A stretch of DNA of 64,000 nucleotides from Turnera subulata (lineage: Eukaryota > Streptophyta > Magnoliopsida > Malpighiales > Passifloraceae): positions 1 to 64,000 of the forward strand of contig JAKUCV010001955.1 in assembly GCA_028386065.3 (NCBI GenBank), in the 5' to 3' direction. The position numbers and the translations under genes are program-made. Every line of letters starts with the position of its first letter. Within the stretch, counting starts at the first letter, position 1. The notes beneath the pieces were generated by a model. The model was not told the origin of the DNA. It saw only the letters and a program-made list of their open reading frames with translations, and did no database searches. This document shows, in pieces, positions 1-64,000 of this stretch.

Positions 1-246
1 AGAGTTGGATCGTGTGACGGTTCAAGCTAATTCACGGTTCGTGTGGATACCGTAGAGGAGGGGACGTTTTCATCCTGCTCTTGCTGGTTCTATACTCATA
101 ATTAGGTGAAAGATCCTAATCTCCAAGTAAGTAAAATTGTTATTCGGTTTTGTAGCCTCACATGTGGTTCTAGGGTAGTTTCCTATCTTTCCGCTGCTTT
201 ATGAGCCTTTGTATGAGTGTCATATAGCTCTTAGGAAACTTACAGT
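1..246. other. Unassigned flank left of the satellite array
   Basis: These bases do not match the satellite monomer, which begins abruptly at about 247 with GTAGCATTTGACATGGTGG, in the middle of a monomer. I see no convincing reading frame. The sequence could be the end of another inserted element; its short direct motifs and T-rich tail would suit that, but I cannot name it. It marks either the true left edge of the array or the right end of an insertion whose body lies outside the window. Confidence 0.4.
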
Positions 247-479
247 ATGTAGCATTTGACATGGTGGATTTGGAGATTGCTCGTTGGTGCGCTATTGGTG
301 CGATTTTTGAGTTTTGAGCTGAAATTTTTATTTTGGGGTTTTGAGCTGAAATTTTGTACACACACCAATAAAAGTCCAATCCAACTACCTGAAAAATTTC
401 AGATTTTTCTGAGATGTGGTAGTCTGACTTTTTATTTTTGGAACAATTAAAATCCCGTAAATCGGGAAAAATGGAAAAG

Positions 480-848
480 CACCTCAGATGAGCTCAAAAT
501 GTCCGGGGAAGGCATCCAAAAATCCTTATAAATCATCCCCATTTTTTTTGAATCATCTTAGGTAGCAATTTGCATGGTGGATTTGGAGATTGCTCTTTTG
601 CATTGGTTCACTGGGCCTTTGGTGCGCCACTGGCGCGCTATTGGGGCGCCATTGGTGAGCTATTGGTGCGATTTTTCAGTTTTGAGCTGAAATTTTCATT
701 TTTGAGTATTGAGATGAGATTATCTACACACACCAATAAAAATCGGATCCAAATACCTGCAAAATTTCAGATTTTTCTGAGAAGTGGAAGTCCGACTTTT
801 TATTTTTGGAACAATTAAAATCCCGTAAATCGGGAAAAAAAGGAAAAG
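480..848 (+). repeat. Representative satellite monomer (369 bp)
   Basis: One full monomer, counted from CACCTCAGATGAGCTC to the next copy of that landmark. It contains the gatttggagattgctc segment, a CpG-rich patch of 11-bp units (about 617-670), two 27-bp AT-rich units (about 670-722), the CACACACCAATAAAAA segment and the dyad at 821-835. It can serve as the query for finding the others. The phase is arbitrary. Confidence 0.85.
821..835. other. Conserved dyad TCCCG-TAAAT-CGGGA, one per monomer
   Basis: A perfect 5-bp inverted repeat around a 5-bp spacer sits near the end of the monomer, just after TTTGGAACAATTAAAA. Most monomers in all three satellite blocks carry it, often perfectly, while the neighbouring 11-bp patch changes freely. 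Decayed forms occur (for example CCATAAATCGGG or CTGTAAATCGGG). It could be a protein binding site or a small cruciform; nothing in the window shows which. Confidence 0.6.
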
Positions 849-3710
849 CACCTCAGATGACCTCAAAATATCCGTGGAAGGCAACCAAAAGTCCTTATAA
901 ATCATCCCCATATTTGTGGAATAATCTTAGGTAGTATTTGACATGGTGGATTTTGAGATTGCTCATTGGTGCGCCCCTGGTGCGCCATTGGGGCGCCGGT
1001 GGTGCGCCGGTGGTGCGCTATTGGTGCGATTTTTGAGTTTTGAGCTGAAATTTTGATTTTTGAGTTTTGAGCTGAAATTTTTTACACACACCAATAAAAA
1101 TCCAGTCCAACTACCTGCAAGATTTTTCTGAGATGTGGAAGTCCGATTTTTTATTTTTGGTACTATTAAAATCCCGTAAATCGGGAAAAAAGGAAAAGCA
1201 CCTCAGATGACCTCAAAATGTCCGAGAAAGGCATCCAAAAATCCTTATAAATCTCCCCCATATTTGTGGAATCATCTTAGGTAGCATTTTACATGGTGGA
1301 TTTGGAGATTGCTCTTTGGTGCGCCATTGGTGCGCTATTGGTGCGATTTTTGAGTTTTGAGCGGAAATTTTTTTTTTGAGTTTCGAGCTGAAATTTTCTA
1401 CACACACCAATAAAAATCCGATCCAACTACCTGCAAAATTTCAGATTTTTCTGAGAAGTGAATGTCGGATTTCTTATTTTTGGAACAATTAAAATTCCGT
1501 AAATCGGGAAAAAAGGAAAAGCACCTCAGATGACCTCAAAATGTCCGAGGAAGCCATCCAAAAATCCTTATAAATCAACCCCATATTTTTCGAATCATCT
1601 TACAAGGCATTTGACATGGTGGATTTTGAGATTGCTCATTGGTGCTCCGTTGGTGCGATAATGGTGCGCCATTGGTTCGCTATTGGTGCGCTAATGGTGC
1701 GATTTTTGAGTTTTGGGCTGAAATTTTGTACACGCATGAATAAAAAATACAGTACAACTACCTGAAAAATTTCACATTTTTATGAGAAGTGGAAGTCCAC
1801 TTTTTATTTTTTGGAACAATTAAAATCCCGTAAATCGGGAAAAAAGGAAAAGCACCTTAGATAAGCTCAAAATGTCCGGGGAAGGCATCCAAAAATCCTT
1901 ATAAATCATCCCCATTTTTGTAGAATCGTCTAAGGTAGCATTTTACATGGTGGATTTGGAGATTGCTCTTATGCATTGGTTCACTGGGCCATTGGTGCGC
2001 TATTGGGGCGAATTTTTAGTTTTGAGTAGAAATTTTGATTTTTGAGTTTTGTGCTGAAATTTTGTACACGCACCAATAAAAAACATATCCAACTACCTGA
2101 AAATTTTCAGATTTTTATGAGATGTGGAAGTCCGACTTTTTATTTTTGGAACAATTAAAATCCAGTAAATCGGGAAAAATGGAAAAGCACCTTAGATGAG
2201 CTCAAAATGTCCGGGGAAGGCTCCAAAAAATCCTAATAAATCATCCCCAATTTTGTGGAATCTTCTTAGGTGGCATTTGACATGGTGGATTTGGAGATTG
2301 CTCTTATGCAAGGGTTCACGGGGCCATTGGTGCGCTATTGGGGCGCCATTGGTGCGCTATTGGTGCGCCATTGGTGTGATTTTTGAGTTTTGAGCTGAAA
2401 TTAAGATTTTTTATTTTGGAGCTGTAATTTTGTACACCCACGAATAAAACTCCAATCTAACTACCTTCAAAATGTCATATTTTTCTGAGATGTGGAAGTC
2501 CGACTTTTTATTTTTTAAACAATTAGAATCCCGTAAATTGGGAAAAATGGAAAAGCACCTCAGATGACCTCAAAATGTCCGAGGAAGCCATCAAAAAATC
2601 CTTATAAATCATCCCCATATTTGTGGAAACATCTTAGGTGGAATTTGACATGGTGGATTTGGAGATTGCTCATTGGTGCGCCATTGGTGCGATATTGTGG
2701 CGCCAATGGTGCGCTATTGGTTCGCCATTGGGGCGCTATTGGTGCGATTTTTGAGTTTTGAGCTGAACTTTTTTACACACACGAATAAAAATACAGTCCA
2801 AATACCTTCAAAATTTCAGATTTCTATGAGAAGTGGAAGTCCGACTGTTATTTTGGAACAATAAAAATCCCGTAAATCGGGAAAAATGAAAAAGCAACTT
2901 AGATGAGCTCAAAATGTCCGGGGAAGGCATCCAAAAATCCTTATAAATCATTCCCATTTCTGTGAAATCGTGTTACGCAGCATTTGACATGGTGGATTTG
3001 GAGATTGCTGTTATGCATTGGTTCACTGGGCCGTTGGTGCGCTATTGGTGCGCTATTGGGGCGCCATTGGTGCGATTTTTGAGTTTTGAGCTGTAATTTT
3101 GATTTTTGAGTATTGTGCTGAAATTTTGTACACACACCAATAAAAAACCTATCCAACTACCTGCAAAATTTCAGAATTTTATAAGAGTGGAAGTCCGACT
3201 TTTTATTTTTGGAACAATTAAATTACAGTAAATCGGGAAAAATGGAAAAGCACTTTAGTTGAGCTCAAAATGTCCTGGGAGGGCACCTAAAAATTCTTAT
3301 AAATCATCCCCATTTTTTTGGAGTCGTCTTAGGTAGCGTTTGACCTTGTGGATTTGAAGATTGCTCTTATGCATTGGTTCACAGGACCATTGGTGCGCTA
3401 TTGGGGCGCCATTGGTGCAATTTTTGAGTTTTGAGCTGAAATTATGATTTTTGATTTTTGAGCTGAAGTTTTGTACACACACCAATAAAACACCAATCCA
3501 ACTACCTGCAAAATTTCAGAATTTTCTGAGACGTGGAAGTCCGACTTTTTTTTTGGAACAATTAAAATCCTGTAAATCGGGAAAAATGGAAAAGCACCTC
3601 AGAAGAACTCAAAATGTCCAAGGAAGCCATCCAAAAATCCTTATATATCATCCCCATATTTTTGGAATCATATCAGGTGGCAATTGATCTGGTGGATTTG
3701 GGGATTGCTC

Positions 3711-3796
3711 ATTGGTGCGCCATTGGTGCGCGATTGGTGCGATATTGGTGCGCCATTGGGGCGCTATTGGGGCGCCATTGCTGCGCTATTGGTGCG
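3711..3796 (+). repeat. Example of the 11-bp GC-rich sub-repeat inside a monomer
   Basis: About eight consecutive units of the form (C/T/G)ATTGGNGCGC are packed in 86 bp. Units ending in GCT and GCC tend to alternate, so part of the run reads as a 22-bp dimer containing GGCGCC. Other monomers hold as few as two or three units (for example about 5027-5060). This patch is CpG-dense in an otherwise AT-rich monomer and is the main source of monomer length differences. Confidence 0.85.
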
Positions 3797-6700
3797 ATTT
3801 TTGAGTTTTGAGCTGAAATTTTGTACACACAAGAATAAAAATACAATCCAACTATCTGAAAAATTGCAGATTTTTTTGAGAAGTGGAAGTCCAAATTTTT
3901 ATTTTTGGAACAATTAAAATCCCGTAATTCGGGAAAAAAGGAAAAGCACAGATGAGCTCAAAATGTCCGGGGAAGGCATCCAAAAATCCTTGTAAATCAT
4001 CCCCATATTTGTGGAATCATAATAGGTAGCATTTTACATGGTGGATTTGGAGATTGCTCTTATGCATTGGTTCACTGGGCCATTGGTGCGCTATATGGGC
4101 GCTTTTGGTGCGCCATTGGTGCGATTTTTCAGTTTTGAGCTGAAATTATGATTTTTGAGTTTTGAGCTGTACTTTTGTACACATACCAGTAAAACTCCAA
4201 TCCAACTACCTGCAAAAGTTCAGATTTTTATGAGAAGTGGAAGCCCGACTTTTTATTTTTGGAACAATTAAAATCCCGTAAATCGGGAAAAATGGAAAGG
4301 CACCATAGATGAGCTCAAAATGTCGCGGAAGGCATCCAAAAATCCTTATAAATCATCCCCATATTTGTGGAAACATCTTAGGCAGCATTTTACATGGTGG
4401 ATTTGGAGAATGCTCATTGGTGCGCCATTGGTGCGCTACTGGTGCGATTTTTGAGTTTTGAGCTGAAATTTTGTACACACACGAATAAAAATCCAGTCCA
4501 ACTACCTGCAAAATTTCAGTTTTTTCTGAGGTGTGGAAGTCCGACTTTTTATTTTTTGGAACAAATAAATTCCCGTAAATAGAGAAAACTTTAAAAGCAC
4601 CTCAGATGAGCTCAAAATGTCCGGCGAAGGCATCCAAAAATCCTTATAAATCATCCCTATATTTGTGGCATCATCTTAGGTAGCATTTGACATGGTGGAT
4701 TTGGAGATTGCTCTTATGCATTGGTTCACTGGGCCATTGGTGCGATATTGGGGCGCCATTTTTGCTTTTTTGGTGCGCCATTGGAGCGATTTTTGAGTTT
4801 TGAGCTGAAATTTTAATTTTTGAGTTTTGGGCTGAAAATTTGTACACAAACTAATAAAAATCCAGTCCAACTACCTGCAGAATTTCAGAATTTTCTAAGA
4901 AGTAGAAGTCAGGCTTTTCATTTTTGGAACAATTAAAATACCGTGAATCGGGAAAAAAGGAAAAGCACCCCAGATGAGCTCAAAATGTCCGGAGAAGGCA
5001 TCCAACATGGTGGATTTGGAGATTGCTCATTGGTGCGCCATTGGTGCGCTATTGGTGCGATTTTTGAGTTTTGAGCTGAAATTTTGATCTTTGAGTTTTG
5101 AGCTGAAATTTTGTACACAAACCAATAAAAATCCAGTACTACTACCTGCAAAATTACATATTTTTCTGAGATGTGGAAGTCCGACCTTTTATTTTTGGAA
5201 CAATTAAAATCCTGTAAATTGGGAAAAATGGAAAACAACCTCAGATGAGCTAAAAATGTCCAAGGAAGGCATCAAAAAATCCATACAAATCATCCCCACA
5301 TCTGTGGAATCATCATTGGTAGCATTTGACATGGTGGATTTGTTGATTGCTCTTCTGCATTGGTTCACTGGGCCATTGGGGCGCCATTGATTCGGCGCCA
5401 TCGGTGCGATTTTTGAGTTTTGAGCTGAAATTTTGATTTTTGAGTTTTGACCTGAAATTTTATACACAAACCAATAAAAACCCAATCCAACTAATTGCAA
5501 AATTTAAAAATTTTCTGAGAAGTGGAAGTTCGACTTTTCATTTTTGGAACAATTAAAATCCCGTAAATCGGGAAAAATGGAAAAGCACCTCAGATGAGCT
5601 CAAAATGTCCGGGGAAGGCATCCAAAAATCCTTGTAAATCATCCCCATATTTGTGGAATCATCATAGGTAGCATTTTACATGGTGGATTTGGAAATTACT
5701 CTTATGCATTGGTTCGCTGGGCCATTGGTGTGCTATTGTGGCGCCATTGGGGCGCCATTGGTGCGACATTGGTGCGCGATTGGGGCGCCATTGGTGCGAT
5801 TTTTGAGTTTTGAGCTGAAATTTAAATTTTTGAGTTTTGAGCTTAAAATTTGTACACACACCAATAAAAATCCAATCCTTCTACCTGCAAAATTTCAGAT
5901 TTTTTCTGAGAAGTGGAAGTCCAACTTTTTATTTTTGGAACAATTAAAATCCAGTAAATCGGGAAAAATGGAAAAGCACCACAGATGAGCTCAAAATGTC
6001 CGGGGAAGGCATCCAAAAATCATTAGGTAGCATTTGAAATGGTGGATTTGGACATTGCTCTTATGCATTGGTTCACTGGGCCATTGGTGCGCTATTGGGG
6101 CGCCAATAGTGCAATTTTTGAGTTTTGAGCTGAAATTTTGATTTTTGAGTTTTGAGCTGAAATTTCTTACACAAACCAATAAAAATGCAATCAAAATACC
6201 TGAAAAATTTCAGAGTTTTCTAAGATGTGTAACTCTGGCTTTTTATTTCTGGAACAATTAAAATCCCGTTGGCTATTTATTTTTGGAACAATTAAAATCC
6301 TGTAAATTGGAAAAAATGGAAAAGGACCTCAGATGAGCTCAAAATGTCCGGGGGAGGCATCCAAAAATCCTTATAAATCATCCTCATATTTGTGAAATCA
6401 TCTTAGGTAGCATTTGACATGGTAGAATTGGAGATTGCTCTTATGCATTGGTTCACACAGCCATTGCTGCGCTATTGGTGCGCCATTGCTGCGCTATTGG
6501 GGCGCCATTGGGGCGCCGTTGGTGCGATTTTTAACTTTTGAGCTGAAATTTTGAATTTTGAGCTGAAATTTGGTACACAGAAAATAAAAAATCCAATCCA
6601 ACTAACTTCAAAATTTCAGATTTTTTAGAGATGTGGAAGTCTGACTTTTTATTTTTGGAACAACTAAAATCCCGTAAATCAGGAAAAATGGAAAAGCACC

Positions 6701-7548
6701 TCAGATGAGCTCAAAATGTCCGTGGAAGGCATCAAAAAATCATTATAATTCATCCTGATATTTGTGGAACCGTCTTAGGTAGCATTTGACGTGGTGGATT
6801 TGGAGATTGCTCTTATGCATTGGTTCACTTGGCCATTGGTGCGTTATTGGGGCGCCATTGGGGCGATTTTTGAGTTTTAAGCTGAAATTATGTACCCAAA
6901 ACAATAAAAATCCAATCCAACTACCTGAAAAATTTCAGATTTTTCTGAGAAGTGGAAGTCTGACTTTTTATTTTTGGAACAATTAAAATCCCGTAAATCA
7001 GGAAAAATGGAGAAGCGCCCCAGATGAGCTCAAAATGTCCGGTGAAGGCATCCAAAAATTCTTATAAATCATCCCCATATTTTTGGAATCATCTTTGGTA
7101 GCATTTGACATGGTGGATTTGGAGAATTCTCTTATGCATTGGTTCACTGGGCCATTGGGGCGCTGTTGGGCTGCCATTGGGGCCAATTTTGAGTTTTGAG
7201 ATGAAATTTTGATTTTTGAGTTTTGAGCTGAAATTTTGTACACGCACCAATAAAAAACATATCCAACAACCTGAAAAATTTCAGATTTTTATGAGAATTG
7301 GAAATCCGAATTTTTATTTTGGGAACAATTAAAATCCCGTAAATCGGGAAAAATGGAAAAGCACCTTAGATGAGCTCAAATTGTCCGGGTAAGGCACCCA
7401 AAAATCCTAATAAATCATCCCCATTTTTGTGGAATCATCTTAGGTAGCATTTGACATGGTGGATTTGGAGATTGCTCTTATGCATTGGTTCACTGGGCCA
7501 TTGGGGCGCTATTGGGGCGCCATTGGGGCGCCATTGGTGCGCTATTGG

Positions 7549-7556
7549 GGCGCCAC
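7549..7556. repeat. Left target-site duplication of the hAT-like element
   Basis: GGCGCCAC immediately precedes the TAGGGATGGC terminus. GGCGCCAT follows the other end at 8261-8268. Seven of eight bases match, the length expected for hAT insertions. The site lies in the 11-bp sub-repeat, where GGCGCCA recurs, so the match is supportive but not unique. Confidence 0.6.
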
Positions 7557-8260
7557 TAGGGATGGCAGTGGGTGCCTGTAAACGGGGAATCCGTGGGGAA
7601 TCCCCGAATGGGGAACGGGGATGGGGGTAATTTTTCCCCCACGGGGGCGGGGATGGGGGACATTTTGGCCCCGTGGGGAATTTAATAACGGGGGCGGGGA
7701 GTGCTCCCCCCTACCCGCGGGGACCCCGAAATAAGTGAAAATACAAAATTACCTCTCAACCACAATCCAATTAATATATATATCAATACTAAAATATGTT
7801 TTTATTCATTTCTTCCCTTTACATATTAAAATTAATATATATGTCTTTCTTCCTTTCATCTTGGTAAATTTAATAGAGCATTCTATTGATAAGATTTTGG
7901 TTTTTGTGATTTCTTATTCACGCTAATTATACTTATACTGTGCATCAGGTCCTATTTTTTCCCAAGTTGTCACAATTATTTTTGATTTTCGTTTCTCGTA
8001 AGAATCAACAAACCAATAAGTTAGAATTGGAGAGTAGGCAAAACTTTTGAGTTGCAATTGTAAATATATTGTACACTATTTTTTTCTATGAAATTGGGGA
8101 ATGGGGTCCCCGTGGGGATCCCATTCCCCGCGGGGAACGGGGATGGGGACATTTTTTCCCCCGAACGGGGATTCGGGGTGGGGATGGGGGAACATTTCGG
8201 AAACGGGGGTGGGGATGGGGAACCTTCCCCCGAGGGGACCCCGACCCATTGCCATCCCTA
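7557..8260. mobile_element. Non-autonomous hAT-like DNA element, 704 bp, G-rich ends
   Basis: The element starts TAGGGATGGCAGTGGGT and ends ACCCATTGCCATCCCTA, a terminal inverted repeat with one mismatch in 17. An 8-bp imperfect target duplication flanks it. Both ends continue into long runs such as GGGGATGGGGG and GGGGCGGGGA, so about 180 bp at each end is extremely G- or C-rich; the centre (about 7735-8095) is AT-rich. No transposase frame is present, so movement would have needed an enzyme from elsewhere. The G-runs could form quadruplexes on opposite strands at the two ends. Assignment to hAT rests on the terminus and the duplication length; no protein supports it. Confidence 0.75.
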
Positions 8261-10009
8261 GGCGCCATTGGTGTGATTTTTGAGTTTTGAGCTGAAATTA
8301 TGATTTTTAATTTTTTAGCTGAAATTTTGTACACACACCAATAAAACCCAATCCATCTACCTGAAAATTTTCATATTTTTCTGAGATGTGGAAGTCTGAC
8401 TTTTTATTTTTGAAACAATTAAAATCCCGTAAATTGGGAAAATGGAAAAGCACCTCAGATGACCTCAAAATGTCTGAGGAAGCCATCCAAAAATTCTTAT
8501 AAATCATCTCCATATTTGTGGAATCATATTAGGTGGCATTTGACAAGGTGGATTTGGAGATTGCTCATTGGTGCGCCAATGGTGCGCTATTGGTGCGATA
8601 TTGGTGCGCCATTGGGGCGCTATTGGTGCGATTTTTGAGTTTTGAGCTGAAATTTTTTTCACACACGAATAAAAATACAATCCAACTACCTGCAAAATTT
8701 TAGAATTTTATGAGAAGTGGTAGTCCGACTTTTTATTTTTGGAACAATTAAAATTCCGTAAATCGGGAAAAATGAAAAAGCAACTTAGATGAGCTCAAAA
8801 TGTCCGGGGAAGGCATCCAAAAATCCTTATAAATCATCCCCATTTTTGTGGAATCATGTTAGGCAGCATTTGACATGGTGGATTTGGAGATTGTTGTTAT
8901 GCATTGGTTCACTGGACCGTTGGTGCGCTATTGGGGCGCCAATGGTGAAATTTTTGAGTTTTGAACTGTAATTTTGATTTTTGAGTTTTGAGCAGAAATG
9001 TTGTACACACACCTATAAAAAACCAATCCAACTACCTGCAAAATTTCAGATTTTTATGAGAAGTGGAAGTCCGACTTTTTATTTTTGGAACAATTAAAAT
9101 CCCGTAAATCGGGCAAAATGGAAAAGCACATTAGATGAGCTCAAAATGTCAGGGGATGGCACCCAAAAGTCCTTATAAATCATCCCCACTTTTGTGGAGT
9201 CGTCTTAGGTATCATTTGACATGGTGGATTTGAAGATTGCTCTTATACATTGGATCATTGGGCCATTGGTGCGCTATTGGGGCATTGGTGCGCTATTGGT
9301 GCGCCATTGGTGCAATTTTTGAGTTTTTAGCTGAAATTATGATTTTTTATTTTTGAGCTGAAATTTTGTACACACACCAATAAAAATCCAATCCAACTAC
9401 CTGCAAAAGTTTTCTGAGAAGTGGAAGTCCGACTTTTCATTTCTGGAACAATTAAAATACCATAAATCGGGAAAAATGGAAAAGCACCTCAGATGACCTC
9501 AAAATCTCGAAGGAAGGCATCCAAAAGTCCTTATAAATCATACCCATATATGTGGAATCATATTAGGTGGCATTTGACATGGTGGATTTGGAGATTGCTC
9601 ATTGGTGCGCCATTGGTGCGATATTGGTGCGCCATTGGGGCGCTATTGGTGCGATTTTTGAGCTGAACTTTTTTACACACACGAATAAAAATACAATCCA
9701 ACTACCTGCAAAATTTCAGATTTTTATGAGAAGTGGAAGTCCGACTTTTTATTTTTGAAACAATTAAAATCCCGTAAATCGGGAAAAATTAAAAAGCAAC
9801 TTAGATGAGCACAAAATGTCCGGGGAAGGTATCCAAAAATCCTTATCAATCATCCCCATTTTTGTGGAATCGTGTTTGGAAGCATTTGACATGGTGGATT
9901 TGGAGATTGCTATTATGCATTGGTTCACTGGGCCGTTGGTGCGCTATTGATGCGCTATTGGGGCGCCAATGGTGCGATTTTTGAGTTTCGAGCTGTAATT
10001 TTGATTTTT

Positions 10010-10345
10010 GAGTTTTGAGATGAAATTTTGTACACACACCAATAGAAAACCAATCCAACTACCTGCAAAATTTCAGATTTTTATGAGAAGTGGAAGTCCG
10101 ACTTTTTATTTTTGGAACAATTAAAATCCCGTAAATCGGGCAAAATGGAAAAGCACCATGGATGAGCTCAAAATGTTGAGTTTTGAGATGAAATTTTGTA
10201 CACACACCAATAGAAAACCAATCCAACTACCTACAAAATTTCAGATTTTTATGAGAAGTGGAAGTCCGACTTTTTATTTTTGGAACAATTAAAATCCCGT
10301 AAATCGGGCAAAATGGAAAAGCACCTTAGATGAGCTCAAAATGTC
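10010..10345 (+). repeat. 168-bp partial-monomer tandem duplication
   Basis: The half-monomer starting GAGTTTTGAGATGAAATTTT (10010-10177) is followed directly by a near-identical copy (10178-10345). Both carry the unusual variant CACACCAATAGAAAACC. The joint at AAATGT/TGAGTTTTGAG skips the first half of the monomer, which points to unequal exchange or slippage between misaligned monomers. Confidence 0.75.
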
Positions 10346-13300
10346 CGGGGAAGGCACCCAAAAATCCTTATAAATCATCCCCATTTTTGTGGAGTCGTCT
10401 TAGGTATCATTTGACATGGTGGATTTGAAGATTGCTCTTATGCATTGGTTCACTGGGCCATCGGTGCGCTATTGGGGCGCCATTGGTGCGCTATTGGGGC
10501 GCCATTGGTGCGTCATTGGTGCAATTTCTGAGTTTTGTGCTGAAATTATGATTTTTGATTTTTGAGCTGAAATTTTGTACACACAATAATAAAACTCCAA
10601 TCCAACTACCTGCAAAATTTCAAATTTTTCTGAGACGTGGAAGTCCGACTATTTATTTTTGGAACAATTAAAATCCCGTAAATCGGGAAAAATGGAAAAG
10701 CACCTCAGAAGACCTCAAAATGTCCAAGGAAGCCATCCAAAAATCCTTATATATCGTCCCCATATTTGTGGAATCGTCTTAGCTGGCAATTGACATGGTG
10801 GATTTGGGGATTGCTCATTGGTGCGCCATTGGTGCGCTATTGGTGCGAAATTGGTGCGCCATTGGGGCGCTATTGGGGCGCCATTGCTGCGATTTTGGAG
10901 TTTTGAGCTGTACTTTTGTACACACACCAATAAAATTCCAATCCAACTACCTGAAAAATTTCAGATTTTTATGAGAATTGGAAGTCCGTCATTTTATTTT
11001 TGGAACAATTAAAATCCCGTAAAGCGGGAAAAATGGAAACCCACCTTAGATGAGCTCAAAATGTCCGGGGAAGGCATCCAAAAATCCTTATAAATGATCC
11101 CCATCTTTGTGGAATCGTCTTAGGTAGCATTTAACATGGTGGATTTGGAGATTGCTCTTATGCATTGGTTTACTAGGCCATTGGTGCGCTATTGGGGCGC
11201 CACTGGTGCGCTAGGGGCGCTATTGGGGCGCCATTGGTGCGATTTTTGAGTTTTGAGCTGAAATTTTCTTTTTTGAGTTTTGAGCTGAAATTTTGTACAC
11301 AAACCAATAATAAAACTTTCCAACTAACTGAAAATTTTCAGACTTTTCTGAGACATGGAAGTCCGACTTTTTATTTTTGGAACAATTAAAATCCCGCAAA
11401 TCGGAAAAAATGGAAAAGCACTTCAGATGAGCTCAAAATGTTCGGGGAAGGCATCCAAAAATCCTTATAAATCATCCCCATATTTGTGGAATCATAATAG
11501 GTAGCATTTTACATGGTGTATTTGGAGATTGCTCTTGTGCATTGGTTCACTTGGCCATCGGTGCGCTACTGGGGCGCCATTGGGGCGCTATTGGTGCGCT
11601 ATTGTTGCGCCATTGGTGCAATTTTTGAGTTTTGAGCTGAAATTATGATTTTTGAGTTTTGTGCTGAACTTTTGTACACACTCCAATAAAACTCCAATCC
11701 AACTACCTGCAAAATTTCTGATTTTTCTGAAATGTGGACGTCTGACTTTTTGTTTTTGGAACAGTTAAAATCCCGCAAATCGGGAAAAACGGAAAAGCAC
11801 CTCAGATGAGCTCAAAAAGTCCGAGGAACGCATCCAAAAATTCTTGTAAATCATCCCCATATTTGTGGAATCATCTTAGGTTGCATTTTACACGGAGGAT
11901 TTGGAGATTGCTCTTACGCAATGGTTCACTGGGCAATTGGGGCGCCATTGGCGCGCTATTGGGGCGCCATTGGTGAGCTATTGGTGCGATTTTTGAGTTT
12001 TGAGCTGAAATTTTCTGCACATACCAACTAAAATCCGATCCAACTACCTACAAAATTTCAGATTTTTGTGAGGTGTGGAAGTCCGAATTTTTATTTTTGG
12101 AACAATTAAAATCCCCCGTAAATCGTGAAAAATGGAAAAGCACCTCAGATGACCTCAAAATGTCCCAGGAAGGCAATCAAAAATCGATATGAATCATTCC
12201 CATATTTGTGGAATCATCTTAGGAAGCATTTTACATGGTGGATTTAGAGATTGCGCTTATGCATTGGTTCACTGGGCCACTGGTGCGCTATTGGGAGGCC
12301 ATTGGTGCGCCATTGTGGCGCTATTTGTGCGCCTTTGGTGAGCTACTGGTGCATTTTTGAATTTTGGGCTGAAATTTTGATTTTTGAGTTTTGCGATGAA
12401 ATTTTGAACACACAACAATAAAAATCCAATCCAACTACCTGCAAAATTTTTCTGAGAAGTGGAAGTCCGACCTTTCATTTTTGGAACAATTAAACACCGT
12501 AAATCGGGAAAAATGGAAAAGCACCTCAGATGACCTCAGAATCTCCAAGGAAGGCATTCAAAAGTCCATATAAATCATACCCATACTTGTGGAATCATCT
12601 TAGGTAGCATTTGACATGGTGGATTTGGAGATTGCTCATTGGTGCGCCACTGGGGCGCTATTGGTGCCCCACTGGTGCGCTATTTGGTGCAATTTTTGAA
12701 TCTTGAGCTGAAATTTTGATTTTTTAGTTTTGAGCTGAAATTTTGTACACACAGGAATAAAAATACAATCCAACTATATGCAAAATTTCAGATTTTTCCC
12801 AGATGTGGAAGTCCAACTTTTTATTTTTGGAACAATTAAAATCCCGTAAATCTGGAAAAATGGAAAAGCACCTTAGATGAGCTCAAAATGTCCGGGGAAG
12901 GCATCAAAAAATCCTTATAAATCGTCCCCATTTTTGTGGAATCAACTTAGGTAGCATTTGACATGGTGGATTTGGAGATTGCTCTTATGCACAGGGCCAC
13001 TGGTGCGCTATTGGGGCGCCATTTTTGCGTTATTGGTGCGCCATTGGTGCGATTTTTGAGTTTGAGCTGAAATTTTGATTTTTGAGTTTTGAGCTGAACG
13101 TTTGAACACACACCAATAAAAATCCAATCCAACTACCTGCAGAATTTCTGAATTTTCTGAGATGTGGAAGTCCGACCTTTTATTTTTGGAACAACTAAAA
13201 TCCCTTAACTCGGAAAAAATGGAAACGCACCTCAGTTGAGCTCAAAATGTCCGGGAAGGGCATCCAAAAATAGTTATAAATCATCCCCATATTTGTGGAA

Positions 13301-16300
13301 TCATCATAGGTAGAATTTTACACGGTGGACTTGGAGATTGCTCTTATGCATTGGTCAACTGGACCATTGGTACGCTATTGGTGCGCCATGTGTGCGATTT
13401 TTGAGTTATGAGCTGAAATTTTGATTTTTGAGTTTTGAGGTGAAATTTTGTACACACACCAATAAAAATTCAATCCAACTACCTGCAAGATTTTTCTGAG
13501 ATGTGGAAGTCCGATTTTTTATATTTGGGAAAAATGGAAAAGCACCTCAGATGACCTCAAAATGTCTGAGGAAGGCATCCAAAAATTCTTATAAATCATC
13601 CCCATATTGTGCAATCATCTTAGGTAGAATTTGACATGGTGGACTTGGAGTTTGCTCGTTGGTGCGCCACAGGTGCGCTATGGCTGCGCCATTGGTGCAA
13701 TTTTTGAGTTTTGAGCTGAAATTTTAATTTTTGAGTTTTGACCTGAAATTTTGTACACACAACAGTAAAAATCAATCCAACTACCTGCAAAATTTTAAAT
13801 TTTTCTGAGATGAGGAAGTCCGGCCATTTATTTTTGTAACAATTAAAATCCCTTAAATCGGAAAAAATGGAAAAGCACCTCAGATGAGCTCAAAATGTCG
13901 GGGAAGCCTTTCAAAAATTCTTAAAAATCATCCCCATATTTGTGGAATCGTCATAGGTAGCATTTTACATGGTGGATTTGGAGATTGCTCTTATGCATTG
14001 GTTCACTGGGCCATTGGAGCACTATTGGGGCGCCATTGGTGCAATTTTTGAGTGTTGAGCTGAAACTTTGATTTTTGAGTTTTGAGCTGAAATTTTGTAC
14101 ACACACCAATAAAAATCCAATTCAACTACCTGAAAAATTTCAAATTTTTCTGAGACATGGAGGTCCTGCTTTTTATTTCTGGAAGAATTAAAATCCCGTA
14201 AATCGGGAAAAATGGAAAAGCACCTCAGAAGAGCTCAAAATGTCCGGGAAAGGCATCTAAAAATCATTATAAATTGTCCCCATATTCGTGGAATCATCTT
14301 AGGTAGCATTTTACAGGGTGGATTTGGAGATTGCTCTTATGCATTGGTTCACTAGGCCATGGGGGCGCTATTGGCGTGCCATTGGTGCACCATTTGTGAG
14401 CTATTGGTGTGATTTTTGAGTTTTGAGCAGGAATTTTTATTTTTGAGTTTTGAGCTGAAATTTTCTACACACACCAATAAAAATCTGATCCAACTACCTG
14501 CAAAATATCAGATTTTTCTGAGAATTGGATGTCCGACTTTTTATTTTTGGAACAATTAAAATCCCGTAAATCGCGAAAAAATGGAAAAGCACCTCAGATG
14601 ACCTCAAAATGTCCGCAGAAGCCATCTAAAAATCCTTATAATCATCCCCATATTTGTGGAATCATCTTTGGTAGCATTTGACATGGTGGATTTGGAGATT
14701 GCTCATTGGTGCGCTATTGGTGCAATTTTTCAGTTTTGAGCTGAAATTTTGTACACACACGAATAAAAATCCAGTCCAACTACCTGCAAAATTTCAGATT
14801 ATTCTGAGGTTTGGAAATCCGACTTTATATTTTTGGATCAAATAAAATCCCATAAATAGAGAAAAATTTAAAAGCACCTCAGATGAGCTCAAAATGTCCG
14901 GGGAAGGCATCCAAAAATCCTTATAAATCATCCCCATATTTGTGGCATCATGTTAGGTAGCATTTGACATGGTGGATTTGGAGACTGCTCTTATGCATTG
15001 GTTCACTTGGCCATTGATGCGCTATTGGGGCGCCAGTGGTGCGACTTTTGAGTTCTGAGCTGAAATTTTGTACACATACCAATAAAAAACCAATCCAACT
15101 ACCTGCAAAATTTTATATTTTTCTGAGACGTGGAACTCCGAACTTTTATTTTTGGAACAATTCAAATTCTGTAAATCGAAAAAAATGAAAAAGCACCTCA
15201 GATGAGCTCAAAATGTCCGGGGAAGGCATCCAAAAATCCCTATAAATCATCCCCATATTTGTGGAATCATCATAGGTAGCATTTGACTTGGTGGATTTGG
15301 AGATTGCTCTTATGCATTTGTTCACTAGGCCATTGGTGCGCGATTGGGGCGCCATTGGTGTGCTATTGGGGCGCCATTGGTACCAATTTTGAGTTTTGAG
15401 CTGAAATTTTTTACACAAACCACTAAAAATGCAATCCAACTGCCTGCAAAATTTCCGAATTTTGTTAGAAGTGGAAATCCGACTTTTCGTTTTTGGAACA
15501 ATTAAAATCCCGTAAATCAGGAAAAATGGAGAAGCACCTCAGATGAGCTCAAAATGTCCGGGGAAGGCATCCAAAAATCCTTATAAATCATCCCCATATT
15601 TGTGGAATCATCTTAGGTAGCATTTGACATGGTGGATTTGGAGACTGCTCTTATGCATTGGTTCACTTGGCCATTGATGCGCTATTGGGGCGCCATTGGT
15701 TCGATTTTTGAGTTCTGAGCTGAAATTTTGTACACAAATCAATAAAAATCCAATCCAACAACCTGCAAAATTTTAAATTTTTCTGAGATATGGATTTCCT
15801 ACTTTTTATTTTTGGAAGAATTAAAATCCCGTAAATCGAGAAAAATGGAAAAGCACCTCAGATGAGCTCAAAATGTCCGGGGAATGCATGCAAAAATCCT
15901 TATAAATCATCCCCATATTTGTGGGATCATCTTAGGTAGCATTTGACATGGTGGACTTGGAGATCGCTCCTATGCATTGGTTCACTGGGCCATTGGTGTG
16001 CTATTAGTGCGCCTTTGGTGCGCTATTAGGGCGCCGTTGGTGCGATTTTTGGGTTTTGAGCTGAAACTTTGATTTTTGAGTTATGAGGTGAAATTTAGTA
16101 CAAACACCATTAAAAATCCAATCCAACTACCTGCATAATTTCAAATTTTTCTGAGACGTGGAAGTCCGACTTTTTATTTTTGGAACAATTAAAATCCCGT
16201 AAATCGGGAAAAATGGAAAAGCACCTCAGATGAGCTCAAAATGTCCGGGGAAGGCAACCAAAAATCCTTATAAATCATCCCCATATTTGTGGAATATTCT

Positions 16301-18940
16301 TAGGTAGCGTTTTACATGGTGGATTTGGAGATTGCTCTTATGCCTTGGTTCACTGGGCCATTGGTGCGCTGTTGGGACGCCAATGGGGCGCCATTGGGGC
16401 GCTGTTGGGACGCCAATGGGGCGCCATGGGTGCGATTTTTGAGTTTTGAGCTGAAATTTTTTTCACACACCAATAAAATTCCAATCCAACTACCTGCAAA
16501 ATTTTAGATTTTTCTGAGAAGTGGAAGTCCTACCTTTTATTTTTGGAACAATTAAAATCCCATAAATCGGGTAAAATGGAAAAGCACCTCAGATGAGCTC
16601 AAAATGTCCGAGGAAGGCATCCAAAAATCCTAATAAATCATCCCAATGTTTGAGGAATCATTTCAAGTAGCATTTGACATGGTGGATATGGAGATTGCTC
16701 ATTGGTGCGCCATTGATGCCCTATTGGTGTGATTTTTGAGTTTTGAGCTGAAATTTTAATTATTGGATTTTGAGCTGAAATTTTGTACACACACCAATAA
16801 GAACCCAATCCAACTAACAGAAAAGTTTTAGATTTTTCTAAGATGTGGAAGTCCAGCTTTTTATTTTTGGACCAACTAAAATCCCACAAATCGGGAAAAA
16901 TGGAAAAGCACCTCAGAGGAGCTCAAAATGTCTAGGGAAGTAATCCAAAAATCCTTATAAATAATCAGCATATTTGTGGAATCATCTTAGGTAGGATTTG
17001 ACATGATGGATTTGGAGATTGCTCTTACGCATTGGTTCACTGGGCCACTAGGGCGCCATTCGTTCGATTTTTATGTTTTGAGCTGAAATTTTAATTTTTG
17101 CGTTTTGAGCTGAAATTTTTTACACAAACCAATAAAAACCCAATCCAACTACCTGAAAAATTTCAAAATTTTTTGAGATGTGGAAGTTTGACTTTTCATT
17201 TTTGGAACAATTAAAATCCCGTAAATCGGGAAAAATGGAAAAGCACCCCAGATGAGCTCAAACTGTCCGGGGAGGGCATCCAAAAATCGATATAAATCAT
17301 CCCCATATTTGTGGAATCATTGTATGTAGCATTTGACATGGTGGATTTGGAGATTGCTCATTGGTGCGCCATTAGTGCGCTATTGGTGCGATTTTTGAGT
17401 TTTGAGCTGAAATTTTGAATTTAGGGTTTTCGGCTTAAATTTTGTACACACACCAATAAAAATCCAATCCAACTACCTGAAAAATTTTAGAATTTTCGGA
17501 GATGTGGTAGTCCGACTTTTTATTTTTGGAACAATTAAAAGCACCTCAGAAGAGCTCAAAATGTCCGGGGAAGCAATCCAAAAATCCTTATAAATCATCC
17601 CCATTTTTGTTTAATCGTCTTAGGTAGCATTTTACATGGTGGATTTGGAGATTGCTATTATGCATTGGTTCACTGGGCCATTGGTGCGCCATTGGTGAGC
17701 TATTGGTGCGATTTTTGAGTTTTGAGCTAAAATTTTCATTTTTGAGTTTTGAGCTGAGATTATCTACACACACCAATAAAAATCGGATCCAACTACCTGC
17801 AAAATTTCAGATTTTTCTGAGAAGTGGAAGTCCGATTTTTTATTTCTGGAACAATTAAAATCCCGTAAATCAGGAAAAATGGGAAAGCACCTCAGATGAC
17901 CTCAAAATATCCGAGGAAGGCATCCAAAAGTCCTTATAAATCATACCCATATTTTTCTAATCATCTTAGACGGCATTTGACAAGGTGGATTTTGAGATTG
18001 CTCATTGGTGCGCCATTGGTGCGATATTGGTGCGCCATTGGGGCGCTATTGGTGCGCCATTGGTGCGCTATTGGTGCGATTTTTTACTTTTGAGCTGAAA
18101 TTTTCTACACGCACGAATATAAATACAGTACAACTACCTGCAATTTTTATGAGAAGTGGAAGTCCGACTTTTTATTTTTGGAACAACTAAAATTCCGTAA
18201 ATCGGGAAAAGTAGAAAAGCACCTTAGATGAGCTCATAATGTCCGGGGAAGGCATCCAAAAATCCTTATAAATCATCCCCATTTTTGTAGAATCATTTAA
18301 GGTAGCATTTGACATGTTGGATTTGGAGATTGCTCTTATGCATTGGTTACTGGACCATTGGGGCGCTATTGGGGCGCCGTTGGGGCGAATTTTGAGTTTT
18401 GAGATGAAATTTTGATTTTTAAGTTTTGAGCTGAAATTTTGTACACGCACCAATAAAAAACATATCCAACTACCTGAAAAAGTTCAGATTTGTATGAGAA
18501 GTGGAAGTCCGATTTTTTATTTTTGGAACAATTAAAATCCCGTAAATCGGGAAAAATGGAAAAGCACCTTAGATGAGCTCAAAATGTCCGGGGAAGGCAC
18601 CCAAATATCCTAATAAATCATCCCCATTTTTGTGGAATCGTCTTAGGTAGCATTTGACATGGTGGATTTGGAGATTGCTCCTATGCATTGGTTCGCTGGG
18701 CCATTGGTGTGCTATTGGGGCGCCAGTGGTGCGCTAATGGTGCGCCATTGGTGTGTTTTTTGAGTTTTGAGCTGAAATTATGATTTTTGATTTTTGTGCT
18801 GAAATTTTGTACACAAACCAATAAAACTCCAATCCAACTACCTGAAAAATTTCATATTTTTCTGACAGGTGGAAGTCCGACTTTTTATTTTTGAAACAAT
18901 TTAAATCCCGTAAACTGGGAAAAATGGAAAAGCACCTCAG

Positions 18941-21900
18941 ATGACAAAAAAATGTCCGAGGAAGCCATCCAAAAATCCTAACAAATCATCCCCATATTTG
19001 TGGAATCATTTTAGGTGGCATTTGGCTTGGTGTATTTGGAGATTGCTCATTGGTGCGCCATTGGTGCACTTTTGGTGCGATATTGGTGCGCCATTGGGGC
19101 GCTATTGGTGCGCCATTGGGACGCTATTGGTGCGATTTTTGAGTTTTGAGCTGAAATTTTTTACACACACGAATAAAAATACAATCCAACTACCTGAAAA
19201 ATTTCAGATTTTTATGAGAAGTGGAAGTCCGAATTTTTATTTTTGGAACAATTAAAATCCCTTAAATCGGGAAAAAAGGAAAAGCACCTTAGATGAGCTC
19301 AAAATGTCCGGGGAAGGCATCCAAAAATTTTCACAAATCATCCCCATATTTGTGGAGTCATAATAGGTAGCATTTTACATGGTGGATTTGGAGATTGCTC
19401 TTATGCATTGGTTCACTGGCCATTGGTGCGCTATTGGGGCACCATTGGCGCGCTATTGGTGCGCTATTGGTGCGCCATTGGTGCAATTTATGAGTTTTGA
19501 GCTGAAATTACGATTTTTGAGTTTTGAGTTGTACTTTTGTATACACACAAATAAAACGCCAATCCAACTACCTACAAAATTTCAGATTTTTATGAGAAGT
19601 GGAAGTCCGACTTTTTATTTTTGGAACATTAAAATCCCGTAAATCAGGAAGAATGGAAAAGCACCTTAGATGAGCTCAAAATGTCCGGGGAAGGCATCCA
19701 AAAATCCTTATAAATCGTCCCCATTTTTGTGGAATCGTCTTAGGTAGCATTTGACATGGTGGATTTGGAGATTGCTCATATGCATTGGTTCACTGGCCTT
19801 TGGTGCGCTATTGGGGCGCCATTGGGGCGCTATTGGGGCGCTATTGGTGCGCCATTGGTGCAATTTTTGAGTTTTGAGCTGAATTTTTTTTTTTGAGTTT
19901 TGAGCTGAAATTTTGCACACACACCTATAAAAAACCAATCCAACTACCTGCTATTGTTCAGAGTTTTCTGAGACGTGGATGTCCGACTTTTTATTTTTGG
20001 AACAATTAAAATCCCGCAAATCGGAAAAAATGGAAAAGCACCTCAGATGAGCTTAAAATGTTCGGGGAAGGCTTCCAAAAATCCTTATAAATCATCCCCA
20101 TATTTGTGGAATCATAATAGGCAGCATTTTACATGTTGGATTTGGAGATTGCTCTTACGCATTGGTTCACTGGGCAATTGGTGCGCCATTGGCGCGCTAT
20201 TGGGGCGCCATTGGGGAGCTATTGGTGCGATTTTTGTGTTTTGAGCTGAAATTTTCTGCACACACCAACTAAAATCCGATCCAACTACCTACAAAATTTC
20301 AGATTTTTCTGAGAAGTGGAAGTCCGAATTTTTATTTTTGGAACAATTAAAATCCGGTAAATCGGGAAAAATGGAAAAGCACCTCAGATGACCTCAAAAT
20401 GTCCGAGGAAGCCATCCAAAAATCCTTATAAATCATCCCCATATTTTTCGAATCATCTTAGACGGCATTTGACAAGGTGGATTTTGAGATTGCTCATTGG
20501 TGCGCCTTTGGTGCGCTATTGGTGCGATTTTTGACCTTTGAGCTGAAATTTTGTACACGCACGATTATAAATACAGTACAACTACCTGCAAAATTTCAGA
20601 CTTTTATGAGAAGTGGAAGTCCGACTTTTTATTTTTGGAACAATTAAAATCCCGGGAAAAGTGGAAAAGCACCTTAGATGAGTTCATAATGTCCGGGGAA
20701 GGCATCCAAAAATCCTTATAAATCATCCCCTTTTTTGTAGAATCGTTTAAGGTAGCATTTCACATTTTGGATTTGGAGATTGCTCTTATGCATTGGTTCA
20801 CTGGGCCATTGGTGCGCTATTGGGGCGCCGTTGGGGCGAATTTTGAGTTTTGAGAAGAAATTTTGATTTTTAAGTTTTGAGCTGAAATTTTGTACACGCA
20901 CCAATAAAAAACATATCCAACTACCAGAAAAATTTCAGATTTTTATGAAAAGTGGAAGTCCGATTTTTTATTTTTGGAACAATTAAAATCCCGTAAATCG
21001 GGAAAAATGGAAAAGCACCTTAGATGAGCTCAAAATGTCCGGGGAAGGCACCCAAAAATCCTAATAAATCATCCCCACTTTTGTGGAATCGTCTTAGGTA
21101 GCATTTGACATGGTGGATTTGGAGATTGCTCTTATGCGTTGGTTCACTGGGCCGTTGGTGTGCTATTGGGGCGCCATTGGGCCGCCAGTGGTGCGCTAAT
21201 GGGGCGCCATTGGTGTGATTTTTGAGTTTTGAGCTGAAATTATGATTTTTGATTTTTGAGCTGAAATTTTGTACACACACCAATAAAACTCTAATCCAAC
21301 TACCTGAAAAATTTTATATTTTTCTGACAAGTGGAAGTCCGACTTTTCATTTTTGAAACAATTAAAATCGCATAAATTGGGAAAAATGGAAAAGCACCTC
21401 AGATGACCTCAAAATGTCCGAGGAAGCCATCCAAAAATGCTTACAAATCATCCCCAGGTTTTTGGAGTCATCTTAGGTGGCATTTGACTTGGTGTATTTG
21501 GAGATTGCTCATTGGTGCGCCATTGGTGCACTTTAGGTGCGATATTGGTGCGCCATTGGGGCGCTATTGGCGCGCCATTGGGACGCTATTGGTGCGATTT
21601 TTGAGTTTTGAGCTGAAAGTTTTTACACACACGAATAAAAATACAATCCAACAACCTGAAAAATTTCAGATTTTTATGAGAAGTGGAAGTCCGAATTTTT
21701 ATTTTTGGAACAACTAAAATCCCTTAAATCGGGAAAAAGGAAAAGCACCTTAGATGAGCTCAAAATGTCCGGGGAAGTCATCCAAAAATCCTCATAAATC
21801 ATCCCCAGATTTGTGGAGTCATAATAGGTAGCGTTTTACATGGTGGATTTGGAGATTGCTCTTATGCATTGGTTCACTGGCCGTTGGTGCGCTATTGGGG

Positions 21901-22461
21901 CACCATTGGCGCGCCATTGGCGCGCTATTGGTGCGCTATTGGTGCGCCATTGGTGCAATTTTTGAGTTTTGAGCTGAAATTATGATTTTTGAGTTTTGAG
22001 CTGTACTTTTGTATACACACAAATAAAACTCCAATCCAACTACCTGCAAAATTTCAGATTTTTATGAGAAGTGGAAGTCCGACTTTTTATTTTTGGAACA
22101 ATTAAAATCCCGTAAATCAGGAAAAATGGAAGAGCACCTTAGAAGAGCTCAAAATGTCCGGGGAAGGCATCCAAAAATCTTTATAAATCGTCCCCATTTT
22201 TGTGCAATCGTCTTAGGTAGCATTTGACATGGTGGATTTGGAGATTGCTCATATGCATTGGTTCACTGGCCTTTGGTGCGCTATTGGGGCGCTATTGGTG
22301 CGCCATTGGTGGAATTTTTGAGTTTTGAGCTGAATTTTTTTTTTTTGAGTTTTGAGCTGAAATTTTGCACACACACCTATAAAAAACCAATCCAACTACC
22401 TGCAAATGTTCAGATTTTTCTGAGACGTGGAAGTCCGAATTTTTATTTATGGAACAATTAA
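18941..22461 (+). repeat. Higher-order repeat, period about 2.46 kb (seven monomers)
   Basis: Monomers at 18941-19255 and 21403-21717 share private variants (CATTGGTGCAC, then a short TTTGGTGCG unit, and GGTGTATTTGGAG) at an offset of 2,462 bp. The next monomers also pair: 19379-19642 with about 21842-22105, and the CATATGCATTGGTTCACTGG monomer at 19708 with one near 22170. Similar pairing extends left to about 17.9 kb and right to about 22.8 kb. This shows a block of about seven monomers duplicated as a unit. Confidence 0.7.
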
Positions 22462-25400
22462 AATCCCGCAAATCGGAAAAAATGGAAAAGCACCTCAGAT
22501 GAGCTTAAAATGTTCGGGGAAGGCATCCAAAAATCCTTATAAATCATCCCCATATTTGTGGAATCATAATAGGCAGCATTTTACATGGTGAATTTGGAGA
22601 TTGCTCTTATGCATTGGTTCAATGGGCAATTGGCGCGCTATTGGGGCGCCATTGGTAGCTATTGGTGCGATTTTTGAGTTTTGAGCTGAAATTTTCTGCA
22701 CATAAAAATTAAAATCCGATCCAACTACCTACAAAATTTCAGATTTTTCTGAGAAGTGGAAGTCCGATTTTTTTTTGGAACAATTAAAATCCCGTAAATC
22801 GGGAAAAATGGTAAAGCACCTCAGATGACCTCAAAATGTTCGAGGAAGGCACCCAAAAATCCTAACAAATCATCCCCATATTTGTGGAATCATCTTAGAT
22901 AGCATTTTACATGGTGGATTTTTGAGATTGCGCTTATGCATTGGTTCACTAGGCCACTGGTGAGCTATTGGGGTGCCATTGGTGCGCCATTGGGGCGCTA
23001 TTTGTGCGCCTTTGGTGAGCTATTGGTGCAATTTTTGAGTTTTGAGCTGAAATTTAGATTTTTGAGTTTTGAGCTGAAATTTTGTACACACCAATAAAAA
23101 TCCAATCCAACTACCTGCAAAATTTTTCTGTGAAGTGGAATTCTGATTTTTCATTATTGGAACAATTAAAATACCGTAAATCGGGAAAAATGGAAATGCA
23201 CCTCAGATGACCTCAAAATTTCCAAGGAAGGCATCCAAAAGTCCTTATAAATCATACCCATATTTGTGGAATCATCTTAGGTAGCATTTGACATGGTGGA
23301 TTTGGAGATTGCTCATTGGTGCGCCACTGGGGCGCTATTGGTGTGCCATTGGTGCGCTATTGGTGCGATTTTTGAATTTTAAGCTGAAATTTTGATTTTT
23401 GGCTTTTGAGCTGAAATTTTGTACACACAGGAATAAAAATACAATCCAACTATATGAAAAATTTCAAATTTTTCTCAGATGTGGAAGTCCAATTTTTTAT
23501 TTTTGGAACAATTAAAATCCCATAAATCGGGAAAAAAGGAAAAGCACCTTAGATGAGCTGAAAATGTCCGGGGAAGGCATCAAAAAATCCTTATAAATCA
23601 TCCCCGTTATCGTGGAATCAACTTAGGTAGCATTTGACATGGTGGAATTGGAGATTGCTCTTATGCATTGGATCACTGCGCCATTGGTGCGATTTTTGAG
23701 GTTTGAGCTGAAATTTTGATTTTTGAGTTTTGAGCTGAACGTTTGAACACACAACAATAAAAATCCAATCCAACTACCTGCAGAATTTAAAAATTTTCAG
23801 AGTTGTGGAAGTCCGACCATATATTTTTGGAACAATTAAAATCCCTTAAATCGGAAAAAATGGAAAAGCACCTCAGATGAGCTCAAAATGTCGGGGTAGG
23901 CTTCCAAAAATCCTTATAAATCATCCCCATATTTGTGGAATCATCATAGGTAGCATTTTACATGGTGGATTTGGAGATTGCTCTTATGCATTGGTTCACT
24001 GCGCCATTGGAGCGCTATTGGGGCGCAATTGGTGCGCCATTGATGCGATTTTTGAGTGTTGAGGTGAAATTTTGATTTTTGAGTTTTGAGATGAAACTTT
24101 GTACACACACCAATAAAACTCCAATCCAACTACCTGAAAAAGTTAAAAATTTTCTGAGAAGTGGAGGTCCATCTTTTTATTTTTGGAAGAATTAAAATCC
24201 CGTAAATCGGGAAAAATGAAAAAGCACCTCAGAAGAGCTCAAAATGTCCGGGAAAAACATCCAAAAATCATTATAAACCATCCCCATATTCGTGGAATCA
24301 TCTTAGGTAGCACTTTACATGGTGGATTTGGAGATTGCTCTTATGCATTGGTTCACTAGGCCATGGGGGCGCTATTGGCGTGCCATTGGTGAGCTATTGG
24401 TGTGATTTTTGAGTTTTGAGCAGAAATTTTCATTTTTGAGTTTTGAGCTGAAATTTTCTACACACACCAATAAAAATCCGATCCAACTACTTGCAAAATT
24501 TCAGAATTTTCTGAGATGTGGAAGTCCGATTTTTTATTTTTGGAACAATTAAAATCCCATAAATCGTGAAAAATGGAAAAGCACCTCAGATGACCTCAAA
24601 ATGTCCGTGGAAGCCATCCAAAAATCCTTATAAATCATCCCCATATTTGTGGAATCGTCTTAGATAGCATTTGACATGGTGGATTTGGAAATTGCTCAAT
24701 GGTGCACCATTGGTGCGCTATTGGTGCGATTTTTGAGTTTTGAGCTGAAATTTTGTAAACACATCAATAAAATCCAGTCCAACTGCCTGCAAAATTTCAG
24801 ATTTTTCTAAGGTGTGGAAGTCCAAATTTTTATTTTTTGGAACAATTAAAATCCCGTAAATAGAGAAAAATTTAAAAGCACCTCAGATGAGCTCAAAATG
24901 TCCGGGGAAGGCATCCAAAAATCCTTATAAATCATCCCCATATTTGTGGCATCATCTTAGGTAGCATTTGACATGGTGGATTTGGTGATTGCTTTTATGC
25001 ATTGGTTCACTGGGCCATGGGTGCGCCATTGGTGTGCTATTGGGGCGCCATTGGTGCGATTTTTGAGTTCTAAGCTGAAATTTTGTATACATACCAATAG
25101 AAATCCAATCCAACTACCTGCAAAGTTTTAGATTTTTCTGAGACGTGGAACTCCGAACTTTTATTTTTGGAACAATTAAAATCCTGTAAATTGGAAAAAA
25201 TAGAAAAGCACCTCAGACGAGCTCAAAATGTCTGGGAAAGTCATCCAAAAATTCTTATAAATCATCCCCATATTTGTGGAATCATCATAGGTAGCATTTG
25301 AATTGGTGGATTTGGAGATTGCTCTTATGCATTGGTTCATTGGGCCATTGGTGCGCCATTGGTGCGCGATTGGGGCGCCATTGGTTTGCTATTGGGGCGC

Positions 25401-28400
25401 CATTGGTGCCAATTTTGAGTTTTGAGCTGAAATTTTGATTTTTGAGTTTTGAGCTGAAATTTTTTACACAAACCACTAAAAACGCAATCCAACAACCTGA
25501 AAAATTTCCGAATTTTCTTAGAAGTGGAAATCCGACTTTTCATTTTTGGAACAATTACAATCCCGTAAATCAGGAAAAATGGAGAAGCACCCCAGATGAG
25601 CTCCAAATGTGCGGGTAAGGCATCCAAAAATCCTTTAAAATTTTCCCCATATTTGTGCAATCGTCTTAGGTAGCATTTGACTTGGTGAATTGGAGATTTC
25701 TCATTGGTGCGCTATTGGTACGATTTTTGAGTTTTGAGCTGAAATTTTAATTTTTGAGTTTTGAGCTGAAAGTTTGTACACACATCAATAAAAATCCAAT
25801 CCAACTACCTGCAAAATTTTAAATTTTTCTGAGAAGTGGAAGTCCGTCATTTTATTTTTGGAAGAATTAAAATCCCGTAAATTGGGAAAAATGAAAAACG
25901 CCCTCAGATGAGCTCAAAATGTCTAGGGAAGGCATCCAAAAATCATTATAAATCATCCACATATTTGTGGGATCATCTTAGGTAGCATTTGACATGCTGG
26001 AATTGGAGATTGCTCGTATGCATTGGTTCACTGGGCCATTGGTGCGTTATTGGTGCGCCATTGGTGCGCTATTGGGGCGCCATTGGGGCGCTTTGGTCCG
26101 ATTTTTGAGTTTTGAGCTGAAATTTTGATTTTTGTGTTTTGAGGTGAAATTTTGTACAAACACCAATAAAAATCCAATCCAACTACCTGCATAATTTCAA
26201 ATTTTTCAGAGATGTGGAAGTCCGACTTTTTATTTTTGGAACAACTAAAATCCCGTAAATCGGGAAATTTGGAAAAGCACCTCAGATGAGCTCAAAATCT
26301 CCGGGGATGGCATCCAAAAATCCATATAAATCATCCCCATATTTGTGGAATCATCTTAGATAGCATTTGACAGGGTGGATTTGGAGATTGCTCATTGGTG
26401 CGCCATTGGGGCGCTATTGGGACGATTTTTGAGTATTGTGCTGAAATTTTGATTTTTGAGTTTTGAGCTGAAATTTTTAAACACACCAATAAAAATTCAT
26501 TCCAACTACCTGCAAAATTTCAAATTTTTCTGAGATGTGGAAGTCCTACTTTTTAGTTTTTGAACAATTAAAATCCCGTAAATCGGGAAAAATGGAAAAG
26601 AACCTCAGATGAGCTCAAAATGTCCGGGGAAGGCGTCCAAAAAACCTTACAAATCATCCCCATATTTGTGGGATCATCTTAGGTTGCATTTGACATGGTG
26701 GATTTGGAGATTGCTCTTATGCATTGGTTCATTGTGTCATTGGTGCGCTATTGGGACGCCAATGGGGCGCCATGGGTGCAATTTTTGAGTTTTGAGCTGA
26801 AATTTTGTTCACACACCAATAAAAATCCAAACCAACTACCTGGAAAATTTTATATTTTTATGAGATGTGGAATTCTGACTTTTTATTTTTGGAACAATTA
26901 AAATCCCGTAAGTCGGAAAAAATGGAAAAGCACCTCAGATGAGCCCAAAATATCCGGGAAAGGCATCCAAAAATCCTTATAAATCATCCCCATATTTGTG
27001 TAATCATCTTAGGTAGCATTTGACATGGTGTATTTGGAGACAGCTCTTATGCGTTGGTTCACTGGGCCATTGATGCGACATTGGTGCGCCAATGGTGCGA
27101 TTTTTGAGTTTTGAGCTGGAATTTTGTACACACACCAATAAAAATTCAATCCAACTACCTGAAAAATTTTATATTTTTTTGAGATGCGGAAGTCCGAAGT
27201 TTTTTTTTGGAAGAATTAAAATCACGTAAATCGGGAAAATTGGAAAAGCACCTCAGATGAGCTCAAAATGTCCGGGGAAGGCATCCAAAAATCCTTATAA
27301 ATCATCCCCATATTTGTGGGATCTTCTTAGATGGCATTTGACATGGTGGATTTGGAGATTGCACTTATGCATTGGTTCACTGGGCCTTTGGTGTGCTTTT
27401 GGCGCGCTATTGGTGCGCCGTTGGGGCGCCATTGGTGCGATTTTGGAGTTCTGAGCTGAAATTTTAATTTTTAATTTTTGATGTGAAATTTAATGCAAAC
27501 ACCAATAAAAATCCAATCCAACTACCTGCATAATTTAAGAATTTTTTGAGATGTGGAAGTCCGACTTTTTATTTTTGGAATAACTAAAATCCCGTAAATC
27601 GGAAAATTGGAAAACCACCTCAGATGAGCTCAAAATGTCCGGGGAAGGCATCCAAAAATCCTTATAAATCATCCCCACATTTTTGGGATCATCTTAGGTA
27701 GCATTTGACATGGTGGATTTGGAGATTGCTCTTATGCATTGGTTCACTAGGCCATTGGTGTGCTATTGGTGCGCCATTGGGGCGCCATTGGTGCGATTTT
27801 TGAATTTTGAGCTGAAATTTTGATTTTTGAGTTTTGAGGTGAAATTTTGTACAAACACCAATAAAAATACAATCTAACTACCTGCATAATTTCAAATTTT
27901 TCTGTGAAGAGGAATTCCAATTTTTCATTTTTGGAACAATTAAAATCCCGTAAATCGGGAAAAATGGAAAAGCACCACTGATGAGCTCAAATTGTTCGGG
28001 CAAGGCATCCAAAAAAACTTAAAAATCATCTTCATATTTGTGGAATCATCTTAGGCTGCATTTGACATGGTGGATTTGGAGATTGCTCATATGCATTGGT
28101 TCACTGGGCCATTGGTGCACCATTGGGGCGCTATTGGTGCGCCATTGGTGCGACTTTTGAGTTTTGAGCTGAAATTTCAATTTTTGAGTTTTGAGCTGAA
28201 ATTTTGTATACAAACCAGAAAAAAACCTAATCCAACTTCCTGCAATGTTTCAGAATTTTCTGAGACGTAAAAGTCAGACTTTTCATTTTTGGAACAATTA
28301 AAATCCCGTAAATCAGAAAAAAGGAAATGCACCCCAGATGAGCTCAAAATGTGAGGGGAAGGCATCCAAAAATCATTATAAATCATCCCCACATTTTTGG

Positions 28401-31400
28401 AATCATCTTAGGTAGCATTTGACAAGGTGGATTTTGAGATTGCTCATTGGTGCGCCATTGGTGCGCTATTGGTGCGATTTTTGAGTTTCGAGCTGAAATT
28501 TTCAACACACACCAATAAAAATCCGATCCAATTGACCTCAAAATTTCAGATTTTTCTGAGATGTGAAACTCCGATTTTTTATTTTTGGATCAATTAAAAT
28601 CCCGTAAATCGGGAAAAGTGGAAAAGCACCATAGATGAGCTCAAAATGTCCGGGGAAGACACCCAAAAATCCTAATAAATCATCCCCATTTTTGTGGAAT
28701 CGTCTTAGGTAGCATTTGGCGTGGTGGATTTGGAGATTGACCTCAAAATTTCAGGTTTTTCTGAGTTGTAAAACCCCGATTTTTTATTTTTGGATCAATT
28801 AAAATCCCGTAAAACGGGAAAAATGGAAAAGCACCTCAGATGACCTCAAAATGTCCAAGGAAGCCATCCAAAAATCCTTGTAAATCATCCCCATATTTTT
28901 CGAATCATCTTAGATGGCATTTGACATGGTGGATTTTGAGATTGCTCGTTGGTGCGCCGTTGGTGTGAGATTGGTGCGCTATTGGGGCGCTATTGGTGCG
29001 CCATTGGTGCTATTTTTGAGTTTTGAGCTGAAATTTTGTACACGCACGAATAAAAATACAGTACAACTACCTGAAAAATTTCAGATTTTTATGAGAAGTG
29101 AAAGTCCGACTTTTTATTTTTGGAACAATTAAAAATCCGTAAATCGGGAAAAATGGAAAAGCACCTTAGATGAGCTCAAAATGTCCTTGGAAGGCATCCA
29201 AAAATCCTTATAAATCATCCTCATTTTTGTGGAATCGTGTTAGGCAGCATTTGACATGGTGGATTTGGAGATTACTGTTATGCATTGGTTCACTGGGCCG
29301 TTGGTGCGCTATTGGGGCGCCATTGGAGCGATTTTTGAGTTTTGAGCTGTAATTTTGATTTTTGAGTTCTGAGCTGAAATTTTGTACACACATAAATGAA
29401 AAACCAATCCAACTACCTGCAAAATTTTAGAAGTTTATGAGAAGTGGAAGTCCGACTTTTTATTTTTGGAACAACTAAAATCCCGTAAATCGGGAAAAAT
29501 GGAAAAGCACCTTAGATGAGCTCAAAATGTCCGGGGAAGGCACCCAAAAATCCTTATAAATCATCCCCATTTTTGTGGAGTCGTCTTAGGTATCATTTGA
29601 CATGGTGGATTTGAAGATTTCTCTTATGCATTGGTTCCCTAGGCCATTGGTGCGCTATTGGGGCGCTATTGGTGCGCTATTGGTGCGCCATTGGTGCAAT
29701 TTTTGAGTTTTGAGCTGAAATTGTAATTTTTGATTTTTGAGCTGAAATTTTGTGCACACAACAATAAAACTCCAATCCAACTACCTGCAAAATTTCAGAT
29801 TTTTCTGAGACGTGAAAGTCCGACTTTTTATTTTTGGAACAATTAAAATCCCGTAAATCGCGAAAAATGGAAAAGCACCTCAGAAGACCTCAAAATGTCC
29901 GAGGAAGCCATCCAAAAATCCTTATATATCATCCCCATATTTGTGGAATCATCTTAGGTGGAAATTGACATGGTGGATTTTTGGATTGCTCATTGGTGCG
30001 CCATTGGTGCGGTATTGGTGCGATATTGGTGCGCCATTGGGGCGCTATTGGGGCGCCATTGCTGCGCTACTGGTACGATTTTTGAGTTTTGAGCTGAAAT
30101 TTTGTTCAAGCATGAATAAAAATACAATCCAACTACCTGCAAAATTTGAGATTTTTATGAGAAGTGGAAGTCCGATTTTTTATTTTTTGAACAATTAAAT
30201 TCCCGTAAATCGGGAAAAAAGGAAAAGCACATTAGATGAGCTCAAACTGTCCGGCGAAGGCATCCAAAAATCCTTATAAATCATCCCCATATTTTTGGAA
30301 TCATAATAGGTAGCATTTTACATGGTGGATTTGGAGATTGCTCTGATGCATTGGTTCACTGGCCATTGGTGCGCTATTGGGGCGCCATTGGCGCGCTATT
30401 GGTGCGCCATTGGTGCAAATTTTGAGTTTTGAGCTGAAATTATGAAATTTGAGTTTTGAGCTGTACTTTTGTACACACAACAATAAAACTCCAATCCAAC
30501 TACCTACAAAATTTCAGATTTTTATGAGAAATGGAAGTCCTACTTTTTATTTTTGGAACAATTAAAATCCCGTAAATCGGGAAAAATGAAAAAGCAACTT
30601 AGATGAGCTCAAAATGTCCTTGGAAGGCATCCAAAAATCCTTATAAATCATCCTCATTTTTTTGGAATCGTGTTAGGCAGCATTTGACATGGTGGATTTG
30701 GAGATTACTGTTATGCATAGGTTCACTGGGCCGTTGGTGCGCTATTGGGACGCCATTGGTGCGATTTTTGAGTTTTGAGCTGTAATTTTGATTTTTGAGT
30801 TTTGTGCTGAAATTTTGTACACACATATATAAAAAACCAATCCAACGACCTGCAAAATTTAATATTTTTATGAGAAGTGGAAGTCCGACTTTTTATTTTT
30901 GGAACAACTAAAATCCCGTAAATCGGGAAAAATGGAAAAGCACCTTAGATGAGCTAAAAATGTCCGGGGAAGGCACCCAAAAATCCTTATAAATCATCCC
31001 CATTTTTGTGGAGTAGTCTTAGGTATCATTTGACATGGTGGATTTGAAGATTTCTCTTATGCATTGGTTCACTAGGCCATTGGTGCGCTATTGGGGCGCC
31101 GTTGGGGCGCTATTGGTGCGCTATTGGTGCGCCATTGGTGCAATTTTTGAGTTTTGAGCTGAAATTATGATTTTTGATTTTTGAGCTGAAATTTTGTACA
31201 CACACCAATAAAACTCCAGTCCTACTACCTGCAAAATTTCTGATTTTTCTGAGACGTGAAAGTCCGACTTTTTTTTTGGAACAATTAAAATCCCGTAAAT
31301 CGCGAAAAATAGAAAAGTACCTCAGAAGACCTCAAAATGTCCGAGGAAGCCATCCAAAAATCCTTATATATCATCCCCATATTTTTGGAATCATCTTAGG

Positions 31401-32117
31401 TGGCAATTGACATGGTGGATTTGGGGATTGCTCAATGGTGCGCCATTGGTGTGGTACTGGTGCGATATTGGTGCGCCATTGGGGCGCTATTGTGGCGCCA
31501 TTGCTGCGCTATTGGTGCAATTTTTGAGTTTTGAGCTGAAATTTTGATCAAGCAGGAATAAAAATACAATCCAACAACCTGCAAAATTTCCGATTTTTAT
31601 AAGAAGTGGAAGTCCGAATTTTTATTTTTTCAACAATTAAAATCCCGTAAATCGGGAAAAAAGGAAAAGCACATTAGATGAGCTCAAAATGTCCGGCGAA
31701 GGCATCCAAAAAACCATATAAATCATCCCCATATTTTTGGAATCACAATAGGTAGCATTTTACATGGTGGATTTGGAGATTGCTCTGATGCATTGGTTCG
31801 CTGGCCATTGGTGCGCTATTGGGGCGCCATTGGCGCGCTATTGGTGCGCTATTGGTGCGATTATTGAGTGTTGAGCTGAAATTTTGTTTTTTGAGTTTTG
31901 AGCTGTACTTTTGTACACACAACAGTAAAACTCCAAAAATGGAAAAGCGCCTTAGATGAGCTCAAAAATGTTCGGGGAAGGCATCCAAAAATTTTTATAA
32001 ATCATCCCCATTTTTGTGGAATCGTCATAGGTAGCATTTGGCATGGTGGATTTGGAGATTGCTCTTATGCATTGGTTCACTGGGTGATTGGTGCGCTATT
32101 GGGGCGCCATTGGTGCG

Positions 32118-32816
32118 TGATACGGCAACACTACCAGAACAAAGCTAGATAGCACCTCCTAATCAATCCAAGTCTCCAAGATCAGCAACCAAATTCAACC
32201 AATTAGGGTTTCAGCAATTACCTCTATCACCTCAAAACAAAACAAAGTTGTTAAGCAACAATAGAGTAATAACAGCTAGGAATCTTGTAAACGCCACAAG
32301 CAATTTAATCACTTGATAAGTAAACACAATCCCTCAAATAAACAAGAAGAATTCAATTCTACTTGCAAATAACCAAGGTAATAAAAACCTCCAAACTTTA
32401 TTATCAAATAGCAAGAATAATGTGTGTTATAAAAAGAACCCTAGAGAGCCTATTTATAGAGCTCCAAAAAGACCCCCAAGTCGGCCAAAGGAGGTGCCCA
32501 AAGTCGGCACCAAAGCTGATCCCTAGGTCGGCCACACAAGTCCATGTTGGACTAGGTTTTGACTTTTCCAATCCATCAACATAATGGACTAATTAAAACC
32601 CAACAAATTAAACCCAACTAAATAACTAAAAGCCCATAATTGTTTATGACCCAAATAACAAAATAACCCAATGAAATAAAAAGACCCATGCCGAAATTAT
32701 TTATTGTTTTATATATAATAAAATCGGCAACTTAAATTATAAAATTAAATGGATATGTCGACATGGGGCCCACATGCTCCAGTCGACTAGGCTTCTTCTC
32801 CAATGACAGAGACACA
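32118..32816 (-). repeat. 3' LTR of the gypsy element (right border tentative)
   Basis: The left border is sharp: satellite ATTGGTGCG meets TGATACGGCAACACTACC, so the LTR ends ...GTATCA on the minus strand. The proposed right border at 32816 is the CA before a pyrimidine-rich plus-strand stretch (purine-rich on the minus strand, as expected of a polypurine tract). It would place the last 30 bp of pol inside the LTR. With no second LTR to compare, the right border may be wrong by tens of bases. The stretch 32118-32786 holds no gene of its own. Confidence 0.5.
32451..32458 (-). promoter_or_regulatory. TATA box in the gypsy LTR
   Basis: The minus strand reads CTATAAATAGG here, a strong plant TATA box. 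Transcription would start about 30 bp further along the minus strand, near 32420. An AATAAA on the minus strand at 32397-32402 is suitably placed as the LTR polyadenylation signal in this copy. Confidence 0.55.
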
Positions 32817-35654
32817 TGTTGGTTTCTTCTTGTACTCTTCTCCAAGCTTGATCATCTTGTCTTCTTGTAATTCTTGATTAATCCTAGCTTGGACAAAATG
32901 TAACATGTGGTTCTTGATCATCTTCAATCGAGCCCGTGTGATTGGTCCTTGAGGCAAGCTAATGGCGCCATCTCCATCCTCAGCTCCACTTGGTGCTTGC
33001 TTGTTTGCATCATTCCCTCCCTCCTCAAAAGGATTCGTCCTCGAATCTAAGCCTGCAATGTCAAAGGGAGAAAGATCAGCAACATTGAAAGTAGCACTCA
33101 CAGCATACTCACCAGGTAGATCTATCTTATAAGCATTGTCATTGATGCGCTCCAACACTTGAAAAGGGCCATCCCCTCGCGGATCCAACTTAGACTTCCT
33201 GTGATGAGGAAACCTTTCCTTCCTAAAGTGCACCCAAACCCAATCTCCAGGTTCAAACTTAACAAGCTTGCGTCCACGATTAGCTCGTTGTGCCACTTTA
33301 GTGTTCTTCTCCTCAATGTGCTTTCGAGCCTTCTCATGAATAGTCTTAACCAACTTAGCTCTTTGTTGCCCATCTACATTAACAATCTCTTTCAAAGGTA
33401 AAGGCAACAAATCCAAAGGGGTTAGTGGATTAAAACCATACACAATCTCAAACGGAGAATAACCTGTAGAAGAATGAATGCTCCTATTATAAGCAAACTC
33501 AATCAATGGCAAACAATCTTCCCAAGTTTTCAAGTTTTTGCCCACGACAGCACGCAATAAAGATCCTAAAGTTCTATTAACCACTTCCGTTTGACCATCA
33601 GTTTGAGGATGACAAGCAGTAGAAAACAACAACTTGGTCCCTAACCTACTCCATAAAACTCGCCAAAAGTGACTCAAGAACTTAGTATCCCTATCAGAAA
33701 CAATTGTCCTAGGAATGCCATGCAAACGAACTACATCCCTAAAGAACAAGTCAGCAACATGTGAAGCATCATCAGTTTTATGACAAGCAATAAAATGAGC
33801 CATTTTACTAAACCTATCAACAACAACAAAGATGCTATCACGACCTTTCCTGGTCCTAGGCAAACCAACCACAAAATCCATAGATAAATCAGTCCAAGGA
33901 ACATCAGGAACAGGTAAAGGAGTGTACAACCCATGAGGTTGCACCCTAGATTTGGCATGTCGACATGTGACACACCCATTACAAACCTGCTCAACATTCT
34001 TCTTCATATTAGGCCAATAAAAATGTTCCTGCAGAATGTCAAGGGTTTTAGCAATACCAAAGTGACCCATCAAGCCACCATCATGAGATTCCCTAACCAA
34101 AAGCTCACGCATAGAACAAGCAGGAATGCAAAGTTTATTCTCACGAAATAGATATCCATTATCTCTATAAAACTTTTGAAAACCAGATTGTTCACATGCT
34201 TCATACACATTAGCAAAGTCAGGATCAGACTTATACAAGTCCTTAATATACTCGAATCCAATCAACTTAGAACTAAGAGAAGAGATTAGAGCATACCTTC
34301 TTGATAACGCATCGGCAACCACGTTATCCTTACCTTGCTTATAGCGCACCACATAAGGGAATGTCTCAATGAATTCCAGCCACTTGGCATGCCTCTTATT
34401 CAGCTTACCTTGCCCTTTCAAATACTTCAGGCTTTCATGATCAGTGTGGATCACGAATTCCTTAGGCCACAGGTAATGCTGCCATGTTTGTAGTGCTCTC
34501 ACCAATGCATAAAGCTCCTTGTCATAGGTAGAGTAATTGAGTTGAGCTCCCTTCAGCTTCTCACTAAAGTAAGCAATAGGTTTCTTTTCCTGCAAAAGAA
34601 CAGCACCTATGCCTATACCAGAGGCATCACACTCAATCTCAAAGGTAGAATCAAAGTTAGGCAATTTAAGAATAGGAGCAGAACATAATTTCTCTTTCAA
34701 AGTTGCAAACGCCTGCGCCTGTGCATTACCCCACTTAAATCCAACTTCCTTTTTGACAATATCATTCAATGGTCCAGCAATGGTACTAAAATCTTTCACA
34801 AACCTTCTATAAAAACTAGCAAGTCCATGAAAAGATCTTACCTCAGAGATAGTAGTAGGCGTGGGCCACTCCTTAATGGCTTTCACCTTCTCTTGGTCAA
34901 CTTCTATCCCATTAGCACTAACAACATAACCAAGAAAGACAACACGATCCATGCAGAATGTACACTTCTTAAGCTTAGCAAACAACTTTTCAGCCCTAAG
35001 TGCATCCAACACTAGCCTAAGATGCTCCATATGCTCATCAACATTCTTGCTATAGATCAGAATATCATCAAAGTACACAACAACAAACTTCCCAATGAAA
35101 TGATGCAAGACATGATTCATTAAACGCATGAAAGTACTAGGTGCATTAGTTAACCCAAAAGGCATTACCAACCATTCATACAACCCATACTTTGTTTTAA
35201 ATGCAGTCTTCCATTCATCTCCAATTTTCATGCGAATTTGATGATATCCACTCATGAGATCAATCTTAGTAAATATGCATGCACCATGTAATTCATCAAG
35301 CATATCATCTAACCTAAGAATAGGATGGCGATACTTTACCGTTATTTTATTAACGGCGCGACAATCAACACACATGCGCCATGTTCCCTCCTTTTTCGGC
35401 ACTAGAATTACAGGTATAGCACAAGGAGAGAGGCTCTCACGAATCAGCCCCTTAGACAACAAGTCCTCGACTTGTGTTTGTATCTCCTTTGTCTCCTCCG
35501 GATTGGCCCTATATGCTGGCCGGTTAGGAATTTGAGCACCGGGAATGAAATCAATTTGATGCTCAATGCCCCTTAAAGGCGGCAACTCCCTTGGTAATTC
35601 CTCCAGAAAAACATCCACATAATCCTGCAAAAGAGAAACAACACAACTAGGCAA
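32787..35654 (-). CDS. pol: Gypsy pol: reverse transcriptase, RNase H, integrase
   Basis: This 955-codon open frame encodes the enzymes that copy the element's RNA into DNA and insert it. Visible signatures (numbered from 35654) are the RT active site YFDD at 194-197, preceded by MPFGLTNAP at 164-172; RNase H acidic residues at D343, E380, D405 and D448; the integrase zinc region (H524/H531 and CX2C near 558-564); and catalytic D593, D654 and E690. [15 protein letters not shown] segment (803-816) and a [12 protein letters not shown] segment (853-864) follow. The acidic linker and the basic GPITRARLK tail (903-911) replace a classical chromodomain. The first codon is TTG, so this is not a real start: the frame continues upstream through one TAG (35673-35675) into the protease linker. 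Apart from that stop, all the RT-to-integrase active-site residues listed are present. Confidence 0.9.
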
Positions 35655-35672
35655 GTCGAGGTTAAGGTCAGC

Positions 35673-36071
35673 CTAATTAAAATAAGCACCCTTGAATAAG
35701 AGTACTAACACTCCTCTCTTTTCTTCACAAGCTACCCTCAACTCTTTCATAGATGCATAGAAATTTTGTTTCTTCCTTCCCTCTTTTTTTCTCTCTTTGG
35801 TGTCGACAACACCCTCTCTTTTTTCTCTCTCTTTTTCTTTCTTTGCCTCTCCTTTTGCATGACTCTTAGTCATCCTCTCATCCTCACCATTGGTAGTGGC
35901 GGCATCCTTCTCCCTTTGCCATTCCTCCATGCTTTTCTTTAGGAACATTTGATCCTCATACACTTCTTTTGGAGGCAATGGTGCAAGTGATACTCTCCTT
36001 TCTCCCATGGTAAAAGAATACATGTTCTTAAACCCATCATGCACTACACGCCTATCATACTGCCATGGCCT
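35673..36071 (-). pseudogene. Gypsy pol: protease C-terminus and linker before RT
   Basis: The frame runs leftward from the assembly gap: PWQYDRRVVHDGFKN lies just left of it, and the ATG that opens at 36044 is only an internal methionine. This is the stretch between the aspartic protease and RT in gypsy polyproteins. A highly charged Lys/Glu segment follows (about 35750-35880). The frame ends at a TAG at 35673-35675 and then continues in the same frame into RT. One in-frame stop in an otherwise intact polyprotein looks like a nonsense mutation, although programmed readthrough cannot be excluded. The protease active site would lie in the gap. Confidence 0.7.
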
Positions 36072-36898
36072 NNNNNNNNNNNNNNNNNNNNNNNNNNNNN
36101 NNNNNNNNNNNNNNNNNNNNNNNNNNNNNNNNNNNNNNNNNNNNNNNNNNNNNNNNNNNNNNNNNNNNNNNNNNNNNNNNNNNNNNNNNNNNNNNNNNNN
36201 NNNNNNNNNNNNNNNNNNNNNNNNNNNNNNNNNNNNNNNNNNNNNNNNNNNNNNNNNNNNNNNNNNNNNNNNNNNNNNNNNNNNNNNNNNNNNNNNNNNN
36301 NNNNNNNNNNNNNNNNNNNNNNNNNNNNNNNNNNNNNNNNNNNNNNNNNNNNNNNNNNNNNNNNNNNNNNNNNNNNNNNNNNNNNNNNNNNNNNNNNNNN
36401 NNNNNNNNNNNNNNNNNNNNNNNNNNNNNNNNNNNNNNNNNNNNNNNNNNNNNNNNNNNNNNNNNNNNNNNNNNNNNNNNNNNNNNNNNNNNNNNNNNNN
36501 NNNNNNNNNNNNNNNNNNNNNNNNNNNNNNNNNNNNNNNNNNNNNNNNNNNNNNNNNNNNNNNNNNNNNNNNNNNNNNNNNNNNNNNNNNNNNNNNNNNN
36601 NNNNNNNNNNNNNNNNNNNNNNNNNNNNNNNNNNNNNNNNNNNNNNNNNNNNNNNNNNNNNNNNNNNNNNNNNNNNNNNNNNNNNNNNNNNNNNNNNNNN
36701 NNNNNNNNNNNNNNNNNNNNNNNNNNNNNNNNNNNNNNNNNNNNNNNNNNNNNNNNNNNNNNNNNNNNNNNNNNNNNNNNNNNNNNNNNNNNNNNNNNNN
36801 NNNNNNNNNNNNNNNNNNNNNNNNNNNNNNNNNNNNNNNNNNNNNNNNNNNNNNNNNNNNNNNNNNNNNNNNNNNNNNNNNNNNNNNNNNNNNNNNNN
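36072..36898. other. Assembly gap (827 N) inside the gypsy element
   Basis: The gap lies between the gag N-terminus and the protease C-terminus, so most of gag, its zinc knuckle and the protease active site are unseen. 827 bp is shorter than a typical gag plus protease, so the gap size may be an estimate or the element may be internally deleted. Open frames across the N run have no meaning. Confidence 0.95.
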
Positions 36899-37027
36899 AG
36901 AGAGCTCTTGAATAGTTTGAGCTTGCCGATCCATTTTAGCATTCATCTCAGCAAGTTGCTGAAATAACCTCTCTATGGTCTCCATGGTTACGGGCGTCCC
37001 CTCACCAGAATTACTCCCTCCAGACAT
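36899..37027 (-). pseudogene. gag: Gypsy gag N-terminus (partial, 43 codons)
   Basis: The ATG at 37027 starts MSGGSNSGEGTPVTMETIER, followed by a predicted helix (LFQQLAEMNAKMDRQAQTIQEL) that could be a coiled coil; the gap then begins. Gag forms the particle that packages the element's RNA. Just upstream on the minus strand is CTAAT followed by TTTCTTGCAG, which looks like a plant branch point and 3' splice site, so the leader may have contained an intron. The 78 bp between the ATG and the satellite holds no LTR. Confidence 0.6.
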
Positions 37028-37466
37028 GATGTGATACCTGCAAGAAACTGATTAGTAATAAAAGCTCCTCACGTGTATCCCTCGTGTTTGTCTCTCGTGG
37101 CAAATTCCCGTAAATCGGGAAAAATGGAAAAGCACCTCAGATGAGCACAAAATGTCCGGGAAAGGCATCCAAAAATCCCTATAAATCATCCCCATATCCG
37201 TGGGAACATCTTAGGTAGCATTTGACATGGTGGATTTGGAGATTGCTCTTATGCAATGGTTCACTGGGCCATACGTGCGCTATTGGTGCGCCATTGGTGC
37301 GCCATTGGTTTGATTTTTAAGTTTTCAGCTGAAATTTTGATTTCTAAGTTTTGAGGTTAAATTTTGTACACTCACCTATAAGAATCCAATCCAACAACCT
37401 GATTCAGATTTTTCTGAGATGTTGAAGTCCGAATTTTTTTTTTGGAACAATTAAAATCCCGTAAAT

Positions 37467-40400
37467 CGGGAAAATTGGAAAAGCACCTCAGATGAGCTCA
37501 AAATGTCCGGGGAAGGCATCCAATAATGCTTGTAAATCCTCTCCATATTTGTGGGATCATCTTAGGTAGCATTTGACATGGTGGATTTGGAGATTGCTCT
37601 TTTGCATTGGTTCACTTGGCTATTGGTGCGCTATTGGGGCGCCATTGGGGCGCCATTGGTGCGCCAATGGTGCGATTTTTGAGTTTTGAGCTGAAATTTT
37701 CAATTTTGAATTTCGAGGTGCAATTTTGTACACTCACCAATAAAAATCCCATCCATCTACCTGCAAAATTTGAGATTTTTCTGAGATGTGGATGTCCGAC
37801 GTCTTATTTTTGGAACAATTAAAATCCTGTAAATCGGGCAGAAAGGAAAAGCACCTCAGATGAGCTCAAAATGTCCGGGGAAGGCATCCAAAAATGCTTA
37901 TAAATCATCCCCATACCTGTGGGATCATCTTAGGTAGCATTTGACATGGTGGATTTGGAGGTTGCTCTTATGCATTGGTTCACAGAGCCATTGGTGTGCT
38001 ATTGGTGCGCCATTGTTGCGCCAATGGGGCGTCATTGGGGTGCTATTGGGGCGGTAATGGTTCGCCATTGGTGCTATTTTTGAGTTTTGAGGTGAAATTT
38101 TGCACACTCACCAATCAAAATCCAATCCAACTACCTGCAAAATTTCAGATTTTTCTGACATGTTGAAGTTCGAATTTTTTTTGGAACAATTAAAATCCCG
38201 TAAATCGGGAAAATTGGAAAAGCACCTCAAATGAGCTCAAAAAGTCCGGGGATGGCATCAAAAAATCCTTATAAATAATCCCCATATTTTTGGAATCATC
38301 TTAGGTAGCATTTGATTGGGTGGATTTGGAGATTGCCCATTGGTGCGCCATTGGGGCGCTACTGGGACAATTTTTGAGTTTTGTGCTGAAATTTTGATTT
38401 TTGTGTTTTGAGTTGAATTTTTTGCACACACCAATAAAAATACAATCCAACTACCTGCAAACCTTCAGATTTTTCTGAGACGTAGAAGTCCGACTTTTTA
38501 TTTTTGGAACAATTAAAATCCCATAAATCGGGAAAATGGAAAAGCACCTCAGATTAGCTCAAAAATTCGGGGGAAGGCATCCAAAAAACCTTATAAATCA
38601 TCGCCATATTTGTGGGATTTTCTTAGGTAGCATTTGACATGGTGGATTTGGAGATTGCTCTTATGCATTGGTTCACTGGGCCATTGGTGTGCTATTGGGG
38701 CGCCACTGGTGCGATTTTTGAGTTTTGAGCTGAAATTTTGTACACACACCAAAAAAAATCCAATCCAACAAGCTGAAAAATTTTAAATTTTTCTGAGACG
38801 TGTAAGTCCGACTTTTTATTTTTGGAAGAATTAAAATCCCGTAAATCAGAAAAAATGGAAAAGCACCGCAGATGAGCTCAAAATGTCCGGGGAAGGCATC
38901 CAAAAATCCTTATACATCATCCCCATATTTGTGGGATCATCTTAGGTAGCTTTTTACATGGTGGATTTGGAGATTGCTCTTATGCGTTGGTTCACTGGGC
39001 CATTGGTGAGCTATTGGTACGCCATTGGGGCGCCATTGGTGCGATTTTTGAGTTTTAAGATGAAATTTTAATTTTTGAGTTTTGAGTTGAAATTTTGTAC
39101 AAACGCCAGTAAAAATCCAGTCCAACTACCTGCATAAGTTCAGATTTTTCTGAGATGTTGAAGTCCGATTTTTAATTTTTGGAACAATTAAAATCCCGTA
39201 AATCGGGAAAATTGGGAAAGCACCTCAGATGAGCTCAAAATATCCGGGGATGGCATCCAAAAATCCTTTTAAATCATCCCCAAATTTGTGTAATCGTCTT
39301 AAGTAGCATTTATCAAGGGTGGATTTGGAGATTGCTTATTTGAGCGGCCCTGGTGCGCTATTGGCGCGCTATTGGTGCGCCATTGGGACGCTATTGGGAC
39401 AATTTTTGAGTTTTGAGCTGAAGTTTTGATTTCTGAGTTTTGAGCTAAACTTGTTTCACACATCAATAAAAATTCAATCCAACTACCTGCAAAATTTCAG
39501 ATTTTTCTATGACGTGGAAGTCCGACTTTTTATTTTTGGAACAATTAAAATCCCGTAAATCGGGAAAAATGGAAAAGCACCTCAGATGAGCTCAAAATGT
39601 TCGTGCAAGGCATCCAAAAAACCATAAAAATTATCCCCATATTTTTGGTATCATTTTAGGTTGCATTTGACATGGTGGATTTGGAGATTGCTCTTAAGTT
39701 TTAGTTCACTGGGCCATCGGTGCGCCATTGGGGCACTATTGGGACGCCAATGGGGTGCCATTGGTGCGATTTTTGAGTTTTGTGCTGAAATATTGTTCAC
39801 ACACCAATAAAAACCCAATCCAACTACCTGCAAAATTTTAAATTTTTCTGCGATGTGGAAGTCCGACTTTTTGTTTTTGGAAGAATTAAAATCCCGTAAA
39901 TCAGGAAATATGGAAAAGCACCTCAGATGAGCTCAAAATGTCCGGGAAATGCATCCAAAAATACCTATAAATCATCTCCATATTTGTGGAATCATCTTAG
40001 GTAGCATTTAACAGGGTGGATTTGGAGATTTTTCATCAGGGCCCCATTGGTGCGCTATTGGCGCGCCATTGGTGCACCATTGGGGCGCTATTGCGCCGAT
40101 TTTTGAGATATGAGCAGAAATTTTAATTTCTGAGCTTTGAGCTGAACTTTCTACACTCACCAATAAAAATCCAATCCATCTACCAGCAAAATTTTTGGAA
40201 CATCATCCCCATATTTGTGGAAGCATCTTAGGTAGCATTTGACAGGGTGGATTTGGAGATTTCTCATTGGTGCGCGATTGGTGTGCTATTGGCGCGCCAT
40301 TGGTGCACCGTTGGGGCGCTATTGCGATGATTTTTGGGATATGAGCTGAAATTTTGATTTTTAAGTATTGAGCTGAAATTTTTACACTCTCCAATAAAAA

Positions 40401-41980
40401 TCCAATCCATGTACTTGCAGAATTTGAGATTTTTCTGGGATGTGGATGTCCGACGTTTTATTTTTTGAAAAATTAAATTCCCGTAAATCAGGAAAAAAGG
40501 AAAAGCACCTCAGGTGAGCTCAAAATGTCCGGGAAAGGCATCCAAAAATCCCTATAAATCATCCCCATATTTGTGGAATCATCTAAGGTAGAATTTGACG
40601 TGGTGGATTTGGAGATTGCTCATATGCATTGGTTCACTGGGCCACTGGTGCGCTATTGGTGCGCCATTGGGGCGCTATTGGGCCGCTATTGGTGCGCCAT
40701 TGGTGCGATTTTTGAGTTTTCAGCTGAAATTTTGATTTCTGAGTTTTGAGGTGAAATTTTTGTACACACACCCATAAAATCCCAATCCAACTACCTCTAA
40801 AATTTCAGATTTTTCTGAGATGTTGAAGTCCGAATTTTTTTTTGGAACAATTAAAATCCCATAAATCGGGAAAATTGGAAAAGCACCTCAGATGAGCTCA
40901 AAATGTCCGGGGAAGGCATCCAATAATGCTTGTAAATCATCTCCATATTTGTGGGATCATCTTAGGTAGCATTTGACATGGTGGATTTGGAGATTGCTCT
41001 TTTGCATTGGTTCACTTGGCTATTGGTGCGCTATTGGGTCGCCATTGGGGCGCCAATGGTGCGCCAATGGTGCGATTTTTGAGTTTTGAGCTGAAATTTT
41101 CAATTTTGAATTTCGAGGTGAAATTTTGTACACTCACCAATAAAAATCCCATCCATCTACCTGAAAAATTTGAGATTTTTCTGAGATGTGGATGTCCGAC
41201 GTCTTATTTTTGGAACAATTAAAATCCTGTAAATCGGGAAAAAAGGAAAAGCACCTCAGATGAGCTCAAAATGTCCGGGGAAGGCATCCAAAAATGCTTA
41301 TAAATCATCCCCATACCTGTGGGATCATCTTAGGTAGCATTTGACATGGTGGATTTGGAGATTGCGCTTATGCATTGGTTCACAGAGCCCTTGGTGTGCT
41401 ATTGGTGCGCCATTGTTGCGCCAATGGGGCGTCATTGGGGCGCTATTGGGGCGGTATTGGTTCGCCATTGGCGCTATTTTTGAGTTTTGAGGTGAAATTT
41501 TGCACACTCACCAATCAAAATCCAATCCAACTACCTGCAAAATTTCAGATTTTTCTGAGATGCTGAAGTTCAAATTTTTTTTGGAACTATTAAAATCCCG
41601 TAAATCGGGAAAATTGGAAAAGCACCTCAAATGAGCTCAAAATGTTCGGGGATGGCATCGAAAAATCCTTATAAATAATCCCCATATTTGTGGAATCATC
41701 TTAGGTAGCATTTGATTGGGTGGATTTGGAGATTGCTCATTGGTGCGCCATTGGGGCGCTACTGGGACAATTTTTGAGTTTTGTGCTGAAATTTTGATTT
41801 TTGTGTTTTTAGTTGAACTTTTTGCACACACCAATAAAAATACAATCCAACTACCTGCAAACCTTCAGATTTTTCTGAGACGTAGAAGTCCGACTTTGTA
41901 TTTTTGGAACAATTAAAATCCCATAAATTGGGAAAATGGAAAAGCACCTCAGATTAGCTCAAACATTCGGGGGAAGGCAT
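37467..41980 (+). repeat. Segmental duplication in block 2 with 3,400-bp offset
   Basis: Three neighbouring monomers around 37467-38580 match 40867-41980 nearly base for base at an offset of exactly 3,400 bp. Shared private features include GGCATCCAATAATGCTTGT and the CGTCTTATTTTTGG variant. The constant offset over about 1.1 kb means there has been no net indel since duplication, so this is one of the most recent exchanges in the array. Confidence 0.8.
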
Positions 41981-44900
41981 TCAAAAAACCTTACAAATCA
42001 TCGCCATATTTGTGGGATCTTCTTAGGTAGCATTTGACATGGTGGATTTGGAGATTGCACTTATGCATTGGTTCACTGGGCCATTGGTGCGCTATTGGGG
42101 CGCCGTTGGTGCGATTTTTGAGTTTTGAGCTGAAATTTTGTACACACACCAATAAAAATCCAATCGAGCTACCTGAAATATTTTAAATTTTTCTGAGAAG
42201 TGGAAGTCCAACTTTTTATTTTTGGAAGAATTAAAATCCCGTAAATCGGGAAAAATGGAAAAGCACCTCAGAATAGCTCAAAATGTCCGGGGAAGGCATC
42301 CCAAAATCCTTATAAATCATCCCCATATTTAAGGAAACATCTTAGGTAGCATTTGACAAGTTGGATTTGGAGATTGCTCTTATGCTTTGGTTCACTGGGC
42401 AATTGGTGTGCTATTGGTGCGCCACTGGGGCGCCGTTGGGGAGCCGTTGGAGCTATTTTTGAGTTTTGAGCTGAAATTTTGATTTTTGAGTTTTGAGCTG
42501 AACTTTTTGCACACACCAATAAAAATACAATCCAACTACCTGCAAAATATCAGAAATTTCTGAGACGTGGAAGTCCCCATTTCTGTGGGATCATTTTATG
42601 TAGCATTTGACATGGTGGAATTTGGAGATTACTCTTACGCATTCGTTCACTAGGCCATTGGTGCGCCATTGGGGCGCCAATGGTGCGATTTTTCAGTTTT
42701 GAGCTGAACTTTTGTACGCACACCAAGAAAAATCCAATCCAACTACCTGCAAAATTTTCAGACTTTTCTGTGAAGTTGAAGTCCGAATTTTTTTTTGGAA
42801 CAATTAAAATTCCGTAAATCGGGAAAGTTGGAAAAGCACCTGAGATGAGCTCAAAATGTCCGGGGATGGCATCCAAAAATCCTTATAAATCATCCCCATA
42901 TTTGTGTAAGCATCTTAGGTAGCATTTGACATGGTGGATTTTGGAGATTGCTCTTATGCATTCGTTCACTGGGCCATTGGTGCGCCATTGGGGCGCCAAT
43001 GGGGCGCTATTGTGGCGCCATTGGCGCGATTTTTGAGTTTTGAGCTGAAATTTTGTACGCACACCAAAAAAAATCCAATCCAACTACCTGCAAAATTTCA
43101 GACTTTTCTGAAAAGTTGAAGTCCAAATTTGTTTTTTGGAACAATTAAAATTCCGTAAGTCAGAAAAATTAGAAAAGCACCTCAGATGAGCACAAAATGT
43201 CCGGGGATGGCATAAAAAAATCCTTATAAATCATCCCCATATTTGTGGAAGCATCTTAGGTAGCATTCGACAGGGTGGATTTGGAGATTTCTCATTGGTG
43301 CGCGATTGGTGCGCTATTGGCGCGCCATTGGTGCACCGTTGGGGCGCTATTGCGATGATTTTTGGGATATGAGCTGAAATTTTGATTTTTAAGTTTTGTG
43401 CTGAAATTTTTTACACTCACCAATAAAAATCCAATCCATGTACTTGCAGAATTTGAGATTTTTCAGAGATGTGGATGTCCGACGTCTTATTTTTTGAAAA
43501 ATTAAATTCCTGTAAATCCGGAAAAATGGTAAAGCACCTCAGGTGAACTCAAAATGTCCGGGAAAGGCATCCAAAAATCCCTATAAATCATCCCCATATT
43601 TGTGGGATCATCTAAGGCAGAATTTGACATGGTGGATTTGGAGATTGCTCATATGCATTGGTTCACTGGGCCACTGGTGCGCTATTGGTGCGCCATTGGG
43701 GCGCTATTGGTCCGCTATTGGTGCGCCATTGGTGCGATTTTTGAGTTTTCAGCTGTAATTTTGATTTCCGAGTTTTGAGGTGAAATTTTTGTACACGCAC
43801 CCATAAAATCCCAATCCAACTACCTGAAAAATTTCAGACTTTTCTGAGATGTTGAAGTCCGAATTTTTTTTTTGGAACAATTAAAATCCCATAAATCGGT
43901 AAAATTGGAAAAGCACCTCAGATGAGCTCAAAATGTCCGGGGATGGCATCCAAAAATCCTTATAAATCGTCCCCATATTTGTGGAAGCATCTTAGGTAGC
44001 ATTTGACAGGGTGGATTTGGAGATTTCTCATTGGTGCGCGATTGGTGCGCTATTGACGCGCCATTGGGGCACCGTTGGGGTGCTATTGCGACGATTTTTG
44101 AGATATGAGCTGAAATTTTGATTTTTAAATTTTCAGCTGAAATTTTTAGACTCACCAATAAAAATCCAATCCATCTACTTGCAAAATGTGAAATATTTCT
44201 GAGAAGTGGATGTCCGACGTCTTATTTTTTGAAAAATTAAATTCCCGTAAATCGGGAAAAATGGAAAAGCACCTCAGATGAGCACAAAATGTCCGGGAAA
44301 GGCATCCAAAAATCCCTATAAATCATCCCCATATTTATGGGATCATCTTAGGTAGCATTTGACATGGTGGATTTGGAGATTGCTCTTATGCAATGGTTCA
44401 CTGGGCCATACGTGCGCTATTGGTGCGCCATTGGTTCGATTTTTGAGTTTTCAGCTGAAATTTTGTTTTCTGAGTTTTGAGGTGAAATTTTGTAAACACA
44501 CCTATAAGAATCCAATCCAAAAACCTACAAAATTTCAGATTTTTCTGAGATGTTGAAGTCCGAATTTTTTTTTGGAACAATTAAAATCCCGTAAATCGGG
44601 AAAATTGGAAAAGCACCTCAGATGAGCTCAAAATGTCCGGGGAAGGCATCCAATAATGCTTATAAATCATTTCCATATTTGTGGGATCATCTTAGCTAGC
44701 ATTTGACATGGTGGATTTGGAGAATGCTCTTTTGCATTGGTTCACTTGGCTATTGGTGCGCTATTGGGGCGCCGTTGGGGCGCCATTGGTGCGCCAATGG
44801 TGCGATTTTTGAGTTTTGAGCTGAAATTTTTAATTTTGAATTTCGAGGTGAAATTTTGTACACACACCAATAAAAATCCAATCCAACTACCTGAAAAATT

Positions 44901-47900
44901 TCAGATTTTTCTGAGAAGTTGAAGTCCGAATTTTTTTTTTTGGAACAATTAAAATCCCATAAATCGGAAAAATTGGAAAAGCACCTCAGATGAGCTCTAA
45001 ATGACCGGGAAGGGCATCCAAAAATACTGATAAATCATCCCCATATTTGTGTCATCTTAGGTAGCATTTGACAGGGTGGATTTGGAGATTTCTCGTTGGT
45101 GCGCCATTGGTGCGCTATTGGCGCGCCATTGGTGCACCATTAGGACGCTATTGCGTCGATTTTGAGATATGAGCTGAAATTTTAATTTTTGAGTTTTAGC
45201 TGAAATTTTTACACTCACCAATAAAAATCCCATCCATCTACCTGCAAAATTTGAGATTTTTCTGAGATGTGGATGTCCGACGTCTTATTTTTGGAACAAT
45301 TAAAATCCTGTAAATCGGGAAAAAAGGAAAAGCACCTCAGATGAGCTCAAAATGTCCGGGGAAGGCATCCAAAAATGCTTATAAATCATCCCCATACCTG
45401 TGGGATCATCTTAGGTAGCATTTGACATGGTGGATTTGGAGATTGCTCTTATGCATTGGTTCACAGAGCCATTGGTGTGCTATTGGTGCGCCATTGTTGC
45501 GCTAATGGGGCGTCATTGGGGCGCTATTGGGGCGGTATTGGTTCGCCATTGGTGCTATTTTTGAGTTTTAAGGTGAAATTTTGCACACTCACCAATCAAA
45601 ATCCAATCCAACTACCTGCAAAATTTAAGATTTTTCTGAGATGTTGAAGTTCGAATTTTTTTTGGAACTATTAAAATCCCGTAAAACGGGAAAATTGGAA
45701 AAGCACCTCAGATGAGCTCAAAATGTCCGGGGATGGCATAAAAAAATCCTTATAAATCATCCCCATATTTGTGGAATCATCTTAGGTAGCATTTGATTGG
45801 GTGGATTTGGAGATTGCTCATTGGTGCGCCATTGGTGCGCCATTGGGGCGCTACTGGGACGATTTTTGAGTTTTGTGCTGAAATTTTGATTTTTAAGTTT
45901 TGAGTTGAACTTTTTGCACACCCCAATAAAAATACAATCCAACTACCTGCAAACCTTCAGATTTTTCTGAGATGTAGAAGTCCGACTTTTTATTTTTGGA
46001 ACAATTAAAATTCTATAAATCGGGAAAATGGAAAAGCACCTCAGATTAGCTCAAAATTTCGGGGGAAGGCATCCAAAAAACCATACAAATCATCGCCATA
46101 TTTGTGGGATCTTCTTAGGTAGCATTTGACATGGTGGATTTGGAGATTGCTCTTATGCATTGGTTCACTGGGCCATTGGTGCGCTAATGGGGTGCCATTG
46201 GTGCGATTTTTGAGTTTTGAGCTGAAATTTTGTACACACACCAATAAAAATCCAATCCAGCTACCTACAAAATTTTAAAATTTTCTGAGAAGTGGATGTC
46301 CAACTTTTTATTTTTGGAAGAATTAAAATCCCGTAAATCGGGAAAAATGGAAAAGCACCTCAGATGAGCTCAAAATGTCCGGGGAAGGCATCCCAAAATC
46401 CTTATAAATCATCACCATATTTAAGGAAACTTCTTAGGTAGCATTTGACTTGTTGGATTTGGAGATTGCTCTTACGCTTTGGTTTACTGGGCCATTGGTG
46501 TGCTATTGGTGCGCCATTGGGGAGCCGTTGGAGCGATTTTTGAGTTTTGAGCTGAACTTTTTGCACACACCAATAAAAATACAATCCAACTACCTGCAAA
46601 ATATCAGAAACTTCTGAAACGTGGAAGTCCCCATATCTGTGGGATCATCTTATGTAGCATTTGACATGGTGGATTTTGGAGATTACTCTTACGCATTCGT
46701 TCACTGGGCCATTGGTGCGCCATTGGGGCGCCATTCGGGCGCCATTCGGGCGCCAGTGGTGCGATTTTTGAGTTTTGAGCTGAAATTTTGTTCGCACACC
46801 AAGAAAACTCCATTCCAACTACCTGCAAAATTTTCAGACTTTTCTGTGAAGTCGAAGTTCGAATTTTTTTTTTGGAACAATTAAAATTCCGTAAATCGGG
46901 AAAATTGGAAAAGCACCTGAGATGAGCTCAAAATGTCCGGGGATGGCATCCAAAAATCCTTATAAATCATCCCCATATTTGTGGAAGCATCTTAGGTAGC
47001 ATTTGACATGGTGGATTTTGGAGATTGCTCTTACACATTCGTTCACTGGGCCATTGGTGCGCCATTGGTGCGCTATTGAGGCACCATTCGGGCGATTTTT
47101 GAGTTTTGAGCTGAAATTTTGTACACTCACCAATAAAAATCCCATCCATCTACCTGCAAAATTTGAGATTTTTCTGAGATGTGGATGTCCGACGTCTTAT
47201 TTTTGGAACAATTAAAATCCTGTAAATCGGGAAAAAAGGAAAAGCACCTCAGATGAGCTCAAAATGTCCGGGGAAGGCATCCAAAAATGCTTATAAATCA
47301 TCCCCATACCTGTGGGAACATCTTAGGTAGCATTTGACATGGTGGATTTGGAGATTGCTCTTATGCATTGGTTCACAGAGCCATTGGTGTGCTATTGGTG
47401 CGCCATTGTTGCGCCAATGGGGCGTCATTGGGGCGCTATTGGGGCGGTATTGGTTCGCCATTGGTGCTATTTTTGAGTTTTGAGGTGAAATTTTGCACAC
47501 TCACCAATCAAAATCCAATCCAACTACCTGCAAAATTTCAGATTTTTCTGAGAAGTTGAAGTCCGAATTTGTTTTTTGGAACAATTAAAATTCCGTAAGC
47601 CGGAAAAATTGGAAAAGCACCTCAAATGAGCTCAAAATGTCCGGGGATGGCATCAAAAAATCCTTATAAATCATCCCCATATTTGTGGAAGCATCTTAGG
47701 TAGCATTCGACAGGGCGGATTTGGAGATTTCTCATTGGTGCGCGATTAGTGCGCTATTGGCGCGCCATTGGTGCACCGTTGGGGCGCTATTGCGATGATT
47801 TTTGGGATATGAGCTGAAATTTTGATTTTTAAGTTTTGAGCTGAAATTTTTTACACTCACCAATAAAAATCCAATCCATGTACTTGCAGAATTTGAGATT

Positions 47901-50900
47901 TTTCAGAGATGTGGATGTCCGACGTCTTATTTTTTTGAAAAATTAAATTCCTGTAAGTCGGGAAAAATGGAAAAGCACCTCAGGTGAGCTCAAAATGTCC
48001 GAGAAAGGCATCCAAAAATCCCTATAAATCATCCCCATATTTGTGGGATCATCTAAGGTAGAATTTGACATGGTGGATATGGAGATTGCTCATATGCATT
48101 GGTTCACTGGGCCACTGGTGCGCTATTGGTGCGCCATTGGGGCGCTATTGGTCCGCTATTGGTGCGCCAATGGTGCGATTTTTGAGTTTTGAGCTGAAAT
48201 TTTTAATTTTGAATTTCGAGGTGAAATTTTGTACACACACCAATAAAAATCCAATCCAACTACCTGAAAAATTTCAAATTTTTCTGAGAAGTTGAAGTCC
48301 GAATTTTTTTTTTGGAACAATTAAAATCCCGTAAATCAGAAAAATTGGAAAAGCACCTCAGATGAGCTCTAAATGACCGGGAAAGGCATCCAAAAACACT
48401 GATAAATCATCCCCATATTTGTGTCATCTTAGGTAGCATTTGACAGGGTGGATTTGGAGATTTCTCATTGGTGCGCCATTGGGGCGCTATTGGCGCGCCA
48501 TTGGTGCACCATTAGGGCGCTATTGCGTCGATTTTGAGATATGAGCTGAAATTTTAATTTTTGAGTTGTAGCTGAAATTTTTACACTCACCAATAAAAAT
48601 CCAATCCATCTACCTGCAAAATTTGAGATTTTTCTGAGATGTGGATGTCCGACGTCTTAGGTAGCATTTGACATGGTGGATTTGGAGAATGCTCTTTTGC
48701 ATTGGTTCACTTGGCTATAGGTGCGCTATTGGGGCGCCATTGGTGCGCCATCGGTGCTCCAATGGTGCGATTTTTGAGTTTTGAGCTGAAATTTTTAATT
48801 TTGAATTTCAAGGTGAAATTTTGTATACACACCAATAAAAATCCAATCCAACTACCTGCAAAATTTCAGATTTTTCTGAGAAGATGAAGTCCGAATTTTT
48901 TTTTGGAACAATTAAAATCCCGTAAATTGGGAAAATTGGAAAAGCACCTCAGATGAGCTCAAAATGACCTGGAAAGGCATCCAAAAATACTTATAAATCA
49001 TCCCCATATTTATGTCATCTTAGGTAGCATTTGACAGGGTGGATTTGGAGATTTCTCATTGGTGCGCCATTGGTGCGCTATTGGCGCGCCATTGGTGCAC
49101 CATTAGGGCGTTATTGCGTCGATTTTTGAGATATGAGCTGAAATTTTAATTTTTGAGTTTTGAGCTTAACTTTTTACACTCACCAATAAAAATCCAATCC
49201 ATCTACCTGCAAAATTTGAGATTTTTCTGAGATATGGATGTCCGACGTCTTGTTTTTGGAACAATTAAAATCCTGTAAATCGGGAAAAATGGAAAAGCAC
49301 CTCAGATGAGCTCAAAATGTCCGGAGAAGGCATCCAAAAATGCTTATAAATCATCCCCATACCTGTGGGATCATCTTAGGTAGAATTTGACATGGTGGAT
49401 TTCGAGATTGCTCTTATGCATTGGTTCACTGAGCCATTGGTGTGCTATTGGTGCGCCACTGTTGCGCCAATGGGGCGTCATTGGGGCGCTATTGGGGCGG
49501 TATTGGTTCGCCATTGGTGCTATTTTTGACTTTTGAGGTGAAATTTTGCACACTCGCCAATCAAAATCCAATCCAACTACCTGCAAAATTTCAGAATTTT
49601 CTGAGATGTGGATGTCCGACGTTTTATTTTTGGAACAATTAAAATCCCGTAAATCGGGAAAATTGGTAAAGCACCTCAGATGAGCTCAAAATGTCCGGGG
49701 ATGACATCAAAAAATCCTTATAAATCATCCCCATATTTGTGGAATCATCTTAGATAGCATTTGATTGGGTGGATTTGGAGATTGCTCACTGGTGCGCCAT
49801 TGGAGCGCTACTGGGACGATTTTTGAGTTTTGTGCTGAAATTTTGATTTTTGAGTTTTGAGTTGAACTTTTTGCACACACCAATAAAAATACAATCCAAC
49901 TACCTGCAAACCTTCAGATTTTTCTGAGACGTAGAAGTCCGACTTTTTATTTTTGGAACAATTAAAATCCCATAAATCGGGAAAATGGAAAAGCACGTCA
50001 GATTAGCTCAAAATTTCAGGGGAAGGCATCAAAAAAACCTTACAAATCATCGCCATATTTGTGGGATCTTCTTAGGTCGCATTTGACATGGTGGATTTGG
50101 AGATTGCTCTTATGCATTGGTTCACTGGGCCATTGGTGCGCAATTGGGGCGCCATTGGTGCGATTTTTGAGTTTTGAGCTGAAATTTTGTACACACACCA
50201 ATAAAAATCCAATCCATCTACCTGCAAAATTTTAAATTTTTCTGAGAAGTGGAAGTCCAACTTTTTATTTTTGGAAGAATTAAAATCCCGTAAATCGGGA
50301 AAAATGGAAAAGCACCTCAGATGAGCTCAAAATGTCCAGGGAAGGCATCCCAAAATCCTTATAAATCATCCCCATATTTAAGGAAACATCTTAGGTAGCA
50401 TTTGACAAGTTGGATTTGGAGATTGCTCTTATGTTTTGGTTCACTGGGCCATTGGTGTGCTATTGGTGCGCCATTGGGGCGCCATTGGGGAGCCGTTGGA
50501 GCGATTTTTGAGTTTTGAGCTGAAATTTTGATTTTTGAGTTTTGAGCTGAACTTTTTGCACACTCCAATAAAAATACAATCCAACTACCTGCAAAATATC
50601 AGAAATTTCTGAGACGTGGAAGTCCCCATATCTGTGGGATCATCTTATGTAGCATTTGACATGGTGGATTTTGGAGATTACTCTTACGCATTCGTTCACT
50701 GGGCCATTGGTGCGCCATTGGGGCGCCATTCGGGCGCCAATGGTGCGATTTTTGAGTTTTGAGCTGAAATTTTGTACGCACACCAAGAAAAATCCAATGC
50801 AACTACCTGCAAAATTTTCAGACTTTTCTGTGAAGTTGAAGTCCGATTTTTTTTTTTGGAACAATTAAAATTCCGTAAATCGGGAAAATTGGAAAACCAC

Positions 50901-51404
50901 CTGAGATGAGCTCAAAATGTCCGGGGATGGCATCCAAAAATCCTTATAAATCATCCCCATATTTGTGGATGCATCTTAGGTAGCATTTGACAGGGTGGAT
51001 TTGGAGATTTCTCATTGGTGCGCGATTGGTGCACTATTGGCGAGCCATTGGTGCACCGTTGGGGCGCTATTGGCGAGCCATTGGTGCACCGTTGGGGCGC
51101 TATTGCGATAATTTTTGAGATATGAGCTGAAATTTTGATTTTTAAGTTTTGAGCTGAACTTTTTACACTCACCAATAAAAATCTAATCCATCTACTTGCA
51201 AAATTTGTGATTTTTCTGAGATGCGGATGTCCGACGTCTTATTTTTGGAAGAATTAAATTCTAGTAAATCCGGAAAATTGGAAAAGCACCTCAGATGAGC
51301 TCAAAATGTCCGGGAAAGGCATCCAAAAATCCCTATAAATCATCCCCATGTTTGTGGGATCATCTAAGGTAGCATTTCACATGGTGGATTTGGAGATTGC
51401 TCAT

Positions 51405-51998
51405 ATGCATTGGTTCACTGGGCCAATGGTGCGCTATTGGTGCGGTATTGGGGCGCTATTGGGCTGCTATTGGTGCGCCATTGGTGCGACATTGGTGCAA
51501 TTTTTGAGTTTTCAGCTGAAATTTTGATTTCTGAGTTTTGAGGTGAAATTTTTGTACACACACCAACAAAAATTCAATCCAACTACCTGTAAAATTTCAG
51601 ACTTTTCTGAGATGTTGAAGTCCGAATTTTTTTTAGGAACAATTAAAATCCCGTAAATCGGGAAAATTGGAAAAGCACCTCAGATGAGCTCAAAATGTCC
51701 AATGCATTGGTTCACAGGGCCATTGGTGCGCTATTGGTGCGGTATTGGGGCGCTATTGGGCCGCTATTGGTGCGCCATTGGTGCGACATTGGTGCAATTT
51801 TTGAGTTTTCAGCTGAAATTTTGATTTCTGAGTTTTGAGGTGAAATTTTTGTACACACACCAACAAAAATTCAATCCAACTACCTGTAAAATTTCAGACT
51901 TTTCTGAGATGTTGAAGTCCGAATTTTTTTTAGGAACAATTAAAATCCCGTAAATCGGGAAAATTGGAAAAGCACCTCAGATGAGCTCAAAATGTCCA
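51405..51998 (+). repeat. 297-bp truncated monomer duplicated in tandem
   Basis: 51405-51701 and 51702-51998 are almost identical, sharing GTGCGGTATTGGGGCGC and AATTTTTTTTAGGAAC. The joint AAATGTCC/AATGCATTGG drops the usual GGGGAAGG-to-GGAGATTGCTC part of the monomer, so the second copy lacks about 80-90 bp. The high identity indicates a very recent slippage or unequal exchange. Confidence 0.85.
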
Positions 51999-53015
51999 GG
52001 GATAGCATCCAAAAATCCTTATAAATCATCCCCACATTTGTGGAAGCATCTTAGGTAGCATTTGACAGGGTGGATTTGGAGATTTCTCATTGGTGCGCGA
52101 TTGGCGCCCCATTGGTGCACCGTTGGGGCGCTATTGCGACCATTTTTGAGATATGAGCTGATATTTTCCTTTTTAAGTTTTGAGCTGAACTTTTTACACT
52201 CACCAATAAAAATCCAATCCTTCTACTTGCAAAATTTGAGATTTTTCTGAGATGTGGATGTCCGACGTCTTATTTTTGGAAAAATTAAATTCCCGTAAAT
52301 CGGGAAAAATGGAAAAGCACGTCAGAAGAGCACAAAATGACCGGGAAAGGCATCCAAAAATCCCTATAAATCATCCCCATATTTGTGGGATCATCTTAGG
52401 TAGCATTTGACATGGTGGATTTGGAGATTGCTCTTATGCATTGGTGGGCCATTCGTGCGCTATTGGTGCGCCATTTTTGAGATATGAGCTGAAATTTTGA
52501 TTTTTGAGTTTTGAGCTGAAATTTTGTACACACACCAATAAAAATCCAATCCAACTACCTGCAAAATTTTAGATTTTTCTGGGATGTTGAAATCCGAATT
52601 TTTTTTTTGGAACAATAAAAATCCCGTAAATCGGGAAAATTGGAAAAGCACCTCAGATGAGGTAAAAATGTCCGGGGAAGGCATCCAAAAATGCTTATAA
52701 ATCTTCTCCGTATTTTTGGGATCATCTTAGGGAGAATTTGACAGGGTGGATTTGGAGATTGCTCTTATGCATTGGTTCACTTGGCCATTTGAGCGCTATT
52801 GGGGCGCCATTGGAGCGCTATTGGAGCGCCATTGGGGCGCTATTGGTGCGCCAATGGTGCGATTTATGAGTTTTGAGCTGAAATTTTCATTTTTGAATTT
52901 TGAGGTGAAATTTTGTACACACACCAATAAAAATCCAATCCAACTACCTGCAAAGTTTCAGATTTTTCTGAGAAGTTGAAGTCCGAATTTTTCTTTTTGG
53001 AACAATTAAAATCCC

Positions 53016-53020
53016 CGGGA
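53016..53020. repeat. Left target duplication CGGGA of the copia-derived element
   Basis: CGGGA lies directly before the LTR terminus TGTTAGAACA. The same five bases follow the right LTR at 61698-61702. Joining the flanks gives the monomer context AAAATCCC-CGGGA-AAGTTGG, so the insertion hit the right arm of the monomer's dyad, in a variant that had lost the GTAAAT between the arms. Confidence 0.9.
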
Positions 53021-54671
53021 TGTTAGAACAATAGCCCTTCGCTAGAGGGGGGGTGAATAGCTATAATCAAATAAAAACAAAATAAGCAGGAATTAAATGC
53101 GGAATTGAAAGAATGAAGGACAAAAGCAATTTATCCTGGTTCACACACACTCTACTAGTGTGGCTAATCCAGCCCTTCAAGTCTCACTTGAAGATTTCAC
53201 TATCTACGTTAAGCTTACGGGTGCTTAACAAACCGTTTACAACCTAGGAATTCTAGTCACAAGAATCCTAAACCTGAGAGTTCAAGTCACATGAACCTCA
53301 GCACTCTTGCTTGAAGATACCTTACTTCAAGACTTCTCACACAAGAAGATATACCCTCTTCCTATGAATCTTAACAAGGGAACTAACCTCCCTTAAGGTG
53401 TATGAATATACAATTCAATCACTCAAACAAAGAACTCTCTCAAAGAGCAGATATGAGTATACAAGTAAAGCTCTAAAAGGCAACTCTCAAATCCTCAATA
53501 GGATATTGGCTCAATAATAATTTTGATGAATGTATGGAATGAATGCTTGAATGTTGAGAGTTGATTGTTTTAATCAGAGCTGAAAATACTCAATCTATAG
53601 CTCTGAAAAGTCACAGAGCCGTTTAAAATCCACTCAAGAAAAAGCTTTAAACAAAACATAGTGGGTGCTAAAAAATTGTCAGCAACAACGGCCATAACAT
53701 CGATGTTTTAATTCTCAACATCGATGTTTTGTCCAGTAGATTTGAATTATTGAACTAACGGTAACTAAAACATCGATGTTCTAAATCCTAACATCGATGT
53801 TATTTTGGTTCGGCAAAGTTAATTAAAACTGATGATCTTTGAAACATCGATGTTTAGAACTTGAACATCGATGTTATTTTGGTTCGGCAAAATTCTTTTG
53901 AAAACTGACCACCATAGAACATCGATGTTTCTTTCAAGAACATCGATGTTATTTTGCTTCGACAAAATTAATTAAAAAAAATGACCATTGAAGAACATCG
54001 ATGTTTAATTTACAACATCAATGTTTTGATTAGGTGAAAGTATTTTCAAATGCAACGGTCATGAGAACATCGATGTTTGGGAAGCCAACATCTATGTTTT
54101 GAGCCTACTGCCAACTTTTGGAAAAATGCTTGAAATCAAGAACATCGATGTTTATGCCATAACATCGATGTTATTTTGGTTCGGCAAAAATCCTTTTAAA
54201 GTGACTGGAAAGAAACATCGATGTTATTTTTGAGGACATCGATGTTATGTCTGATTTTAAAACCAACGGTCACTAGAACATCGATGTTTGGAATGCCAAC
54301 ATCGATGTTATTTGCCTACTGCCTGTTTTGAAGGATTTTGCAAAGGCAGGAACATCGATGTTTAAATTCACAACATCGATGTTCTTGGCTCGGAAAACAT
54401 TTATATGCATGGAAATATGTTATGTGATGCATGAGCAAATTTTATCTTATTTTGAGCCAATGTCCTAGAAGAGTTGAGTGTTATACCTTGTACAAATTTA
54501 TGAATCTAACTCTTCTTTTCTTGGCTCTTCTATCTTGTGCTCATTCACTTTGATCCTTTGCTCTTGANNNNNNNNNNNNNNNNNNNNNNNNNNNNNNNNN
54601 NNNNNNNNNNNNNNNNNNNNNNNNNNNNNNNNNNNNNNNNNNNNNNNNNNNNNNNNNNNNNNNNNNNNNNN
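53021..54671 (-). repeat. 3' LTR of the copia-derived element (last 104 bp in gap)
   Basis: It begins TGTTAGAACAATAGCCC and aligns with the right LTR at a constant offset of 7,026 bp until the gap at 54568. The end at 54671 is inferred from the 1,651-bp length of the other copy. Two of its 20 palindromes have decayed at the central CpG (ACATCAATGTT near 54014, ACATCTATGTT near 54087). Confidence 0.85.
53696..54383. repeat. Array of ten AACATCGATGTT pairs, 3' LTR
   Basis: Pairs start at 53696, 53769, 53843, 53918, 53994, 54066, 54141, 54214, 54277 and 54351. Within a pair the two 12-bp palindromes start 21 bp apart (eight pairs) or 20 bp apart (two). Successive pairs are 72-76 bp apart, with one 63. 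The 8-9 bp inside each pair differs every time, while the palindromes are nearly invariant. Remnants of a common unit (TTTTGGTTCGGCAAA, CAACGGTCA) lie between pairs, so the array grew by tandem duplication and then diverged everywhere except the palindromes and their spacing. Confidence 0.9.
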
Positions 54672-54848
54672 NNNNNNNNNNNNNNNNNNNNNNNNNNNNN
54701 NNNNNNNNNNNNNNNNNNNNNNNNNNNNNNNNNNNNNNNNNNNNNNNNNNNNNNNNNNNNNNNNNNNNNNNNNNNNNNNNNNNNNNNNNNNNNNNNNNNN
54801 NNNNNNNNNNNNNNNNNNNNNNNNNNNNNNNNNNNNNNNNNNNNNNNN
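54568..54848. other. Assembly gap (281 N)
   Basis: The gap hides the last 104 bp of the left LTR (by comparison with the right one), the polypurine tract, and the C-terminal end of the ORF that reads in from the right. The reading frames that cross the N run are artefacts. Confidence 0.95.
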
Positions 54849-55791
54849 TAGCGGCAGGAGCTGGAGGAGTGGGTGCTGGAAGAGCTAGGAGTGGAGGAAC
54901 TTCTTCTTGTGCATGCCTTGGGGCTTCCTCGGATGGGTGTGTGTGAAAAGTGGCATCATTAATTGCCCAAAGTTTGGAGTGAGTAGTTTGAGTTCCTTCA
55001 AAGGGAGTCAGTCCTGCACTCAAACAGATATTCACAACCAGAAAGGCATAGGGAAGAGGATGGTTGTTGGTCGTGTGCTCGGCCATGTGCTGGAGTACGA
55101 ATCGTGCCCAATTAATTGGAGCTCCGTGAATAATGGCGTGCAGAACTTTTTCATCCTCAATCGTGAAGTTGGTGTGATTACCAGCTCTGGGTTTGATCAC
55201 CCGAGTAAGCAAATAGAAAAGCACTCTGTATTCCGGGTTGATTGAGTGAATTGTTGGCCGATTGGAGCGATTACGGCGCACTTCAGTGAAACCGAGATCA
55301 GACAACAACTGGGTTTCTTGGAGAGTAAGGAAATGATCACCTCCATAAGTGACGATGTCATCGCCTTGGACAGGTAGGCCTGCAATCTGTCCAAATTGCT
55401 CCAATGTCACTTGAAAGCTTCTTCCATTGACGCTGGCAGAGAGGACATCACCGTCACGATGAAGGGTTGTGTAGAAGGCGCGGATGAAGTCCGGATTGAA
55501 ATGGTATTGCTTCCTCGTCACAAAGTCCCAGAGATGGGATTCCCGTAAGTGACGTTCAAGATTAGCAAAGTGCCTCTTCCGTGGGTAATCTTCTGGTAGA
55601 TATCGAGGAGAAGTGATGGCGCGAGTTGCGTAGAAGGATTTGTAGTGTGTAAGCTCATCTTTGGTACGAAACCAAATTTCGGAATTGGGCACAGAGTATT
55701 TGTGAGGAGCACTTGAGGATCCACCCTTTTTCTGGGCGTGATGTTCATGAGCAACTTGTTTGCCCTTAGAACGATGTTTGTCACCCGCCAT
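54849..55791 (-). CDS. Plant-specific 'putative transposon protein' ORF, C-terminus in gap
   Basis: The ATG at 55791 opens a frame of 314 visible codons. An upstream in-frame extension has no ATG, so this start is preferred. Residues 1-35 are basic and Gly/Ser-rich. A globular domain follows at about 38-265, with segments such as FIRAFYTTLHRDGDVL (102-117) and TLEQFGQIAGLP (129-140). A Pro/Ala tail (296-314) then enters the gap. The domain resembles the Pfam family described as a putative plant transposon protein (PF20167, from memory), which is frequent in non-autonomous plant LTR elements and has no established function. It has its own TATA box upstream and lies where pol would be in a complete element. 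Confidence 0.65.
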
Positions 55792-55905
55792 TATAGAAGG
55801 AAGAAAGGAAAGGAATTGTGTTGTTTGTGTGTTGTAAAGGGATGAATGGAGATGGGGATGATTGTTCAGAAGGTTACAGAGTAAGAAGCAAGAGGAGAAG
55901 CATGG

Positions 55906-55913
55906 TTTATATA
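55906..55913 (-). promoter_or_regulatory. TATA box upstream of the plant-specific ORF
   Basis: The minus strand reads CACTATATAAACC, 115 bp before the ATG at 55791, giving a leader of about 85-90 nt. An internal promoter is unusual for an LTR element. Palindrome pairs begin about 80 bp further upstream (55991 onward), in the position of proximal regulatory sites. Confidence 0.5.
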
Positions 55914-55990
55914 GTGAGGCTCTGAAAGTAGCCGTTGGGTAGCCGTTGCAATGCTCCAACGGCTATTTTTTTTTTGAAAAATTTTCGTTA

Positions 55991-56526
55991 AACATCGATG
56001 TTGTCCTACGAAACATCGATGTTTGATGATGCTCAGTCAGTGAAACATCGATGTTCTGAAAATAACATCGATGTTTTCAACGGTCGGCTGAAAAACATGC
56101 ATAGCTCAACGGCTATATTTTTGAACCTGCAACGGGCTAAACATCGATGTTTTTATAGGCAACATCGATGTTTTATGTACTCTGCCAAATTTCATGTTTA
56201 ATCAAAATGGTTAAACATCGATGTTGGTCCTCAAAACATCGATGTTTTGGACTTTCGGAAATTAAGAGAAATAGTGCAAACATCAATGAGTTTTGAAGAC
56301 TTACCTCAACATCGATGTTGTGATACTCAACATCGATGTTATTACATTTTGATTGATGTCTTGATTGTCCTCTGGATGAAACAAAATGGTTCTCTTGATT
56401 AAACATCGATGTTGTACTGTGAACATCGATGTTGTACTGTGAACATCGATGTTTTCCGGCCACTGGTCCAATTGCTTCAATCTGAATTGTTAAAACATCG
56501 ATGTGTATGGTAACAACATCGATGTT
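55991..56526. repeat. Palindrome array upstream of the plant-specific ORF (15 copies)
   Basis: Copies start at 55991/56012, 56044/56064, 56140/56161, 56214/56235, 56308/56329, 56402/56422/56442 (a triplet) and 56494/56515. Every adjacent spacing is 20 or 21 bp, as in the LTRs. Distances between groups (53-96 bp) are looser than in the LTRs, and the intervening sequence shows little similarity to the LTR array. So the internal spacing rule holds even where the surrounding unit is lost. Confidence 0.9.
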
Positions 56527-57015
56527 GTTGATGTACCAGATTTTTGTTCCCCCTTTCTTTTGGCCTTAGTGAGGGGTACCTGCCAAACATAGTTAGACGA
56601 GCCTCGGGTGCTCAAGTTAGCAAAGATAATACACTAGTTTTAGTAAGATAAAACATATGTAGCAATTTTAAGGATAGTAAGATGGCCTCTGCCTCCAAGA
56701 ATTATTGTCTTGGATTTCCATCCTCCCGGGATGAAGAGGTATCTCCTTGTCGTGAGTATACCGGGCTCGAGAAAAAGTCTTGTCAGTTGGACTTTGGGTG
56801 CCTCTGATGCCTAACTAATCAGACTGTGAGTTCCGTGATGAATCAATAATGCAGTTTAGGCCATGATTTTCAACAAAGCAGACACTTGATTATCTGAAAA
56901 ATTGGATGTTAGCAATAAATGAATTTGCAAGTGTCTCAAAAAGGAGATTCTTGGAAATCGAAGCGGTTTGGAAGGGCCTTCCTCTGAACGTTGGTCATGA
57001 TACTCCAAGGATAGG
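56527..57015. other. Stretch with no recognised gene, inside the element
   Basis: I see no long frame, palindrome copy or similarity to the satellite here. It lies upstream of the plus-strand unit and may be its captured distal promoter. Its base composition and lack of satellite match suggest that it came with that unit. Confidence 0.4.
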
Positions 57016-57073
57016 TAGGGGTCACCTTCTGAACACTGCTGGACACTTCAGAAATTTGTAGGGGTCACCTTCT
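57016..57073 (+). promoter_or_regulatory. Direct repeat TAGGGGTCACCTTCT x2 upstream of a TATA box
   Basis: The same 15 bp occurs at 57016-57030 and 57059-57073, 43 bp apart (about four helical turns), ending 28 bp before a strong TATA box. Paired upstream elements in this position look like a real plant promoter rather than element filler. I cannot name the factor. Confidence 0.5.
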
Positions 57074-57100
57074 TAGAGAAGAGGCAATGCAATTATGTTT

Positions 57101-57110
57101 CTATAAATAG
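57101..57110 (+). promoter_or_regulatory. TATA box CTATAAATAG for the plus-strand unit
   Basis: This is a near-perfect plant TATA box on the strand opposite to the element. It predicts transcription from about 57130-57140, roughly 120 bp before the open frame. With the upstream direct repeat and the downstream AATAAA (58003), it defines a complete gene-like unit. Confidence 0.6.
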
Positions 57111-57257
57111 ACATACGTTAGAGCTTAAGAAACACAAAAAGTTTATAATCCAATTTCAGAAAGAGAGTTTAGCAAAAAAAAAATATCAAAAGCAAAACTG
57201 TCTTCCCCTTCCTCCGTCTTTTTTGTTGAGGGTGCAAATGTAGGTAGGAGAAATCGG

Positions 57258-57881
57258 TTGGCCTTCAGCATTGTAAATGAGGAACAAGGGCCATTGCTAG
57301 AGGAACTAGCAAGAAGTCCCCGTCTTGTCTTCGTAGACGAGATTTATTCTTCCCGATTCTTTGTCACCCCTATGGAAGAAGTCATCTTCCTGGAACATCA
57401 ACAATCCCTGCGAGCTTCCTACTATGGTACGGCTAATTCCACAATGTTCTTTATTTCTGACAGGTTTCAGGAGCTTCAGTTGGAACCAACCTACCAGACT
57501 TTGAACGAGGGCAGTTATTATCAGATTACAATGACAGCTCAGAGCATTCCTCGAGTTGCTGGAGTAGCGCCTACTTGGCCAAAGGTTCGCCTTTTGGTGT
57601 GGAACTGCAGGGGTATCACAACACGTTCCCAAGATTTTGTCCGAATCCTGCGAGACCTGAAGAACCAATATAAACCTAATATGGTTCTGCTTACCGAGAC
57701 TCAATGGCAGCAAACCGGAAACCACGGAGTTATCCCTCTTCGCTTTCCACCAACACATCGGTTCGAGCTTCCTGCCCAGAACAACTCGGGTGGAATGTGG
57801 TTTGCTTGGAGTCATTGCATTAGGGTTAACATAGTCAATACTTCTAATGGCTTTACTGTAACAGCTGAACCGAATCGTTAG
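57258..57881 (+). CDS. Captured gene-like ORF with truncated endonuclease (EEP) motif
   Basis: This open frame runs antisense to the retroelement. Residues 1-105 are unrecognised. Residues 109-187 (VRLLVWNCRG, then VLLTETQ, then GGMWFAW) match the start of LINE-type endonuclease/exonuclease/phosphatase domains, with Asn115 and Glu147 at the first two catalytic positions. The frame stops at residue 207, well before the Tyr, Asp and His positions of a full domain, so no nuclease activity is expected. It opens at TTG; no in-frame ATG precedes codon 39 (57372), and the first AUG of the predicted transcript (57238) is followed at once by TAG. It could be a decayed capture or a shorter protein starting at 57372. 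A promoter and poly(A) signal bracket it. Confidence 0.5.
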   Translation: MAFSIVNEEQGPLLEELARSPRLVFVDEIYSSRFFVTPMEEVIFLEHQQSLRASYYGTANSTMFFISDRFQELQLEPTYQTLNEGSYYQITMTAQSIPRVAGVAPTWPKVRLLVWNCRGITTRSQDFVRILRDLKNQYKPNMVLLTETQWQQTGNHGVIPLRFPPTHRFELPAQNNSGGMWFAWSHCIRVNIVNTSNGFTVTAEPNR

Positions 57882-58002
57882 AAGCAGATAATAATTGTAA
57901 TGAATATGTATGATGTAATTCTGCATTTCTTGTTTGTAAGTGTGATTGTAAAATATATATGATGTAATCGAATGTGTGTGTGTGCTTTCAATCTTTATAA
58001 TC

Positions 58003-58008
58003 AATAAA
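58003..58008 (+). terminator. AATAAA poly(A) signal of the plus-strand unit
   Basis: AATAAA lies 122 bp after the stop codon, preceded by TGTAA-rich sequence (57895-57967) of the kind found in plant far-upstream elements. Its position supports a complete antisense transcription unit of about 0.9 kb. From here to 58225 I see nothing recognisable. Confidence 0.45.
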
Positions 58009-58225
58009 AGTATTTGTGTTTTCAGCATGTGTATGACATAAAGTTCTTCCTGTGTGAGTGTTCATCAATTTGATCAATTGTGCACTAACTACATGCTTTG
58101 CTTAAATTGAAAGAGATCTGAATATTCTTCCTGAAACATTTTGTCATGAACATGCTACCTAAAGTTCTTAACGTTAAGTGAGAAAGTTAACTTATTTCTA
58201 AGCTGTGAAAATGTAACAAAGGCAG

Positions 58226-58537
58226 AACATCGATGTTCAAGAATGAGATATCGATGTTTTTTACTACTAGACAGAGATTTTAAACAGCTTGGAATGAATA
58301 ACATCGATGTGTAGAAAACGAACATCGATGTTTAAAGACTACTGGAAAAATAAAGTTCTTACCGAACATCGATGTTTGATACAAAACATCGATGTGCATG
58401 CTTGATTTATGGCTTGGCAGTTCTCATGGGAACATCGATGTTGATCACAAAACATCAATGTTTTACAGCTACTGGTTGGAAAATCAGGTGAGCTGAAAAT
58501 CACAGAACATCGATGTTTCTTGTTAAACATCGATGTT
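58226..58537. repeat. Five palindrome pairs next to the gag truncation point
   Basis: Pairs start at 58226/58247, 58300/58321, 58365/58385, 58431/58451 and 58506/58526. Spacing is again 20 or 21 bp. Several copies carry one or two changes (ATATCGATGTT, ATCGATGTG, ATCAATGTT). The array ends about 40 bp from the end of the protease remnant, so it sits at the joint between copia-derived and acquired sequence. Confidence 0.85.
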
Positions 58538-58574
58538 GTCACCTATTGGTCCGGTTTTGCACTATCACTTAGTC

Positions 58575-58670
58575 TTAAATTTTGGATGCTTCTTTGGTCA
58601 TTTGCTTGGAGCATCCGCAATCAAGGTACCAAAGTACACTTGATGCCTTCAAGCATACCTGCAAAACAAA
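58575..58670 (-). pseudogene. Remnant of the copia protease, active-site region only
   Basis: After the TGA that ends gag (58671-58673), the same frame continues for 31 codons to a TAA (58575-58577). It includes VLWYLDCGCS, which matches the region around the aspartic protease active site of copia elements, with Cys in place of the usual Ser of the D-S/T-G triad. Everything downstream (the rest of protease, integrase, RT and RNase H) is missing. This is the breakpoint where pol was lost. Confidence 0.6.
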
Positions 58671-59990
58671 TCAAAAGGATTTCGGTACCCAAATCTTTTT
58701 GGGTCCTTGAGAGTGAGTAGATACATCCTGATGATAGACTTTATCTTGTACCCTATGTCTATGCCTAGTAAAATATACCGGGGCAATGTGACCTATCCTA
58801 TTACAATAGTGACAAATAACATTAGAATTATGCATCCTCCTAGGTTGATAGTAGTTGTTGTTTTGTTTATGTTTGTAATCTCTACTTAACTTGTCTTGCC
58901 TAGGTATAATCTTGTTTTCCCTAAGTTGAGTCACATGTTTCTTAGGTTTAGTAAAATGAGAACTTTCATTTTTAGCGCTGTGTACATGTGATCGTGCAAC
59001 ATTAGCATTTGATGTAACATTGTAGGCATACAATTTAGCATAGTGAGCTCTTCCATTACTTGCACTTGGTTTGGCATTTTGAGCATATATCCTTCTATAA
59101 TGAATGTGTGATCTTGTGTTATGTGCATGTGTTTTAGCACGTTCATATGATGTAGTATGGTAAGTAGAGCATGAGGCACCAGGTTTATATGTCTTAGCAT
59201 TATGCACAACAGGTTTGACATCATTTGATACATGAGATGCACCTAATCCTTCTCTTTGTGTTGGACTTCTTTGTTGTCCTAGAAGAAGATTAAGACTACC
59301 TCTACCATTAGTAAATTTCTCTAATGTTTTCTTCAAATCATCAACTTGATGCTTAAGAGATTCATTCTCTTTTCCCAGTACAACACAAGCGCATACATTA
59401 GAGGATATCTTCTCATTAAGTTCATTGCAAGACATATTAAGAGCATGCTTTTCCTTTTCGAGCTTATCATTTTCACTTGATAACTTATCTTTATCATTAG
59501 ATAATAATTCTACATTATTTTCTAAGGTCTTGTTATGTTTCTTTAAGTTCTTATTAACATTTGAGACAGAAATGAATTTACTATACAATTCATTATATGC
59601 ATTTTGCAGCTCTTCAAATGTATAATCATCACTCGAATAGGAAGTACTTACCTCTTCCGGAGATTCTTCCTTTACCATGAAACAAAGATTGACAGTCTCA
59701 TCTTGCTTGCTGTCGGTTTCCTCATAGATGGTTCCCAGCATTTCCCACATCTCCTTGGCTGTTGCACAGCGCGAGATTATTTGATAGTCATCTTCGTTGT
59801 ACCCCACTTCCGACCTTATTGGAACTTGAACACCATTCTTTATCACCAGCCAAGCTGCGAAATTGTTGGCTTGGATGAAAATTCTCATCCTTTCCTTCCA
59901 ATATGCATAATTTGTCCCGTCAAAGAACGGTGCTTGGGTAATGGATTGCCCTTCAGTGATTCCTGCATACAAATAACTTGAACAAGCCAT
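58671..59990 (-). CDS. gag: Copia-type Gag, damaged
   Basis: The 439-codon frame starts with a true ATG 42 nt after the primer-binding site. It encodes the structural protein that would package element RNA. Residues 20-50 (FFDGTNYAYWKERM, then AAWLVI) are the N-terminal copia Gag signature. The following UBN2-type region appears internally shortened: the part after about residue 90 jumps to an acidic segment. Residues 140-228 are heptad-rich and likely coiled coil. Residues 260-340 hold irregular His/Ala/Tyr-rich repeats. The zinc knuckle at 393-406 reads CX2CX4HX4 then Tyr, so the last Cys is lost. It ends GPKKIWVPKSF just before the protease remnant. RNA binding through the knuckle is therefore doubtful. 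Confidence 0.8.
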   Translation of the reverse strand: MACSSYLYAGITEGQSITQAPFFDGTNYAYWKERMRIFIQANNFAAWLVIKNGVQVPIRSEVGYNEDDYQIISRCATAKEMWEMLGTIYEETDSKQDETVNLCFMVKEESPEEVSTSYSSDDYTFEELQNAYNELYSKFISVSNVNKNLKKHNKTLENNVELLSNDKDKLSSENDKLEKEKHALNMSCNELNEKISSNVCACVVLGKENESLKHQVDDLKKTLEKFTNGRGSLNLLLGQQRSPTQREGLGASHVSNDVKPVVHNAKTYKPGASCSTYHTTSYERAKTHAHNTRSHIHYRRIYAQNAKPSASNGRAHYAKLYAYNVTSNANVARSHVHSAKNESSHFTKPKKHVTQLRENKIIPRQDKLSRDYKHKQNNNYYQPRRMHNSNVICHYCNRIGHIAPVYFTRHRHRVQDKVYHQDVSTHSQGPKKIWVPKSF

Positions 59991-60031
59991 AGAAATTTTC
60001 CTCTCAAACGGTTAGGTCTTTCAGAGAGTTA

Positions 60032-60044
60032 GGCTCCGCTACCA
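60032..60044 (-). other. Primer-binding site, variant of the initiator-Met type
   Basis: Two bases inside the 5' LTR, the minus strand reads TGGTAGCGGAGCC. The usual plant initiator-Met primer site is TGGTATCAGAGC; ten of twelve positions agree. The position is exactly right for a minus-strand element. The two changes may weaken priming or may match another tRNA. Confidence 0.75.
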
Positions 60045-60721
60045 ATTGTTAGAACAATAGCCCTTCGCTAGAGGGGGGGTGAATAGCGATAATCGAATAA
60101 AAACAAAATAAGCAGGAATTAAATGCGGAATTGAAAGAATGAAGGACAAAAGCAATTTATCCTGGTTCACACACACTCTACTAGTGTGGCTAATCCAGCC
60201 CTTCAAGTCTCACTTGAAGATTTCACTATCTACGTTAAGCTTATGGGTGCTTAACAAACCGTTTACAACCTAGGAATTCTAGTCACAAGAATCCTAAACC
60301 TGAGAGTTCAAGTCACATGAACCTCAGCACTCTTGCTTGAAGATACCTTACTTCAAGACTTCTCACACAAGAAGATATACCCTCTTCCTATGAATCTTAA
60401 CAAGGAAACTAACCTCCCTTAAGGTGTATGAATATACAATTCAATCACTCAAACAAAGAACTCTCTCAAAGAGCGGATATGAGTATACAAGTAAAGCTCT
60501 AAAAGGCAACTCTCAAATCCTCAATAGGATATTGGCTCAATAATAATTTTGATGAATGTATGGAATGAATGCTTGAATGTTGAGAGTTGATTGTTTTAAT
60601 CAGAGCTGAAAATACTCAATCTATAGCTCTGAAAAGTCACAGAGCCGTTTAAAATCCACCGAAGAAAAAGCTTTAAACAAAACATAGTGGGTGCTAAAAA
60701 ATTGTCAGCAACAACGGCCAT

Positions 60722-61409
60722 AACATCGATGTTTTAATTCTCAACATCGATGTTTTGTCCAGTAGATTTGAATTATTGGACTAACGGTAACTAAAACATC
60801 GATGTTCTAAATCCTAACATCGATGTTATTTTGGTTCGGCAAAGTTAATTAAAACTGATGATCTTTGAAACATCGATGTTTAGAACTTGAACATCGATGT
60901 TATTTTGGTTCGGCAAAATTCTTTTGAAAACTGACCACCATAGAACATCGATGTTTCTTTCAAGAACATCGATGTTATTTTGCTTCGACAAAATTAATTA
61001 AAAAAACTGACCATTGAAGAACATCGATGTTTAATTTACAACATCGATGTTTTGATTAGGTGAAAGTATTTTCAAATGCAACGGTCATGAGAACATCGAT
61101 GTTTGGGAAGCCAACATCGATGTTTTGAGCCTACTGCCAACTTTTGGAAAAATGCTTGAAATCAAGAACATCGATGTTTATGCCATAACATCGATGTTAT
61201 TTTGGTTCGGCAAAAATCCTTTTAAAGTGACCCGAAAGAAACATCGATGTTATTTTTGAGGACATCGATGTTATGTCTGATTTTAAAACCAACGGTCACT
61301 AGAACATCGATGTTTGGAATGCCAACATCGATGTTATTTGCCTACTGCCTGTTTTGAAGGAATTTGCAAAGGCAGCAACATCGATGTTTAAATTCACAAC
61401 ATCGATGTT
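60722..61409. repeat. Array of ten AACATCGATGTT pairs, 5' LTR
   Basis: This is the same array as in the other LTR, shifted by 7,026 bp (pairs from 60722 to 61377). Here 19 of the 20 palindromes are perfect; the exception, GACATCGATGTT near 61261, is shared with the other LTR and so predates insertion. Each pair can form a 12-bp stem with an 8-9 nt loop in RNA from either strand. Confidence 0.9.
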
Positions 61410-61435
61410 CTTGGCTCGGAAAACATTTATATGCA

Positions 61436-61441
61436 TGGAAA
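61436..61441 (-). promoter_or_regulatory. Probable LTR TATA box
   Basis: The minus strand reads CATATAAATG. It is the best TATA-like match I found in the LTR. Transcription from about 61405 would put the palindrome array in the first 700 nt of the RNA, followed by the primer site and gag, giving a leader of about 1.4 kb. Confidence 0.45.
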
Positions 61442-61697
61442 TATGTTATGTGATGCATGAGCAAATTTTATCTTATTTTGAGCCAATGTCCTATAAGAGT
61501 TGAGTGTTATACCTTGTACAAATTTATGAATCTAACTCTTCTTTTCTTGGCTCTTCTATCTTGTGCTCATTCACTTTGATCCTTTGCTCTTGAATGGTTG
61601 GATTGATTTGCCTTCATTTCAATTCATTTCTTTTTGCTTCCTGAATAGTTTGTCAATATCAAAACCTATAAGAAGCAGGGAGGCATTAGTTTCAACA

Positions 61698-62843
61698 CGG
61701 GAAAGTTGGAAAAGCACCACAGATGAGCTCAAAATGTCCGGGGATGGCATCCAAAAATCCTTATAAATCATCCCCATATTTGTGGAATCATCTTAGGTAG
61801 CATTTGACAGAATGGATTTGGAGATTGCTCATTGGTGCGGCAGTGTGGCGCTACTGGGACGATTTTTGAGTTTTGAGCTGAAATTTTGATTTTTGAGTTT
61901 TGAGCTGAAATTTCTGCACACATCAATAAAAATACAATCCAACTACCTGCAAAATTTCAGAATTTTCTGAGACGTGGGTGTCCGACTTTTTATTTTTGGA
62001 ACAATTAAAATCCCGTAAATTTGTAAAAATGGAAAAGCACCTCAGATGAGCTCAAAATATCCGGGGAAGGCATCCAAAAAACAATACAAATCATTCCCAT
62101 AATTGTGGGTTCATCTTAGGTAGCATTTGACATGGTGGATTTGGAGATTTCTCTTATGCATTGGTTCACTGGGCCATTGGTGCGCCATTGGTGCGCTATT
62201 GGGGCGCCATTGTTGCGCCATTGGTGCAATTTTTGAGTTTTCAGCTGAAATTTTGTACACACAACAATAAAAATCCAATCCAACTACCTGAAAAATTTTA
62301 AATTTTTATGAGATGTGGAAGTCCAACTTTTTATTTTTGGAAGAATTAAAATCTCGTAAATCGGGAAAAATGGAAAAGCACCTCATATGAGCTCAAAATG
62401 TCCGGGAAAGGCATCCAAAAATCCTTATAAATCATCCCCATATTTGTGGAATCATCTTAGGTAGCATTTGACAGGATGGATTTGGAGAATTCTCATTGGT
62501 GCGCCATTGGGGCGCTATTGCCACGATTTTTGAGATATGAGCTGAAATTTTGATTTTTGAGTTTTGAGCTGAAATTTTGTACACACACCAATAAAAATCC
62601 AATCCAACTACCTGCAAAATTTTAGAATTTTCTGAGATGTTGAAGTCCGAATTTTTTTTTTTGGAACAATTAAAATCCCGTAAAACGGGAAAATGGGAAA
62701 AGCACCTCAGATGAGCTCAAAATCTCCGGAGATGGCATCCAAAAATCCTTATAAAGCATCCCCATATTTGTGAAATCATCTTAGGTAGCAAATGACAGGG
62801 TGGAATTGAGATTGCTCTTATGCATTGGTTCACTAGGCCATTG
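61698..62843 (+). repeat. Satellite block 3
   Basis: About three monomers continue block 2 after the retroelement, in the same orientation and subfamily. The first five bases are the right target duplication CGGGA. The block ends inside the last monomer at ACTAGGCCATTG, the start of its 11-bp patch, where LINE sequence begins. Confidence 0.9.
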
Positions 62844-64000
62844 CCAAATTAAAATAAGGCTCCACGACCCTACCGGCCGGCGCTGCCACAGTACCCTTCC
62901 CAACACCACCATCAACCCCACCAATCTCTCCTACATCAGCCACCCTTCCCCCTTAACCAACCCTGGAGACCCCGCAATCAACAACCACCACAACAAACCA
63001 CTGATCGCCCTCAGATACCACCATATTTTTCGAGATGGAGTAGAGACAAGGTTCAGGCCGCCGTGGATAGCGGGGAGGCTATTACTTTATACGTTGACAA
63101 CCTCTAGGATGCCTGGAAACCAATGGATATCTACAGGATTATGTCCAAATATGGTGAGGAGATAGATGTTTATGTTCCCAATAAGAGGAATAAGGAGAGA
63201 AACAGGTTTGGGTTTGTTCGCTCTCGGGGGGTGAAGGATCTGTAGCGCCTCTTGCGTGATGTCAATCGGGTGCAGGTGGAGAACGGCGTGGTGAGGGCCA
63301 ATCTGGCTAGGGGTAGGCAGAACCCGAAGGCTCGTGTCGCTGGTCATACTGGACCTACCCTGCCTCGTAGGAGGGTTACGCCAGGGAATAGTTTTGCAGA
63401 TACTGTGAAGGGTACAATACCAGTTCCATTACCCAGGCAGTCTGAGGGGCCGGGTGCAGGCATCACCTTTATCCCAACCATAGAGACACTGAGATGGTTG
63501 TCGAGGTGTGTCGTGGGTGTGTTGAAGAGGCCAGAGAGTATGGACTCGGTTCATGTCTTGTGGACGCTGCATGGGTGGATCGATGTGACTGTGTCTGATT
63601 TGGGTGGTGATAAGGTGCTTGTTTGTTTTCCTTCAACTGAAGCCAGGTGTCAGTTCTTACAGCAGCATCATGACTGGGTGCACTTATGGTTCGAAACTCT
63701 ACAACCTTGGTCAGTGGGAGATAGGGCAACAAACAGATGTTGTTGGGTTAAAGTGCGTGGGCTACCTTTGAATGCATGGTGCAGGGAGTTTTTTGATCTA
63801 ATTGGTTCCTTCTTTGGGAAGCTGGTGAGGATTCACCAAGAAACTGAGCAGTGCCTGCACTTAGGGGCGGCGAGATTAGAAGTGTTGACGACGCTTGGTG
63901 GGTTGATCAGTAAGAGGCTTGAGGTGAAGGTGATGGGGCAATTGTACCAGGTAGAGGTGATGGGAATTAATGGGAGTAACAGGGAGTTGGAGGACTCGTC
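62844..64000 (+). mobile_element. L1-type plant LINE, 5'-truncated, continues beyond window
   Basis: The satellite changes abruptly to a GC-richer sequence that is already in an open ORF1 frame from 62853, with no ATG. That is the expected result of the incomplete reverse transcription that truncates LINEs at the 5' end. The rest of ORF1, ORF2 and the poly(A) tail would lie to the right. No target duplication can be judged from one end. Confidence 0.75.
62853..64000 (+). pseudogene. LINE ORF1 (RNA-binding protein), two in-frame stops, partial
   Basis: ORF1 proteins bind LINE RNA for retrotransposition. The frame begins Pro/Gln-rich (62860-63020). An RRM-like domain follows: an RNP2-like ITLYVDNL at about 63084-63104 and an RNP1-like NRFGFVRS at about 63205-63228. 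Next is a basic linker, then a domain with KVRGLPLNAWCREFF (about 63750-63794), typical of plant L1 ORF1 proteins of the DUF4283 type. TAG codons at 63105-63107 and 63243-63245 interrupt an otherwise continuous frame of 1,148 bp with no frameshift. Both sites sit where tryptophan (TGG) would be plausible, so each may be a single G-to-A change. The copy is dead but not old. Confidence 0.7.

Follow-up and report, generated by a model that had tools for sequence, protein, structure and literature searches.

Palindrome pairs spaced by helical turns recur in several LTR-retrotransposon families of Turnera subulata and suggest a DNA docking array

Sirevirus retrotransposons carry RM boxes, which the available part of PMC2829016 (Bousios et al. 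2010) describes as palindromic repeats, present in many copies, that occupy the upper half of the LTR and precede the TATA box. An extra cluster lies upstream of the env-like gene, and the boxes stay while their flanks diverge (PMC2829016). In maize Sireviruses, palindromes cluster in the control region of the LTR, where secondary structure is predicted (Bousios et al. 2016 as cited in the accessible text of PMC10760457).

We analysed a 64-kb window of the Turnera subulata genome that contains 65 copies of the 12-bp palindrome AACATCGATGTT (56 exact, eight with one mismatch and one with two), where equal base frequencies would give about 0.004 exact copies per 64 kb by chance. All 65 lie within 53696-61409, inside a single LTR element (53021-61697). 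A search that allowed up to two mismatches found none in the remaining 55,323 bp of the window and none in two 10-kb stretches chosen independently of the motif. Each LTR holds 20 palindromes in 10 pairs, with a further 15 at 55991-56526 and 10 at 58226-58537; since both LTRs carry copies of a single array, the 40 LTR palindromes count as 20 independent ones. Every palindrome (65/65) starts 20 or 21 bp from a partner, either in a pair or in the sole triplet of the window (56402/56422/56442). The initial annotation had reported about 65 copies with a fixed pairing of 20-21 bp, and this was borne out in the window and across its own assembly (518.7 Mb), which contains 29,517 exact pairs at this spacing compared with 15 for the reversed-pattern control. 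A protein-coding role of the arrays was rejected, since the mix of 20- and 21-bp pair spacings breaks the reading frame.

The element that carries the arrays (53021..61697, minus strand) is an 8,677-bp LTR retrotransposon of Sirevirus-type Copia without a pol ORF, identified by its LTR pair, flanks and ORFs, and it is flanked by a 5-bp duplication, CGGGA, at 53016-53020 and 61698-61702. Its 5' LTR (60047..61697, minus strand) is 1,651 bp long and has TG...CA ends, with a C-rich signal located 21 bp before the 3' end. The 3' LTR (53021..54567, minus strand) has lost the rest of its length to an assembly gap (N run 54568-54848), and the two LTRs differ by 16 substitutions per 1,547 aligned bp. 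The 10 pairs of the 5' LTR (60722..61409) are located in U3, about 95 bp upstream of a TATA-like box, TATAGATT (60618..60625, minus strand; second copy at 53592-53599), and the same 10 pairs are found in the 3' LTR (53696..54383). In an alignment of six LTRs of this family, hereafter F1, four of the five relatives have TATAAATA or TATATATT at the aligned position of the box, which is degenerate in C28; the arrays end about 100 bp upstream of the TATA position in 6/6, with a canonical TATA in four. Another TATA candidate, CATATAAATG, just upstream of the window LTR array, was rejected since the five relatives do not conserve it, and the downstream box was preferred.

Between the LTRs, the primer binding site TGGTAGCGGAGCC (60032..60044, minus strand) is followed by a gag-like ORF (58671..59990, minus strand) whose matches to Copia gag are weak and fall short of the Pfam cut-offs. 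By eye only, a degenerate zinc-knuckle-like stretch can be made out in this ORF. Internal array B, with five pairs (58226..58537), lies between the 3' end of gag and an antisense, endonuclease-like ORF (57129..57881, plus strand; PF03372 match below cut-off), which has relatives in C15 at 91% and in C24 at 70% amino acid identity. Internal array A (55991..56526; six pairs and the triplet) is located about 77 bp upstream of TATATAAA (55906..55913, minus strand), the TATA box of an internal gene. This gene is a PF20167 (Transposase_32) ORF (54850..55791, minus strand; E 3.6e-16) that ends inside the N gap and occupies the position of the Sirevirus env-like gene, from which we infer that it is env-like. 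The order array, TATA, ATG was found in 3/3 elements (the window element, C24 and C15), the TATA of C15 being weak. By tblastn the ORF is related to C24 (E 1e-76) and to C15 (E 3e-82), where its relative is split over two frames; the truncated piece in C24 gave no Pfam match at 1e-3. Three protein relatives were matched, all from Turnera subulata. Sireviruses are large elements with gag-pol and, optionally, a third ORF; the window copy has no pol-sized ORF, and its relative C15 has gag and pol domains.

How closely does F1 resemble the Sireviruses? Palindromic repeats upstream of the TATA position in all six aligned LTRs, and array A before the PF20167-type ORF in 3/3 elements, correspond to the two placements of RM boxes. 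The window LTR ends with ATTCACCCCCCCTCTAG plus 21 nt, which agrees with the C-rich signal for integrase that Sireviruses have about 21 bp before the 3' end of the LTR, and the C-run is intact in 4/6 aligned LTRs (window, C15, C24, C28) and altered in C3 and C23. A Sirevirus polypurine tract, AGGGGGA(G/A) followed by AT/TG, was seen in relatives only, the window site being lost to the N gap: C24 has a terminal AGGGGGAA-AT/TG with two more tracts less than 100 bp upstream, while in C15 the terminal tract differs by one base (AGGGGGGA-AT/TG) and the 125 bp before it contain two more. A terminal A, as in these F1 relatives, is also described for the polypurine tract of tobacco Tnd-1 (PMC2829016, in part). 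By its LTR and polypurine signals, rather than by a tree, F1 appears to be a Sirevirus-type Copia family. The core of most RM boxes is different, CGG-CCG in 12 of the 13 given in the excerpted PMC2829016; the exception is the Tnd-1 box ACAATCGATTGT (8 copies), which has the ATCGAT core in common with AACATCGATGTT. The maize palindrome is CACCGGACNNNGTCCGGTG, not AACATCGATGTT, and the accessible text discusses it in terms of secondary structure and small RNAs (PMC10760457).

Comparison of sequences assigns the arrays to three or four families of LTR retrotransposons, and between families the array regions have no nucleotide match other than the motif. The arrays are located in U3 in F1, with further arrays upstream of the PF20167-type gene, in U5 in F2, and in the 5' leader in F3 and F4. 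Identity to the F1 pol is 45-46% for F2 (C20) and about 35% for F3 (C28 as stand-in), while F4 combines the same box with a PF03732 gag. The arm and its pairing recur in F1-F4, and segments between pairs are barely more similar between families than shuffled ones (F1-F2, 16.9 versus 14.2 of 38; F2-F3, 18.5 versus 14.2). This slight residual similarity seems to speak neither for nor against common descent of whole array units. A scan of viral contigs gave no match to the palindrome pair.

RM boxes are called Sirevirus-specific and absent from classic elements in the available text of PMC2829016, whereas we found the same box in the Copia families F2 and F3, and also, to judge by sequence, in F4; the restriction to Sireviruses appears not to hold here. 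Strict pairing and helical phasing, present here, are not mentioned in the parts of PMC2829016 that describe RM boxes. The initial annotation knew of no described system with such a layout, which has to be amended, RM boxes being close. The strict pairing, the helical ladder, the fixed partner and the sharing across families are features that we did not find described in the open-access literature, a scope outside which Bousios et al. 2016 falls. We regard palindromic boxes in Sirevirus LTRs as already known (from PMC2829016, in part) and these four features as apparently new. The string 'palindrom' was not found in the portion consulted of the main text of the Turnera genome paper (PMC9862265). 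Literature matches to the 12-mer, in excerpts on the glucocorticoid receptor and on protein-DNA complex modelling, were judged to be chance.

Distances from one palindrome to the next are, with few exceptions, close to multiples of about 10.5 bp. Among 193 de-duplicated gaps under 100 bp from F1-F4, 101 measured 18-22 bp, five 30-32 bp, 17 41-46 bp and 63 51-55 bp; the remainder were one at 58, one at 63 and five at 73-76 bp, and none fell at 23-29, 33-40 or 47-50 bp. An 18-bp step occurs in one F1 sublineage. The best period was 10.65 bp between pairs and 10.75 bp for all gaps (phase 0.05 bp at 10.5), and it held for all pair distances up to 130 bp (R 0.75 at 10.6 versus 0.08 at 9.5, not de-duplicated). 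These gaps are not independent, because part of the ladder stems from duplicated units about 74 bp long; for the window's distinct gap values alone, permutation gave p 0.004, or 0.02 after collapsing. Assembly-wide, exact pairs on the steps numbered 29,517 at 20-21 bp, 3,666 at 30-32 bp and 20,973 at 51-55 bp, and off the steps 765 at 22-29 bp, 1,177 at 33-40 bp and 1,730 at 46-50 bp. By eye, most off-step pairs among the matches listed were two steps via a middle palindrome, exact or nearly (42/50 at 33-40 bp and 43/50 at 46-50 bp). Direct off-ladder gaps made up 8/50 of those listed at 33-40 bp (35, 37 and 40 bp, five being one repeated segment) and 7/50 at 46-50 bp (47 and 50 bp).

A second site accompanies the palindromes of F1-F3 at a fixed 5-7 bp, namely CTACTG, or TTCGGC read outward. 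CTACTG was found 5-6 bp from a palindrome at 4,535 sites, compared with two when the offset was shifted by 4 bp (9-10 bp). AACGG is enriched in F1 only; in plants this motif forms the core of the MSA site of 3R-MYB proteins.

When LTRs belonging to the same family were compared, divergence was 5.5-6.3% in arms, 23-26% in the rest of the LTR and 46-57% in spacers, where arms were defined by up to two mismatches in one member, the 10-15% of arm letters on gaps were set aside, and the spacer mismatch is inflated by array rearrangement (64.5% in C23/C28). Compared between families or lineages, arms thus do not change as quickly as spacers, as the initial annotation expected. Individual comparisons can show arms kept only slightly better than the rest of the LTR (C8a/C8d, 12.9% versus 14.2%; C23/C28, 3.9% versus 6.5%) or no better (C8e/C8f, 1.2% versus 0.8%). 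The number and order of pairs differ between close copies, so the arrays turn over fast. Within the inserted window copy, two of the 16 LTR differences fall in arms, with about 2.5 expected; as for any copy after insertion, the arms of a single inserted copy decay like the rest of the LTR.

This neutral decay after insertion, together with the variable pair number and order and the missing or slight arm advantage in C8e/C8f and C8a/C8d, would also suit a neutral minisatellite, homogenised by unequal exchange or template switching, with arms that seem conserved as recombination sites. Homogenisation should, however, drag the spacers along, yet 100 of 110 de-duplicated pairs have distinct spacers; it does not predict the helical ladder, and the same arm and pairing recur in F1-F4, with the CTACTG offset in F1-F3, in array regions that otherwise share nothing. 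We consider this explanation extremely improbable. The initial annotation had offered two readings, RNA hairpins and DNA sites for a protein. As hairpins, each pair would form a 12-bp stem with an 8-9-nt loop in the element RNA, serving packaging, dimerisation or translation. The predicted fold of the strand is much more stable than those of 20 shuffled versions (-232 kcal/mol, z -18.6), F2-F4 arrays are located in the leader, and small RNAs are drawn to the palindromic clusters of maize Sireviruses (as cited in the accessible part of PMC10760457). The predicted lowest-energy fold nevertheless joins many distant palindromes rather than partners, and stems need neither palindromic arms nor one identical arm in every pair. 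In 131 pairs, 98 arm positions are mutated; compensatory changes between arms, a feature of an RNA hairpin element, were seen at only 10 of them, the same change in both arms at 16, and neither at 72. Nor do hairpins explain the 10.5-bp ladder between pairs or the 4,535:2 offset preference of CTACTG. The hairpin reading has accordingly lost ground and is very unlikely, although a role in RNA is possible for the F2, F3 and F4 arrays, which lie in the apparent transcribed leader. The DNA reading gained ground: because the gaps, between pairs as well as within them, are quantised near the helical repeat and CTACTG stands at a fixed offset, a DNA-bound composite array on one helix face fits better than hairpins.

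The binder itself could be encoded by an element. The palindrome would then be the target of a VANC-like anti-silencing or activator protein, possibly the F1 PF20167-type protein, and other families would have acquired the array to profit from it. An array lies directly upstream of the PF20167-type gene in 3/3 elements, and the arrays turn over fast, as VANC targets do. VANDAL elements, the source of VANC proteins, are DNA transposons. According to the available text of PMC5735166, VANC21 binds a short, 9-base motif that is dense in the non-coding parts of its own element, VANC targets evolve by fast turnover of tandem repeats, and the action of VANC6 extends to an unrelated element with the same motif, much as the box here is found in several families. 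The motif, YAGTATTAY, is however arrayed in one orientation and bound by an element-encoded protein, and palindromy and helical spacing are absent from that description (PMC5735166), whereas the arrays here are palindromic and helix-phased and their binder is only a candidate. Pfam names no DNA-binding domain for the PF20167 ORF, its single-sequence AlphaFold model is unusable (pLDDT 42.5), and tblastn found no relative of it in the F2-F4 stretches examined, which cover the F3 and F4 elements partly. We regard this origin of the binder as unlikely.

The arrays are probably enhancer-like cis-regulatory DNA modules that hold cooperative dimers on one helix face. Motif sequence, spacing, ladder, fixed offsets, the positions of TATA boxes and primer sites, and the sharing across families are read directly from the DNA, and from them we infer protein binding, cooperativity and activation. 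Every 12-bp palindrome would be occupied by a dimer of a sequence-specific protein. With two, three, four, five or more helical turns from one dimer to the next, the dimers would line up along the same face of the DNA, and their binding would be cooperative. Palindromes, the fixed second site at 5-7 bp in F1-F3 and the AACGG motifs of F1 would together form a composite unit. Such an array may control LTR transcription, acting from U3 in F1 and from a position downstream of the start in F2-F4; in F1 it would also control a second promoter, that of the PF20167-type gene. As a first guess the putative binder is a host factor, because unrelated families share the palindrome site. More tentatively, and with somewhat less than even probability, several unrelated retrotransposon families of this genome share a single trans-acting factor, encoded by the host or by an element, as their transcriptional key, the array having been gained by convergence or passed around by recombination and placed wherever a promoter can use it (U3, U5, leader or internal gene).

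If true, the shared key would mean tens of thousands of identical binding strips in one plant genome. The docking array, if right, would offer a natural ladder, with thousands of test cases for how helix spacing relates to cooperative binding in plants, and a 33-bp bait would give a direct handle on a protein that switches on several retrotransposon families together. It would also sharpen the 2010 idea of a regulatory role for Sirevirus RM boxes into a precise prediction, that half-turn shifts break function, and would leave to be explained how a single control module reached several families.

All 65 copies of the palindrome in the window (a 12-bp word with an ATCGAT core; 56 exact) lie inside one LTR retrotransposon on the minus strand (53021-61697), and all are paired with starts 20-21 bp apart, one group being a triplet. 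No palindrome with up to 2 mismatches was found in the 55.3 kb of the window outside the element, or in two 10-kb stretches picked regardless of the motif. Throughout the 518.7-Mb Turnera subulata assembly, where repeat counts are lower bounds, there are 29,517 exact pairs at 20-21 bp, versus 15 occurrences of the reversed pattern.

Besides the element, the window holds plant satellite DNA. The element is flanked on both sides by the 5-bp duplication CGGGA, and its insertion is fairly young, since the LTRs differ at just 16 of 1,547 aligned positions. In sense order it comprises a 5' LTR with an array, primer site, gag-like ORF, array B (58226-58537), antisense endonuclease-like ORF (57129-57881, plus strand), array A (55991-56526), TATA box, PF20167 ORF, assembly gap and 3' LTR; an ORF scan found no pol-sized ORF. 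The PF20167 ORF has three protein relatives, all from T. subulata (55-85% identity). The antisense ORF is similar to the opening part of an endonuclease domain. It has relatives in two other array-bearing copies, C15 and C24 (91% and 70% amino acid identity), and TCTATAAATAG at 57100 is a candidate TATA box upstream of it; retention of an ORF in antisense within an LTR element is unusual. A tandem satellite of ~330 bp with short 11-bp sub-repeats of GCCATTGGAGC type occupies 50000-53020 and 61698-62800. The region 32000-36000, adjoining an N gap (36072-36898), has a GC skew of opposite sign to the remaining window and is probably another inserted element.

Sampling 148 kb around the first matches in contig order (ten contigs, not random) gave, with the window, 25 clusters of at least 3 palindromes. 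With palindromes masked, the array regions split into groups without mutual match at E 1e-6, the few between-group matches coming from neighbouring elements within the 700-bp flanks. The Sirevirus-type Copia family of the window element, F1, has nine LTR clusters (window, C3, C15, C23, C24, C28) and four internal ones; F2 has nine (C8, C20, C16), F3 two (C12, C23) and F4 one (C27). F1 bears the Sirevirus marks of a C-rich signal, a polypurine tract with AT/TG and extra tracts. By sequence, F2 and F3 are Copia lineages other than F1; the C20 pol (F2) is 45-46% identical to F1 pol, and the C28 pol, a stand-in for F3, ~35%. In F4, a PF03732 gag lies between copies of an 828-bp repeat, apparently the LTRs of this family. 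The F1 array sits in U3, ending ~100 bp before a TATA position, the F2 array in U5, downstream of the TATA box and close to the primer site, and the F3 and F4 arrays in the leader, downstream of the primer site (one locus each). Array A precedes a PF20167-type gene in 3/3 F1 elements; the C24 and C15 genes are related to the window ORF by tblastn, and a Pfam search of the truncated C24 piece gave no match at 1e-3.

Between LTRs of one family, arms (the palindromes of a pair) differed by 5.5% in F1 and 6.3% in F2, the rest of the LTR by 25.6% and 22.9%, between-pair segments by 46.0% and 38.0%, and the spacers between partners by 57.4% and 45.8%, where an arm was called if one member had up to 2 mismatches, and 10-15% of the letters in arms aligned to gaps. 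Part of the near-randomness of spacers comes from the loss, gain and reordering of pairs within arrays, which places non-matching units opposite each other in the alignment. Arms versus rest differed by 0.0% and 28.5% between the window element and C23, 4.5% and 17.7% for C24/C3, 7.3% and 13.5% for C8a/C20b, 3.9% and 6.5% for C23/C28, 12.9% and 14.2% for C8a/C8d, and 1.2% and 0.8% for C8e/C8f; 2 of the 16 differences between the window LTRs fall in arms (~2.5 expected). We read this pattern as suggesting selection in an active lineage plus neutral decay of dead copies. Arm changes are concentrated at the outermost positions (62/98), while each of the 13 changes at the central CpG is a transition of the type that methylation produces. 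In the F1 copy C15 (L020:3651-4189), 11/16 LTR-array arms end in C (AACATCGATGTC type), direct rather than complementary, which looks like the expansion of a single variant unit.

Gaps between palindromes form a helical ladder. After removal of near-identical segments, with one 1,563-bp gap set aside, 193 gaps fell at 18-22 (101), 30-32 (5), 41-46 (17), 51-55 (63), 58 (1), 63 (1) and 73-76 bp (5), and none at 23-29, 33-40 or 47-50 bp. The best period was 10.65 bp between pairs and 10.75 bp for all gaps. The same classes recur in F1, F2 and F3 listed separately and in F4 (nine gaps); one F1 sublineage departs from the ladder with a step of 18 bp. Counting both window LTRs, the period persists in all pair distances up to 130 bp, and of 278 palindromes with up to 1 mismatch, 255 are partnered at 18-22 bp. 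Exact pairs counted over the whole genome are consistent with the ladder: the 30-32 bp class holds 3,666 and the 51-55 bp class 20,973, against 765 for 22-29 bp and 1,177 for 33-40 bp, with 1,730 at 46-50 bp. By eye, 42 of 50 places listed at 33-40 bp and 43 of 50 at 46-50 bp were sums via a middle palindrome; the direct gaps (eight of 35, 37 or 40 bp, five on one common segment; seven of 47 or 50 bp) lie mostly off the ladder. Since duplication of a ~74-bp unit gave rise to many of the gaps, we assign the pooled figure no probability; a permutation restricted to the window's distinct gap values gave 0.004, or 0.02 after collapsing.

Fixed partner words accompany the palindromes. CTACTG occurs in 21/90 between-pair segments (1.4 in shuffles), starting 5-6 bp after the palindrome in 18 of 22 placed instances; this offset is found in F1, its internal arrays, F2 and F3, not F4. 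Genome-wide, 2,271 forward and 2,264 reverse sites carry CTACTG at N5-6 from the palindrome, compared with one forward and one reverse at N9-10. GCCGAA ends 7 bp ahead of the palindrome in 11/12 instances (F1, F2, F3). AACGG, the core of the MSA site to which 3R-MYB proteins bind, shows enrichment in F1 arrays (15 versus 1.9 shuffled) and in the internal F1 arrays taken together with their promoter stretch (13 versus 1.6), and is absent from array B and the F2, F3 and F4 arrays. At L027:8740-9199 and L029:5093-5519, between-palindrome segments such as CAGTAAGTATTTTTCTTCCCAG resemble a 5' plus a 3' splice site, too close to each other for a normal intron.

The initial annotation had offered two readings of the pairs, RNA hairpins or DNA sites for a protein. 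The ladder and the fixed partner offset strengthen the latter and have no place in the former. Hairpin formation requires only that the arms be complementary; they need be neither palindromic nor identical. Compensating arm changes are rare (10/98), which counts against it. The single-stranded array is predicted to fold strongly, as would be expected of identical palindromes in general. Because the arrays of F2-F4 are probably transcribed, they may have an RNA effect in addition to a DNA site. On this sequence evidence, we consider DNA sites the probable reading. Our first guess for the putative binder would be a host dimeric factor; an element-encoded, VANC-like one seems unlikely.

Sirevirus LTRs have been described as carrying palindromic RM (repeated motif) boxes, which precede the TATA box and also the env-like gene, with ACAATCGATTGT as the box of the tobacco element Tnd-1 (Bousios et al. 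2010, PMC2829016); the F1 layout matches this system. Relative to the literature consulted, strict pairing (its priority not certain), a helical ladder, CTACTG as a partner at fixed distance, and a PF20167-type gene that occupies the env position and has an array-TATA unit of its own appear to be new. So does the occurrence of the same box in other families, contrary to the Sirevirus specificity that the 2010 paper states for RMs.
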